The translations under genes and the position numbers were made by a program. Below, one piece after another: positions 1 through 64,000 of a DNA stretch of 64,000 bases. The notes beneath the pieces are model-generated. The model did not search any database and had not been told where the DNA came from. It saw only the letters and a program-made list of their open reading frames with translations. This DNA comes from Ceratodon purpureus (lineage: Eukaryota; Streptophyta; Bryopsida; Pseudoditrichales; Ditrichaceae): contig CM026426.1 in assembly GCA_014871385.1 (NCBI GenBank), forward strand, positions 108,720,457 through 108,784,456, given 5' to 3'. Every line of letters begins with the position of its first letter. Within the stretch, counting starts at the first letter, position 1.

Positions 1-552
1 GCCAACATGGCCACGGGGGTCGAGGACTATGCAGTGCACAGATATGTGCCATGACGGGTCGTCTGCATGATGCTTGTTGATATGACGAAGCCATGCTGAG
101 AGGCGATGGTTACCTTCCCAGACAAAAAACATCTTCCCCGAGAATTGCGACCACTCCTCGTCACTTTGAAGCTCAGATTCAAAGGCATCATTCGCGTCCC
201 TCCATAATGGGCTCCATCTAGCCATGACTTCATCCGTAACATCTCTTGTCTGCTCTTCGTTGTTGTACATGGAGATGTACATGACGCGGTCGCCATCTCT
301 ATACCCCTTCACGAACTCTTGCTCCAAATGCTGTACCCCCACTTCGCCAACTGGTCTAACCTTTGCCATTGGGATCATCCTGCACAGGGGAACTGTCATT
401 CGGGACTTCTGCGATGGCTTGATCCTGAGCTTGTTGATGACGGCGTTGGAGTCAATCTTGTACTGGGTGCGATGTTCCAATTCCCCTTCCGTAGCAGTCT
501 TCAAGTTTATCGGACAAGATGGTTTCACCAAAACATCTTGTGTTTGCGTAAC
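1..552 (-). CDS. Gene C, left copy: exon with ParB/sulfiredoxin-like domain (partial, runs off window)
   Basis: The minus frame is open from a splice acceptor (pyrimidine-rich, ...CTCGCAG) at 553 to the window edge, about 184 codons. Residues such as VPLCRMIPMAKVRP and GKMFFVWEGNHRLSAW align with the right copy (IPLCRMVSMPEVRP, GKMFFIYDGNHRYTAW). The G-N-H-R segment (plus positions 103-114) preceded by beta-strand-like residues is the signature of the ParB/Srx fold, which binds or cleaves nucleotide or DNA substrates in bacterial ParB and related nucleases. Unlike the right copy there is no frameshift: an 11-nt segment near the W-S-x-x-W motif, absent on the right, keeps the frame. The methyltransferase part would lie off-window. 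Domain assignment is from motif reading only. Confidence 0.75.
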
Positions 553-841
553 CTGCGAGGGGGTGCGCAAATTAGGAAAACAAGCACAATCGAAGAAAGT
601 CATGCAAAGTAGACAAGTATGTAAAAGAAAGTAACAATATATCTTCATACTGTCATCTCTCTTTTAACAACTCAATCATCAATCGTGATTGATAAAACTA
701 TCTACGTGAGGATCGACTATAGTACTCCTTAGACTGTCTACAGTTCCAGTGACGGCGCCTCCTCCAAAATCGCCTGGTCTGTTGGACAGGGCAGGGCAGA
801 ATTGCCGGCAGAGCAAAGACAACATGGGCTGGCCTCCTGAC

Positions 842-1150
842 TCGAATCGGCGAGGAAGGAGAGGGTGGAGACATCGGCGGAGAGCCCTGTGGAGGAGACG
901 TGGGCATGTAGCCCGGGGACGTAGGCTCATACACCGGGGATGTAGGCATGTACACTGGTGAGGTAGGCATGTACACTGGCGAGGTAGGCATGTACTGTGG
1001 AGAGTGGACCTCGAGAGGTCCACTTTCCACACCTACAGGGTTGGCTACATCACAGGTACAATAAGGCTGATCAAATGAATCCGAAAGATCGGAAACATTT
1101 ATCACAGAAATGGGGGAAGTAGCAGACATCTCAGGAGCATCGGATGATAC
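842..1150 (-). CDS. Gene C, left copy: exon with RNA polymerase II CTD-like heptads
   Basis: A phase-0 exon of 103 codons starts after acceptor CTCTAG (1151-1156 on plus) and probably ends at CGA|GTCAGG (donor weak; the frame stays open to 698). It encodes five near-tandem heptads of the form YMPTSPV/YEPTSPG (plus about 895-1000) followed by a Ser/Pro-rich tail. The spacing and the Y-x-P-T-S-P-x pattern equal the RNA polymerase II CTD consensus YSPTSPS. I see no such repeats in the right copy. A role in recruiting the host transcription machinery is speculation; chance low-complexity expansion is the alternative. It is joined in phase to the 1285-1344 exon and the 552 exon. Confidence 0.55.
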
Positions 1151-1284
1151 CTAGAGTAGAAGAAATGAAGTGAGGATTAACTAGAATTTGTAGAGGAGTA
1201 GGAAACAAAGATGGGTATAAGCCGAATAGAACTCAAATTCATAAACATCAGAAAACAATATAAATTGAAAATTGAATGAAATAC

Positions 1285-1344
1285 CTCAGTTTCCGCAGGC
1301 GTCGGGTCTTGACGCTCGCTACCAAGATGATCTCCATCAGAGTC
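1285..1344 (-). CDS. Gene C, left copy: 20-codon micro-exon
   Basis: Sixty nucleotides between acceptor GATTAAG and donor GAG|GTATTT on the minus strand encode an acidic stretch (DSDGDHLGSERQDPTPAETE). It is phase 0 on both sides, like its neighbours at 4346-4669 and 842-1150, so the three exons join without frame change. Support is splice sites plus phase only; no homology is recognised. Confidence 0.45.
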
Positions 1345-1559
1345 CTTAATCACAAACAACGTTATAATTATTATAATAAACAGCAAATATGAAAAAACAA
1401 ACCACATGCGCGAAACAATAAATTGTAAATTAAGAAAAACAAACATTAAAAAAACGTATACCATTCCAACCGAATTGAAATCATCATCATTTTCAATGAG
1501 CAAAATACATTTAAATGAACGAAATAACTCAAAGAAAAGGAAAATAAAGGAAAAGGAAA

Positions 1560-3720
1560 AGGCTTGCGGGTTTTTTTTTTTTAAATTTTCAAAAAAAATT
1601 CATTAAAATGCATGAACCAATTATAAAAAATCCACATTCGCATCAATGAATTCCGAGGATAATCACTTATAATTAACATAAAAATACAAAGAAAATTAAA
1701 AAAAAAACAAAACTCAAAAATCCCCAAATTCCCCCCCCCCCCCTCGCGGCCTACTGTCGTTGACGACAGTAGGCTTGAGGGGGTTTTTTTTTTTAAAATT
1801 TACAAAAAAAAAACACTAAAATGCATTAACCTATTTAAAAAAATCCACATTCGCATCATTGAATTCCGAGGATAACCACTTCTAATTAACATAAAAATAC
1901 AAAGAAAATTAAAAAAAAAAACAAATCTCAAAAATCCCCAAATTCCCCCCCCCCTCGCGGCCTACTGTCGTTGACCACAGTAGGCTTGCGGGGAATTTTT
2001 TTTTAAAATTTACAAAAAAAAAACATAAAAATGCATTAACCAATTATAAAAAATCCACATTTGCATCAATGAATTCCGAGGATAACCACTTTTAATTAAC
2101 ATAAAAATACAAAGAAAATTAAAAAAAAAACAAAACTCAAAAATCCCCAAATTCCCCCCCCCCCCCTCGCGGCCTACTGTCGTTGACGACAGTAGGCTTG
2201 CGGGGGTTTTTTTTTTTTAAATTTACAAAAAAAAAACATTAAAATGCATTAACCTATTTAAAAAAATCCACATTCGCATCATTGAATTCCGAGGATAACC
2301 ACTTCTAATTAACATAAAAATACAAAGAAAATTAAAAAAAAAAACAAATCTCAAAAATCCCCGAATTACCCCCCCCCCCCTCGCGGCCTACTGTCGTTGA
2401 CGACAGTAGGCTTGCGGGGAATTTTTTTTTTTAAATTTACAAAAAAAAATCATAAAAATGCATTAACCAATTATAAAAAATCCACATTCGCATCAATGAA
2501 TTCCGAGGATAACCACTTTTAATTAACATAAAAATACAAAGAAAATAAAAAAAAAAACAAATCTCAAAAATCCCCGAATTACCCCCCCCCCCTCGCGGCC
2601 TACTGTCGTTGACCACAGTAGGCTTGCGGGGGTTTGTTTTTTAAAATTTACAAAAAAAATTCTTTAAAATGCGTTAACCAATTATAAAATATCCACAATC
2701 GCATCAATTAATTCCGAGGATAACCACTTTTAATTTACATAAAAATACAAAGAAAATGAAAAAAAAAACAAAATCTCATAAATCCCCAAATTCCCCCCCC
2801 CCCCTCGCGGCCTACTGTCGTTGACGACAGTAGGCTTGCGGAATTTTAAATTTCTCAAATAAAGAAAAAAAAACATCAGAAAACGTATACCATTCGAACC
2901 GAATTTAAAAAAACTCCACTTTCAATGACCGAAATCCATTAAATTGAACAAAATTACTGAAAGAAAAGAAAAATAAAACAAAAATTTCAAAATCCCCAAA
3001 TGGACCCTCACCCTCCCGGCCTACTGTCGTTGACGACAGTAGGTTTGCGGGCTTTTTTTTTTTTTAAATTTACAAAAAAATTCATTAAAATGGATTAACA
3101 AATTATAAAAAATCAACATTCGCATTAATTAATTCCGAGGATAACCACTTTAAATTAACATAAAAATACAAAATAAATTAAAAAAAAAAACAAAATGCAA
3201 GAATCCCCAAATTCCCCCCCCCCCCCCTCGCGGCCTACTGTCGTTGACGACAGTAGGTTTGCGGGGATTTTTTTTTATTTAATTTACAAAAAAATTCATT
3301 AAAATGCATTAACAAATTATAAAAAATCACCATTCGCATTAATCAATTCCGAGGATAACCACTTTAAATTAACATAAAAATACAAAATAAATTAAAAAAA
3401 AAAACAAAATGCAAGAATCCCCAAATTCCCCCCCCCCCCTCGCGGCCTACTGTCGTTGACGACAGTAGGTTTGCGGGGATTTTTTTTTATTTAATTTACA
3501 AAAAAATTCATTAAAATGCATTAACAAATTATAAAAAATCACCATTCGCATTAATCAATTCCGAGGATAACCACTTTAAATTAACATAAAAATACAAAAT
3601 AAATTAAAAAAAAAACAAAATGCAAGAATCCCCAAATTCCCCCCCCCCCCTCGCGGCCTACTGTCGTTGACGACAGTAGGTTTGCGGGGTTCTTTTTTTT
3701 TTTTAATTTACAAAAAAAAT
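1560..3720. repeat. Satellite of about 212 bp with an internal perfect palindrome, 10 copies
   Basis: The palindrome CCTACTGTCGT-TG-ACGACAGTAGG recurs starting at 1750, 1961, 2173, 2387, 2599, 2811, 3020, 3234, 3446 and 3657, a period of 209-214 bp. Each copy has a run of 8-14 C before it, CTCGCGG, the hairpin, then TTGCGGG and a T run, and about 150 bp of very AT-rich sequence with a conserved GAATTCCGAGGATAACCACTT. The copies at 1961 and 2599 have a loop-side change (TTGACCACAG). Alternating sequence in the first copies suggests a dimeric higher-order unit. The array lies in an intron of gene C (between the exons at 4346-4669 and 1285-1344) of the left giant element. Confidence 0.95.
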
Positions 3721-3784
3721 CATTAAATTACCCACACAAATTCAGAAAAAATAAAAATCGCATCAATAACTTGTGAGGATAATT

Positions 3785-4230
3785 CCTTTTAATAACAGAA
3801 AAATTCAAAGAAAATTCATAAAGAACCAAACAAATACCAAACAAATACGAAACAAATACCAAACAAATACCAAACAAATTCGCAAGCACAGCTAGGATAG
3901 CTTCAATAACGAAAAAAAAACCTCAAGCAAAGCAGCACCGCAAACAAGGCACCCCAAGCAAGGCACCCCAAGCACCGCAAGCAAAGCTTACAGCAGCACC
4001 GCAAGCACCGCAAGCAAGCACCGCAAGCAAGCACTGCAGCACCGCAAGCAAGCACCGCAAGCACAGCAGCACCGCAAGCAAGCACCGCAAGCACCGCAAG
4101 CACCGCAAGCAATGCTTAGAGCAGCACCGCAAGCAAGCAATGCAAGCACCGCAAGCATCAATGCTATCAATCACAGCAAGCAACCACTCGTGTCACCTCA
4201 AACATACACAGCACCGCAAGCAAGGACAAC
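3785..4230. repeat. Simple repeats (ACCAAACAAAT)n and (GCACCGCAA)n
   Basis: 3825-3880 is a short tandem of ACCAAACAAAT-like units. 3925-4225 is built of GCAAGCA and CACCGCAAG units. The spurious open frames across it (Cys/Leu/Ala-rich on minus, Gln/Ala-rich on plus) follow from repeat periodicity. It belongs to the same gene C intron as the 212-bp satellite. Confidence 0.9.
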
Positions 4231-4345
4231 GAGCACTAAGCTTCCTACCACCCACAATCTCCACTACCCACAACCACATTTACCACCCACAATCTCCATC
4301 ACCCACCACCCCATCCTAACACCCACAATCTCCATCACCCACTAC

Positions 4346-4669
4346 CCCATTTACCTCGTCCTCTTCATCTGATTCTCGCTCGGCATCTCCGACTCTTGCA
4401 GCTCGTTCAATCCTCCCATCCGAATCCCGCCCACTCCCGACTCGTCCATCACGTGCTCCTGCGGATTCCTCCCGGTCGGTATCTCCTCCGACATCGACGA
4501 ATCCTCCGGCAGGTTCTCCATCTCCCACTCCCGCCACCCGCTGACCCTCTCGAGCATTGCCTCGCCCCGCAACGCCGTCCGAGTCGCTCCCCGCCTCCAT
4601 GATGGCTGCACGAACCCTCCTCGCGCACCCACGCAGCTCGTCTCCCTCCACTCCGTCCACTCGAAACCT
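4346..4669 (-). CDS. Gene C, left copy: acidic/Gly-Arg-rich exon 2
   Basis: The minus frame is open for 108 codons from acceptor TTTTTTCTCTCAG to donor GAG|GTAAAT. It is rich in Asp/Glu/Gly/Arg and ends ESDEEDE. Phase 0 at both ends matches the upstream exon at 5223-5654 and the downstream micro-exon. GC content is much higher than the flanking satellite, as expected of coding sequence. No domain is recognised; it corresponds in position to the charged N-terminal part of gene C in the right copy. Confidence 0.5.
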
Positions 4670-5222
4670 CTGAGAGAAAAAACAATCAACTCGACCATCA
4701 CCAAGCATTCGTTTCCAAGTTGTGGAGATCGCATCGGACCTATCCAGTTGAGTGTCTGTCCTACAGGCCGGTTCGAAGTGAATCCACCATGCTAAGTTGA
4801 CTTTTACACACCAAGCGAAAGATTCAGTTAAACATCCCATCACTATTACCGGCTACTCTCGACTGCCAAGTAAACTGGTTACGGCCCACACACACTACGG
4901 GTCTCATTTAAATATTTGATGCCTTCAATTCTCGCGCTTCCCTCCAGTACTCGTAACGAAATTACCAAGCACCATTATGTACAATCTGACCACTCGATAT
5001 GGCACGGGTGTCGTTCAGCCATTTACAAGCACTTGACTTCCTTCACTCAGTGTACACTACTGTATAGTATAAAATCCCTTTACGTTCAATAGCTGGTTCA
5101 AGTGTTGAACTTCTATCACTACATACTAAAGTTCAAATGTGTCTAAAATAACTTGATTAACATAACATCGTGTTGATGCCCAACAATATAAAACATTTGC
5201 AAAGACAGTGTAGTACACTTAC

Positions 5223-5654
5223 TGGTTCAGAGAGACAATCTTCGTCTGATTGTGAATGCACCTCCCTTAAGCCAGAGTCCTTCTTCCCAAACGATGGTTG
5301 CGGAGACTCTACTCTTTGACTACAATTAAACTCTAATTCATCCGTCATCTCTTCACGTCCAACCCCACTTAAGCGAACGTCTTGATCCTGATCTCGATTC
5401 TCAACAAACTCCTCCTTTACCTCCACTATAGATTCTAGGATGAGTTTACGAATGCTACAAAACTTTAAGGCTACAGGCAGTCCCTCTCCTCTCCTCTTAA
5501 CAGGTGCAATCAAATTGTCACCTTTCGTATCTACCTTCTTACGTGATGCTCTCCTCTTCCTCGCTCTCCTATTCGTAAAATCTGTCTTACATGGTTTTCT
5601 TCTCGGTTTAGGAGTGACATAAGTGGAGGGAGTAGACCCTCCACTATCCTTCAT
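5223..5654 (-). CDS. Gene C, left copy: first exon, basic N-terminus
   Basis: ATG at 5654 begins MKDSGGSTPSTYVTPKPRRK and is followed by clusters of Arg/Lys (RRARKRRASRKK), a likely nuclear-localisation signal. The exon ends in phase 0 at CCA|GTAAGT (144 codons). I preferred this ATG over an in-frame GTG further upstream. A TATA-like AGTATATAAGC lies about 65 bp upstream (plus 5714-5724). It is divergent from the transposase, as in the right copy, where the first exon at 25732 also opens with a basic TP-x-R-x-R-K-R-K stretch. Confidence 0.6.
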
Positions 5655-6253
5655 GTGTCTAAGTAAGCTAATGACCCTCCTCACAATAAAGTACACTATA
5701 GAACTTCAGCTCTGCTTATATACTGATCAATCCGAACTAATGGTGAACAACTCCTCCTTTCATAATATTAATGATCACTGACATGTACCTCTAAAACTGG
5801 TCACTGACATCCTACAACTAAAGATATATGAAATTTGAATTAAAGTTCATGTGCAAATAAATATAATTAAAATTCATCTGGAAATCAATATAATCTTCAC
5901 TTAAATAGAATTGATGACAAAGGGTCATCCATCACTGAGGCCTGGCCATGAGTCCTAGAACGAAAGACGGCTACAGCTAATCCTAGATATGCTGTCTTCC
6001 ACAAAAAATCAAGCCACGATCTAAAGTGCTACTGACATGAGTTAATATAAGTGTACTTAAATTCTCATTACGGCGCCAGGGTTAACTACCTCTATCACTT
6101 ATATTCTAACTAACTTCCGTTACTCGTGATTCAGAATTATTACCTAAGGTACAACTAGATCTGTATATAATCATTGTACTCGAAGTCATCAGTCTCTCAT
6201 TCTTCTGCACCTTCAGTCGTTTAGTGTCTTATCCCCACACTCTACGTTTCACA
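5655..6253. promoter_or_regulatory. Bidirectional promoter between gene C and transposase, left copy
   Basis: A 599-bp AT-rich spacer separates the two divergent start codons. Toward the transposase there is GTATATAA at about 6162-6169, then TTCTGCACCTTCAGTCG about 50 bp before the ATG. Toward gene C there is TATATAAG at about 5715-5722. The right copy has the same arrangement with a TATA box and TTCTGCACTTTGTCG at the equivalent place, so the TTCTGCAC..GTCG block is a conserved candidate initiator or regulatory core. Confidence 0.55.
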
Positions 6254-9200
6254 ATGGCGTACGTGGCTCCTCGAGAAGTCCAAGGCACAGTCGTCCTGTA
6301 TGCTCACGGCCTCGGAGTCCCTCTCTCTTTTCAGACCAGTGCCGATGGTATGGCTAGCGTGTCCTCCCAGCACCTAAGTATGAGATTCACTTTTAGAGAG
6401 GATACAATCAGGGTCGAGGAGGAGATTTTTGACGAGATAACAACTGAAGTCACTCACACTCTAGGTCAGTTGTCAGAGAGGGGTGAAGATGGAATTCTGT
6501 ATTGGCACTTGTATCCTGGAACATATAGAGTTTATGGACTTACAGAGTCGCAGATGCAGACGTCTACTGAGATTCTGACTTCCCGCCGCTCCTCTACTTG
6601 CACTGTTGAAACTCCGCTTCATCGTCACGTGAAGGTCAAGGTAGAGTCTGGCGTGGATGCTACTCTTCATACTCCGGTCATCTCCCTCTCTTCAGATGAA
6701 GAAACTAGTCCTCCTATTTCGTCCCCTCTTGTCACAGAGGACGCTGCAGAGTCTAGGCCCCCAGTCCCCCCTCCAGAAAAGTGCTCCAATTCCTCTCAAA
6801 TTTCAGGTTATAGTACTATCAGTATTGTCGATTCACTTCGCAAACTTGCCGAGAGACCTGGTAGTAAGAACGTTCTGAAGAAACTGAACTACTCTAGAAT
6901 GCGTCACGAGAGAGTAGGGTACCTGCCTGCCGTTTTTGATGGACCAGTTCTATTCGAATTACCCCCTGCGGCATTAGGAGCATCGCGGTCGCAGGCAAAG
7001 TCCATGCAGGGAATGGACAAACGATACGACGGCCACTTCTGGACCAAGACCATCACCACCAACATCACCAACGACTTAGGGCTGTCTTTCCGGTCCTCCA
7101 CCTGCGTCGGATGGCTGCGCTGCATCAACAAAGACTGCCCATTCCTGGAACGCCGCCCCCGGATTCGTGATGTGAACGAGACTGACTTCGACGGCTGCAC
7201 ACTTCAAGCCTTCAGTGTCAACCTGCCACCACCAAAAGATTCCACGGTTGTATGCAAGGTATGCAAAGAACCCCCCGCCTGCATTGCTACCTGTGGGGCC
7301 CGTATTTTTTACGTGTCTGGTACAGTCAACCAAACGAGGGCGTGTATCCATCTTGGAACTCACGATCACCCTGTTAAGGTTGGCGACTACAGAGATTCAA
7401 AGGATGAGATCAATAGTTTGATCTCAGAACAGGTCGAGAATACACCTGGAGCAACAAAGAGCTCTGTGGTGCTGGAGGCGAGCAAGGTTCTCATCGGGAA
7501 TTACTTGCTACAGCCAGAGGACGCACCTCCCAAGAAACTCACCATGGAGGAGCTTATTCCAGTCCTTGACAGGTGCAAGGACATGGCATCTCCGAACATT
7601 CGCAACAAGGTAATGTCATTCCGTCAGTTGAGAAATTATGGAGTTATGGATGCCATTACAAAGCTGCGTGGACTCAGTCTCTGGGCATATGTCCAAGAGA
7701 ACAAATTCCCTGGCCAAGGAAAAGATCTGGACAAGGTCTTCCTCTTCAAGATGTCGGAAGTGGGTCCCGGAAGCGGTGTCGACCTCGTGTCCAGGATGCA
7801 GCCCGGCGGTGATCTCGAGAATGCCTGGGTGATGTTTGACCACGTCAAGCGGGTACGCGATTGGACCACGTTGGCATGCCACGTGTACGACTCCACGTAC
7901 TGCCGGGTCATGACGATTGCTACCTGTGACATGATGTCCGAGGACTGCGATGCCCAGATCCTGTTTTGGAGAAACCTAAATGCTGTCATGGAGAGGAATG
8001 GCGTTGCAGCGCCAAACTTCAAGGGCTTCATGGCGGACAGCGCACAGGCCAACTGGAATGCAGTACGGATCGTGTACGGGACAGGGAACAAGGAGGACCG
8101 CATGGAGGATCGGGAGAGGACCTGCCTATTTCATTGGACGCAGTCCATGGTCAATAATACTGAGAAGTACATCCCTGAAGAACTGTGGGAGCAACACAAG
8201 AAAATGTGCCAGCAATACCGGGCAGCGAAAACAATGGAGGAGGCGGATACTCTCTACCTCGCAATCAAAGGTTGGTGGGTTTCTACTGGAGCTGTCTCAG
8301 AGAAGGCCCTAGCTAGATTGGACCTCTGGCTTTGTTTCTGGCACTTCCGATTTCGCCAGTGGGGCGGCTTCATGACTGAGGTACCTTTTTTTCCTTACTC
8401 ATTCACTCCGTTTTCTACTTCGCAGTTACCCCACCGCACTGAATGCCGAACCACCTCTAACCAGTACTACCCTTGAATGTACAGAAATTTACTGAGGATG
8501 AACTTGCAGAAATGCCTACGTGTAACCTTGCTGAAACTGTTCACAGCAAATGGCTTCAGTCCTCTGGTAACAAGTGCGCCGACCTCTACGTGGCTACAGT
8601 TGATGACTACGTTCGGGCATTTCTTCAAGTTGTCAACTTCTACCAGTTTCTGAAAGGGGAAGTTGGAGGGACGGGTCCATCCAAGAAGGAACTGAAGCTA
8701 CGAGCGGCAGAGCGCAGAGCGAAGTTCACAGGGAGACCGCATGTGCTTAAAGACCCCATGTTAGAGATGCCTGGAGCAGAGGAGTTCTGCACACGTCTGC
8801 CACGACTAGCTGGAGAGGAAGTCTTCGGATCGATGAAGCGGAAGCCCGACCTACCCCTTGGAGCTGAGGAAGAATCTCACCGTCCGGACAAGGTAAACTA
8901 CTCCCATCCAAAAGCACCTGGTCGTAATGTCAGGGCTCGCATCTCCCAGATGCCCATCATTGTCGAGGATGACACCGAAGATGACACGCAGGTCGACGAA
9001 GGCCAGTCTCCTACAGAGGTTGCCGTGACAATTCCAGAGACCCCACGAAACGAGATCGGGATCCGCCAGGTGAATGCAGTTCAGGAGTCCAAGGTTGACG
9101 TCAAGGAATGGCACATTGCAAGATTGTTGAAGACTTCTGCAAAGTGCTGCTGGGCCCAGAGAGCTGTCACTAAGAAGAAATGTACGGAGAGAATTGTGAG

Positions 9201-9978
9201 GAACGTGAACGCTACTGCTGCACCTACCTACACAGGAGTTTGGACCAACATCCGCCGGAATACTTCGGAGAGGACGGAATTCTTCTTCTGTTCTGACGAC
9301 ATCGAAAGGTGCGTGAAGGGCTCAAGGCGCAAGTGGGTTGCTAAGTACTCTGCAACCCAGGAGATGCCTCCAATTCCAGCCGTCTGGCCTGTCAAGCTCG
9401 GGACAAACCTGAACATAACAGAAATTCGTGCACTAGAGGCGGCTGGATTCCAGCTCCCGGAGAAGAAGCCGGTCTCCCCACGTCGCCTCTTCTCCTCCGC
9501 TCCGCCACCTGCAAATCTAAGTTCCTTGCCAGTTCCTACAGATGCTGACCGCTACCTAGGCAAGAGAGACGGGAAGATGGTGAAGCGCACTGCCACTCGC
9601 CCTAATCCGCCGCAGCGACTCTCCATGGGCTCCTCCGACACCCTGAGAGCTCGCCTCCGTTCTGTCACCATGATACCTCATCCTGGCCATGGTTGCATCA
9701 TAGGGTTGGATTCCGGCATTCCACCGAATGTCTCTCACTACCAGATCACCATCAGCTCCAACCCTGGTTGCAGTTGCCCAGCATTTCGGAAGACCATGAC
9801 TAAGTTTCGTGGGCGGGTCCAATTCTCCTACTGTAAGCACGTTTATTTCATCCTATTGAAGGTTTGCAACCGCGATCCCGACGATGACCTTTTCATCCAC
9901 GCGCCTACCTATAGCTTCAACGAGGTCAAGATACTTCTCGAAAGCGGAATTCTGACACACCCTTCAGCAAGAAACTAG
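6254..9978 (+). CDS. MULE-type transposase, left copy, two exons (6254-8380, 8485-9978)
   Basis: Moves the giant element by DDE chemistry (inferred). The product is 1206 aa: 709 from exon 1, 497 from exon 2. Exon 1 ends GAG|GTACC and exon 2 begins after TGTACAG; the right copy splices at the same codon. A Cys/His region (about residues 285-380: C-x6-C-x4-C, CKVCKEPPAC, then CIHLGTHDHP) resembles the WRKY/GCM1-like fingers of MULE transposases. The DDE core includes YDSTYCRVMTI (first Asp candidate) and GFMADSAQANWNAV (second Asp), followed by RTCLFHWTQSM, the MULE C-x2-H. A SWIM finger (C-x-C...C-x-H, coded at 9765-9845) is near the C-terminus. The true start is ATG 6254, matching the right copy. 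No internal stops. It is convergent with gene A. Confidence 0.9.
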
Positions 9979-10279
9979 GGGGCAGGCTACTTTTAGTCCA
10001 TGTTCTTTCACGTGGACGGTGGCAACTAGGTTGCAAAGTAGTTGCTATTTGAATTATTCTCTGTATCGAATTAGCAAAACATATTTGTATTGTTTTTTTT
10101 AATATATAGACTCCCACTATTCACATTGATTGACACGCCTAGTAATTGGTCCAACTAATAATGCAATGCATGTCACATCACTATATTCGACCACTTGTAC
10201 CCTTCACCCCGTTAAGCACGGAAATATTATAGTAAATCATCACTTTAATTCAACCAAGCAACTGCTGCAAATAGCTATT

Positions 10280-10723
10280 TCATTCCCTGTACTTAATGCG
10301 TTTAGTTTTGCCCTTTGCATGCTCAGCATATCTACCAATATCAGACTCTTGTACTTGAGAAACTACATTCTTGTCCATTTTGGGCACTCCCGAACCTAGG
10401 TAGGGACGTTTCAATAATGGACTACTCCCACTTGACCCTTTAACTGCGTCCCTCGAATAAGTCCCGGGTGGGATCTTCCCAACCTTAGAGTATGCATGAG
10501 CTGGCAGCGGCTTCTCCACCTCGTCCTCAACAACTATGATCTCCCTAGGATCTCGTAACACTGAAGGGTCTGTTCCCAACTCCACTCCAACATCCACGAC
10601 CTCCTTAAGTGTAAGTGCTTCGCCACATCCAAATAGCTCGTCTTCCCCCTCAACCTCCACGTAAGGTTGAAACGGGCACACAACATCACCAAGGGAAACA
10701 GCAACCACCTCGATGTCCTCCAT
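10280..10723 (-). CDS. Accessory gene A, left copy: conserved unknown protein (147 aa)
   Basis: An unrecognised family, but conserved between the two giant elements. It starts MEDIEVVAVSLGDVVCPFQP and has the shared block LPAHAYSKVGKIPPGTYSR (right copy: LPSHAYSRVGRIPPGTYSR), then a basic C-terminus KGKTKRIKYRE. The protein is acidic in its first half. It lies between the transposon terminus and the transposase, convergent with the latter. That is the layout of mudrA/mudrB in maize MuDR, though I see no sequence similarity to MURB and infer only a positional analogy. ATG 10723 was chosen because homology begins immediately after it. Confidence 0.75.
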   Translation of the reverse strand: MEDIEVVAVSLGDVVCPFQPYVEVEGEDELFGCGEALTLKEVVDVGVELGTDPSVLRDPREIIVVEDEVEKPLPAHAYSKVGKIPPGTYSRDAVKGSSGSSPLLKRPYLGSGVPKMDKNVVSQVQESDIGRYAEHAKGKTKRIKYRE

Positions 10724-11099
10724 AATCGAGGATCGGTACAAAACAGAAGTGTCCCTTACACAAAACGAAAAGAATGCGGAAATGAAGAAGACATTCCTCT
10801 CACCTTGAACTTAAATATCTTAAGGCATTGACTTGGCGCCCTAAGATCACGGACATGGCACCAGACACCAACATTCATCAGACGGGATGGGATCAATAAC
10901 AAGCAGAAATTTACAGGAATGCGTCAAATTTACTATCCACCACCAAAAATATTTAAAACAATAAAACGGTAATAGGATCATAATGTCATATATTTCCCTG
11001 AATATTTGAAAAAATTCCACGGTCATAGGTCTAAAATTCAGCTTTTATTAGGTAACAGTCGGGGAATATTCTCATAATATTCCAGTTTTCTAATTTTAG

Positions 11100-11223
11100 T
11101 GTCTAATTTTAGTAAATACAGTACTGTTTTTAGATTTCAGACTTCATTTTCTGCTCTCCGCTCTCCAAATCTCCGCTCTCTGCTCTCCGCTCTCCGCTCT
11201 CCGCTCGCATACAAGTCTCCCTC
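11100..11223. repeat. Terminal repeat of the left giant element
   Basis: Read on the minus strand from 11223, the end has GAGGGAGACTTGTATGCGAG, then GCGGAGAGC units repeated about six times, then an A/T-rich part. The right element has the same structure at 20415-20510 (plus) and 36365-36450 (minus). The outermost 16 bases align position for position among all three ends. Confidence 0.85.
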
Positions 11224-14200
11224 ACATCCAACGTACCTGTGTAGGTCCCAGTATGAATAACTCTTCTACCAAATGCAGTGGTAGATGAGTCATAATATCA
11301 AAGAAAGTTGGAGGGAATGTCATCTCAACCAGACACATTGTGATGGCCACATCTTCACGCAAGTTCTCCTCCTGCAACGGGTCCCAAACCTTACAATATA
11401 GTCTTCTAAAAATCCTGCAGACCCTCATAATTGCAACCCTTGTATTCTGATCCATCAGGCCTCTTAATGCTAGTGGAAGTAGAGTCTGCATAAGAATATG
11501 GTAGTCATGAGATTTGAGCGCTCCAAATTTCCTATTCCTAATGTGCGACCCTAACTCAGAACAGTAACCTTGAGGCACTTTCACATTTTCCAACCTGGTG
11601 CAAAATATATTAAATTCCCTCGGAGTTAACACGTAGTTCGCCACAGGTTTAAGCATTCTAGATTCATTGTTAGGATCTCTGGTCATCCATAGGTGGGGGC
11701 GAATTCCCTCGCGTTGCATGTCACGCCCAACCTTCACGCTATCTTTCTCCTTCACACCACACATGGTCTTGAGCAAATTCTCTGCGAGATTCTTCTCGCA
11801 GTGCATAATATCCAACGAATTCTTGATTTCCAGATGCTGCATCCACCAAATGCATGCAAATATATTAAACAGCATGTCCTTGCAGGTTGAGATCAAGAAT
11901 ACTCGAAAGACAAGTGAATTCAAATAAACGTTTCGAGAGCCAACAGCATTTGAACTTCCAAATATGCAGCGACTTCTTTCATGCCAAAAGTAACGATGAT
12001 CACAAAAGGACTTTGCGGTACAGTCTGTTCACGATACACAAACGACTTGTAGATAGCATTGTTCACATAGAAATCGATTGATAAAAGAATATAAAACCAC
12101 ACCTATGTTTAATCACAGTAACTTCCAACTACAAATGGTCCAGTACTTCAGTCTGATAGACTTTGAAAGAAAATACGTACGTTTTCCAGACAAGTGGAAT
12201 GACACCCTGTATATTACCTAGGTTTCCAGTGTGTGCAACTGGAGAAAAACCAGTCATGACCATTAATCAACATGACATAAAAAAGCCCAAATAAAGACCC
12301 GCAGTTGTAGCTGAGAAGCACAATGGACCAGACGGAATAAAATCCAAGACTGATTACTAGAGCTCCCGAGTATAAGTCTGTAGCGTATATCCCTGAAAGA
12401 AATTTTAATCCAAGGTAATAACATCATTAAACAATCTTTACTATACCATACTCAAAGCTGATGTGAATCTAGACGAAGAGCCCGTGAAAAGAGTCCGCTA
12501 TCGTAGTTTAAAAATGCTACATTATTTTGGAATCTAGACAACGACAACGAACATTTATATTTCCTATCTTTGAAAAATCTAGTGAAAATTAAAAAAGAAA
12601 CAGAATAAAGCAATTTCAATGTCGACTCAAGCAGCTCAACAGATCAGCATTTGACAAAAGAAAAAACAAGAACTCAGGAAGACCAACAATCACCATTCGA
12701 AGAAACATGCACATTGTAACTTGACTGCTGACGACTAATACTCTGTACGTTATTTGATGTGAGACAAAACCTCCGCAACTGTAAGCACTGTTTACACAGT
12801 GGAGATCATGAAAAAGTTTCGAACAACGGAAAGAAAACTTGTAGGTCCGTGACTTCACACCCCCATCATATTCCATGTGAGTCGTGACCTTAGACATTAC
12901 GTAAGTCATCTAGAGACAGTCTGGAGTTTCATACCGTGAAATCATACAAGTACTGGCGGAGAACAAGAAATTTTCAATCAAATGACCTATGGATATATAA
13001 TGAATCACATTTATAACACAAAAACACCGCAGACATGCATCTCCTTGGAGTGAATTATTATAACACCGACCTCTGCCAAGACAGATACGGAAGTACCAGC
13101 AAACTCTGCATAAAAAATATAAAAACTAACACCGAGAATATGATGAAGAGGAAAATTGGTAAACCCTTACCTCCCAATACGGCAAGTCGAAGAATATGCT
13201 TCTTTGCTTCATGCCATGAACTTTGGAAGGATCGGGTATCTTCTGTCCTTTGGCACCGCTCTTTTTACTTGTTCCTGTACGAGATCCAGGTCTGCTCCTC
13301 ACAGATGCAGGTGTTGTACTGTCTTCAATGTCCTGTGGTTCAGGGTTGGATCTACTACTTAGCATGTTCCTCCTTTTCTTTCCTGACATCGACGTTGGCC
13401 TAGCACAATCTGGACTCGGGGTCGCTGATGAACTACCAGTAGCACCATCTCTATGTGTATTGGCGCCTCCTCTTGTCTCCGTATGCTCTGTTTCTTCAGC
13501 AGCAGTGGCATTTCGTCCTCTCTTCCCCGACAAAAACATTTGATACTCACGAACGGCATTGAGCTGCTCAGCTGCAGTTTTTGCGGTTGGTCTTCCCCTC
13601 GTCTCTGATAAGCCATCGAAAAATTTATCAAAACGAGTAGAGCAAATGAAGTGATCCGGTTTTACCCACCGACGGGCATCTCTGTAGGTCATTTTCCTCG
13701 TCTCGTATGCGTACCTGCCACTCAATTGGTCACCACAAGGAGGGCAGGCCGCATAACCTTGATGTGCAGCACCACTCACTGTCCCGTATGCGGGGAAGTC
13801 GTGAGTGGTGTAGAAGACTGCTGCACGCAATTTGAAACCACGCTCTCCTTCAGGCTTCATGATGTCATAACCAGGAACCCCCTTCCATAGCTCCTGCAAG
13901 TCAGTAATGAGAGGCCGCATCCACACATCGAAGTACTCAAATGGCACCTGCGCTCTTCCAGGAATTAATAAAACGAGGATAGTGAAAAACTTTTTCGTAA
14001 TAAGCCAAGGTGGCAAGTTCAGAAGACTTGCAAGAACTGGCCAAGCCGACCATGTGGACTTGTGCAATTTAAATGGGCAAATTCCATCACAGGAGATTTG
14101 CATCCGCACGTCCCTTTCATCACTACCAAACCCTTCCGTGTCAAACACCTCCGGCTCCAGTGAATCTAATTTTTTCCACGCTCTACTATCCGCTAGGTAT

Positions 14201-15399
14201 CTCACTTTTCCATCCCTGCTGGGATTTTCCCTATACCATCGCAATAACTTCGCTAAAATTGGGATCCTGTAAAACCGCAGTAACCTCTGAATAATTGGGA
14301 AGTACCGAAGAACCTTAAGGGGTCTAATTCTATAATGCATGTCTTTGTACTTGGCTGCAGCGCATATTGGACATTTGTCCAGGTGTTTGGTGTCCTCTTG
14401 ATCAAATAAAATGCACCCGTTAGGGCATCCTTCAATATTACGAAACTCCAATCCCAAACGCCTTGTCAGAGCTTTAGCCTGATAAAAGGAGGAAGGAAGG
14501 CAATTATCTGATGGAAGAAGGTGTTTCAAAGTAGCCAGAATGTCGTCGGCTGCTTTAGCGGTGATGCCTAGGTGTGTGGCTACAAGGTTCACAACCATTA
14601 CTATTGCGGCAAGTTTGGAATCCGTCGGACCGTCATAGAGGTATCGCATCGCTTCCTCAAGGGCAAGGGCATACTTCACTCTATCTTCCTCCAGTCGCTC
14701 CGACTGTGGAAATGAACTGTCTCCTGGTATATTATCTTCCGCACCTGAACTGACTATCCCAGTGTCGCCTCCGTTGACGCCGAAGTCATCGAGAGACAGG
14801 AAGTCCTCTCCTTGTCCACTGCCTGAGGGCTGCTGTTCACCTCGTCCCTGTTCATGTTCATTCTGCATTGATGTGGAAGCGTTCCCTCCGTGAGTAGCAT
14901 CTCCTTCATGACCCTCCCGTTCTTTGTCGGGCAAGTCTAGCTCGGAATATTCTTCAATATTAATTCCCAATATTTCATCTGATACTTTCAATGCCGACAT
15001 TGCTATCTCATTAATGCAGTTTTCCGAATCTGCTGCATTGTCCACCTCTTGATATATGTGTTCGAGCATTTCATGCACTTCCACCCCGATGTCTCGTAAC
15101 TGGTGACGTCTTGCTGTAGCAGCCAGTTTAGCTGCGTAGTCCGCTTCCCACTCCTCGTCTGAGGAATCTGGATTATCTGGTCCTCTCCAGGTGCGACATT
15201 CCCGTGATCTACCGTAACGGATCATGTGTCTTTCTACTTCTCTCAGTCGAAATGGTAGCCCTATCCTCTGGTGTTGTTCGCAAGGACATGGAATCTTCTG
15301 GAAACCGTACTTCTGTGCCCTGCGTTGATCGCAAACCCAGAGCTTATTATCCCTGAGCCATATTTGCTTTTCATCCGTCACCGACAGTCGCTGCAGCAT
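11224..15399 (-). pseudogene. CACTA Tnp2 transposase, disrupted by MULE insertion
   Basis: Exon 1 spans 15399-13171 (donor GAG|GTAAGG), exon 2 spans 11836-11224 (acceptor GGATGCAG, phase 0). The N-terminus (KIPCPCEQHQ...REVERHMIRYG) is Transpos_assoc-like. The central Tnp2 domain has ISCDGICPF, LVLLIPGRAQ and YGTVSGAAHQGYAACPPCG. Exon 2 has the canonical EIKNSLDIMHCEKN and the start of the DUF4218 region, HLPLHLVEELFILGPTQVRWM (last residue before the break). At 11223/11224 the reading frame enters the left giant element and meets TGA, whose first T is host sequence. In normal Tnp2 the motif continues RWMY-P-x-E-R, so the insertion hit the Tyr codon. The large inter-domain linker is acidic. 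Confidence 0.9.
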
Positions 15400-16915
15400 T
15401 CTGTAGTCAATGCATCACATGTACAAGTTCAGTTCTCTAAATGGTGGACGGGATTATATTAGAGAGCGTTAGTGTACGACAATTGCAACATTATATACAT
15501 ATGAACTGCACTTAGTTAACGAGACCCTGTATTTCACCATCGAGACATACTTGTCTTCAACATGTTGCAGGATAGGTTACTACATTTTGCGTAGAATAGT
15601 AAAAACTTGTAAACCCTTCCTAAATAGATCATGTCCCAATCAGTGTCTAACGTTGTTGTCCGTTGTTTATCCCCAGCAACTTACATAGTGAAATGTCGTT
15701 GAACAAAGAAATAGAATGAACTTGACCGAGCCTTGACTATTGTAGGTTACAAAACGTGCGATGGCATAGCAGTCACGTAGTAATTCACTTGAGCAAAAAT
15801 AAGTATATGTCTATAATCATACCTGGATTCCATAATTTTGGACGATTGTTTCACTGTTTTGGGACACGTACTTCAAAGATCGATAACACTCTCACGTAAA
15901 GCGTAACACATTTGCGCCCCTACTTGGAAACCTATCCTCCGTGGTCCACACTACACAAGGACAAGGGAAACGGGTAAGCATTTAGAAGAGTTTGAAATAC
16001 GAATATTCAACATAGAACAGTCGGAAAAGGAAATTAATATATGTGTAAGCAAACCATGTGTAGGCCGGGTGAAGACAGTATTGCATCACGGAGTAGTGCA
16101 AACAACCATTCAAACCCTAAACCTCCTGAATATGTTTTTTCTTGTAAAAAACTGGACTAAATTGAAGTGCAGAAGTTGAAGAGTTGAAATTACCTTAGTG
16201 CAGCATACTGAATTTGGAATGGAACGAAGCGTCAATTGGGAAGTGTTGGAGATGGGCAGAACCGACTGAGTCAACCGATTACACCTTCAAAGTATACCTA
16301 GCCGTTCATATTGTCGTGGAACCGTCAAGAAACAAAGGTGACGTTAGAATTGTAATCGAGATTTATGAATACATAATTATGTGTACACAATTCAGAAGCT
16401 ATCGTACATAGTCACATACCGAATTTACAAAGGCAAAAACTCGGGTTCTACCTCAACGCAGTTGAGCCGCATCCATTGCAACGACAACAGGTTGTTCACA
16501 AGAACGCCTCCAAAATATACTCGCTCGGTGTGCGCGTAAAGATTGTAGGGGAGTCTGCAAATTTATAGGAACATGGTCATTCGAAAACCGCACTCAGGAT
16601 ATGAAGTCTCCAAACCTAGTCATTGGAACCCAGAATTGCACAACAGAGACGTTGGCGTACATAAAACTTTCTATATGGAACTAGACTTGACTTGTAGTTA
16701 AGCGTTCCGGGTAAACCTAAAACTCTTCGTCAAGGCATAGAGTAGGGCTGAAGGCGTTGTCAAAATATATCAGAATTGGAAGCGACTCAACTTGGATTAT
16801 TGTTTACGGGTACCATAGGATAGTTCATATTCACGTATACCGTATGTTGTGTTTGAAGTTGGATCGCTTACAGCTTATATGCTATATGACTGTACTTTTG
16901 TGTGTGGATTAGAAC
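15400..16915. other. Intergenic region between divergent CACTA genes
   Basis: No convincing gene. It contains the shared promoter region of Tnp2 (minus) and the TnpA-like gene (plus). 16040-16170 is about 80-85% similar to 37530-37680, an internal repeat of the CACTA element. Confidence 0.6.
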
Positions 16916-19880
16916 ATGTCTGGCGACGACAGCCCACGAACTCCGGGTGAGAGCCTCGGTGAAGAATCAGAGGAAGATTTTGAGAGTGAGAAGAATGAGT
17001 ACGAACTCATGAGAGCAGCAAAGATGGCGCAGAACAGGATTAGGCTTCAACCTCTTGAGGATGCCGCTAACGCCTTGTAAGTAACTTTGATACTGTAAAA
17101 CCCTATGTGTGAAGTGTTTGGGCGCACGGATAAGTGACACGTGTCTTAATAAACGGTTCAGATTTCTAGCCCTAGGTTTTCACATCCGTCAAAAGAGAGA
17201 TAGAGCTCTGTGCACGTCCTCTACTGTGTTGTGCATGTATTCACTGCGTTTGTTAATTACACAGCCTTGTTTGTCCAGAAACTCTGAGTTGGGTTTGGCC
17301 CGAAGGAAGTTGAAGAAGCAAGTGCCCAGAGACAAAACAAATTTACCACAACGACGTAGTGATAGACTGAAACCCCAGTCGGCGAAAGAGGGACAGGATC
17401 GCGGGGGACAAGTTGGTTGCACCGACGAACCTATGAGGGGGCAACACAAGTGCGTCACGGCAGTCGAAGAAGTTGGTCCAGGTGAACTTATCCTACATGC
17501 GTCGTTTGAAAATGTTTTCCTTACTACCATGAATTACTGTCTTGAATTGAAGTCCACGTCGAGTCCAGTGGATGTACGCGAAAGCGGCAACACCACGAGC
17601 TGTATGTAATATTTCCAGTAAAACACATTGTCCTTGGTGTTTTGTAATTCAACCTGTAGTTGCGTCATTCTAAATTTTTAGAAGTCTCCACTGACCTTTT
17701 TAATTTAGAAATCATCTATTCATGTTATGGCATACCATCGACTATGTTGACAGTGCCGATGTTTTTATTTATCCAATTTATGTTGTCTGTTGTATTTACT
17801 TGTACACGGAATTGCTGGCGGGTCATCCTCATCTCCCTCTGCAGGAACGGGGCAAAACGTAGAATCACAGGGAGGTATTCGTTCTTTGAAGAGGAACGTT
17901 AATGTGAACCAGTTGGGGGGGAGTCCGCATCCTGGAAGTCGGGAGAGGTTCAGAAATGATGAAAACCGAAGTCCTCTACGGAACAGCAACGTTTCTCCAG
18001 ATAAGTACCCCACGTTTCCTTCTTCATCACAAAACCCTTTCGAAGCTCCTGTTGGATATACGTGGGTGCCTATACCTAACAACGAGTTAGGGGCTAGTGT
18101 GCATAATGTTTTCAGTGGGTATTCGCCATCAAGTCTTCCTCTGGATGGGCGTTCCTCTCATGTCAATGCGGCTCCAAGTTTTATGGTCCCGCAGTATCGT
18201 GTACAGGATAATGTTCATGACAACGTTCCATCGAGATCTTCTTCCATTAAGGAAGAATCGCTGAAGAAAAGGATAAGGAGAGCGAAGAAGAAAGAGATAG
18301 ACGAGGAAGCTAGAAGAAGAGTATCAACCGGAAAACAACCTTACGCTGTCCAAGTCCGACCAGATGAAACTGTCGATAGTGGATGTGTTGGTCATTTGAA
18401 GTGGCAGGAGTTTGTGCGTGATCTAACTCCTCGAATGTTAGACGTGAGTAATATTAAGTATGAAGATCAAGATCAGAGTTCGAGAGACAAGCTTCTAGAG
18501 ACTATGAAGGTTAAATTTGAGTTTCTGGAACACAAAGTCACTCAGTTGTCCTTTGAACGAATGATCAAGACCTGGTTGCATCAAGAGCGCGAACGAGTGA
18601 GAAGATTGCATGGACAGGATGCCAAGGCCCCGACGAAATTCAATGATACTCAATGGGACTCTTTAAAAAGGTATTGGGATTCTTCAGCCTATAAGGAGAA
18701 ATCTGAGAAGATGACAGAGACTCGGAAAAAGGTGGTCAACCATTCAAGAGTAGGTAGACATGGCTATGCGGGTAAACGAGCGAGGCTGGTGAGCTTTGCT
18801 TCCCTTCTGTCTGATTGAATATGTTGTTATGAAATTACCTTGAAGTCAAGCGTCGTGGATGTCCACAGTATGCATTTCAGTTGAACCATATCAACTTGTC
18901 TTCTTTATACATGGTGATGATTTTGACTCTTTGAAACATGAAAGATCGAAGGTGGTGAGACCAGTCCTGGAGTCAGAGAGATGCGGAAAGAGATTCTTGA
19001 CTCACGAGAGAACCCGGTTGGAGAGGTATGGTTCATGTAGATTTGTACGATTCAGCGTTAGTAATATGTCAAATTCAGAGAAGTAATACGTCATCTATGT
19101 TTTGAAAGGTAAATGTAAGGATACTCGAACACGTGATTTGAATTTGGTTCTTCATTTTTTCCTTATACATTTGCACAATTCGTTGTTTGAAGTACTTACA
19201 TCTGTATATTTCTCCTATGTACATTCTACAGGCACAGTAGTTTGAGTAAAGAATATATGATTTAATTTTACATGGTAACACATGAGTTCACGGATATGTT
19301 CGTGGATATGAATTGAAACAATAGTACGCAATACTCGTACATGTAATTTATGTGTTTGATCTTAATGGTTTCTTGATGTCCAACGGAGTTTATGACGACG
19401 TTTATTAGTGGACGCATCCTACAAACCTCACCACTTGTTGCACATGGTTTGTCGAAGCACTGATGGAAGGATATTTGTTTTTTCTGTTGTATAATGTAGG
19501 AAATGGAGAAAAAAAATGCAGTTAGACTGTCGGCGATGGAACGCAACCAAGTTGAGACTAACAAGTGGCTGGAAGTTGTTCTGAAGAGCATCACGAACCT
19601 GGAGAGTATGATTCAGAGCAGTATGAGTAGTTCCCCGAACACCGAAAATAGAAAAGGTAAACAACTCAATTAGTCTAATACCATAATGTTGGACGATGCA
19701 TCAGGAGATGAGGAAGATGCCGAACTGCCTAGAGATGACGAAACCAGGGCACCGGGTACAAGCGAGAAGTACTGGGACAAAATGTTTGTGTCTTCAGAGG
19801 ACGAGGACTCTGGAGGAGACATACCTCGGAAGAGTATGGTGGATGAGTTCAACTTGAAAGAGAAGGTAATTTCAAAATAA
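16916..19880 (+). CDS. CACTA TnpA-like protein (Transposase_24 type), 5' exons
   Basis: Exon 1 (16916-17076) starts MSGDDSPRTPGESLGEESEE and splices at CTT|GTAAGT to exon 2 (17279-about 17601), which is basic (LARRKLKKQVPRD...RRSDRLKP). A long exon ending near 18788 holds a Pro/Ser-rich part with YTWVPIP and, at its C-terminus, the domain WQEFVRDLTPRML...WDSLKRYWDSSAYKEKSEK...HGYAGKRARL, which matches the plant Ptta/En/Spm Transposase_24 pattern (W..L..YW.S..Y...S.). Later candidate exons are 18956-19023 (REMRKEILDSRENPVGE), 19500-19655 (a coiled-coil-like stretch) and 19686-19865 (acidic). The exon 2-3 junction could not be resolved without a stop (TGA if spliced at CTGCAG), so the copy may be damaged. 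It is interrupted downstream by the right giant element; its C-terminal exons are at 37401-38098. Confidence 0.65.
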
Positions 19881-20404
19881 AGTTATAGAGCTTGCGGTTA
19901 TCTGCGCATTGACTTTTGGAGTGCAATGTAGTTTATATGTCTTTTTAATTATTGTCTCAATGGTTCCTGACACGCTGGTGCGTAACAGTGTATGATTCGT
20001 ATGGATCTTATATCAGGAATTGTACAATTTGCTATGCAGATAATGTACAATTTTTCTCTCAAGCCAGTAAGGGCACCACCAGGAGTGGAGTCTGCGACAT
20101 ATTTATACAGGAATATGTAGTTCAACATATGTTGAACGACTACATTAAATATAAGCAAACTTTGTGGTGTATATAGAGTTTGATCTAACATGTATTCAAA
20201 TGTTAAGTCTTTATTTTAAATGAAAATAAGACATGCACCATTTGTTTGCACAAGTTCTGTAGATAGATTTAGTAGTAATAATGGAGTAGGTGATTGAGCA
20301 TGACAACGAAGTCTTCTAACCAGGTATTGTACATGTGGACAGGATACCAATCTGAACAAGTCTTGCTCAACAAATACCACTGATAAAGGCTTGTCCCATT
20401 TGAA

Positions 20405-20414
20405 GGTAAATCTA
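20405..20414. repeat. 10-bp target site duplication, left side of complete giant element
   Basis: GGTAAATCTA immediately precedes the terminal GAGGGTAGC and is repeated exactly at 36451-36460. A duplication of 8-11 bp is the norm for Mutator-superfamily insertions. Confidence 0.9.
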
Positions 20415-20510
20415 GAGGGTAGCTTGTATGTGAGCGGTGAGCGGAGAGCGGAGAGCAGAGATTTTCTGCTCTTAGAGCGGAAAATGGAGAGCAGATTCTA
20501 AAAATGGAAT
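20415..20510. repeat. Left terminal inverted repeat of the complete giant element
   Basis: GAGGGTAGCTTGTATGTGAG followed by CGGTGAGCGG and AGAGCGG/AGAGCAG units and an AT-rich zone with TCTAAAAATGGA. It is inverted relative to 36365-36450 and has the same layout as the end at 11223. Similarity to the 11-kb end extends well beyond the GAGCGG part (TTTTAGTAAA and GAATATT blocks). Confidence 0.88.
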
Positions 20511-20704
20511 TTTTTTTACTAAAAATAGAAAAAAGATGGTAAAAGAGAATCTTTTCGAATATTCCTAGGAATATTTCTTGAATGTGGGATACTTTCCGGG
20601 TTCTGTTAAAGGGTTTTTTGGGTCTACCCACCAAGTACTGGTCTTGAAATTGTGCGGCAGGGCGTGAATGACGGGGTCTTTTGTGATTTCACTGGAATAA
20701 ATGG

Positions 20705-21235
20705 ATGACCCTGGGGCCTTTGCTCTCTCACTCTCGTTTGTTAGCTGGTGGAATGTTCAGGGTTTGGGGTGGGGTGCATACCGTTTTTGCCACGGAGGAA
20801 GTCGGTTTTGGGGTTGTATCCCTAGGTGATGAGGGTGGGCCATTTGAACCTTTTCTTGAAGATGAGGGTGACGAGTTGTTGCTGAAGTCACGACCATCGC
20901 CTCCTAAACCGGTAGAAGGTGGACATAGCGGTGGGCTTGATGTGGTGCCATCTACTGTTACGGGGGCGCTCGACAAATCGCCCACTAAGGAGGTTGAGTC
21001 CAAGACCCTTCCAAGCCATGCTTATTCCAGGGTTGGCAGAATTCCTCCGGGGACTTATTCGAGATCCGCAATCTGTGGACGTGTGGGGTCCAGTCCAGTC
21101 ATTAAAATTCCTCGGTCTGGTCGAGGTTCTTCCTCAGGTCCACGTCTGGATGAATGCGTCATCCGTCCGATGGAAACTAAAAGTAGCTATGTAGAAATAT
21201 CAAAAGGACGGCCAAGCCGCATCCGATTCATGTGA
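20705..21235 (+). CDS. Accessory gene A, right copy (176 aa)
   Basis: Same unknown family as the gene at 10280-10723: VVSLGDEGGPFEPF near the start, LPSHAYSRVGRIPPGTYSR in the middle and a basic tail KGRPSRIRFM. ATG 20705 adds about 34 residues before the conserved block, so an internal start at the GMF Met is possible. It is convergent with the transposase, 221 bp between stop codons, and about 290 bp inside the transposon end. The frame is open, unlike the other genes of this copy. Function unknown; role inferred only from conservation and position. Confidence 0.75.
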   Translation: MTLGPLLSHSRLLAGGMFRVWGGVHTVFATEEVGFGVVSLGDEGGPFEPFLEDEGDELLLKSRPSPPKPVEGGHSGGLDVVPSTVTGALDKSPTKEVESKTLPSHAYSRVGRIPPGTYSRSAICGRVGSSPVIKIPRSGRGSSSGPRLDECVIRPMETKSSYVEISKGRPSRIRFM

Positions 21236-21456
21236 TGTAATATTCTTTCAGAAAGTGCATGGTAATAAAGTAATTATTTGTGGAATAAGAATGGTGGACA
21301 AGATGTGCGACGAAAATTACTCGGCCAGGTGTCACTTTTTTTTAACATTAATGGCAAATCAAATCATGTATTACCGAGTCATAGTCAGACTCGATTAAAA
21401 ACAAAAGCAGTGTATCACTGCGACGTCGTGATGGTCTAAATTAGAAAGGGCAAATT

Positions 21457-24400
21457 CTAGACTGTCTCGTAGGGCTCCGCCAAGGGGTGTGTCAAGATTC
21501 CACTCTCGAGGAGTAACTTCACTTCGTTGAAGCTAAAGGTCGGTGCATGGATGAAAAGTTCCACATCCGGGTCACGCAGGCATACCTTTAAGAGGACGTA
21601 ATACATTTGCTTGCAGTATGTAAATTGAACCTTCCCACGGAACTTCGTCATTGTTTTCTTGAATGCTGGGCATGTGCAGCCGGGGAGGGAGCTGATGGTG
21701 ATCTGGTATTTCGTCACATTGGGAGGAGCCCCGGAGTCTATCGCGATGATGCAGCCGTGGCCGGGATGAGGAATCATGGTGATAGACCGCAGTCGTGCTT
21801 TGAGGGAGTCGGAGGAGGCCATGGACAGCCTCTGCTGCGGATTGGATCGAGTCGCGGTCCGCTTGACAATCTTCCCATCTCTCTTTCCAGGGTACCGGTC
21901 AGCCTCTGCCGGCATTGGAACCGAGTCTAGGTTTCGCGGAGGGGGGTCGGAGGTGAAGAGCCTCCTAGGCGAGACTGGTTTCTTCTGTGGGAGCTGAAAC
22001 CCTGCCTCCTCCAAGGCAAGAATCTCACAGTCTTTCAGGTTCGTCCCAAGTTTCACAGGCCATACTGTTGGGATGGGTGGAAATCCTTCCTTTCTCGATA
22101 AATCGTACCAGTTCACCCATTTGCGCCTTGTCCCCTTCACGCACCTCTCAATGTCGTCGGGGCAGAAGAAGAAGTCTTTGGATATGTCGAGGTTCCTCCT
22201 TCTGCTGTGCCATACACTGCTGTAGGTCGGGACAGGGGTGGGCTTAGCTCCCCAGACAATCCTCTCTGTGCATTTCTTATTGGTGACGGCCCTCTGCGCC
22301 CAACAGCACTTTGCGGAAGTCTTTGGCAGTCGAGCAATGTGCCACTGCTTCACGTTCACTCTGGTCTCCTCCACAGCCGAGACGTGACGCACGCCTCCTT
22401 TGCTGAAGGGTGAAGCGATGACGGAATCCATCTGAGGCGATGGATGATGAGCAGCTTCAACCTCGCGGTCGCCTTCCTCGACGATGATCGGCATGGGAGC
22501 CACGCAAGCTCTGACAGGTCTGAGACTGACTCGAGGATGCGAAAAGTTTACCTTATCTCGCCTATGCGACTCTTCCTTAGCGCCAAGAGGCAAGTCGGGC
22601 TTGCGCTTCCGCAAACCAAACACCTCCTCCCCTAGCAGATGTGGGACACGCGTACAAAACTCATCGGCGCCAGGCATGTCCAGCATGGGGTCCTCTAGAA
22701 CCTTTGGATCGCCCGTTTTCTTCGCCCTACGTTCTGCGGATTGTAGCCTCAGCTCCTTCTTGCTGGGGCCAGTACCCCCCACGTCGCCCTTTAGGTACTG
22801 GTAATAATTCACAACCTGTAGAAAAGCACGGATAAAGTCGTCGACGGTGGCGACTTACAGATCACTGCCATTATTGCCGGTTGCTTGAAGCCACTTGTTG
22901 TGAACCGTCTCCGCGAGGTTGCAGGACGGCATCTCCGCGAGTTCCGCCTCCGAGAATTTCTGAGATCCAACAACGGATGAACGATTAATGAGTCACTACG
23001 ATGAGCATGTACGGGGAAAGAGAAAACAACAGTGGGTGGCGTGGTTACCTCGGTCATGAACCCACCCCATTGGCGATATCGATAATGCCAGAATGAGAGC
23101 CATAAGTAAAGTTTCGATAAGGCAGATTCGGACACTGCCCCCGCAGATGCCCACCAAGCCCTTATCCCATGATAAAGAGCATCGGCCTCCGCCATTGATC
23201 TTGCCTTCCTGTATTGCTGACACATCTTTTTGTGTTGATCCCACAACTCTTCGGCGACGTATTTCTCGGTATGATTCACCATAGACTGGGTCCAATGAAA
23301 TTGACAGGTCCTCTCCCGGTCCTCCATTTGATCTTCCTTGTTGCCATTGCCGTATACCACCCGGACCGCATTCCAATTAGCCTGGGCGCTGTCCGCCATG
23401 AAGCCCTTGAAGTTCGGCTTCTCCACGCCGTGTCTCTTCATGACTGCGTTGAGGTTCTTCCAGAACACCATCTGGGCTTCGGCGTCTTCAGATTGCATGT
23501 CGCAGCAGGCGATCGTCATAACCCGGCAGTATGTGGAGTCATACACGTGGCATGCCATGGTTGTCCAATTTCGCACGCGCTTGACGTGGTCAAACATAAT
23601 CCACGAAAGCTCCAGATCCCCCGTCGGCTGCATTCTCTTCACAAGATCGACACCACTCGCGGGCCCAAGCTCGGACATTTTGAACACGTAGACCTTGTCA
23701 AATTCTGACCCTTGGCCAGGGAACATGTTGTTCTGTACGAAATCCCATGTGCTGAGTCCCCGCAATTTTGTTCTGCTGTCCATCACCCCGAAACGTCTGA
23801 GGTACCTAAAAGTAACGACCTTGTTCCGAATGTTAGGCGACGCCATATCTTTGCAGCTATCGAGCACCGGGTAAAGCTCTTGAACGGTGAGCGTCTTAGG
23901 TGGATCGTCCTCCGATCGTAATAAAAAACTACCAATCAGGTCCTTGCTGGCCTCTAGTACAACGGCGCTCTTCGTAGCCTTGGGCGTGTTCTCGATCTGG
24001 TTTTCTATCAAACTACTTATCTCGACCTTAATGTCTCGGTAGTCTCCCACCTTGACAGGGTGGTTGTGGGATCCTACGTGGATGCACGCCCGTGTGCTAT
24101 TGCCCTTGCCCGAAACATAAAATATCCTTGCTCTACAAGTGGCAACGCAGACGGGAGGTTCCTTACATACCTTGCAGACCAAAGTGGATTCCTTCGGAGC
24201 CTCTTCACCCACATCAAACGCCTGCAACGTGCATCCGTCAAATTCGGTCTCATTCACGTCAAAGATGCGATGGTCGCGCTCAAGGTACCCGCAGTCCTTG
24301 TTCTCGCACCGCAAATGGCCCGCACATGAAGACGACCGGAAAGAGAGGCCCATATTGTTAGAGATGTTGGTCGTGATCGTCTTCGTCCACACGTGCCCAT

Positions 24401-25214
24401 CGTACCTCTTATCCATGCCCTGCATGGACTTTGCGGCTGATCGTGAGGCAGAGGATCCGACAAGTGGTAGTTCGAAGATGACGTCGCCGTTGAACTCCGG
24501 CGGCAGATACTCCACTCTCTCATGTCGGATGGAGTCGTAGTCTAACTTCTTCAGGAGGTTCTTCTTACCCGGCCGCGCAGTAAGCTTCTTCAACAGCGAT
24601 ACAATACTGACGGACTCGTCCAAAGAAGGGGGCATTGCCATGAGATCCGAAGCGCGAGTGTCCACAGCCGCCTCGGGACGGACAGGTTCTCTGGCGGGTA
24701 TATATCCGGCTGACTTTCGAGTCCGCGGGCTTCCGTCATCGTCAGAGGAGAGATTGATAACCGGGGTATCTAAGCCCGGCTCGACTTTTACTTTGGCAAG
24801 GAGAGTCGTCTCTGAGCCAGAGTCGGTCTTCAACTTCACGTCCACCGCTCCTGGTGTCTGGATGGTGCAAGTAGAGGACCGTCTGGGGGTCAGGATCTCG
24901 GTGGACGCAGCCATCTGGAAATCTGTGAGACCGTAGACTCTAAACCTACGAGGCGTGAGCCTCCACATCTTACAATCCCTCTCGTCCACAAATGAGACCT
25001 GGCCTAGTGTATGTGTGATCTCTCCAGTGAGCTCATCACAAATCTCCTCCTCAACGCTAATGGAGTCCTCTTGATACTGGAACCTAAGACTAAGACGCTG
25101 ACATGACACAAGAGCGTACCCATCATCATCTACCCGAAATGTAAGCGGAATTCCAACGCCATGTGCGTAAAGAAAAACGGAACCTAGGAACTGAGCCGGG
25201 ACAGGTAGCGCCAT
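21457..25214 (-). pseudogene. MULE-type transposase, right copy, two exons with a premature stop
   Basis: Exon 1 is 25214-23049 (722 codons, donor GAG|GTAACC), exon 2 is 22959-21457 (acceptor GATCTCAG). It aligns along its whole length with the left copy: YAHGVGIPLTF, WTKTITTNIS, GFMADSAQANWNAV, CQFHWTQSMVN and the SWIM finger GCTCPAFKKTM...YCKQMYYVL. In the SWIM finger the final metal ligand reads C-K-Q-M where the left copy has C-K-H-V, so the expected His is lost. A TAA at 22855-22857 replaces the Tyr codon found at the same place in the left copy (DLYVATVDD). Skipping it by an alternative 43-bp intron would create another stop. Two independent lesions indicate an inactive copy. Confidence 0.88.
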
Positions 25215-25731
25215 GGCGTAGGGAGTTCAGAAAGAGCGTCACAATCGACAAAGTGCAGAATTGAGAGGGTTGTTGCAGCATTTTCCACTGCATTTATACG
25301 TTTGTATTTGCTAATCTCAACTTGTCATAAGAGAGACGAATGTTGAAGAGACGATGAATACCTGACGGACTAAAAGGGGATGATGACTGGGTTTAGGGGC
25401 CCCCTATGTTTACTTGAAAGGACGATCATGCGACAAATCACCAGCCACTAGAAGGCTCTATAATAAGGACCAGCCGTCTCTTGATTGCCACTGAATATAA
25501 TTAGGGCTGGTACACCGTGTCAGAGTAAATTCCCTGACATGGGAAAAAGGGGAGGGATCTCAGCCGCCAATTCTAGGAATTTTGAGTTAAGGAAATCTTT
25601 ATATGGAAGGGCGCCAAAACAGTTAGAAGCGTCAAAAATAACAGTACTCATCCTGACGAGAGATATATTAAAGCAATGAGTGGCATTCTCCGGGATGTTT
25701 AGTGTGGTGAGAGAGCAGAATAGTGTCACAG
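25215..25731. promoter_or_regulatory. Bidirectional promoter between transposase and gene C, right copy
   Basis: On minus, CGTATAAATG (plus 25291-25300) lies about 80 bp upstream of the transposase ATG and is followed by TTCTGCACTTTGTCG, similar to the left copy's TTCTGCACCTTCAGTCG. On plus, CTCTATAATAAGG at about 25455-25467 may serve gene C, about 270 bp upstream of its ATG. Confidence 0.5.
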
Positions 25732-26686
25732 ATGCATGTCGATGATTCAACTGAAGTGGTCGCCACTCCTGTGAGAGAGAGAAAGAGAAAGAGGAAGGGG
25801 AGAGACAAGCTGTTTTCAAATTCGAAGGAGCTGACAGCTTCGAGGATGAGACAGGCTGAGGAACGGAGGCGACGTGTTGAGGGGTTTGGCGGGACCGTGA
25901 AGGCATTGAGTAAGGACTTCGCAAAACTTCCCGTCATAGCAGTACCTCGAGTAGCAAAGGGGGGCGGGTTGTGTGAGACATCGCCATCGCAGTGTGTGAC
26001 GCCGCTCCAGCAATCAATTCCCCTCACCATACCTGAGTGCTTAGAGGTACGTGTGTTAATTGTAGACATCATTAGTTTGTGCGCCCTTGCTCTTGCGGCC
26101 ATGTATAAGAAGGTAGAGAAGCTCCATGCTTAGTCTCTTTGTGCCCCCTCGTGGTGTTCTTAGCCTAAGCCTTGCTGTGCCTGGCTTCCACCTCGTTGCG
26201 GTTTTTGTGTGTGGGAGCGTAGTACAGTCAGAGTTTTGTTTAGAGTGTTGTTGTTAGAGTTTGTAGGGTGCGGGTCAGTCTACATAGTTTGTTGCCATGT
26301 TAAATCCTAAGTATGGAGGGAAGGTGAAGAAGGGTAGGTCGAAGAAGGGCCATGGGGAGGAGAGGTCGTCCGAGAATGAGAAGTCACCAGGAAGTGAGAA
26401 GAAGGATAGAAAGAAGAGAGCTGGAGATGAGAGGTCATCAGAAAGTGAAAGGAAAAGTAAGAAGAGGCCAAGTAGGCAGGAGCGTCCTGAAAAGCACAAG
26501 AAGACTAAGAAGGTTAGAATTGCGGAGTCCGCTGTCCAGCTAGAGCAGGTAAGATAGTACTCCCTGAAGTAAGGGTGGGAAAAGTTATTAGGGCATCGTC
26601 AGAGCGTCCAGTTCCACTGGATGTATCTAGGGTTTTAGAAAGGGTTCAACTCAGCTGACTAGTTAGGTTGCGACACATTGTTGCAG

Positions 26687-27918
26687 GAAGAAGGAGAGGA
26701 GGAGGTGCACGAGACGGCTATGGAGGAGACGCAGAAGGCGGCTGTAGAAGAGACGCAGGTCGTGGCTGCTGGGCAGAGGCAAGGAGGGGAGGGGTAGGAC
26801 GAGAGCATGGACCTGCAGGCGACGAAGCAGTCTAAACGGGAGGAACTGGCATGCGATGTCAACAAGGAGACGGCGATGGCCGAGGGCCCGAACGATGGTG
26901 CCGAGCATACATTGGAGAGTACACCTTCACCGAAGAGGGCGAAGACAGCCGAGGTGGAGACGGAAGAGAAAGATCCCTTGGTGGATGAAGAGGAGGACGA
27001 TGCAGAGACGCCGCCGGCTAAGCTGACATGGCCGCGGGTTAAGAAGGGGGAGGAGTTGCCGGAAAACCCTCTAGGAAAGGACGAGGGTGTGACACCAGCG
27101 GAGATAGAGGCTCGGATGATCAAGGAGTTCGAGAACGACACCTTTGTTGCAGTCAACCGGAGTCGGAAACTGCCGATAGAGAAGTTCTCGAGGTTGAGAA
27201 TTCCTTTATGCCGCATGGTTAGTATGCCCGAAGTCAGGCCAGTGTTGGAGTCCAAGGTCTTACGGTTGCAGAGCGAGTTCCGGTCCGGGTATAGAGTAGG
27301 GTCAGCAGTGTTCTATGTGGCTCTGACCGATACGAAAGGGAGGGAGAAGCTGGTTACAGATGAAATGGAGTTGGGCATGGGATCAGTTGGATAATGAATT
27401 CGACTTAGAATTGAATTCTGACCCCGATTTGAAGCCACTTCGCGGAAAGATGTTTTTCATTTACGATGGCAATCACCGCTACACGGCTTGGAAGCGCTAC
27501 ATCGACGAAGCGAAGATGGGAAACATGGACTGGCATCGCCTTCACGGTATGCGAGATTGCTTGGTGCTTGAGATCCATAAGAATCTGTATCCAAGTATTC
27601 TCAGGGCCATGCATTCAGTTAACAAGTAAGTACCATTCCGAGGCTAGATCTTAAAGTTTTTACTCAATGCTTGGTCGTCGATTTCATTAGATGAAGTTCG
27701 TGATATCTAATATCGTACGACGTGACAGGTCAAATGAGCAGGCGCATGTCAAGACAAATGTCTTGCACCAGATCAAGATGGTGCACAAGTATGGGCTGCT
27801 ACCCATAACGTATTTTGAGAATATCCTCAGCAAGGAAGAGTACGTGAAGGAGAAGACAAAGTCGACCAGTACTTGGTATCCATTGTCTTCAGAGACAATG
27901 GTCAACCACCTCTTCTCG
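26687..27918 (+). pseudogene. ParB/sulfiredoxin-like region of gene C, right copy
   Basis: The acidic linker (about 26687-27100) is followed by RIPLCRMVSMPEVRP, then GKMFFIYDGNHRYTAWKRYI (motif coded at 27440-27490). The arrangement matches ParB/Srx folds, in which a G-x-H/N-H-R loop forms the nucleotide or DNA phosphate site. Compared with the left copy, 11 nt are missing after the VTDE codons, shifting the frame so that KWSWAWDQ is read in another frame. The next exon (27729-27918) encodes KTNVLHQIKMVHKYGLLPIT, of unknown role. Confidence 0.75.
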
Positions 27919-28261
27919 GTAAATCCCTTAAATGTTTTCACTCCTGTCTGTTTTATAGAGTATGTCGGAATAATTAAATAAACTAACTTTCTTGGTTTAA
28001 TGCGGCGGGAAGAGATAGCAGGTGCAGGCGAGGAAGCATGCAATCACTACAAGCAGACGACGCCGCTGAACAAGCAAACAGGGGAGCGTTTACGTGAGCT
28101 CATTTTCAATCAGATTCTAAAGAAAAAAGAAGCCCTCAACAAGCTTTTTAGCAAGCTCCAAGCCGTTGCAAATCCTAAGAACGAGAAGGGATTTATTGAA
28201 GAGGTATGTAGTTTCTAGACTTTCTTTACTTAGAATTCTGCAAGTAAGTTTGTTTTTCCTT

Positions 28262-29180
28262 ATTGAGGCCCGGTTGAGGCCCTTCATTCTTCTACCCTGA
28301 CCGTGCCTTAGGTCTGGTTAGGCACCGAGAGACCCCTCCCAGCCTCAAGGGCGCGGTCAAGGAACCGGCCCCAAGGGGCCTTAACGTGCCCCTCTTGGGC
28401 TGAGAGGGGCCTGTAAGGCCCCTTGGGGCCGGTTTCCCGACCGCGCCCATGAGGCCCGGAGGGGTCTCTCGGTGCCGAGAAGCCCCTCCCGGCCTCATGG
28501 GCGCGGTCGGGTTTCCAGCCCGAAGGGGCCGTAACGGGCCCCTCTTGGGCTGAGAGGGGCCAAATAAGGCCCCTTCGGGCCGGAAACCCGACTGCGCCCA
28601 TGAGGCCCGGAGTGGTCTCTCGGTGCCGAGAAGCCCCTCCGGGCCTCACCGGCGCGGTCGGGTTCCCGGCCCCAAGGGGCCTATAGAGGCCCCTCTTGGG
28701 CTCAAAGGGGCCCGTTAAGGCCCCTTCGGGCCGGAAACCCGACCGCGCCTTTGAGGCCCGGAGGGGTCTCTCGGTGCCGAGAAGCCCTTCCCGGCCTCAA
28801 AGGCGCGGTCGGGTTTTCGGCCCGAAGGGGCCTTAACGGGCCCCTCTTAGCCGAAAGGGGGGCTTAAAGGGCCCACCAGGCTAATTAAGAACCCAATTAT
28901 AGAGTTCTTTATGCCTGATGGGCCATTTCGTCCCCTTTTACAATAAAATGGGGCCAGATTTCACCCCTTTGGGCCAGAAACCCGACCGCTCCACTAAGGC
29001 CCGGAAGGGGCTCTCGGTGCCGAGAAGCCCTTAAGGGCCTCGAAGGCGCGGTCGGGTTTCCGGCCCAAAGGGGCCGAAGATGTCGCTAGGTACCAAATCC
29101 CGACCGCGCCTTCGAGGCTGGGAAGGGTCTCTCGGTACCGAGAGCCCCTTTCGGGCCTCAAAGGCGCGGTCGGGTTTCTA
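28262..29180. repeat. GC-rich nested-palindrome tandem array inside a gene C intron
   Basis: Units of about 152 bp alternate two palindromes: GCGCGGTCGGGTTTCCGGCC with its reverse complement around a GGCCCCTCTT core, and GAGGCCCGGAGGGG-TCTCTCGGTGCCGAGAAG-CCCCTCCCGGCCTC. The CTCTCGGTGCCGAG centre recurs near 28467, 28619, 28770, 29008 and 29131 (the last reads CTCTCGGTACCGAG). Diverged units with AT-rich insertion occupy 28860-28970. Spurious minus-strand ORFs (SRHRETPPG repeats) arise from the array. The same TCTCGGTACCGAGA core forms the array at 34985-35345. Confidence 0.92.
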
Positions 29181-29521
29181 GACACTTAGTCAATTTTGGG
29201 TGTTATATTGCTTCTTGATTGTTGCTTTATGAATTAGAAGTTTAGGTAGGATGTGTTTAAATTTCAAATGATGACCAGTAGAACGTTACCGTCCAAATTA
29301 TTTTGACCCTCTAGGGGAGCTGCAAAGACAGGTGGCTCGTCATGTTCGGCATTGATAAGCCATTTGAATTTGCAGATTTCCTGGAAGGATCGATTGTTTT
29401 GGTCAATGACGTTATTAAACGCCTCCAGGAAGTGGTGTAGCTGCAACGGTGGAATGGCCTGATGAGCATTTGTAATGGCATGACTTTGTTTCTTACGTTG
29501 TTTGGGTTTACGTCCTTTCAG

Positions 29522-29970
29522 ATTCGGAACCATTACAACCATCGCCCTAATCAGAAGTGCGAGATGGGGCTAGACAAACTGCAGCTGATTGCGACCACCA
29601 ACGTGAAGGGGATGTATAAAGTGCGTTGGCTGAAGATGTGGAACGGCTCTGATAATACCAGGGCTGCAAACAGTTTTCCGAGGTCTTCGTGCAGTGAGTC
29701 TCAACTTCATGCTTGGCTGCACAAAGCATGCTTCTATGCGCTGCTGGAGGACGAGATCACGGAGAAGATTGAGCCTATCCTGCTGGAATATCCGCTTCCA
29801 GACTGGACTAAGGAAGTGAAGTCCTGGCAAGTGTACCTGAACTACTGAAAGAAGAAGGTTTGGCAAAAAGCTTTTCCAACTGTCTTTGGTGGAAAACATG
29901 CATTCCAGCGGAACGACACTTGGGACTAGGTGCCTAAGGGCAATCTCATCGTCAGCCGGTTTATCTATCG
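29522..29970 (+). pseudogene. Gene C, right copy: exon between ParB-like and methyltransferase-like parts
   Basis: From acceptor CTTTCAG at 29521 the frame encodes IRNHYNHRPNQKCEMGLDKL and ends QVYLNY with TGA (29846-29848). The same frame then continues KKKVWQKAFPTVFGGKHAFQ, a TAG, and VPKGNLIVSRFIYR up to donor CG|GTGAGT. It splices in phase 2 to 30057 (YYKRELMPKK). Continued sensible sequence after both stops argues for nonsense mutations rather than gene ends. No domain recognised. Confidence 0.6.
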
Positions 29971-30056
29971 GTGAGTATCAAAACCTTGGTATGCTCTTGT
30001 TTAGTTTAGTCTTTGCGCAAATGAAGAAATCTGACCCAATTCCCTCTGTTTTATAG

Positions 30057-31985
30057 ATACTACAAGAGGGAGTTGATGCCAAAGAAGGCGATCTCGGAAG
30101 AACCAAATTGGATGGATACCCAAACTGAGCCTGGCCATGACTCGTTCATCTTCATGGAGTATCAGAAGATCACATATCCGTCAGCGCATCTGAAGGAATG
30201 CGGTTGGTACATCGAGTGTGCGAAGACTTTCTGCCCCGCCGAGGAGGAAGATCTGAAGAGACGACTAGGTGTTATTAACGCCACTCCGGAGGAAGTACCT
30301 GACGTCGAAGAGGCTGCACCGGAGGACCCGAAAGTTGGTCAGAGGAGAAAGAAATCGCAGGCGCAGCTAGGAAGACGCGTAGCGCAGAGGACCACTGCCT
30401 CACAAGACGGTGGCACTGGTTCAGTTGCAGGGTCACCCGGTGATAACCGAAGAGGACAACGGTCCCCTAAATCTTCCAAGTCCCGACGTAGACTGGATGG
30501 ACCTTCGCCATCAGGGAACTCTTCTGGGACAGATTTTACTCTGTCTCAGCGTGAGTTTCGACTGGTTGACGAACCGAAGGAGCTGGAGTACGATACTTTC
30601 GATTTGATCATGAATGGTATGATCGATAAATCAATGTTCGATGCGGTGTACAAGTTCGCGAGCCAGTGCAATTCTGATAGAACCTGCCGGGTTTATGGGA
30701 GGAATCAAATGAAGGACGGAATGGTGGACCTTGTAGTAGCCCAGGTTCCGGACAACTCCCCGGTACCAGGCATATCAAGAACGGCCTCGGATGTCCCTAA
30801 GTGGAATGTCCTTCACAAGGACTGGTTCAAGAACACGTTCGTATTTGCCCATAATTTCTTGCACGATGATGGCGCCCTTGTCTTTGTTTACACTGACGAT
30901 AACTCCACAAGAAAGACTATCAGGTCCTTTTGCCCAAGCCTCGGGTTCAAGATGTTTAAGGAGTGGACCGGCTTCAACATACTGCCGCTTCGGGTTCCAT
31001 CTAGGGTTGAGACCACTAACCTTTTTAGGGTGGGTCTTTATGTCAGATGCACTCCGGATCCGAGGCCAGCATCTCTCTCCACCGGCACTCGGAACTCTGC
31101 CTTCACTCTGAAGCCAACTCACAGTGGAGATATTGACGTTGTTAAGGGAAACGTCCTTATGAACTCAGCTAACGCCAAGACTGTGAAGATGAACGGCGAT
31201 CGGCCTTGGCGTGGTCCTAAGGAACTTGATGATTATTTCTGGGGCTGCCTCGTCTTGTCTTGCACATCCCCTGGAGGCATTGTGGTTGACCTCACGGCGG
31301 GAACAGGTATGGCCTTACAGTCTTATGATACTGACTTTCCCGTACTTCCAGATTGTAGTTTGCCTTAATACTAACTCCCTTCTTTGTCGACTTTTGTAGG
31401 CGACTCCATACAAGTCTGTCGCAATCGTGGCCGTCACATTGTCGCTATTGAGGAGGACGAGGACATATTCAAGGAACTTCTTGCTCCGATGAGATCTGAC
31501 TTGGTTCCCCGTGCACCTGCCGGGGGCCATCACAGTGACCAAGAAGACGAAGACGACGACGACAATGACGATGACGAGGTTCCGCCGATCCTGATTGGAG
31601 AAGAAGATCTGGCTTACCATCCTCTGGAAATCCGACCGAAGAGCAGGCAGTGAGTGTAGTCGTCAGGTCTCGTATTAGTCAGAAATTTTGAACATTTTGT
31701 GATTCTACCAGTCAGGCTTAGAATCGTCTTTTCTCAGATATTGCCTTCGTATGCAGAGTGGCCCGAGTTCCCTTGTCGCCGATAGCTACGTTCTTCCGCA
31801 TTCCTGTTTACGCTAAGCAGGCAGCAAGACACCAGGCTGCATTACCTTCCCCAAAGAAACGGAAGACGAAGCGGAGATATGACCAGGCAGTTAAGGAGTA
31901 CCTACATTTGGAGGCTATTGTTGATAATACATTGGATCTAGGTGATGAAGACTCAGACTATTATGAAACATACCGTCGATATTAA
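30057..31985 (+). CDS. Methyltransferase-like C-terminal part of gene C (beta-class N4/N6 fold)
   Basis: The order of motifs is that of permuted beta-class amino-methyltransferases (N6_N4_Mtase): a motif IV-like strand DGMVDLVVAQVPDN (30715-30756), a middle region with WFKNTFVFAHNFLHDDGALV (a typical motif V-like helix and strand), then GGIVVDLTAGTG (31273-31306) joined by splicing to DSIQVCRNRGRHIVAIEEDE, equivalent to the AdoMet-binding FxGxG motif and following G-R-x-x-x-G-I-E strand. The catalytic D/S-P-P-Y is replaced by Q-V-P-D, so catalysis is doubtful. After it come an acidic run (DEDDDDNDDDE) and a basic last exon (KKRKTKRRYDQ). These three exons contain no stop until TAA 31983-31985. 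Confidence 0.7.
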
Positions 31986-32440
31986 GACCAAACTATTTTA
32001 TTGACACCAATATTTACTTAGTTTAAAATTTTGGTATTGTTGTAAAAATTTAAAAATTAAAATTAAAAGAGGAATGGAGGGTTATGTGAATCATGATTAG
32101 TGAACCAATTAGTCATGATTATGTTGGTTACTGTCCTATGTTGTACCATTCCTTGTTGCATAGGTATCGCATTAACCCATCTCTATTGGATTCCATTCTT
32201 CCAATTTTGGAATTCCAATTTCTGAATTTCCCTCCCTCCCTACCACAAAAGTTCTCGTACACCGGGAGACGCCAAACAGTGGAGGGGTAACAATTTAAAA
32301 ATTAAAATAAAATGAGAAGTAGAACCCCTTCTCAAAGAAGAGAAATTACAGATAAAACAGTAAATCAAAAAAAAAAAAAAAAAAAAACAAAAACAGTGAA
32401 AGGTCTTGAATCAAAAAGACACCCAATAGTTAAGATTTAA
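31986..32440. other. 3' flank of gene C
   Basis: AT-rich, with a run of A at about 32368-32387. No gene seen; probably the 3' untranslated region and spacer of the transposon. Confidence 0.5.
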
Positions 32441-33310
32441 AAAAAAAATGAAAAAAATGGAGCCGGGACACCCACTGGAAGAGAGGGACAGGCAGAGGGA
32501 CAGGGAGTGAGGGAGAGGGAGTGAGGGAGAGGGAGAGGGGAGGGAGGGGGAGTGACCGCGAGGGAGAGGGAGAGGGAGAGGGAGAGGGACAGGGAGTGAG
32601 GGAGAGGGAGAGGGACAGGGACAGGGAGTGAGGGAGAGGGAGGGAGAGAGGGACAGGGAGAGGGACCGGGAGTGAGGGAGAGGGAGGGGGAGAGGGAGAG
32701 GGAGAGGGAGAGGGACTGGGACAGGGATTGAGGGAGAGGGAGAGGGAGAGGGAGGGGGAGTGACCGCGAGGGAGAGGGAGAGGGAGAGGGAGAGGGGAGG
32801 GAGGGGGAGTGACCGCGAGGGAGAGGGAGAGGGAGAGGGACAGGGACAGGGAGTGAGGGAGAGGGAGAGGGAGAGGGACAGGGAGTGAGGGAGAGGGAGG
32901 GGGAGAGGGAGAGGGACAGGGACAGGGAGTGAGGGAGAGGGAGGGGGAGTGACCGCGAGGGAGAGGGAGAGGGAGAGGGAGAGGGAGAGGGAGAGGGAGA
33001 GGGAGAGGGAGGGGGAGTGACCGCGAGGGAGAGGGAGAGGGAGAGGGAGAGGGAGGGGGAGTGACCGCGAGGGAGAGGGAGAGGGAGAGGGACAGGGACA
33101 GGGAGTGAGGGAGAGGGAGAGGGAGAGGGAGAGGGAGAGAGGAGGGAGGGGGAGTGACCGCGAGGGAGAGGGAGAGGGAGAGGGAGAGGGAGAGGGACAG
33201 GGACAGGGAGTGAGGGAGAGGGAGAGGGACAGGGATAGGGACAGGGACAAGGAGTGAAGGAGAGGGAGAGGGAGAGGGAGAGGGAGAGGGAGAGGGAGAG
33301 GGAGAGTGAC
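32440..33310. repeat. GA-rich minisatellite (GGGAGA)n with GAGTGACCGCGAG spacers
   Basis: Hundreds of bases of GGGAGAGGGAGAGG interrupted at irregular intervals by GACAGGGAGTGAGGGAG and by GAGGGGGAGTGACCGCGAGG. The long Ser/Pro/Leu-rich open frame on minus and Glu/Arg frames on plus are artefacts of the period. It lies downstream of gene C in the right arm of the giant element. Confidence 0.95.
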
Positions 33311-33579
33311 GGCGCGGGAGAGGGACAGGGGTCCGGAGTCGCGTCGGGACAGGAAGGGGGGGGGGGTAGAGAGGGAGGGTGGGTGGTCTTCCAAAAAGAA
33401 AGTGTGTCTCGGAACTCTCTTAGAGCCAGGAGGGGGGGGCCTGCCGAATCCTACAGAGAGTACTATGTGGGGGAAGGGTTCTTTGTCCCATGTCGCGGCG
33501 GGACTCCCTGTCCCTGCTCGCGGCGGGACTCCTTGTCTCGCGTCGCGGCGACAGTCGGGGCTCGCGGCTGGGGTGTCGG

Positions 33580-33755
33580 GAGTCAGGAGTGGAGAGTCGG
33601 GAGTGGGGACTCGGGTCTCGAGACTCGGGTGTTGGGACTCGAGACTTGGGACTCGGGACTCAAGACTCGGGACTTGGGACTTGGGACTCGGGTCTCGGGA
33701 CTCGGGTCTCGAGACTCGGGTCTCGGGACTCGGGTCTCGGGACTCGTTTAATTTA
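33580..33755. repeat. Minisatellite (GACTCGGGTCTCGG)n
   Basis: Tandem units of about 7 and 14 bp built on GGGACTCGGG / TCTCGAGACTCGGG, many with internal TCGA palindromes. The sequence after 33760 is AT-rich and non-coding. Confidence 0.9.
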
Positions 33756-34066
33756 CAGAACCAAAGCAAAAAGAAGAATAAAAAAATAAAAGTAAAAACA
33801 ATAAAAGTAAAAGGGAAAGAAAAGGAGATTAAAATCAATAAATTAAAGATTAAAATGATCAAAAAATTTAAGATTAAAGACATAACAACTTTAAGGTTGT
33901 CGTTATAACTCGCATTTATAGTACTTACAAAATGGTACACGGTTTACAAAAACCTCTACACAAGGGCGTTGAACCTGCCAAAGAGGCGCCACTCCACTAA
34001 GCAACACGGTACCCCAATAATTTGCACACATTCCTAGCCAATTTCTAGGCTACCACCTACAAATGT

Positions 34067-34576
34067 CTAGGCTACACCATCCTCAACTACATCTGCTTTG
34101 TTTTCCGGGGCTATGATCTCCACCACATCCGTTGCATCTTCCTCCAACTTCTGCCGATAAGCCTGTGCCGCCTCCTGATCTTCGAAGCCCAACCAATGGA
34201 GATGAGAATCGGAATCATAGTCTTCAGCATCATCCATCTGCATATGGACAGTCTCCCCTTCATATTCAACGATGGTGAGAATGAGGGTATCTCCCCTACG
34301 TTCATAAGGCACCCATTGAGCTCCATCAAAATTTCCCTCCTCCTTCGACACCTCCTCCTTCGCCACCTCCACCTTGGGCATCTCCACCTTTGGCACCTCC
34401 ACATTTGGCACCTCCTCCTTGGGCACCTCCACCTTGGGCATCTCCACCTTAGGAACCTCCACCTTCGGCACCTCCACCATAGATCCTCCAGAACTGGATT
34501 CTCCCCTTCCCCTCTTCTTGCCAATAGTCTTCGAGCACTGCCCCTTGGAAGCCACCTTCACCACCTTGCGAACCAT
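34067..34576 (-). CDS. Small acidic protein with VEVPK-type repeats (169 aa), unrecognised
   Basis: The ATG at 34576 opens a basic N-terminus (MVRKVVKVASKGQCSK...KKRGRGESS). It is followed by about eleven degenerate pentapeptides of the form V-E-V/M-P-K (about residues 33-85), then a folded-looking acidic domain with WVPYERRGDTLILTIVEYEG and DYDSDSHLHWLGFEDQEAAQ. A TATA box (ATATAAG on minus, plus 34736-34742) lies 160 bp upstream and the leader is CT-rich. It is located in the right arm of the giant transposon, divergent from 35605-35874. Function unknown; a captured host gene or a transposon-specific gene are both possible. Confidence 0.6.
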   Translation of the reverse strand: MVRKVVKVASKGQCSKTIGKKRGRGESSSGGSMVEVPKVEVPKVEMPKVEVPKEEVPNVEVPKVEMPKVEVAKEEVSKEEGNFDGAQWVPYERRGDTLILTIVEYEGETVHMQMDDAEDYDSDSHLHWLGFEDQEAAQAYRQKLEEDATDVVEIIAPENKADVVEDGVA

Positions 34577-34735
34577 CTTGAGGAGAGGAGAGGAGGAAGG
34601 AAGAGAAGATTGAAGGAGAAGAGAGAAGAAGAGACGGAGAGGAGAGAAGAGTCCGACTCGAGAGGAGAGAGTGACAGAGAGAGTGAGAGAGAGAAGTGAG
34701 GAGAGAAGTGTGAGTTGTGAAGGGGAGTGGGACCC

Positions 34736-34742
34736 CTTATAT
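34736..34742 (-). promoter_or_regulatory. TATA box of the small minus gene
   Basis: GGCCCATATAAGGGG on the minus strand, followed by a CT-rich leader of about 150 nt before ATG 34576. Confidence 0.55.
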
Positions 34743-34984
34743 GGGCCCCACCGAGCCCCCTCGGCCGCCTCCACTTTCTAGGGCTGAGAGGCGGCTCCCT
34801 CCCAACCCTAGGAGAAGCCCTCCCTCCTTAGGGTTGGGAAGGTCGCTCCTTCCCAATCACAAGGAAGGGAGCCCCCTCCTAGGGTTGGAAGGGCGCCACC
34901 CTTCCAACCCTCAAGGGAGGAGAGGAGGCCGCCGCCTTCCTTAGCCGGCGGCCACCGATTTGGGGCGGTGGCCACCCTAAGGCG

Positions 34985-35345
34985 GCCTCGCCCTAAGGGC
35001 TCTCGGTACCGAGAGCCCCCATGGTGATGGGGCTCTCGGTACCGAGGGTCCCTAGTGAGGACTCTCGGTACCGAGAGCCCTATCACCATGGGGCCTCTCG
35101 GTATCGAGGGCCCCCTGCGATCATAGGGCTCCCGGTGCCGAGAGCCCTATGGCCGGGAGGGGCACCCGATACCAAGAGCCCCTTCATAGGGGCTCTCGAT
35201 ACCGAGGGTCCCTCCCGGCAATAGGGCTCTCGGTGCCGAGAGCCCTATGGCCGCAAGGGCCTCCGTGACCGAGAGCCCCTTCATAGGGGCTCTCGGTCAC
35301 GGCCGTCCCTTGCGGCCATAGGGCTCTCGGCACCGAGAGCCCTCT
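34985..35345. repeat. Array of GGCTCTCGGTACCGAGAGCC palindromes
   Basis: About ten copies of a perfect or near-perfect 20-22 bp palindrome (GGCTCTCGGTACCGAGAGCC, with variants GTGCCGAG, GTATCGAG, GTCACGG) spaced 30-35 bp apart between 34998 and 35340. Neighbouring units are also arranged as larger mirror images (CCATGGTGATGGGG, CATAGGGCT). It lies between two divergent TATA-driven small genes. It shares its core with the intron array at 28262-29180. Confidence 0.93.
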
Positions 35346-35470
35346 TCAATGGGGTTCATGGGCACCCCCCTTGATGAAGGGGTCACTCACCCTGACCTAA
35401 CCCTGGGTGAGAGGGGCGCCCCTTGCGGCGCCCCCTTCTCTGACCTAACCCTGGGTGAGAGGGGCGCCCT

Positions 35471-35476
35471 TTATAA
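35471..35476 (+). promoter_or_regulatory. TATA box of the small plus gene
   Basis: GCGCCCTTTATAAGGACGCC is itself a near-palindrome around TTTATAAG. A CT-rich leader of about 125 nt follows before ATG 35605. The arrangement mirrors the promoter of the divergent gene at 34576. Confidence 0.55.
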
Positions 35477-35604
35477 GGACGCCCCTCCTCCCCATTCCTC
35501 ACAATCTCTCCTTCCTCCCTTCTCATACTCTCTCCTTTTTGTGCTCTCCCCTCCTCTCATTCATCTACCTCTTTGCTTTTCTTTCTGTTTTTTTGAACTT
35601 CAAG

Positions 35605-35874
35605 ATGGAGCGGCCGCAGTCGGAGGTGGAGATGAAGAGCTTCTTTGGGGACGTGCGTTTCATCGGAGTCATTCTGGAGATTGAGGCTGAGGTGGAGGAG
35701 TACTCTCGAATTCTGAGGGAGAACATCGTGTACTCCAAAGACCTCACTGCAATTTGGAACTATGAGGCAGGCGTTGCGTTTTCTCGACTTGTTGACATCT
35801 GCAAGTACACCTGGGAGCCGCCATCCGCAGAGCTAACCCGTATCCGGGGTTCTTCTAGATTTAGCTTGGCTTAG
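35605..35874 (+). CDS. Small protein (89 aa), unrecognised
   Basis: MERPQSEVEMKSFFGDVRFI starts an acidic, mainly helical-looking protein (ILEIEAEVEEYSRILRENIV) ending RIRGSSRFSLA and TAG. The good TATA box and CT-rich leader support real transcription. It lies 570 bp inside the right terminus of the giant element. No family recognised. Confidence 0.5.
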   Translation: MERPQSEVEMKSFFGDVRFIGVILEIEAEVEEYSRILRENIVYSKDLTAIWNYEAGVAFSRLVDICKYTWEPPSAELTRIRGSSRFSLA

Positions 35875-36364
35875 CTTTGGTGTAGCTAGTAATTAAAGAC
35901 CAGATTTGTCCTAATTGTGCTAGCGCCGGTCGGCCAATATTATGTACAAGTTTCATCATCGATTAATGGAGAGGCACAATTGAACAAGATGAAAAGCATG
36001 CGGCTTCATTGTTCTGGATCCGCAAGTTTCTTAGCTAATGGCTTAGTATGTGGTGTGTCCATTGCATTTTGTTTTCAGGTTTCAAGCATAATTGGAAGTT
36101 ACTTTTTGTGTTGATTTTGGTGGATGATAATGTGCAAGCAGGTTCAAAGATATGGAAGGGTTTAGATATGGAGGGGATGGTATACAACCTCTAAATCATG
36201 AGGTCATGGTGACGTCAGCCCTAATTTTTGTACTAGAAAGAGAGTATGTCTGCACATGTGACATCTTTTTTTATGTGGATATGTTCACAACACCCAAACC
36301 TAGGGTGACATCTCTTGAAAAATGTTTCAAAATATGAGCTTAAAATGCGCAGTCTAAGGCGACA
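35875..36364. other. Right sub-terminal region of the giant element
   Basis: No gene supported. Short spurious ORFs only; probably 3' untranslated sequence of the small plus gene and spacer up to the terminal repeat. Confidence 0.5.
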
Positions 36365-36450
36365 CTAAACCCTGAACTAGTCCTAAAATTTCCAATTTAC
36401 TGCTCACCGGTTTCTGCTCTCCGCTCTCCGCTCACATACGACCTTTCCCC
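36365..36450. repeat. Right terminal inverted repeat of the complete giant element
   Basis: Contains CTGCTCTCCGCTCTCCGCTC then ACATACGACCTTTCCCC, ending exactly before the second GGTAAATCTA. It is inverted with respect to 20415-20510; the outer 16 bases align without gaps. Confidence 0.88.
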
Positions 36451-36460
36451 GGTAAATCTA
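36451..36460. repeat. 10-bp target site duplication, right side of complete giant element
   Basis: GGTAAATCTA, identical to 20405-20414. Confidence 0.9.
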
Positions 36461-37400
36461 TACACGGAGAAGTACATTTTTAATGCATGAATATAATCCT
36501 TGCTGTTTTAGTTAAGACCTTTTCACTTATCTACTGACTTATATCGTCAACACATACAGTAGCGTTGGTTGATATGTGTTGTGCCTACGATGAATAGCAT
36601 AAGAAAAATTAGATGTATAATAAAGAAAGCAGTGGCGCAAGTGATCCCCGAATTGAAGGTACACTAAGTTTGTTTATTGTAGACAGGGACACCTGGTCGT
36701 ATCTCGGTGGAACGCTATGTTTTGCTGTTCTGTTACAACTTCATACCTCAGTGCCATTAGTATTTCAATATCCATATCTCTGAACCGTTTATAGTTATTG
36801 AAAATCGTAGTCGATTTGGATATTCAGAACCATTTATATGATTATAACCACAATAAAATAGAAAAATGAAGGTGTAGAATTACACACATATTAATAACCA
36901 AGGCTTGATTATGTGATCCAGGTCACTTATAATGCGCCGTCAACAATGCGTAAATCACTTGACGTAGAGGTACGTTGTGTTTCTTTCCTGTAATGTTTGA
37001 TAGGATTCCAATTACGTCACCCAATGATAATTTCCTCTACTGCGATATTTTGTACAAAGTTTACGATAATATGAGAAGAATGAAGTGATTCATTATGAGC
37101 TACATAGGATGTAAGTCGTTTCAAATGATGGTTGTATGTGGGAGGATTTTATAGAAATATGTTATACTTGAAATGCGGAAACATTTTTTGTCAGACATTG
37201 GAATGAGTGTCATTGTACTTGTCGCGTATCTGTACCATGTTATATAATCACAAGGAATACCCTTAAAACAAAAATCATCAAGGTGAAATCAACTTCACTG
37301 AACCGGTGGGCTTTCTGAGTCCGCTCAATGTTACTGCTATGATCTGGGCAGTGTGAATTGTGGACTAACTTATATGTTTGTTTGATATCCTATGATGCAG
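36461..37400. other. CACTA intron sequence right of the insertion
   Basis: AT-rich with no supported gene. It appears to be intron of the TnpA-like gene into which the giant element inserted. Confidence 0.45.
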
Positions 37401-38098
37401 GCCTCGAAACTAAAACCTTCAAAGGAAAGGGACGTAGCACTCAAAGAGGTAATGTCGACCATATTTATGCATAGAAAGATTGATTCAAACATATCGTTTA
37501 CCGAAATGAACAACACGTAGTAGTCGGAACAGAAAATTAGTATTTGTTTAATCAAACCATGTGAAGGTTGGGTGAAGACAGTATTGATTCACGGAGTAGA
37601 GCAAACTACTATTGAAACCCTACACCTCCAGAATATGTTTCTAGTTTTTAAAAAGTGGACTGAATACAACTGGCGTTTACCGTAAACAATTTGGGGGCAG
37701 CCTGGGTAAACACGTTTTGTAGATGTCCGATGGGTTCATAGTATGAATTGTCGTTACCCTCTTGCCAGCCTGAAGTGTTTTTTCTACTAAATAGTTTCTA
37801 CATAAACTTACGGTACTTGAGTTTGGCGTTCATTGCAGATTCTACTAGGAAACAGAGTGTGGCTTGGGGACTCACTGGATCCGAGTGTCCGTGTTGGGTC
37901 AAGTACAGTGCTGAACATCGGTGGAGGGGGGATGTTCCACAACCGCTGTATTCCGCCAAACTACGTGCGGGTGAATTTGGAGGAAGTCATCGTCGACTTA
38001 CCTCTCATGATCCTGGTTGAAGAAGCTGACCAAGCGATACTGAAGGACGCGCTGGGGTCGAGTGTCCTTTGGTTCAAAGAATTGGTTTTCTTACGGAA
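37401..38098 (+). CDS. CACTA TnpA-like protein, C-terminal exons
   Basis: A 48-nt exon (37401-37448, ASKLKPSKERDVALKE) lies between TGATGCAG and GAG|GTAATG. A larger exon (37839-38098, after CATTGCAG) encodes ILLGNRVWLGDSLDPSVRVG, then IGGGGMFHNRCIPPNYVRVN and ILKDALGSSVLWFKELVFL. This matches the C-terminal domain of plant CACTA TNPA-like proteins: V-x-L, a gap of about 20, GG..L....C.V.V.., then D-A-x-G-x-x-V-W-x. Between the exons, 37530-37680 repeats the 16040-16170 sequence. The gene is therefore split by the 16-kb insertion between 20414 and 36451. Confidence 0.65.
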
Positions 38099-39015
38099 GT
38101 GAGTTTAAAGTCATGCTATGAATGTCTTTCTATCTCAAATGGCGCGCTTATCTTTCTGTACTGTGCCCTATGCATAGCTAAATGACGCTTTTGTAGGCCA
38201 ATTCACATGTTTGTTTTTGTATAACTCTTCAGGAGAGTGGAGTCAGTAGACAGTAAGCGATGTGAGAATGTCGTTGATTTACAGAATAGCGAGTTTATGT
38301 GCAGTAGTGTAAGCACTTGAGACATTATCACGGTAGACCGCGTTAGTCAGCGTCGATTTTCAATTCGTCGCTGAGTTGCTGTACCGAAGTGTTATTCAAC
38401 ACTAATCAATAAAAAACGGAGGTGATTCCTGATATCTACGGTATAAGCTGAATGGTGGGAAGCGCGTGCTATGTGCCACTTGGCTAAATCACAGACGACC
38501 AACTGAAACAGATCTACGGAGCAGTGTCATTGCATACAATGGTGGGGACGAATGAAAGAGTCACACATGTCAAAGTCGGAGAGGATAGGAGTGGCTTAAT
38601 AACGAAAATCTCGAAAACACGAGGAAATACAGAGTGCAGACGCGTGTGCAGAGATTATCAGCCGACCCCGACCTTTCAGGTACTGACCATAACTTTGAAG
38701 ACTGTAATGCAAAGATTACTCAACACTTTCAGACATTTAGCAGATGTGGCTCCCGTCAACATCTTTGAAACTGAAACGATGATGCCACCGCGAAAATAAT
38801 AGGAAGGCATAACGAAGATACAACGATGTTTGAAAGCCGAACATCCAAGACTGGCAGTGTATCCGACGAAAACGATTTACCTCAACAGTAAATACTGTAC
38901 CAAACGACAGGGACAAAAGAAGGACTAGTATGTTTCGACAGGATTAGTATGCGTCTTTAATTTTCCACATTGTACAGAAGGACTCAAAGACAAGTCATTT
39001 AACCCGTCACTAATT
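38099..39015. other. 3' sub-terminal region of the host CACTA
   Basis: Last exon remnants and sub-terminal sequence, with GGACTAGTATG / GGATTAGTATG short repeats near 38920-38955. No independent gene. Confidence 0.45.
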
Positions 39016-39033
39016 TCATGATTTCTACTAGTG
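39016..39033. repeat. Right terminus of the host CACTA element
   Basis: ATGATTTCTACTAGTG reads in reverse as CACTAGTAGAAATCAT, the classical CACTA terminus, followed inward by ATTAGTGACGGGTTAAATGA. The first host base outside would be 39034. The partner terminus is off-window. Confidence 0.8.
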
Positions 39034-39149
39034 CACAGACGGCCGCGCTGAAGAAATGAAACATTGCAATTTCTGACTTTTGTTTGAAGTATGAGTAAGG
39101 ACGTTATTTGTGGGCCCTTTCTAGGAAATGCATTTCTTTATTACTCTTT

Positions 39150-39620
39150 CTAATAAAATAAAAGACTAAAAAAAGGTATATTTAGATTGGCTAACAAATA
39201 GAAACTTGGTTCAAATAGTAATATAGGTGGATAATAAAAGCAGGTTATATAGTGTCAAGTATGACATCATACTACCGTAGGTATTTTTTGAAAAAACCTT
39301 GTGAAAAAATTATATTAGATAAGAAGTACACTATTTTTTACATACTGATGTAGTAGATAATACAAGAAGAATATGTCTTGACAAGGATAACAGCATGCTC
39401 TTTAAGGTATTTTTAAAAATACTTAATATGTGTAATTATTTGATAGACTAAGAAATAAAATGAGTATTGAAATAGTAATAAAGGTGAATATCGTCCAAAG
39501 AATGTATAATGTCATAGAGGACATTATGTATGCAAGTTTCAAAAAGAATCCTATATACAATGTCAAGGTAGACATCATACCCCTCAAAGTGTTTAAAAAT
39601 AGAACTTCATAGCAATCTCA
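39150..39620 (-). repeat. Left inverted array of AT-rich about 150-bp units
   Basis: About three degenerate units. Diagnostic pieces are TTTAGATTGGCTAACAAATA, AATATAGGTGGATAATA and AGTGTCAAGTATGACATCAT. The reverse complements of these appear in 48285-48745. Confidence 0.7.
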
Positions 39621-42600
39621 CATGTAATGAAGTTCATCTACATCCATATTACTATATTGGTAACGAGATCCAAACTTACCTTCTCATAGATAATTTTTTA
39701 AATAAATATGCGACAGTAATTAATTAAAGGGTTACTACATATGATATCCGCTAAAAGGAGAATGATTTTGTTTCGAAAGTATGAATGAAGGTCTTGTTGT
39801 GAAGGTATGATGTTTATCCAAGCTCTGTTGAAATTATTATTTGAGCCTATCAAATGTTGAATTGATTCCCGTCCGAATTCACAATATATTAACACGATTA
39901 TGTTGAGATCATGCTCCAGGGTACATGACAACAGCAAATACAATATTAGATAACCAATATATGGAGACTTGGATTAACAATTTCTAGAGATTGCGCTAGA
40001 ATTAAGTGGTATTTGAAGGAACCATCTCAAACCTATTAAAACATACACACTTGACTCCCGGTAAGGCAACTCACTTATTATGGGCAACGATGTGCGGCAT
40101 AACGAGTCAATTTACACCTGTCCAATCATTTATAATAACGTATAACATGCTTTTTTTGACAGAATCAAGTTTATAATAAATAAAATCTTATTATGCTTTA
40201 TTATAACTTGTATGATAAAAAAATGTAACAACTACACAACATGCATGAGTATTTATTGCTAACTTCTACAAGCTATGAATTTACTTTTTTTATAATTAAA
40301 GACTTGCAATTTCAGTATCTGGGTCTATTTACCAGGGAATAAAGTTGCAGAAAAATGCGTGATAGATAAAAAGTCAAAAACAATAAGGTGGAAACAAAAA
40401 GATAAAGATAAAACGAGCAACAAAGAAGATAAAGACAACAACATTATTAAGAAAATTAATAGATGGTGACATGTGCTAAAGCTTTCCCTTTTAAATTTAG
40501 AAGTACTTAAATGAAGAAGCAAATTTATCCATGATTGAAAACTATATCAAAATATGTGCTTGACTTGACATACAATTATATTGAAAAAAATATAAAGATT
40601 CATTCTATTGCATAAGGCTTATGGCTATGACTAAAAAAACAAAGGGATATATAAATCTCTGTGAAGAACCTTATTATGCATTTATTATGCCCTTATTTTA
40701 TATATTATTTTATTGTGCTTATAATAAAATTTATAATATGTCTTAATTTAATTACAATATGTCTCTTAATTTAAGGACCACTAATTTGGAGTTTGCACGT
40801 GCTGGGATCCAGAACGCCAGCCTTTAAATGGTTAACATATTTTATGGATCAAAGGCTCCCTCAGTATGTGAGGTTGATAAACTTGATTTTGCGATTTAAG
40901 AGACAAATAACTATCTTGTTCTAGACTGTATTTTCCGGATCATTATCTTCTTGGATACAAGGCGCCCTCTTTCGTAGGAACTCTCCATGAAGTTGTTTGT
41001 TTACAGCGTTAAACTAATGGATAGCAAATCATATTATGCGCTTAAAAGTCTGATTGAAAAATCAATACACTATTTTTTAAGTCATAGAACAATGCAATGA
41101 AATTGCAGATTAAATTAAAAGGGTGGCTGGACTTGCAGATGTCCATATTCTGAAGCATTCATGTGTATGGTGACCCTTACATTTGAGGAGGCTTCGCGGT
41201 GAATCACAAGAATGTACCGACGTTAGACAATATCCATTTGCCATAATAAATGACATACACAACGGTGGTTGATTACGGTAATGTTAGAGTAGGAAGTAAA
41301 ATACTTCACAGCCTTGTGAAAGTCACATAGAGATCATATATTTAAGCCAAATGGAAAATGCAATTTTATCTTATCTATGACTAATTATGTTAATTTCTTT
41401 AAAAGGGCTTATCTTTTGTTCATACAAATGTGAATTTCCATTTAAAGGGTTTCATTAACCTTACCATGAAGGCAAATTCTTGACACTAACATCAGATTTA
41501 TAATTGGTATATGGCTTTCATCTTTTGAACATGTAAGAGTGGCATTTCATGTATCGAAGATTATATACATTTCAATTTGTAAAGAAGTATACCATCTTTA
41601 GATTCTGGTCAACGCGAGTACTGATATCTGGGTGGAGTATAGATTATTGACTCATCGTGAGCATCCTCTCACCGCCTGCAACATTGTACCATCGAGAATG
41701 TGGCTCGGAATAGTGAAGTGGATAACGTTGAATCACACCGTGGTACAGCTCGAAGAAAATTTGAAATTTGTCCACGTTAGTATTTAGCAATAGGTACTCA
41801 GCATCACTCATGGATGTCAATTTGGATTCTAGGGACGGACTTACAAGACAGAATGTGACCCGATTGTTACAAACAGAGTTGGGCATTCGAATGATGATTG
41901 CAGCAACGGAGTGGGAGTGAGTAGTTGTGCGCGATGGGACATGTGCAGCACTCCGTCGTTCCATGTACTCTGCCTCTTGGGCTTTAAGCACGGGAACGCA
42001 CACTTACTCACACAGCAAATCCGGTGGTCCAATTATCAGTACTCTTGTGGCGTGGTTAACGATCAACGGTCTGTACAACTGATTCTGCAGTCGCCGGGTG
42101 CAAAGCCATACTAAATAATGTAGTGGAAGTAGGTAACCATTTTACCCTTTCATAGTATCGTGGCATTGTAGGGGAGTTAATTCGCCAAATGAACATAGAG
42201 GATAAGAATCTAAAGTTTCTGCTTGATTGTACTGTGTGAAGTCTTTCTGCATGGGAATGTATTTTTAAAGTTAACCACTAAAGGACTGACCCCATCTCAA
42301 ACATAGTTCCACTTCATATGAGGATGTTTTATTCGGAAACGTGGCAAGTCCATGAATTTGTTTATGGAAATAAATTCAATTTTGCACATTATGATTCCAT
42401 CATGTAATTAATTTTAATCTCGCAGCAGTAAAGACAATTAAGAGAAGTATCGGATATGAGTAGTCAAAAAAGAGTACGGAAGGCCCAATATAGATGTCCA
42501 TATTCAATCAAAAACCTTCTATGTTATGCACGTCAATAGATTTCCATACAAATATCGTGTGCAAGGTTAAACGATAGGAATGCAGATAATGCTGGGTATT
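39621..42600. other. AT-rich region without a supported gene
   Basis: One minus ORF at 41644-42003 (119 aa, with FELYHGVIQRYPLHYSEPHS) has higher GC than its surroundings and could be a coding remnant, but no family or splice context is recognised. Otherwise nothing seen. Confidence 0.5.
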
Positions 42601-42602
42601 TT

Positions 42603-42857
42603 GTTTTTTTTTTTTTTTTTTTTTTTAAATTTAATTTTAAATTCCCTTTCTTATTTACAGGTGCCACCCATTTTCCATCTGCTTATTTTCTTTACTCCCT
42701 TCTCTTTTATCCCCTTCCTCTAACCTGCTTATTTTCTTTACTCCCTTCTCTTTTATCCCCTTCCTCTAACCTGCTTATTTTCTTTATTCCCTTCCTCTTT
42801 ATCCCCTTCCTCCCATCTCTCGTTGTCTCCGTAATTAGTTTGTTTGTTTGTTTGTTT

Positions 42858-42894
<37 letters not shown>

Positions 42895-43290
42895 CTAATT
42901 TAATTTTAAATTCCCTTTCTTATTTTCAGGTGCCACCCATGCTCCAATCTACTTATTTTCTTTACTCCCTTCTTCTTTATCCCCTTCCTCCAATCTACTT
43001 ATTTTCTTTACTCCCTTCTTCTTTATCCCCTTCCTCCAATCTACTTATTTTCTTTACTCCCTTCTTCTTTATCCCCTTCCTCCAATCTACTTATTTTCTT
43101 TACTCCCTTCTTCTTTATCCCCTTCCTCCAATCTACTTATTTTCCTTATTCCCTTCTTCTTTATCCCCTTCTTCCAATCCGCTTATTTTCTTTATTCTCT
43201 TCTTCTTTATTCCCGTCCTCCCATTTCTTGTTGTCCCCCCCCCCCCCCCCCCCCCCCCCCTCTCCCTTTTTTTTCCAATTCTTTTTCAAC
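42603..43290. repeat. Poly-T tracts and CT-rich 45-bp tandem repeat, poly-C tract
   Basis: Two T runs (42603-42626 and about 42860-42893) each precede ATTTAATTTTAAATTCCCTT and TGCCACCCAT. Units of about 45 bp with CTTATTTTCTTTACTCCCTT and CTTTATCCCCTTCCTCCAAT recur about nine times up to 43230, then a run of about 34 C (43227-43260). The Phe/Leu/Ser-rich ORF here is an artefact. Confidence 0.92.
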
Positions 43291-44469
43291 TTCTTTACAA
43301 ACTCCCTTCGTCTCATTTCCCTTTGTCCCCTTTCTTTTCTTTCTTATTATTATTATCATTTTTAATAATTTCTTTTTGGATTTTCATTTTCTTTGTAAAT
43401 TTCCTTCTTCGTTCCTATGCCACCCATTTCCCATCTTTTTTCTTTATTCTCACTATCATCCGTCTTTATTCAAGATATCCCTCTTTATTCCCTTCTTTCC
43501 ACATTTCTTTTTTTAATTTGTGTTCCTTTCTCCTTTATTCCTGTTGCCATATGCAAAATAAAAAATATATGGTTTGAAATGAAAGTGGAAATAGTTTTTG
43601 CGTAATCATTTATGTACTGTGTGAAATACATATTGAGGGTATCATTGAATTTCTAGAACTTACCCGGACTTATTAGTATATCACGCTAAACATTCGTCCC
43701 GGTCTCCGAATTCAAAATAAAAGAGGTGTTGTTTGAATTGGAAGTTGAAACTTGATATATTGTTTGCGGAAACATTAAACACATGGGTTGGAATTACTAA
43801 GACGGTATATTATGACAAAAGGGAAGTGATATATTCTAGTATAGTGCAATTGGAAATCAAGGTTTGATAAATTTCTATAACTTAGAAATTAGGTGCTTGC
43901 TGGACAGGACGTTAGTGGGAGCGTGATTGCCATTCGCATTGTGAATGGGAAAGGACACAGTGATGAAAACATAAATGCTGAAACACGACAAGTATGCCTC
44001 AGCTTGTAACAGCCTTATTAGATTACATCTCTCTAATCACTCCAAATATTAATATCTTATACACTTGTGCGGCTTGTTGTAGCAAAGTGTCATTTCAGTT
44101 CATGTAATCATTCTGATCCCTCTCTGAGACATCACTCCTCCTACTCTTTGCATTTGCACTCCTACATTGAACCTGTCATTCAGACATTAAATAGGTAGAG
44201 TAGTACGCATCCCTCCGATTTCTCCATCATGAAGCTTCACCACCGCAGGTACTCCTCTACAAAGCACCTCCACAACGCTGACCTTGCATCACTCCCTTGC
44301 TTGCTTGCATCACTGAATTTCCGGCTCAGTTGCTATCACGTGAGTTTCTGTGCTCGTGCTTGAAGGTGGTTGTTGTTTTCTGTAAATCAGGTTGCTTATT
44401 TGTTGAAGACTCGTACCTCTACCGATTGCAATCAGTCCCTGTTTTTTATTCAGGATTTGTACTGCTACG

Positions 44470-45948
44470 ATGGTGCAACAAAAGAAGAGGAAGTCCGGAC
44501 TCTCGAGCAGCCCCGCGAAGAGAGAGAAGTCAGCGGCTAATCCGGCGGGCCTTACGCATTCTGGAGAGGAGGACCATGAAGCAGGTCAAGTCCAGGCGGT
44601 AGTCGAGATCGACTCAGCTGAAATCGCGCAGGCGCATGACCGCGGGAACTCCGAGTTCGACGTCCCCTTCAACCTTGAAGGTATACCAGAGGCGCTGAAG
44701 GAGAAGTTGCTAGCTGCTGCTTCGGTGCTTCGAGGGCGTGACGCCGAGTATGACGATGAATTCTTCCACGAGAAGGTGGGGCTCTACGACCGTGGACCAA
44801 TTGTGGACGAGGTGCCAAAGGTGTATCCACACATTCTCGACGACGACATCAAGCGCGTATGGCCGGCCGGAGCTCATCCAAATCGATACGAAATCGCCTA
44901 GTGCGCGGACAAGGACCAGGCAAAGTTGTTTTCTCAACACAACTACCGCGTGTATGGGAACCGCCCAGACAATGCCTACTTTGCGATGCGTTTCCTGAAA
45001 GCTTGCTCGGCTACTTTCGTGCACGGCAAGGATGTTAACTAGGTTGCAGAGGCGCAGGGACGTCGCTCTCGAAGATTCTCCCTCGCAACGAAGAACCCGC
45101 GGAAGCTCGGGCCAGTGGCATTGCGAGCGCAATTTGAGGGACTCTGCAAGATTGCGGTGGATCTGGGGGCAGGTGCTTCATCGAGTCACTCTGTTCTCTC
45201 CCTTGTGCAGGCTGCCGAGAAGGTGCTCGAGGATGCAAAAGCAGTGGAGGTTGCGACAGCGGGTGCGCTATACAAGGTGGAGCAGCAGTACCTGAAGGCC
45301 ATGGATGATGTCAATGCACTCTCTGATGATCGTCTGGCAAAGCTTGAAGCAGAGGGCGCTGCCGCGGCGTTGGAGCAGAAGAGACTGTACCGCACCGGGA
45401 CTCCAGCCGAATTCAAAGCACAGGCCGAAGTGGCGCGGGAGTTATACACGAAGCTTGCTGAATTGCAAGAGCACCAGATGTGCGCTCGGGACACAATCCA
45501 AACTCTGCTTGAGGAGGCGGGTCCACTTGCGAACGCAAAGTCCAATCACGCAACATCGAAGGAACGTGTGGCCGCGTCAGAATCTGCACTCAAGAAGACC
45601 AAGCTCGACAATCTCGTATTGCGTCCGCGCTATCTGTTCGAGTACCCCGTCGCCGAGTCTGTCCCTCCACTTGACAATGGCGGTAATGTCTGTCCCCTGT
45701 GCTCTAAGGGCTTCGTCGCGAAAGCTCCGATCTTGTCATCTTGTGGTTGTCATTTCCATACCTTTTGTGTTGCCGAGATGATAGATACAGGGACACCGTA
45801 TTGCACATTCTGTGCACTTCCACTGGATGCGGCGTGGGTGGCACAATGGGATGGCACGGCACTCGAGGACGCGGCAACAACACTCGAACCCACCATTGCC
45901 AAGTTGAAGGAAGCAGCGGCAACATCCACGTTCTACCACTGTCCATGA
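44470..45948 (+). pseudogene. RING-finger protein with coiled coil, interrupted by two in-frame TAG codons
   Basis: One reading frame runs from ATG 44470 (MVQQKKRKSGLSSSPAKREK) to TGA near 45948 with TAG at 44899-44901 and 45040-45042 only. The middle (about 45200-45640) is a long Ala/Glu/Leu helical, probably coiled-coil stretch. The C-terminal part has CPLCSKGF...LSSCGCHFHTFCVAEMI...CTFC, the C-x2-C...C-x-H-x2-H...C-x2-C pattern of a RING-like zinc finger, suggesting an E3 ubiquitin ligase or zinc-bound scaffold. GC is much higher than the surrounding AT-rich DNA. It may be the gene of the putative element 39150-48745 or a captured gene. Confidence 0.65.
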
Positions 45949-47400
45949 TCCCGGGACACGTCTTCAGCACCCTGAGAATGTTTGACGACATCAATTACGG
46001 ACCTTGTTCTGATGTTAGATGCTACAGACACCTAGTTAGTGGTTTTTGCTCCCAGCGATCTGCTGTTTTTGATGCCACTTGATTCGGTGTGTACATAGTC
46101 AGCGCTTGCTAGATTCCTCGCAGTTTGTTTCTTTAAATACTACATTGATAGAACTTGCCTATCTCCGTCGAGGACACTGATAATCTCCTAGGTTGGTTGT
46201 TTTGACATTCCTATTTGCTTGGGTTTACACCGACTTTATCTAATGGATTGTGTTGAGAGACCGTTATTACCAATACAGCTGCAAGAATATTATATTTCAG
46301 ATAAACCCTCTTCTTGCAGTTGAATGTGCGTTTTCCATCTTAGTCTGATTTCGAGGTGCACAAGGCACTTGTTTTGCTATGTTTCTCCCCTTGTTGATAG
46401 CGAGGTATTCGTGACTTGTTATTGCAATTCTATTTGCTTTCGGTTGTTTCTAGTTTCATGTGTCTGTTTTTTATTAACCATTGCATTAGTCAAATCAGCG
46501 GTGATACGTTTCCAATCACAGTTGCTTGTGCCCGCTTCAGTTCTCTAATGCGGCAGCAATTATAGTTGAATAGAAGAGCTAGATGAACAAGGACCGTTCA
46601 TAGGGCACTAATTAACCGCATTAGAATCCCGTTGTTGTGACGGAAGTTGTACAGCTATGGCACAGTGGAGAGAGTACTGTCCGTGGGAAGGGAATTTACG
46701 AGAGTTTGCCTTCTGATCGCACTCCCTTCGCTGCTAGTTCAATTTCTTATTGTGGCGGCAGTTGCAGATGCTTATAAGTGTTACAATTTCAGGGATGAAA
46801 TTAACGGTGCTTAATTTCGGTTAAGATTCTGTTGTTGTAACGGAAGTTGTTCAGCGGTGGCGCTTATATTCCGGAAAATCTACAGTATTCCAAATTTTTC
46901 GAGTATGCACTCTAAACCGAGTTCGTTGTGGCCGGTTCAGCTCAACATTTAGACCGCGGTAGCGTTGGTATATGACCCTAAACCTGGTAATCTCAGGGAT
47001 GATGCTTGGAAATTTTAGTTAGAAGATTGAGAGGGAACAGTAAGAACTAGAGGGAAAATAAGAACTATATGCTCTGTTCTAACCTTCTTTGGAGTCCTCG
47101 GGAGTCTTAGACACTGAAGTGTCTTTGTAACTTATGCTGTCCATAACACCCCCCGCGATGCTTCAGCAACCTCTTCCTACCAGTGGCAATGAATACTTTC
47201 TTGTTGTAGCAGTTTCTATTCATTACCTGTTACGTTTCAGTGACTGGTTTAGAAAATTCCACTCCAAGATCTTGCTGTAGAATATCAACTTAACATTTTG
47301 AAATTTTTAAGGAAAATAAAAACAAGGGTCCTCAAATATCTTATCCCTGCCTATACGTAAAAGAGGCCGCATTCTATTGCAATGCAATTTCACCATTTTA
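45949..47400. other. Region downstream of the RING gene, no gene seen
   Basis: Contains a moderately repeated motif (CGGTTAAGATTCTGTTGTTG / CGCATTAGAATCCCGTTGTTG near 46610 and 46820, with GACGGAAGTTGTNCAGC) but no supported ORF. Confidence 0.45.
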
Positions 47401-47405
47401 CTCAA

Positions 47406-47407
<2 letters not shown>

Positions 47408-47455
<48 letters not shown>

Positions 47456-47492
47456 AGAAGAAGAAGAAGAAAAAGAAAAAAAAAAAAAAAAA
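47408..47492. repeat. Poly-A / (GAA)n tract
   Basis: A run of about 45 A, then GAAGAAGAAG, then about 18 A. It may be the tail of an old retroposon on the plus strand or simple slippage; I see no adjoining SINE or LINE body. Confidence 0.9.
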
Positions 47493-47879
47493 AGAGACCA
47501 CATACAGAACTCCCTGTTCATTACAACTTTCATTCCGGCCAAGAAGACCAGAGATTAGGCAATTCCTTTATTGTACACAGATGTGAAAACTGTATTAAGT
47601 GAGTTTACATTAAAATTCAAAGCCTACCCTGCTGCAAGGATAATGGCACCTAAGTAGAGCTGAAACCCTTATTCCAAATACCCTTATTCCGCTCCACTGG
47701 AAGACTTAGACTTTTGGAACGTCTCAAACCACTTAGTTCACTTACTCTGGATATAATAAATCAATTAAAAAAAGATAAACGAGTCACTCATTTTTAACAT
47801 ATTTCACCAGTCCGAAATGTTCCAAAAATAACTGAGAATAAAGTAATGCCGAAATATCAAACAGAAGGCTACAAGCATC

Positions 47880-48260
47880 TGAGCAAAGCATAAAGACGAA
47901 GGGGATGAAGATGAAGGAAAGGAAGATGAAGGAAATGAAGATGAAGGAGATAAAGAGAGGTGAAGAGAAATGGGAGGTCGGAGAAAGACGAAAGGGATAA
48001 CAAAATCAAATTGGGGGGAAGAGAATAGAGACAGATGAAGGGCGTAGGATGAAGGAAATGAAGGAAGGGGAAGGGAATAGGATGAAGGAAATAAAGGAAG
48101 AAGAAGGGAATAGGATGAAGGAAATAAAGGAAGAAGAAGCCTACTAAAAATAAATAAAAATGGGAGAAAGGTGAAACTTGAAGGAAAAAAAGAGAGATGT
48201 CGGGAATAAGGAGAGAGGAAATGAATAAAGATGAAGGAAATTGTAGGTACAAGAAAGAAT
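47880..48260. repeat. GA-rich minisatellite (ATGAAGGAAATAAAGGAAG)n
   Basis: Degenerate units of about 19-45 bp with GAAGGGAATAGGATGAAGG. It is purine-rich on plus, the opposite polarity to the CT-rich array at 42640-43230 on the other side of the RING gene. Confidence 0.85.
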
Positions 48261-48284
48261 AAGGGAATAAAAGTTACTATATCC

Positions 48285-48745
48285 AAATGAATCCACCTAT
48301 ATTACTATTTAAATAATACTGTATTTCTTAGCTGATATAATCTTTACAAGTGGGGTTTTTTAAATAACACTTCTGGAGTTATAATGTCATCCTCCACACT
48401 ATATAATCTTCTTGTATCACACCAAGGTTACTATTTGAAGAAATATTTGAAGAAATACTTCATATATATTGGTAGCCAATCTAATTATGACATGTGTTTT
48501 TTATTCCTATGATTTTTTTAATAGAGTACTCTGGAGAGTATGATGTCATCTTTGTTACTATGTACTATTTTTGTATTATCCACCTAGATTAACCTTTAAT
48601 AAATAGTTATTTCTTAGCCAATCTAATTATAACAAATGGTTTTTTGAACGCACACATTAGGGCCCTATGATGTCATCCTTGTCTCAATATATACTTCTTG
48701 TATTATTCACCTTGATTAGCCAATTCGTGAAGAATTACGATATGC
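48285..48745 (+). repeat. Right inverted array of AT-rich about 150-bp units
   Basis: Three units with TTAGCCAATCTAATTATAAC, ATGATGTCATCCTTG and TTGTATTATTCACCTTGATT-like pieces. Each is the inverse complement of parts of 39150-39620. Confidence 0.7.
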
Positions 48746-50150
48746 ATTGATTGGAGTATAAAATTCTTGGATATATACAGTGTATCCCCATTCTTGTTTT
48801 TTTACGTGGCCGCATTCAATGAATTAATATTTGTGGACTCATGAATCATGATTGAAAATAATTAGGTCTATTTCCAATTCAAAATTGAAATGGAAAATGC
48901 CAAAAAGATGCCCATGAATTTGTACGTCCAACAATAGTCAAGTTCTTTGAAAAAGCAATAACAACCATTAAGATAAATACCATTCAATTTCTAAAACTAA
49001 ATTAAATAACTCTTTAATTTATACGCTAATTAGTTTAACTTTATTCTTTATTTTCTTGGGTAAAAAATACGAATACAAAATACCAATTTGTCCAAAGAAA
49101 ACGAATATTTTTTCAATAATTCCTGATATTAGTTATAATGATTTGTACTATCACAATTCAGGTATTAATATTATTTATAATAATTAAGGGGCTTTTTAAT
49201 TTACTTCGCATATCTTTCTAAGTTTGGATTACCATAACTGAAATCCTGTTATATTGAACATAATCCCCGATATTTTATAATTTCTTAATGAACCCAAATG
49301 AAATTTAAAAAGAATAAAAATAGAACATCAACGCTTTCTAGTTTTTTATAAACAACTAATCTTCCTGCGCTAAAGCATCACAACCAAAACCCAGAAATAA
49401 CGACGCCGGCCATCACCACACTTGCATGTAATCCGGAGGTTATTTTAGCATACTACAAGGACTGTTGATTTTAAGCCATGCTTCACGAAGACTTCTTACT
49501 GGCATCAAGATTCATACGATTCACATCGGGACATTGAGTAAACCAATTACATGCTTCATGCTGTCACTGCTTCAGCAAACCAACCGACGACATCATGCTT
49601 CTGGTGTTCCATCAAAGACTGAGAATCTCGTCTAAGTCCCCATCTCACCACTCCCCAAGCATGACCACCCACTACAAACTAGCTCGAAGATAACAATGGC
49701 ATTGAGAACCTCTGAAGCAGTATGAGTTATGAGTAATTATATACAAAAACAAAATATTCGCACAAAAATTGGTTGCTTCAAAAACAACATGTCTGCAACA
49801 TCCTACCGCGTCGCAGTGTTCCAGCACTACACCGAACAGTATCTCTCTTGAATGGTAAACACAACGCGGATCCCGCCTAAACCTACTGCTGTATTAGCCA
49901 AACCAGGTACGAGGTTCTAACTGCATATAGGACTATGCCAAGACAAAATTACTGCAGGTACGTCGCAGCAGCATCAACGAGGCACCATCTTCACTCTCCC
50001 GTTTGGTGGCAAAACAGCTCCGATTTCGTTACTCCCTTCAAGTCGGCGGTTAATCTGAAACAAAATACGGCAAAAGGATGGTCAGAACATATCTGCAAGA
50101 CTGCAACTAATTCCTTTTCCAAAGCGGTACACTCTTACTCAGCATGCTTA
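48746..50150. other. AT-rich region, no gene seen
   Basis: No supported ORF, RNA or repeat array. Confidence 0.5.
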
Positions 50151-51286
50151 CTAATCCAAATTTCGAGGACGCACCTTCCTGTCACGTAGACCGTCATGCT
50201 CAACAACAAGGTCGTAAGATTCCGGAATGTGATCCCGCGACAACACAATCGCAATCTCCTCCCGTATGTGCGCCACTGGCCATGTCTTTCCCACCTCAAA
50301 CGCCGGTAACACCTCGTCGCCTAACGTCACAATGCATCTCACCATGTCTGGTATGACCACCTAATCCATTGCCACCCAGTTCTGAGCTCCCTCACACCGA
50401 AACCTCACATAGCAGAAGGTCATGTACAACGTTTGGCGTGCAACATGGAAACGGAACGTGATGCTCCTACGGCTGACTACGGACTTCACGATGTCATGTC
50501 CAACCTGCCACTTCTCATCCCACCCGACGTCCATCAAATTGGCCAGGAGCCTCTCTGAAGGCTCGTTGAAAATGTACATCGCACGGGTGCGCCGGATATC
50601 GTTAGCAACACCGAATAGATCAGCCATAATATGAATTGGCATAAACCACTAGACACGTCCTACTTTGCTACCAGTTCCGCCCTTCATTGCTGAAGCAATG
50701 TCCATAGCTAGCTTCAAGCGGAATGCTTCTGATGTATGCATATCCGGGACAGGCCATGCGGCATCAGTGAGATCGGGGAGGGGGAGAGGTTCCAGACTCC
50801 CATACAACTCCTCCCCAGATCGTGGAACATAAACGGCCTTCAAAAAGAAGGTCCTGTTCTCAAGCAATTGCTTGTGGCTGCGTCCATTGCGACCAGCCTC
50901 TCCAACCTCGTGGTGCACAACTAAAATGACATCCAGGATCGATGAAGGTGGCACCCAGTCGTTCCAATAGGAAGCATACAAGAGGTTGCATGCACGTGGC
51001 TCAGAGGCTGAGACAACAGGGTCCAGATGAAGCTGCCGCCGTTGATACGCATGGCGCACCTGGATAGCATCGAGCTTGATCACGTGCCTCCCACGCCGCA
51101 TTGAAGAAGTCCACCTGAGCCTAAGACCTCAGCTTTCCAGGCACCTGCAAATGACTCATCCCCATGAGTGCGTGCATCCCGAGCCCACGGTCCCCGATTA
51201 GCTGCCTTCAACGCCACCCATGACCCAACCTCGACACGCTTAGGAATCCATCTCCCATGACTATCTTGTGAGTTGAACAAAACCAC
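50151..51286 (-). pseudogene. Degenerate unrecognised coding region
   Basis: A minus frame runs 51101-50151 with only two TAG codons (50649-50651, 50361-50363). It encodes IKLDAIQVRHAYQRRQLHLD, NDWVPPSSILDVILVVHHEV, then IMADLFGVANDIRRTRAMYI and VRCIVTLGDEVLPAFEVGKT. Upstream, in another frame (51286-51080), GRWIPKRVEVGSWVALKAAN seems to belong to the same product. GC content and continuity after the stops suggest an old gene broken by nonsense codons and a frameshift or intron. No family recognised. Confidence 0.45.
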
Positions 51287-51289
51287 GCT

Positions 51290-51957
51290 CTACACTTCTG
51301 CAGCAGGTTGAACCACCTTGACATCGATCGCCTACTCCATGACTGCGCTCAACATCCCTTTCTGATTTTTATAAGCTCTCCAAAATTGGACAACCTCAGC
51401 CTCTAAAGGGAACAGTTCACTGTTAAGTATACTTGCAGTACTAAACTACCTCTCTCAAACAGGGCCCCGAACTCAACAATTTGCGGCAGTCCTCACTAAC
51501 GGTCACAGCCTAATCTGAACTAACCACTTTGTGGCCGCACAGTGCAGCAAAGGCAGCCTCTGATGGCAACCGTTTGCTTCCACAACTTGACTCACTCAAA
51601 TTCACATGAACTGAAATTAAATTGCCTCATTCAGTTGAACTACTATCGTCCCGCTGAACTCTCAAAACCGGATAATGCTCAGTCACATGCTACACATAGC
51701 AGAGTCAGCGTGCCTCCCGCCAAGACTATCCATATCTAAGCTGATTGTCCTCCACGGTCGTCAATTAACATATTCATGTTTTAATTAAAAAATGAATTCC
51801 CAATTGCACTCTCGGCTGTGCAACTGTCTCGCTCACGTCCTCGCAGACTCATATTCTTGAATTTTTATATTCCGACCCACTCCGGCTCCCTACGCTCAGC
51901 AGTTGTAGCTTGTCCACGTTATACCAAACGCCCTCGGATTTCTACTGGCCTAAACCC
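51290..51957. other. Spacer, no gene seen
   Basis: Nothing supported. May be part of the copia remnant that starts just right of it. Confidence 0.4.
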
Positions 51958-52398
51958 TTACAGAATCCAGTCGTCACGCAATGTGGCACCATGGGTGATG
52001 ACACACCCTGGTTGCCGGTACCGTCCCACACCCCAAACAAAGGCTGCCCGGCAGGGGCCTTGTGGTGACTTCAAACTTGTTCTAATGCACAATGTCTTCC
52101 ATGCTTCCGTTGGCCCTTTGCAATTCCGAATGTGGGCAAGTTGGTTGTCCACCAAATTGAGCCCTATAACGGACATGGCCTTCTTCACACGGCGATTGTA
52201 CTCCTTGATAGCCTTTGGATCCATCTTGATGTTCTTTTCATTGTCGGCTTCACTTGGTGGAGGCTTCTCTGTGCCTTCTACAATCTCCCAAAGGTCCATG
52301 GACTCCAACACCATCTCCATCTTGAACTTCCAAAGGCTAAAGTTCTCCCCCTTGAACTTGTCAATGGTCCTAGCACTTTCATTGTCAAATGTAGCCAT
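51958..52398 (-). pseudogene. Ty1/copia retrotransposon gag fragment
   Basis: From ATG 52398 the frame encodes FDNESARTIDKFKGENFSLW then KFKMEMVLESMDLWEIVEGT and NQLAHIRNCKGPTEAWKTLC, the DUF4219/Retrotran_gag_2 (UBN2) pattern of plant copia gag. Homology stops after AWKTLC (about 52095); the following residues do not fit gag and no zinc knuckle, protease, integrase or RT is seen. So the element is truncated or internally deleted. Confidence 0.85.
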
Positions 52399-52429
52399 GG
52401 TTACACTCAATATGCCAAGATCAGCCCCT

Positions 52430-53596
52430 CTTAGCTCTCAATGTGCACTATGGCACCTCTATACTCACTTTGAGCCCCTTCTAGACTCCAAGGTGTTTCT
52501 ACACACCTCTCACACTCACATCAGCCCCTACAAGGCTCTCATACTCATGTAAGCACCTCCCACTAGCAAATCAGCCCTTATAAGGCCCTAGTGTGTGAGT
52601 GCACACTCCAATCAATCAAATTGAGTCCCTTCTAGCTCAAATGTGCAATAATTCACTTCAAGCACTCAAGTCCTCTCACAATGAACTCAAATGCAAACCT
52701 TTGTACCTCACTCAAATATATCTCCCCTTTCTTTGCTCCTACATGCAAAAATGGCCTTCAATGACTTCAGAGAGCATCACCTAGACTCCAATGTGCATCT
52801 ATGCACCTCAATCACTCAAATCAGCACCTTTAGAGAGCAAGCAAGGACATCCACAATGTTTGAACACTTACAAGGTCCAAAAGCTTTGAATGAGCACCTC
52901 CACCACTCTTGCAACTCTATGTGCCTCCCCAAATCTCCAAATCAACCCTTGTGCACCTCAAAGGCTCCAAATGAGCTCCTTTGCACCTCCAAGGCTCCAA
53001 ATGAGCCCTTGTGCACCTCCAATGCTCCAAATCAGCCCTTGTACACCTCCAATGCTCTAAATCAGCCCTTGTGCACCTCACACACACAATGCCTCACAAG
53101 ACCTCCTCCAAACTACTTAGCAACCAAAGAACTCTCACTTGCAACTCACATGAGTGGGCCCATAACCTATTGAAGTTAAAAGAAGAAGAGAGATGGTTGC
53201 TCTAACAAGTGTAGCACACAAAGTAGTACAAACAATGAATGGAGTGAAATATGAGCTTCTTTTGAAGCTCTTTACTTATAGTACTTGGTTGCACATCTCT
53301 AAGGGACTCTCAAGGGACATTCCAAGCCACTTGCAAGTCCCTTTAGGACACGTGGCACTCATGGCCGGCCCTAAGACTTAGCCACCACCCACTTGTCCTT
53401 CCAACCTTATCATTGACTTGGCTTAGTCAATGCAAGTGGGTTGGTCCTTATCTCTTCACCTACTCATGCCACATGTGCACCATGTGGTAAATCACCTCTC
53501 TCCCTTTTCTCCCCTTTTACTTCCCCCCTTCTAATTCTACCTCATTGCAAACTCTATTTACAATGCCTTAACTACGAGCTACCTAAACTCCAACAA
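52430..53596 (-). repeat. Copia leader and probable 5' LTR with 33-bp tandem repeat
   Basis: Upstream of gag on minus there is a leader with about five 33-bp units (CTCCAAATGAGCCCTTGTGC type, plus 52930-53095) and looser related units back to 52440. A TATA-like GTACTATAAGTA lies at plus 53274-53285 and a possible LTR start TGTTGGAGTTTAGGTAGCTC at about 53597. I could not find a second LTR or a clear primer-binding site. Confidence 0.5.
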
Positions 53597-53999
53597 CCTC
53601 CTACACACAGCCCAAACGCCACAACCCAATTATGTCAGAATTTTGGTGACGAGATTGATCATCGCAACTGAGACATAACCCCCAAATCACAAGAATTTGA
53701 CTCACCAGATTGCATGATAACACCCCAGCTCTCGAGCTAAAAAGTAGCCTGAGTATCAAATCCTAAAGCCTGGCAAGCCACATTGAATGTGTGGCTCAAC
53801 GAGCTCGACGTAACAGGCAGGCGAGTCTCCAAGAGCACCTACACAGTTTCTTCACTGAATTTCTGGTTGCTGGTGGTGGCATGGCGTGGGATGAGCAAGT
53901 GTTTCGCGTGTTTGAGGTTGCTTGGCGTAGTGTATGCTCATCCCCCCTGTGAAGACCCCTTGATCCTGAATTAACCACTATTCCAGCCCTTCCATGCTG
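53597..53999. other. Spacer, no gene seen
   Basis: Short non-conserved ORFs only. Confidence 0.4.
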
Positions 54000-54545
54000 C
54001 ACCGTTACCATTTGGCTCTGGCAACCACATTCCTGGCGGAGATGAACGAGCCAAGATACCTAAACAACACGGTCATGGCCGGGTTGTATGGGGATGGCGG
54101 GCTCAATTCCATCAGCGAGAACATGGACATGGAGCGCGTGGGCAAGAACGGAAATACCTCGAGTTACAAAGACTATGAGCACTACATGGCGCCGGAGAAT
54201 GACTTCGCCCGTCGCCTTGCCTTTTGTGCCAGCCTTTGCAAGGAGGAGGCCATTTCTGGAAGCATGTTGCGTCAGTCGAGCATGCCGTCTGTGGGATTGT
54301 CGCATCTGAACACCTCAATGTTGGACAGGATGGCGGAAAACGGCTCCGACAAGAGCAGCTCGAGAAATTCAGATGATAACAACCATCTCATCAACGGCAA
54401 CACGGTGTCGATGTACTCGCAAGATGACTATCTTGTATTATCAAACTCCTCGTTCTGTTCAGAAGAAGAATTCTTATGCTTGTTCGAGCTATTTCGGGGT
54501 GAGGGTGAGCACTTGAAGCTGAGCAATCGACTTTACCGTGGTTGA
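54000..54545 (+). CDS. Unrecognised ORF, possible captured exon
   Basis: The open frame has plausible composition: HLALATTFLAEMNEPRYLNN, DMERVGKNGNTSSYKDYEHY, FARRLAFCASLCKEEAISGS, then a Ser/Asn/Asp-rich part with SSRNSDDNNHLINGNT. The Asn/Ser-rich, acidic character resembles regions of plant regulatory proteins, but I recognise no domain. Its first Met is uncertain. It ends TGA at 54543-54545 and is followed by ACACAAGCC-type short repeats. Confidence 0.4.
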   Translation, partial: HRYHLALATTFLAEMNEPRYLNNTVMAGLYGDGGLNSISENMDMERVGKNGNTSSYKDYEHYMAPENDFARRLAFCASLCKEEAISGSMLRQSSMPSVGLSHLNTSMLDRMAENGSDKSSSRNSDDNNHLINGNTVSMYSQDDYLVLSNSSFCSEEEFLCLFELFRGEGEHLKLSNRLYRG

Positions 54546-55239
54546 AGACACAAGCCCCACACAAGCCAGACACAAGCTCCACACAAGCAGACACAAGCCC
54601 CACACAAGCCAGGTTTGATCACCCCAAAAAAATTCAAAAATGATAACTAGAGTCAGGTAAATCCACGACTTTCACATGCATCTTCAGTGTACTCCTCCCG
54701 AGTGGTTACCTACATCTTCACGGTACTCCTCCGGAGTGGTTGCTCCCCGCTCGGGACCTCCTTGTTGCAGCGCGGCGCCCCTTCCACCATCATCAAACCC
54801 TAATCCCAACGGCCCTTCCCCGCTCCAACTCCGGCATCTCGGCACGTCCCAGCTCCCAACCTCGCTGTCTTCCCGCTCATTCCGCCGACTCCCTCCTCGG
54901 CGGTCTCCCTCCTCGACAGGGATATCGACAGGGATAGACCCCTCCCACACATCGTCGTCTTCCCTCTCTTCCCCCCACACTAGGTCCCTCTTCCTTGTCC
55001 CAATCCCTCCCCTCCCTCTCCAACGCCATTCCCCCTCTCTCCAACTCCCCTCCCCCTCTCATTGACTCCCCTCCACCTCTCCTTGCCGTACCTCTCCTCC
55101 TCCTTCCTACACCTCCCCCCTCTCCCTGCAGCACCTCCCCCTCTCCCTATAGTGACCACGTTAGTGACAACAAGGGGATGCCACGCCCGAAGTTGTTGCT
55201 GGAATCCCGCGTCACCCACATATTTCAAATCAATTTACA
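54546..55239. other. Low-complexity C/T-rich region
   Basis: 54546-54610 has ACAAGCCCCACACAAGCAGA repeats. 54680-55170 is CCTCCC-rich and yields overlapping Pro/Ser-rich and Gly/Arg/Glu-rich frames on opposite strands, none convincing. Confidence 0.5.
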
Positions 55240-55890
55240 TTGAAGGAATTTGTGCGACCTCGAACCACTAGTACACCACCATCTATTCGGACACCCAATT
55301 CTCCACAGCAAGTGTCACGCCAAGCAAGTTCATCCCCCCTAGGTTGCCCCTGCAGACCCTTGGCACATCGAGGCGACCTAAATCCGAGACAATGCACATC
55401 AGAGGTTCCGGACACTCAAGAATCTGCTATGAATACAATGCCGCCTAAAGGTTGATGTATCATTGGGCAAATATTACTTCCTTGTTGTAATTGCTTCGAT
55501 ATAGGAAGAAGAGTGAATGAACGTGAATTTCATGTTTGTCTTAAGTACGTTGGTTCATTGACCTGGTTGAGAAAAGATCTTATTTGATTGTATTGATGCA
55601 GTTCCCCGTCCTCTTTTGAAGAAAAAAAATGTATCGCATGGATTTACGAACGTAGCAAGTAATTTGGTAAGACCACAGCTTGGAGCTTCATCTGTCACTA
55701 GGAATGCTTCAAGAAACACATTGTTGAATACAACACCCACACCGCCAATGGAGAAGAATGTAGAAAGATATTCCAAACCTCATGCTGTTGCCCGTGCTTT
55801 GCAACAGGATGTAGTAGAAAGCAATCTAGACCGGGACTCTATTGAAGGAAATCAGCACATTCGTACCACTAAGGTAGCAGCACCCATAAC
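55240..55890 (+). pseudogene. Two candidate exons of a TnpA-like or unknown gene
   Basis: Exon-like stretch one (about 55241-55448) follows ATTGAAG and encodes EFVRPRTTSTPPSIRTPNSP; it ends CTAAAG|GTTGAT. Stretch two (55602-55872) follows GATGCAG and encodes VPRPLLKKKNVSHGFTNVAS...NTTPTPPMEKNVERYSKPHA, with AAG|GTAGCA at its end. The Pro/Ser/Arg-rich composition is like the N-terminal part of CACTA TnpA-like proteins, but no diagnostic domain is present. An isolated fragment. Confidence 0.35.
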
Positions 55891-56362
55891 CATAGAAATA
55901 AGAATTTTAAGGTAGTGAAAGTGACTTTTCAAGAATGAAAATAATATTGTTGGATTAGCAACAAGAAATGAAAAATATTGATATAAGTTTGGAAGCTTCA
56001 ATCACAAGCATGTAATCACTGCAAATTTTCAAAGTGCGATTCCAAGATAAATCCATGGTTGTCTATAGCAGCCTCTAAAAGTGAATGAACATGTAGCTTT
56101 TACTGGAATTGAAGTATCACTATACCAATTGAGGTAGTCCCCAAAAAAGTTAGATACACAACCAGAATGCATGTTGGAGTGGTTAAAAATTCCAAACTAT
56201 ATCAACTCTAAAGCTGCGTCAGAGAAAGTGAGGAATAGTCCTCTGCCACATGGAGTGGTAATAATATGTGTTCTCAAAACCGTCAAGAAATGCATGGGCA
56301 CCAGTAGGTGGGAGCTCAAAAAAGAAAAAGGGGCTGCGCCCATGTCCACCCAACTATAGCCC
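55891..56362. other. Spacer, no gene seen
   Basis: Nothing supported. Confidence 0.4.
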
Positions 56363-58769
56363 CTATGAGCACTGCCTGCCTGGCCCGCACCAAGCCCACC
56401 CAGCGAAGCTGATTAGATCTCGCGGCAACTGACTGTTACCAGCCGTTTGGTCTCCCTCCCGCTCCGATTTCCCTCCTTGCCGCTTCAGTCCCGCTCCTCG
56501 CCCCGGACTCCTTCTAAACACTCGATTTTCAAAAGCTTGCCACACCGGTTGGACCACCGTTGACTCTGCTGCGTTTGCGCGCCTCCGCCTCCTACCGCTT
56601 CCGAGCTTGCTCTGCAGCTCGCCTTGTCTGCGCTCTCTCTCCGCCTTCTTCCGCTCTGCTTGGATGCGCCGTAAGACCCTCTCCGCTTCTTTGCGTGCCT
56701 TCTCAACTTCTTTTCTTGCCTTGGACTCTTCGCGTTCAATTTTTTTCTGCTCTGCTTGGTTCTTGCGTGCCTCTCGCTCTTTTGCCACAGCTTCTCTTTT
56801 AGCTACCTTCTCTTTCATTGCAGCTATATATTCTTTGGAGGTCATGAGAATCGACTTTGAATAATCAATGAGTGGCTCACCTTGTGCTCGGGTTCTTCTA
56901 GATCGTTGCAGGTGCGGTAGTGGGAAAAGATTTCGTGGCTCGATACTTGGTGGTGCCTCTCCTTCGGAATCTGTGTCCTCACCAAATTTTATGGAATTCT
57001 CACTATCTGACTGCACAAAATATTGTGTCGGTGGCTGCGTCTCAGGTATCACATGCGGTCCCTCGCCTATGTCACCGCACTGTGCCTCATTTGGAATGTG
57101 CCCTGCCGCATTGCACAGCCCCGCTGATCTCTCATAACCGGCCCTCTCTGTTGCTTCATTGCCATGCAGGTTGCATAGCTCAGCTCGGCCTGTAACACCA
57201 AGCTGCTCGGCCTCAGTGCCTTGGAGCTCCTGACCGCAGTTGCCGGCTTCAACTGCCAGCTCCCGCATGTCCCCGCAGTCTCGCAGGTCCGAGCTGTGGT
57301 CATCGACCTACAGATCAGAGTCATATGCTTCGTCGTCGTCGCCTTCTTCCAGAGGCTCTACGAAGCATTCGCTGGGCTGCATGTGACTGTCCATAGCTAT
57401 GGGGCGTAGGGGCCATATCCATGTGGCAGCAAATCCTTTTACAATTTTTTCAGGTGTAAGTGCTTTTCGTAACCCTAGTGATATCCATTCTGCCAGCTCT
57501 TCTTTTTGTGCTCCATGACCTTTGCTTTGAATAGTCCACTTATCCCCGTATTGACAAAATGCTACTTTGAAAGGTTTAAAGATAGTAACATCGAGAGGTT
57601 GCAACCTATGGCTTGTGTGGCTAGGCAATGTGATGATGTCAAGGCCTTCATGCTTAGCCTTCTGCACCACCTCAAGTGTGACGTGTGATCCGTGACCGTC
57701 TAAGATAAGAAGGTGCCTATTGCTCTCTGATATTCCGTACCTTTCTTTGACAAAAGCTATGAAGTGCGAGATCCAGGCTCAAAACAAGAATGCTGTCATC
57801 CAACCATTTGGTTGCATAGCCATGCATGCCTTAGGTTTGCATCTACCTATATAATTCCGTTGTTTAGGTTTGCCTTTGAAAACATAAAAATTTGGAATGT
57901 GCTCACCTGCTGCATTCACGCATGATAAGACCTTTAATTGTTCTCTTCTGTTTAGCACTGTTGTGTGCACAGATCTAGTGCCCCGTCGAGCAAAGACTAG
58001 AGCCCCCCCTCCGTTCTTGTCTGCTTGTGCCCCAGATTCGTCTGCATTCCATATGTAGGCAGCAAGATATCTGTGGCGCTCGTATGCTTCTTCAAGGTTT
58101 TTGTAGAATGAGGCAACATTGCTTGGATTCAGAGCTCTTGCCCGTCCCTCTTCTAAACCCTGTGCAGGTCTCAGCGTCAACTCCGGATGTCGATGTCTAA
58201 ACCACTTGAGCCATCCACGTCCAGGTATGCCGTCCTTGAAGGGCCTCCAACGCTCCTGTGTAATTTCTGTGACTTTGCTTTTTAACTCCATGACTGATAT
58301 GGGATGAGCATGGTCCTGCATATCAAGTATCCAACGAACCAATGCGGTTTCTTCTTCCACAGTTAACACACCTTGCCGCCCCTTTTTTCGCAGTTCTCCC
58401 GTTGATGTGGTCCCTGAGCGAGGACACTGGTATATCGAAGTCCGTGAAGACAGTCGAGATTCTATTTCGAGCATCTACAGCCGCAATAGCTGCTTGCAGC
58501 TCACTGTCCGTCCAGTTTCCTGTGCGTTTCCTAGACATGCTTCTCTGCCCGCTTGCCACACCGAATGCTGATCTTTGACTGTCCGGTTCTACTGTCGGTA
58601 CCTCGTCGGCGGTCCTTCCTTGTGGAAATATTGCGCCTCCTTCTGTGTCTTCTACTAGCGGCTGTGAGGCATTTGCAGCCCGGGACGTCGGTGTGAGTGA
58701 GTGGATGCTGGTAGCGCGGGTCGCTGGCCGTTGAAGCACCGCGGTTGCAGTGTCGAACCCTGCAGGCAC
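56363..58769 (-). pseudogene. Pogo/Tigger-type (DDE_1) transposase, broken
   Basis: Cut-and-paste transposase of the Tc1/mariner-pogo group. The N-terminus has a psq-type helix-turn-helix (SRKRTGNWTDSELQAAIAAV...PVSSLRDHINGRT), then a CENP-B-type DNA-binding helix region (GRGWLKWFRHRHPELTLRPA) and the DDE_1 core: YIWNADESGA (first Asp), LILDGHGSHVT (second Asp), LPSHTSHRLQPLDVTIFKPF and GFAATWIWPL. A long Lys/Glu coiled-coil C-terminal extension follows (about 56850-56500). Damage: a +1 shift in the G run at 58379-58382, TGA at 57779-57781 and TAG at 57308-57310, with the same frame continuing after each stop. Terminal inverted repeats were not identified. Confidence 0.85.
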
Positions 58770-58799
58770 ATTGAGTATAGACCACAGTGTAAATCAATT

Positions 58800-60318
58800 G
58801 CGGTGAGACCCTCTATAAGTGTTATGTTACATAAAATCTGAAAATGAGACTTCAAAGTCTGATCAAGCATGAGATTAATGACGTGCATAGGCTGATGGAC
58901 TCTTCTACCCTTGCTGCACTCGTTAACTGAAACACATTGTCAATTTTTTTCTGCAGTCACCGGGATCGGCTGGGAGTGCCGTCACCACGTAGGAGTGCCG
59001 TTAGAATTGGAGCATCACTACAATGGCATCACACCTGGTCATTTGAAACTCGAGAGATTGTTCATGGACATTGTGACGTACCTGGTGTAGGCGACACCAG
59101 TGAAGCAATGCCTCGCCCGCGCCCTGTCCATTTAGAATCATTTGTCCCTCGTGCAATTCCGCTCCTTCTCCCACTCAGCAAATCTTCTGACGTCCCAATT
59201 CTTCTCCACGCACCTGCATGTAAGGCAACAGGACGTGCAACTCTCTCTACCGAATTTTCATGACTCTTTTGTGATTCATTGTAGCAGTCTTCAGATTGAG
59301 ACCAACCACCTCCCTCCAGAATTCCATAGGCCTGTAGTTCAGGTGCCCATGGCTCTGGCACGGTAAAGCTTCTCCCACATTAGGACTCCCTCTCTACTCC
59401 TTCAGACTCCATGATCATATGCAGAAAACTCACTCTCAATTGAACATCAAAACAAAAATTCAACCACATACACCTTCGCAACCCTCAATGGCTAGGCAAT
59501 CTTGCTTCATTGTCTTATACAGGGAACGTGGTTTTAACGCCGTCATTGCATGTTAATAAGAAAGTGATATAATCTCTTATAACCGCCATCCTTGTCCCCA
59601 TATCTGTCTCCACGAATGAGAAAATCCGAGAAGACTGCATCTTTAATTGCCTTCATTACCCTTTAAACCAGTGGATAACGTTCCAGTAACCAACTTTTGA
59701 ATCACTTGATTATTTCATGCAATGAAAATATCATGACATATATACCGTGGTCATGGACATACAGTTCCATCCACATGGGCACCTTATCTCATTACATTAC
59801 CCACCTATTACCGTCGTTTTTTGAAAGTTGCCGGTCATAGGACTCAAAGCCACGCTGATCAATACTAAAGTAGGTCACGCCCATGGAAACAGTCACGGAT
59901 ATGGATGTGCCTACCTTATGCAAATTTAGAGAGGCCCAGGGGACAAATTGAATCCAAGACATCCAGTACCTGTGATTACTGAAAGGAAGAGAGAAGTCCT
60001 TTGTAAAGTTGAAGTTCTGGATAAAAACATTTATTGGCCTTTGTTGACATTTTACATCTTGACATGTGTAAACTTTCAGACAGTCAAAGGAAACCAATTG
60101 CTTTGAGTACCAATTAAAAATGCAATGTAACATGACGCTTACATAGCAGTGATTTTATGTAGTGCTAAATTAGTTGCAAAAGAAGTTTTGAAATATATTG
60201 CATGGTTTGGTAGGATGGAAGCGTAATTAATTTTTAACCTCTCTATGTTTCACGGAAGATTGTCCGAAACTTAGACGAGTACGGCACTGAGCAAGAGAGC
60301 ACACCGCCTCGACTGTTT
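58800..60318. other. Spacer between pogo transposase and photolyase remnant
   Basis: A minus ORF at 59062-59361 is open but has no recognised similarity. The rest is AT-rich. No gene supported. Confidence 0.45.
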
Positions 60319-60319
60319 T

Positions 60320-60490
60320 GAATGAAATAGCACCACGTGGTAATTTTTATATTAATATTATTGAATGAAATATCACCACGTGGTAATTTTTACATTAATA
60401 TTATTGAATGAAATATCACCACGTGGACAAGACTACAAATGGGAAAAATCAAAATAAAAAAAATCTACAAATAAGTCATTGGGCCACGTG
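60320..60490. repeat. 43-bp tandem repeat with G-box (CACGTG) cores
   Basis: Units starting GAATGAAATA at 60320, 60363 and 60406 each contain CACCACGTGG and TTAATATTAT. CACGTG occurs at 60334, 60377 and 60420 in the repeat and again at 60485 (GCCACGTGTC). G-boxes bind bZIP/bHLH factors in plants. They lie 200-370 bp upstream of the first visible photolyase exon. Confidence 0.85.
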
Positions 60491-60695
60491 TCATTGGTGC
60501 TATGGAGACCCCGTAATGGCAATTTTAGGAAACAATCCCTTCAAGATTTACCACATCTAATTTACTTCTAACTCAAGAATATTACAGAAGTAAATAAAAA
60601 ATTACCACGTACAAGGTAGTAAATGTAGACGAAACAGGAAGAACGTAATACAATTCTGTTTGGATTTTGTAATACAATTTTGTAATACAATTTTG

Positions 60696-62188
60696 GGTGG
60701 ATTACAATTCCCTATTTGGTGCGCTTCTGATAAGATGGAATATGGTGCTCGCACAATCCGAAACAAGATTACTAAGCAGCTTCCTGATTTCCTAAATGAG
60801 TACCCTATACTGAAAAACTCAGGAAAGTTATGGAAGTTTGGTGAACCTGATGCCATTGATTGGGATTCTCTTATAGCTGATGTGACAAGGTATGTTGATC
60901 TCCGACTTGAACTGGCGTTTACTACAACGATCTCTTATGTTTGAGAGTCTTTGCTGTAGATCCGTCAATAAATACTGCAGGTAGCTACAACGGATTGCCT
61001 TTGGACACTGGTCGGATAATTAGTTGACAACTGAGAGTTAGGATGCACATAGCACCAGGAACTTCGAGACTGCTGTCGGTGATTGGAATTTCATTGTCTT
61101 TGCAAGCTGTGCGTAACTCACAGTATACTTTTGCAAGCATTTTGTCGTGGTTAAACTGAGAGGACGACCTCATTTTCCAGGATCGGTGCTGAAGTCCCCG
61201 AGGTGACTTGGTGCGAAGCTGGGCTCTGGAGGCGCTCTCGGGGAAAGCAAAAGGCTTTGTCAACATGTACTTTATCTACCTTAACCAGCACATATAAACT
61301 GTCTGATTTACAACAGGGATTTGTGATTCCGTAGCGGTGGATCAAACGTTATAATCCTGCATGATTTGAATGTTGACCAAGAACACAGCAGATTATCAAT
61401 GAATTAGTATGTACAACAACACAGTTTAGCTACAGGTTCAGTCAATTATCATTTACAGTTATTGTTTTCCTATTGACAGGCGGATTAAGAATTACGAAAA
61501 TCGTAATGATCCTTCTAAGCCAACGTGACTGTCTGGTCTTTCGCCTTACTTGCATTATGGCCATATCTCAGCACAACGTTGTGCTCTTGAGGCAAGGAAA
61601 TTTCGAAAGGTTCACACAAAGGTCAGTGAGGGCAGTGCCTTGCAGCTCAAACATTTGAGTTTTCCTTGTGTACTCAATTTTTACTAGAGGCAGTATCTCA
61701 CATTCAAGTGAGTACGTTGGCATTGTGCAGTCGGTGGATGCATTTTTGGAAGAGTTGATTGTGCGCGGTGTTTTAGCAGAAAATTACTGCCATTACCAGC
61801 CCAATTATGACAATTTAAAGGGTGCCTGGGGCTGGGCTCATGAATCGTTGAGAATCCACGCCAAAGACAAACGAGAGTGGGTTTATACGTAAGTCTCAGC
61901 AAAGAGCTTCTTTCCAAGACTTTGGATTGGGTAGTTGTCATATTGCATTATTGCACTACATCATGTTAAGACGTGAGAATGTCATGCAAAAATTGGTTAG
62001 ACGAGGTCTTGGAAAGTCGGTACTTTCTAGTGAGCCGAGTTGCTTTGGCAGTCTTGCCATGACCATGTTTCAGATTATGTAAGAGATTTTAAATATGGTC
62101 AGAAGAATCTCACATGTACCTCCTGATTTTTTCTCTCTTTGACGGTTACAGTGAGAAGGAGCTGGAAGAGGGCAAGACCCACGACAAG
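60696..62188 (+). pseudogene. PHR1: Class II CPD photolyase fragment, five exons
   Basis: Photolyases repair UV-induced cyclobutane pyrimidine dimers with FADH and light. Exons: about 60696-60889 (PIWCASDKMEYGARTIRNKI...AIDWDSLIADVTR), 61181-61266 (GAEVPEVTWCEAG then, one base shifted, ALEALSGKAKGFVNM), 61480-61621 (RIKNYENRNDPSKPT-stop-LSGLSPYLHYGHISAQRCAL), 61731-61888 (SVDAFLEELIVRGVLAENYC, YQPNYDNLKGAWGWA), 62152-62188 (EKELEEGKTHDK). Phases fit at every junction. The matches follow the order of plant PHR1 in its middle and FAD-binding region. A 1-nt deletion in exon 2, TGA at 61526-61528, and absence of both the N-terminus and the last FAD-domain exons make it a pseudogene or a gene cut by insertions. 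Confidence 0.85.
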
Positions 62189-62300
62189 GTATGATTCGGT
62201 ACTAATGAAACCATGGTGCTAAATGACCTAGTCTTCGGGTGTTTCTATCTGCAAATGAATTACTTGACGCCCAGATGGTTTGCCCTTTTTCTCTTCCTAT

Positions 62301-62450
62301 CACTACTAGAATTACCCCCCGAAGCCACCTTTGAAAACAACGTTTTCTCCGTTTAGCCACATTTTCTAAAATATGGGTCGGGGAGGTCTGCGAAGCAACA
62401 TTTTTCGAGTGGAAGCAACGTCTGATCCTGGGAACGGAGTTCTCCTCGCG
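62301..62450. mobile_element. CACTA-like transposon terminus
   Basis: CACTACTAGAATTACCCCCC begins at 62301, 113 bp after the last photolyase exon. It is followed by short sub-terminal motifs GAAGCCACCTTT, TTTAGCCACATTTT and GAAGCAACATTTTT, as CACTA ends have. No opposite terminus was found before 64000. Confidence 0.6.
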
Positions 62451-64000
62451 AACCGGTGTACGCGTGGACAGGTTCACATGTACGCTTCGCAGTTTTGTTC
62501 TATGTGGGATCCACCTCACTGCGTCACAGGCCCACCACGACCTCTTGAGTGGTACCAGTCTCACAGTTCAACTGGAGAGTTGGTCATCACATGAGTGTGA
62601 ACACCATGATTCGATTGGGATATTTTCTCGAACAGTTTTATTAAATATTATCCGAGTTTGTATATCAGTAGTTTCAAACCCGTTATATTAGTTTAGGTTT
62701 TTATTTTTAGTTTCTGACACCATCAGGCTGGGATCCTTGTATGTTCTTGAATTTAATTGCTGATATGGATAAGGGAAGATAAGTAATTTGGACAAAACAT
62801 ACCGTCACTACACATTGACATGCAAATGACCAATGTATTTTGCCCAATTCAAATACATGTAACTCAGACCCACATAATTCTTGGTAACTTCATGTGATTA
62901 AAAAAATGATAATTGACAACTGAACCTACTTGTGATAAATTTACTACTTGTGATAAATTTAAACATGTGCAGAGTACATTCCAGCACAGTATTTTTTCAC
63001 TTAAGATGTTGAGCTTAGTCTTAATGTTATCTCTTTTTACTTTATTTTTATTTTTATTTTTTTATGTTCAATTTATTAAAACATCTGTATTATTTATTTA
63101 TCTTTTGCTTTTTTTGACATTAAGATGTCCAGTCTGAATAGGTGTATAACACATTCTAGCATTGTATTGTTTTGTGTGTTTTTTTTTTAAAAAAATGTGT
63201 TCATTTGTCTGTTTTCTATTTCTCTCCTTCTCAGTAAATTTTGTTTCTTAAGTTCTCATACCATTATTCTATATATAGATATTTTCCATTTGGATATGTA
63301 GATTTTTCAAAATCATAAATTATAAATTATAAAATCTTCCATTGCTTTTCTTGTTTAATTCTAAACTTTGTAATATTACCATACACTTCAATGTTGAATC
63401 TTCATATGATTGTTTTAAAATATGTATATTTGTATATACACATATACACATACACATACATACATATATATATATAAATATATATATATAAATATACATA
63501 TATTTATATATACTTGTTCCTTCTTATGGGTTTATACATGTCTAAATTGAAAATGTGATTAGTACATTTCAGCATTATAGTATTTCGTAGTTTTTGTACC
63601 CTTGCAAATATTATTTACAGTAACTCTTATTTGTTAATTTTTTTTTTTCCCCATAAAGGTATGTACTGCTTGAACACGTACAAAACATGTTGATCAATTT
63701 CTGATGATATTTCTTCTCTAATTTTTCTTATTTTAGGAAATGTTATTGTCTTCTCATTTCTATGTATTTGCTTCTAGGAGATTTAAAAAATAATACTGAA
63801 AGATAGTAAAAAAATTAATTGTCAGTATCCCTCTATTTTTAACATAGTTTGCATGCCCCAGATATATGTTTTGCATAAAGCATAACAATGAATATTTCGA
63901 CTACTAAGCATATTATTGACATTAATAAATTTACAGTATGCTGTATGCCATGTTCTTAATAACAGTAGACTTTAAGATGTGCAATTCACTGATTGAATTG
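62451..64000. other. AT-rich region, no gene seen
   Basis: Only short spurious ORFs. 63425-63515 is a (TA/CA)n-rich simple repeat. Confidence 0.55.

Follow-up and report, generated by a model that had tools for sequence, protein, structure and literature searches.

Proteins that fuse a ParB domain to a methylase have been described in bacteria and phages (PMC12704722 and PMC5512222, both in excerpt). The excerpted text of PMC12477816 describes a gene with ParB-like and N4/N6-methyltransferase (MTase) domains in the Ectocarpus transposon Sola1, cites green and red algal cases, and predicts that the accessory protein of Sola1-1_Ec32 makes 4mC or 6mA. ParB-MTase transposon genes are thus already on record from brown, green, and red algae, which weakens the novelty claimed for the present gene in an initial annotation of this DNA. 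That annotation had not noted the palindrome arrays, and these element-specific clusters are apparently new. Among the literature titles and abstract openings searched, there were no ParB-MTase genes in Mutator-like elements and no palindrome arrays associated with them.

The window, the whole 64,000-nucleotide stretch of moss DNA that was analyzed, holds a right element of 16,036 bp (20415-36450), with short terminal inverted repeats and a Mutator-like transposase, and part of a diverged left element. We read the gene described here as an accessory gene carried by a large Mutator-like DNA transposon, encoding a ParB/MTase chain and lying within terminal inverted repeats and a target site duplication; in this anatomy of the element and its gene, we have high confidence. 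The features are as follows.

Right element:
20405..20414, no strand: target site duplication, left copy, GGTAAATCTA; exact match to 36451-36460
20415..20456, plus: left terminal inverted repeat (GAGGGTAGCTTGTATGTGAGCGG...)
20687..21235, plus: orfC, third ORF, 182 amino acids, conserved
21457..25226, minus: Mutator-like transposase gene, two exons
25732..26047, plus: candidate first exon, basic N-terminus; open frame to GT donor
26300..26548, plus: candidate second exon, lysine-rich; open frame to GT donor
26687..27625, plus: ParB/Srx-like domain exon (IPLCRM...DGNHRYTAW...NK); homologs P0004-P0011 and a model of relatives
27729..27918, plus: linker exon (SNEQAHVKTNV...); joins the ParB exon in frame
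28022..28203, plus: linker exon (AGEEACNHYKQ...); upstream join out of frame in this copy
28204..29314, plus: intron; holds five palindromic units that have the core CTCTCGGTRCCGAGA
29315..29431, plus: middle exon (GSCKDRWLVMFG...); both joins in frame
29522..29970, plus: middle exon (GLDKLQLIATTN...) with stops at 29846-29848 and 29927-29929
30057..31306, plus: MTase-like exon, VDLVVAQVPDN (motif IV position), then motif I VVDLTAGTG
31400..31649, plus: MTase-like exon after motif I, GRHIVAIEEDEDIF
31757..31985, plus: last exon, basic stretch PKKRKTKRR, TAA stop
34067..34777, minus: orfD, 236-amino-acid ORF with EVPKVEV repeats
35000..35339, no strand: second palindrome cluster, eight sites, core CTCTCGGTRCCGAGAG
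35605..35874, plus: orfE, small ORF divergent from orfD, from sequence
36416..36450, minus: right terminal inverted repeat
36451..36460, no strand: target site duplication, right copy

Left element:
1..561, minus: open ParB-like exon that retains GNHR and is truncated at the window edge
1560..3816, no strand: tandem array, repeat about 213 bp, 10 palindrome sites
6110..9978, plus: transposase, two exons
10280..10810, minus: orfC homolog
11153..11223, minus: terminal repeat on the orfC side

At its left end, the right element has a terminal inverted repeat that matches both the left-element end at 11223 and, on the minus strand, 36416-36442. Mutator-like elements make target site duplications of 8 to 11 bp (PMC6446971, in excerpt), and the exact 10-bp duplication flanking the right element fits that range. 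Carriage of the gene by a plant DNA transposon, as initially proposed, was borne out by this duplication and by terminal inverted repeats at 20415 and 36450; a placement of the gene outside the transposon was rejected because the duplication brackets it. The transposases of the two elements are 65 to 70% identical in amino acid sequence and have a D...C-x2-H layout, read by eye. Both frames of the left transposase are free of internal stops, and that copy alone gave a SWIM finger match in Pfam, which was weak and below cut-off (E 0.014). The right copy has an in-frame stop ahead of VATVDDF and, by its sequence, looks broken too; it matched zero Pfam families at E ≤ 1. The MULE families of Pfam gave no transposase match at that threshold. 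Pfam scans likewise gave no match for orfC at E ≤ 1, nothing above cut-off for orfD, and no match for orfE. The orfC proteins of the right element and of 10280-10810 (minus strand) are 36% identical.

The ParB-MTase gene, a spliced gene at about 25732-31985, combines a domain resembling ParB/Srx with an MTase fold of the permuted beta class (N4/N6). As first claimed, one gene beside the transposase holds both the GNHR motif (in IYDGNHRYTAW) and the permuted MTase layout. Its exons all lie on the same strand, inside the bounded element, and have GT-AG boundaries. Of the seven exon junctions between the ParB exon and the stop codon, six are in frame, the exception in this copy being 27918/28022. 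The segment 29522..29970 is joined to the MTase part in P0067, from another family, and the middle exons gave no informative match in a Pfam scan. The PKKRKTKRR stretch we take to be a possible nuclear localization signal. A stop at 26795-26797, a frame break near 27374, and the stops at 29846-29848 and 29927-29929 interrupt the right copy, which on this sequence evidence is a pseudogene; relatives P0004 and P0005 read through both the first stop and the break near 27374. In keeping with the proposal that the gene is a stable part of the family, each of the two diverged elements keeps the ParB part, and relatives outside the window have both parts. The ParB part of the left copy was said to be unbroken, and it is open from 561 to 1 (minus strand), up to the window edge, beyond which its MTase part would fall.

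Evidence for the ParB/Srx-like fold is moderate and comes from a predicted model of relatives, which matches ParB/Srx, an alpha+beta fold with a G-x-x-R pocket. The Pfam family expected for it, ParBc (PF02195), matched 0 of 9 ParB sequences at E ≤ 1. DUF1015 was found in two of the nine (best E 0.028), a weak DUF1015 match was the only one for this copy in Pfam/NCBIfam (E 0.057), and the ParB-like partition family of PHROGs was found in one of the nine (E 0.28). A PHROGs head protein match to one ParB sequence (E 0.0094) and the single row from a comparison of the ParB profile with PDB sequences (E 1.5) were taken as chance.

There are 13 palindrome sites in the right element, 5 of them in the intron of the ParB-MTase gene (cores at 28466, 28617, 28768, 29011, and 29129), and 10 in the left element, with none elsewhere in the 64,000-nt window. 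In the left array, CTACTGTCGTTGACGACAGTAG occurs in 8 of 10 sites and a one-mismatch form in the other 2. We tentatively regard the palindromes as candidate sites of the ParB-MTase protein. The idea of target marking or epigenetic evasion, raised at the outset, draws indirect support from these element-specific arrays.

The arrays might instead be hairpin-forming repeats with a role in RNA or recombination rather than protein sites. Near-perfect hairpins are predicted for two of the intron units (-76 to -79 kcal/mol, z -11 to -13), good folding extends to a piece of the second cluster (z -7.1) and to one left unit (z -5.6), and double-stranded RNA from the intron could feed small RNAs. However, the two arrays of the right element have a 16-bp core in common and not the long arms, and the left palindrome is short, so that we consider this explanation unlikely. 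Equally improbable to us is a ParB domain serving as a nicking or NTPase module in transposition or replication, with the palindromes unrelated to it. The ParB-methylase Bce_0392 reportedly nicks DNA nonspecifically (PMC5512222, in excerpt), and ParB folds bind CTP, ATP, or GTP (PMC12704722, in excerpt), but such a role accounts neither for a separate palindrome cluster in each element nor for a ParB part that diverges more than the transposase, its amino acid difference between the elements, like that of orfC, being about twice as large.

Strong evidence supports a permuted beta-class MTase fold. The MTase part matches CcrM in profile comparison (E 1.7e-6; interferon-gamma rows in second and third place, E 5e-4 and 1e-3, were taken as chance), and with the register set by alignment to YhdJ, VDLVVAQVPDN precedes VVDLTAGTG...GRHIVAIEEDED, that is, motif IV comes before motif I with its GxG. 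The proposed Pfam check fell short, the joined exons matching PF01555 over profile positions 174-217 of 221 at E 2.5e-4 and 21.5 versus 26.7 bits, below cut-off; the MTase exon alone matched 0 Pfam/NCBIfam families. In the wider alignment A7, PF01555 was found by Pfam in 1 of 22 members (E 0.22), probably because most rows are without the last exon, and the A7 profile weakened the matches to CcrM (E 0.37) and YhdJ (E 0.009, probability 4.5%), the motif IV register against YhdJ being unchanged. Structure prediction, also proposed as a check, served the ParB part; the MTase model, whose first sequence includes a translated intron, was of low quality (mean pLDDT 38.9), and its structural matches are therefore only supporting. 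Of the two folds first named, then, the MTase fold held firmly and the ParB fold moderately, but motif IV is not DPPY.

The catalytic motif of beta-class N4/N6 amino-MTases is (D/N/S)PP(Y/F/W), and these enzymes generally need the aromatic residue in its fourth position. Among 62 aligned homologs, 56 were scorable at motif IV, most of them from one close group and so not independent, with diverged groups represented by the window type, the P0041/P0043 type, and moss P0069 (Ceratodon purpureus). The catalytic motif was present in 0 of the 56, the fourth-position aromatic and first proline being absent from all; in its place stands D-I/L-P-E/D-N, itself strongly conserved. Decay of one copy was rejected, as the change is family-wide, and we filed the domain as an MTase fold, not an active MTase. 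Motif I could be scored in 30 of the 62 homologs; its last G is present in 28 and its first in 22, and the MTase-like domain retains the SAM-site signature of this motif. Active self-methylation, in which the protein would bind its own element and make 6mA or 4mC there, would be in keeping with the fold, with the retained motif I, with the activity predicted for the Ectocarpus relative (PMC12477816, in excerpt), and with an altered chemistry that the conserved replacement might permit. The family-wide loss of DPPY nevertheless makes self-modification, as initially suggested, quite unlikely, and since the family keeps the fold and not the catalytic motif, the published idea of own-element methylation by such proteins is questioned for this family. 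Chance capture of a host gene or of unrelated neighbors, the element being a mere carrier, is very improbable, for although Mutator-like elements are prone to picking up fragments of host genes (PMC6446971, in excerpt), the divergent order ParB gene/transposase/orfC is the same in two elements whose transposases are about 30% different, and searches of viral contigs and prokaryote genome contigs, within their sensitivity, turned up no relatives.

For the product of this accessory gene we favor, with a probability of roughly 0.45 for the explanation as a whole, a protein that binds parS-like sites of its own element in an NTP-dependent manner and has a VANC-like role and a noncatalytic MTase-like domain. 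The protein would enter the nucleus and, with the ParB module acting as an NTP switch, load on the palindrome clusters within its own element, much as ParB does on parS. Loading might mark or protect the element from host silencing, in a role like that of VANC, or aid transposase assembly; we regard anti-silencing as a rather unlikely outcome. The MTase-like domain would carry out no usual base methylation and could bind DNA or SAM or act as a partner module. More broadly, and speculatively, eukaryotic transposons may possess parS-like self-recognition, built from an NTP-switched ParB-fold protein, a catalytically retired MTase domain, and palindromes particular to each family. With equal reserve, loading on such palindromes, which lie partly inside an intron of the candidate binder gene and would evolve separately in each family, may let an element tell its own copies from other genomic DNA and so evade silencing or draw in its transposase. 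To our knowledge, how a transposon protein could make this distinction is little understood outside VANC, and the two diverged elements offer a concrete, testable pairing of ParB-fold protein with element-specific palindrome cluster.

By their description, the algal ParB-MTase proteins resemble this one in having both domains in one transposon gene. Sola1-1_Ec32 differs, as far as the excerpted account goes, in its Sola1 rather than Mutator-like host and in being a predicted 4mC/6mA maker, whereas the family of the window gene is without DPPY; palindrome arrays are absent from the description examined (PMC12477816). Bacterial and phage fusions, in the excerpts cited above, combine the same two folds in one protein. 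Unlike them, the window gene is eukaryotic and has introns, a long middle region, a replaced motif IV, and no ParBc Pfam match. In ParABS systems, ParB binds clustered palindromic parS sites and has ParA as partner. The window gene differs in that no helix-turn-helix was recognized in it and its palindromes are unrelated in sequence to parS, and no ParA was found among the ORFs scanned; the likeness lies in clusters of palindromes, each about 16 bp long, next to the gene for a ParB-fold protein. VANC of the Arabidopsis VANDAL elements has DUF1985/DUF287 rather than ParB/MTase domains, and its function is shown whereas that of the window gene is inferred; neither DUF was found by Pfam in the ParB, middle, MTase, orfC, and orfD pieces. 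In the excerpted account (PMC5735166), VANDAL elements are nonetheless like the moss element in being Mutator-like with further genes beside the transposase, in having an accessory protein less conserved than the transposase, and in bearing repeated motifs in introns and noncoding parts.

The methyltransferase (MTase)-like part of the spliced ParB-MTase gene was compared with known enzymes through a core profile of four sequences. CcrM matched this profile with an E value of 1.7e-6, the best stretch (positions 67 to 279) starting close to where motif IV, the DPPY catalytic position, ends, and Escherichia coli YhdJ matched in hhalign with an E value of 6.5e-5 and a probability of 64% over 196 columns, in a register that places VDLIFADPPYN opposite VDLVVAQVPDN. 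A broader profile with more gaps (A7) weakened the two matches (E values of 0.37 for CcrM and 0.009 for YhdJ) but left the motif IV register against YhdJ unchanged. The joined exons matched PF01555 at profile positions 174 to 217 of 221 with an E value of 2.5e-4, under its cut-off. A homolog search at E≤10 returned 61 proteins, from jgi, ena, and lgn sources and two of them with ncbi, the one named with its organism being from the moss Ceratodon purpureus. Motif IV could be scored in 56 of 62 aligned homologs, the other 6 being gapped. Of the 56, 51 begin the motif with D and 45 have P at position three; position two is always I, L, V, or F, and position four always E, D, K, or N. Motif I, the GxG signature of the SAM site, was scorable in 30 of the 62, of which 29 have D, 22 the first G, and 28 the last G. 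An acidic residue past this motif (IEEDED) is found in the window copy and homolog P0002, those with the next exon present. The domain therefore retains a conserved MTase fold but lacks the usual catalytic tetrapeptide; judging from these residues, either methylation would have been lost or the chemistry changed. This MTase-like segment is also present in the Ceratodon purpureus protein P0069 (KC19_7G091500), where motif IV reads DFSD.

The sequence between 26687 and 31985 can be parsed into exons bounded by GT-AG, preceded by two possible 5' exons. Starting at the ParB exon, six of the seven junctions up to the stop are in frame; that from 27918 to 28022 is out of frame in this copy. Five homologous proteins related to the ParB exon (P0004, P0005, P0008, P0010, and P0011) end at the NK residues, matching the predicted donor, and in P0067 the middle and MTase-side segments are joined. 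P0002 has a translated stretch at the corresponding intron position, immediately following the final glycine of motif I. The right-element copy contains three in-frame stops and one frame break and is therefore a pseudogene; the gene also exists in less damaged form, as P0001 (94% identical), P0004, and P0005 demonstrate.

The gene lies within one element. Terminal sequence of the type GAGGG..CTTGTATG.GAGCGGAGAGC occurs at 20415 (plus strand), at the end of the left element nearest orfC, 11223 (minus strand), and again at 36416 to 36442 on the minus strand as GTCGTATGTGAGCGGAGAGC. The ten-base GGTAAATCTA is present twice, at 20405 to 20414 and 36451 to 36460. From the terminal repeats and the duplication, the right element is therefore 20415 to 36450 (16,036 bp), with these features:

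Features of the right element
orfC, a conserved ORF, plus strand
Transposase, two exons, minus strand
ParB-MTase gene, plus strand
34067 to 34777, minus strand, small ORF (orfD)
35605 to 35874, plus strand, small ORF (orfE)

In the left element, which the window start cuts, orfC, the transposase, and the ParB exon are arranged in this order as well; its MTase part lies outside the window. An ORF with YMPTSP repeats at 701 to 1150 (minus strand) lies in what may be the upstream part of its ParB gene; the repeats resemble the RNA polymerase II CTD. The transposase is likely Mutator-like, given the 10-bp duplication, the layout, and a weak SWIM-type finger at the C terminus of the left copy (E value of 0.014, under the cut-off), an assignment short of proven because none of the Pfam MULE models gave a match at E≤1. 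A range of 8 to 11 bp is given for MULE target duplications in the cited passage of PMC6446971.

The window is eukaryotic and rich in transposable elements, and plant-like by its EnSpm (Transposase_21, E value of 3.1e-50; DUF4218, 1.4e-13), Tc5/pogo-type, and copia remains. The left element apparently inserted within a DUF4218-type ORF (11223 to 12028) of an EnSpm/CACTA element that continues with a Transposase_21 ORF at 13126 to 15414 (minus strand). Two adjacent ORFs at 57308 to 58474 (minus strand) are Tc5/pogo-type transposase pieces (HTH_Tnp_Tc5, 8.8e-9; DDE_1, 1.5e-14). A 162-bp direct repeat with 80% identity (16008 to 16169 and 37511 to 37672) lies outside both elements.

Allowing up to two mismatches, the pattern CTCTCGGTRCCGAGAG has 13 sites in the window (shuffle mean, 0.02; largest, 1): the large intron contains five, the stretch from 35000 to 35339 contains eight, and there are none elsewhere. 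The right element's two arrays are 85% identical in the core, partly owing to site choice, 47% over the 8 bases flanking it to left and right, and 25% over the outer 16 bases; they are unrelated except for the core. The left element's palindrome differs: CTACTGTCGTTGACGACAGTAG, with 10 sites in a 213-bp tandem array, is conserved at 0.991 in palindrome columns versus 0.892 elsewhere, its window ranking 5 of 189, with the top three starting 8 to 10 bp upstream. Near-palindromic 16-mers, scanned against shuffles, numbered 12 in the left element (mean, 2.7; largest, 7), 15 in the right (4.7; 11), 4 between them (2.9; 5), and 14 in the stretch after (7.7; 14), and recurring ones were found only inside the two elements. 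A structural explanation, that these are hairpin-forming repeats, draws on two intron units that fold as long hairpins. The second cluster lies between the divergent orfD and orfE (34735 to 35480), each with a TATA-like stretch by eye, a layout like that of a shared promoter. Within the right element, more tandem arrays (32481 to 33306 and 33555 to 33746), of GGGAGA and GGGACTCGGGTCTCG types, with CTCGAG palindromes, lie in the interval from the ParB-MTase gene to orfD.

A ParB-MTase transposon gene is, as a kind, already known. What appears new in the searched literature and databases is the Mutator-like host element, the plant-side family, the family-wide DPPY loss, and the element-specific palindrome arrays. 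The red alga Asparagopsis taxiformis is credited, in a passage of PMC12115072, with 66 N6_N4_Mtase-domain genes, compared with four to six for three further red algae; a family carried by transposons could be the source of this excess, a suggestion of our own that is absent from that passage. Between the left and right elements, amino acid identity is 68 to 70% for the transposase, 35 to 37% for the ParB part, and 36% for orfC, and third-position differences are 0.57, 0.60 to 0.63, and 0.70, respectively; the factor of about two by which the faster parts exceed the transposase is rough because these parts approach saturation and align less readily. In VANDAL elements, which encode the anti-silencing protein VANC, accessory genes likewise outpace the transposase, and repeated motifs are element specific and partly intronic, according to the cited part of PMC5735166. 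Our two elements also have faster-diverging accessory genes and their own repeated motifs, partly intronic, a likeness that we offer as an analogy, with no claim of homology.
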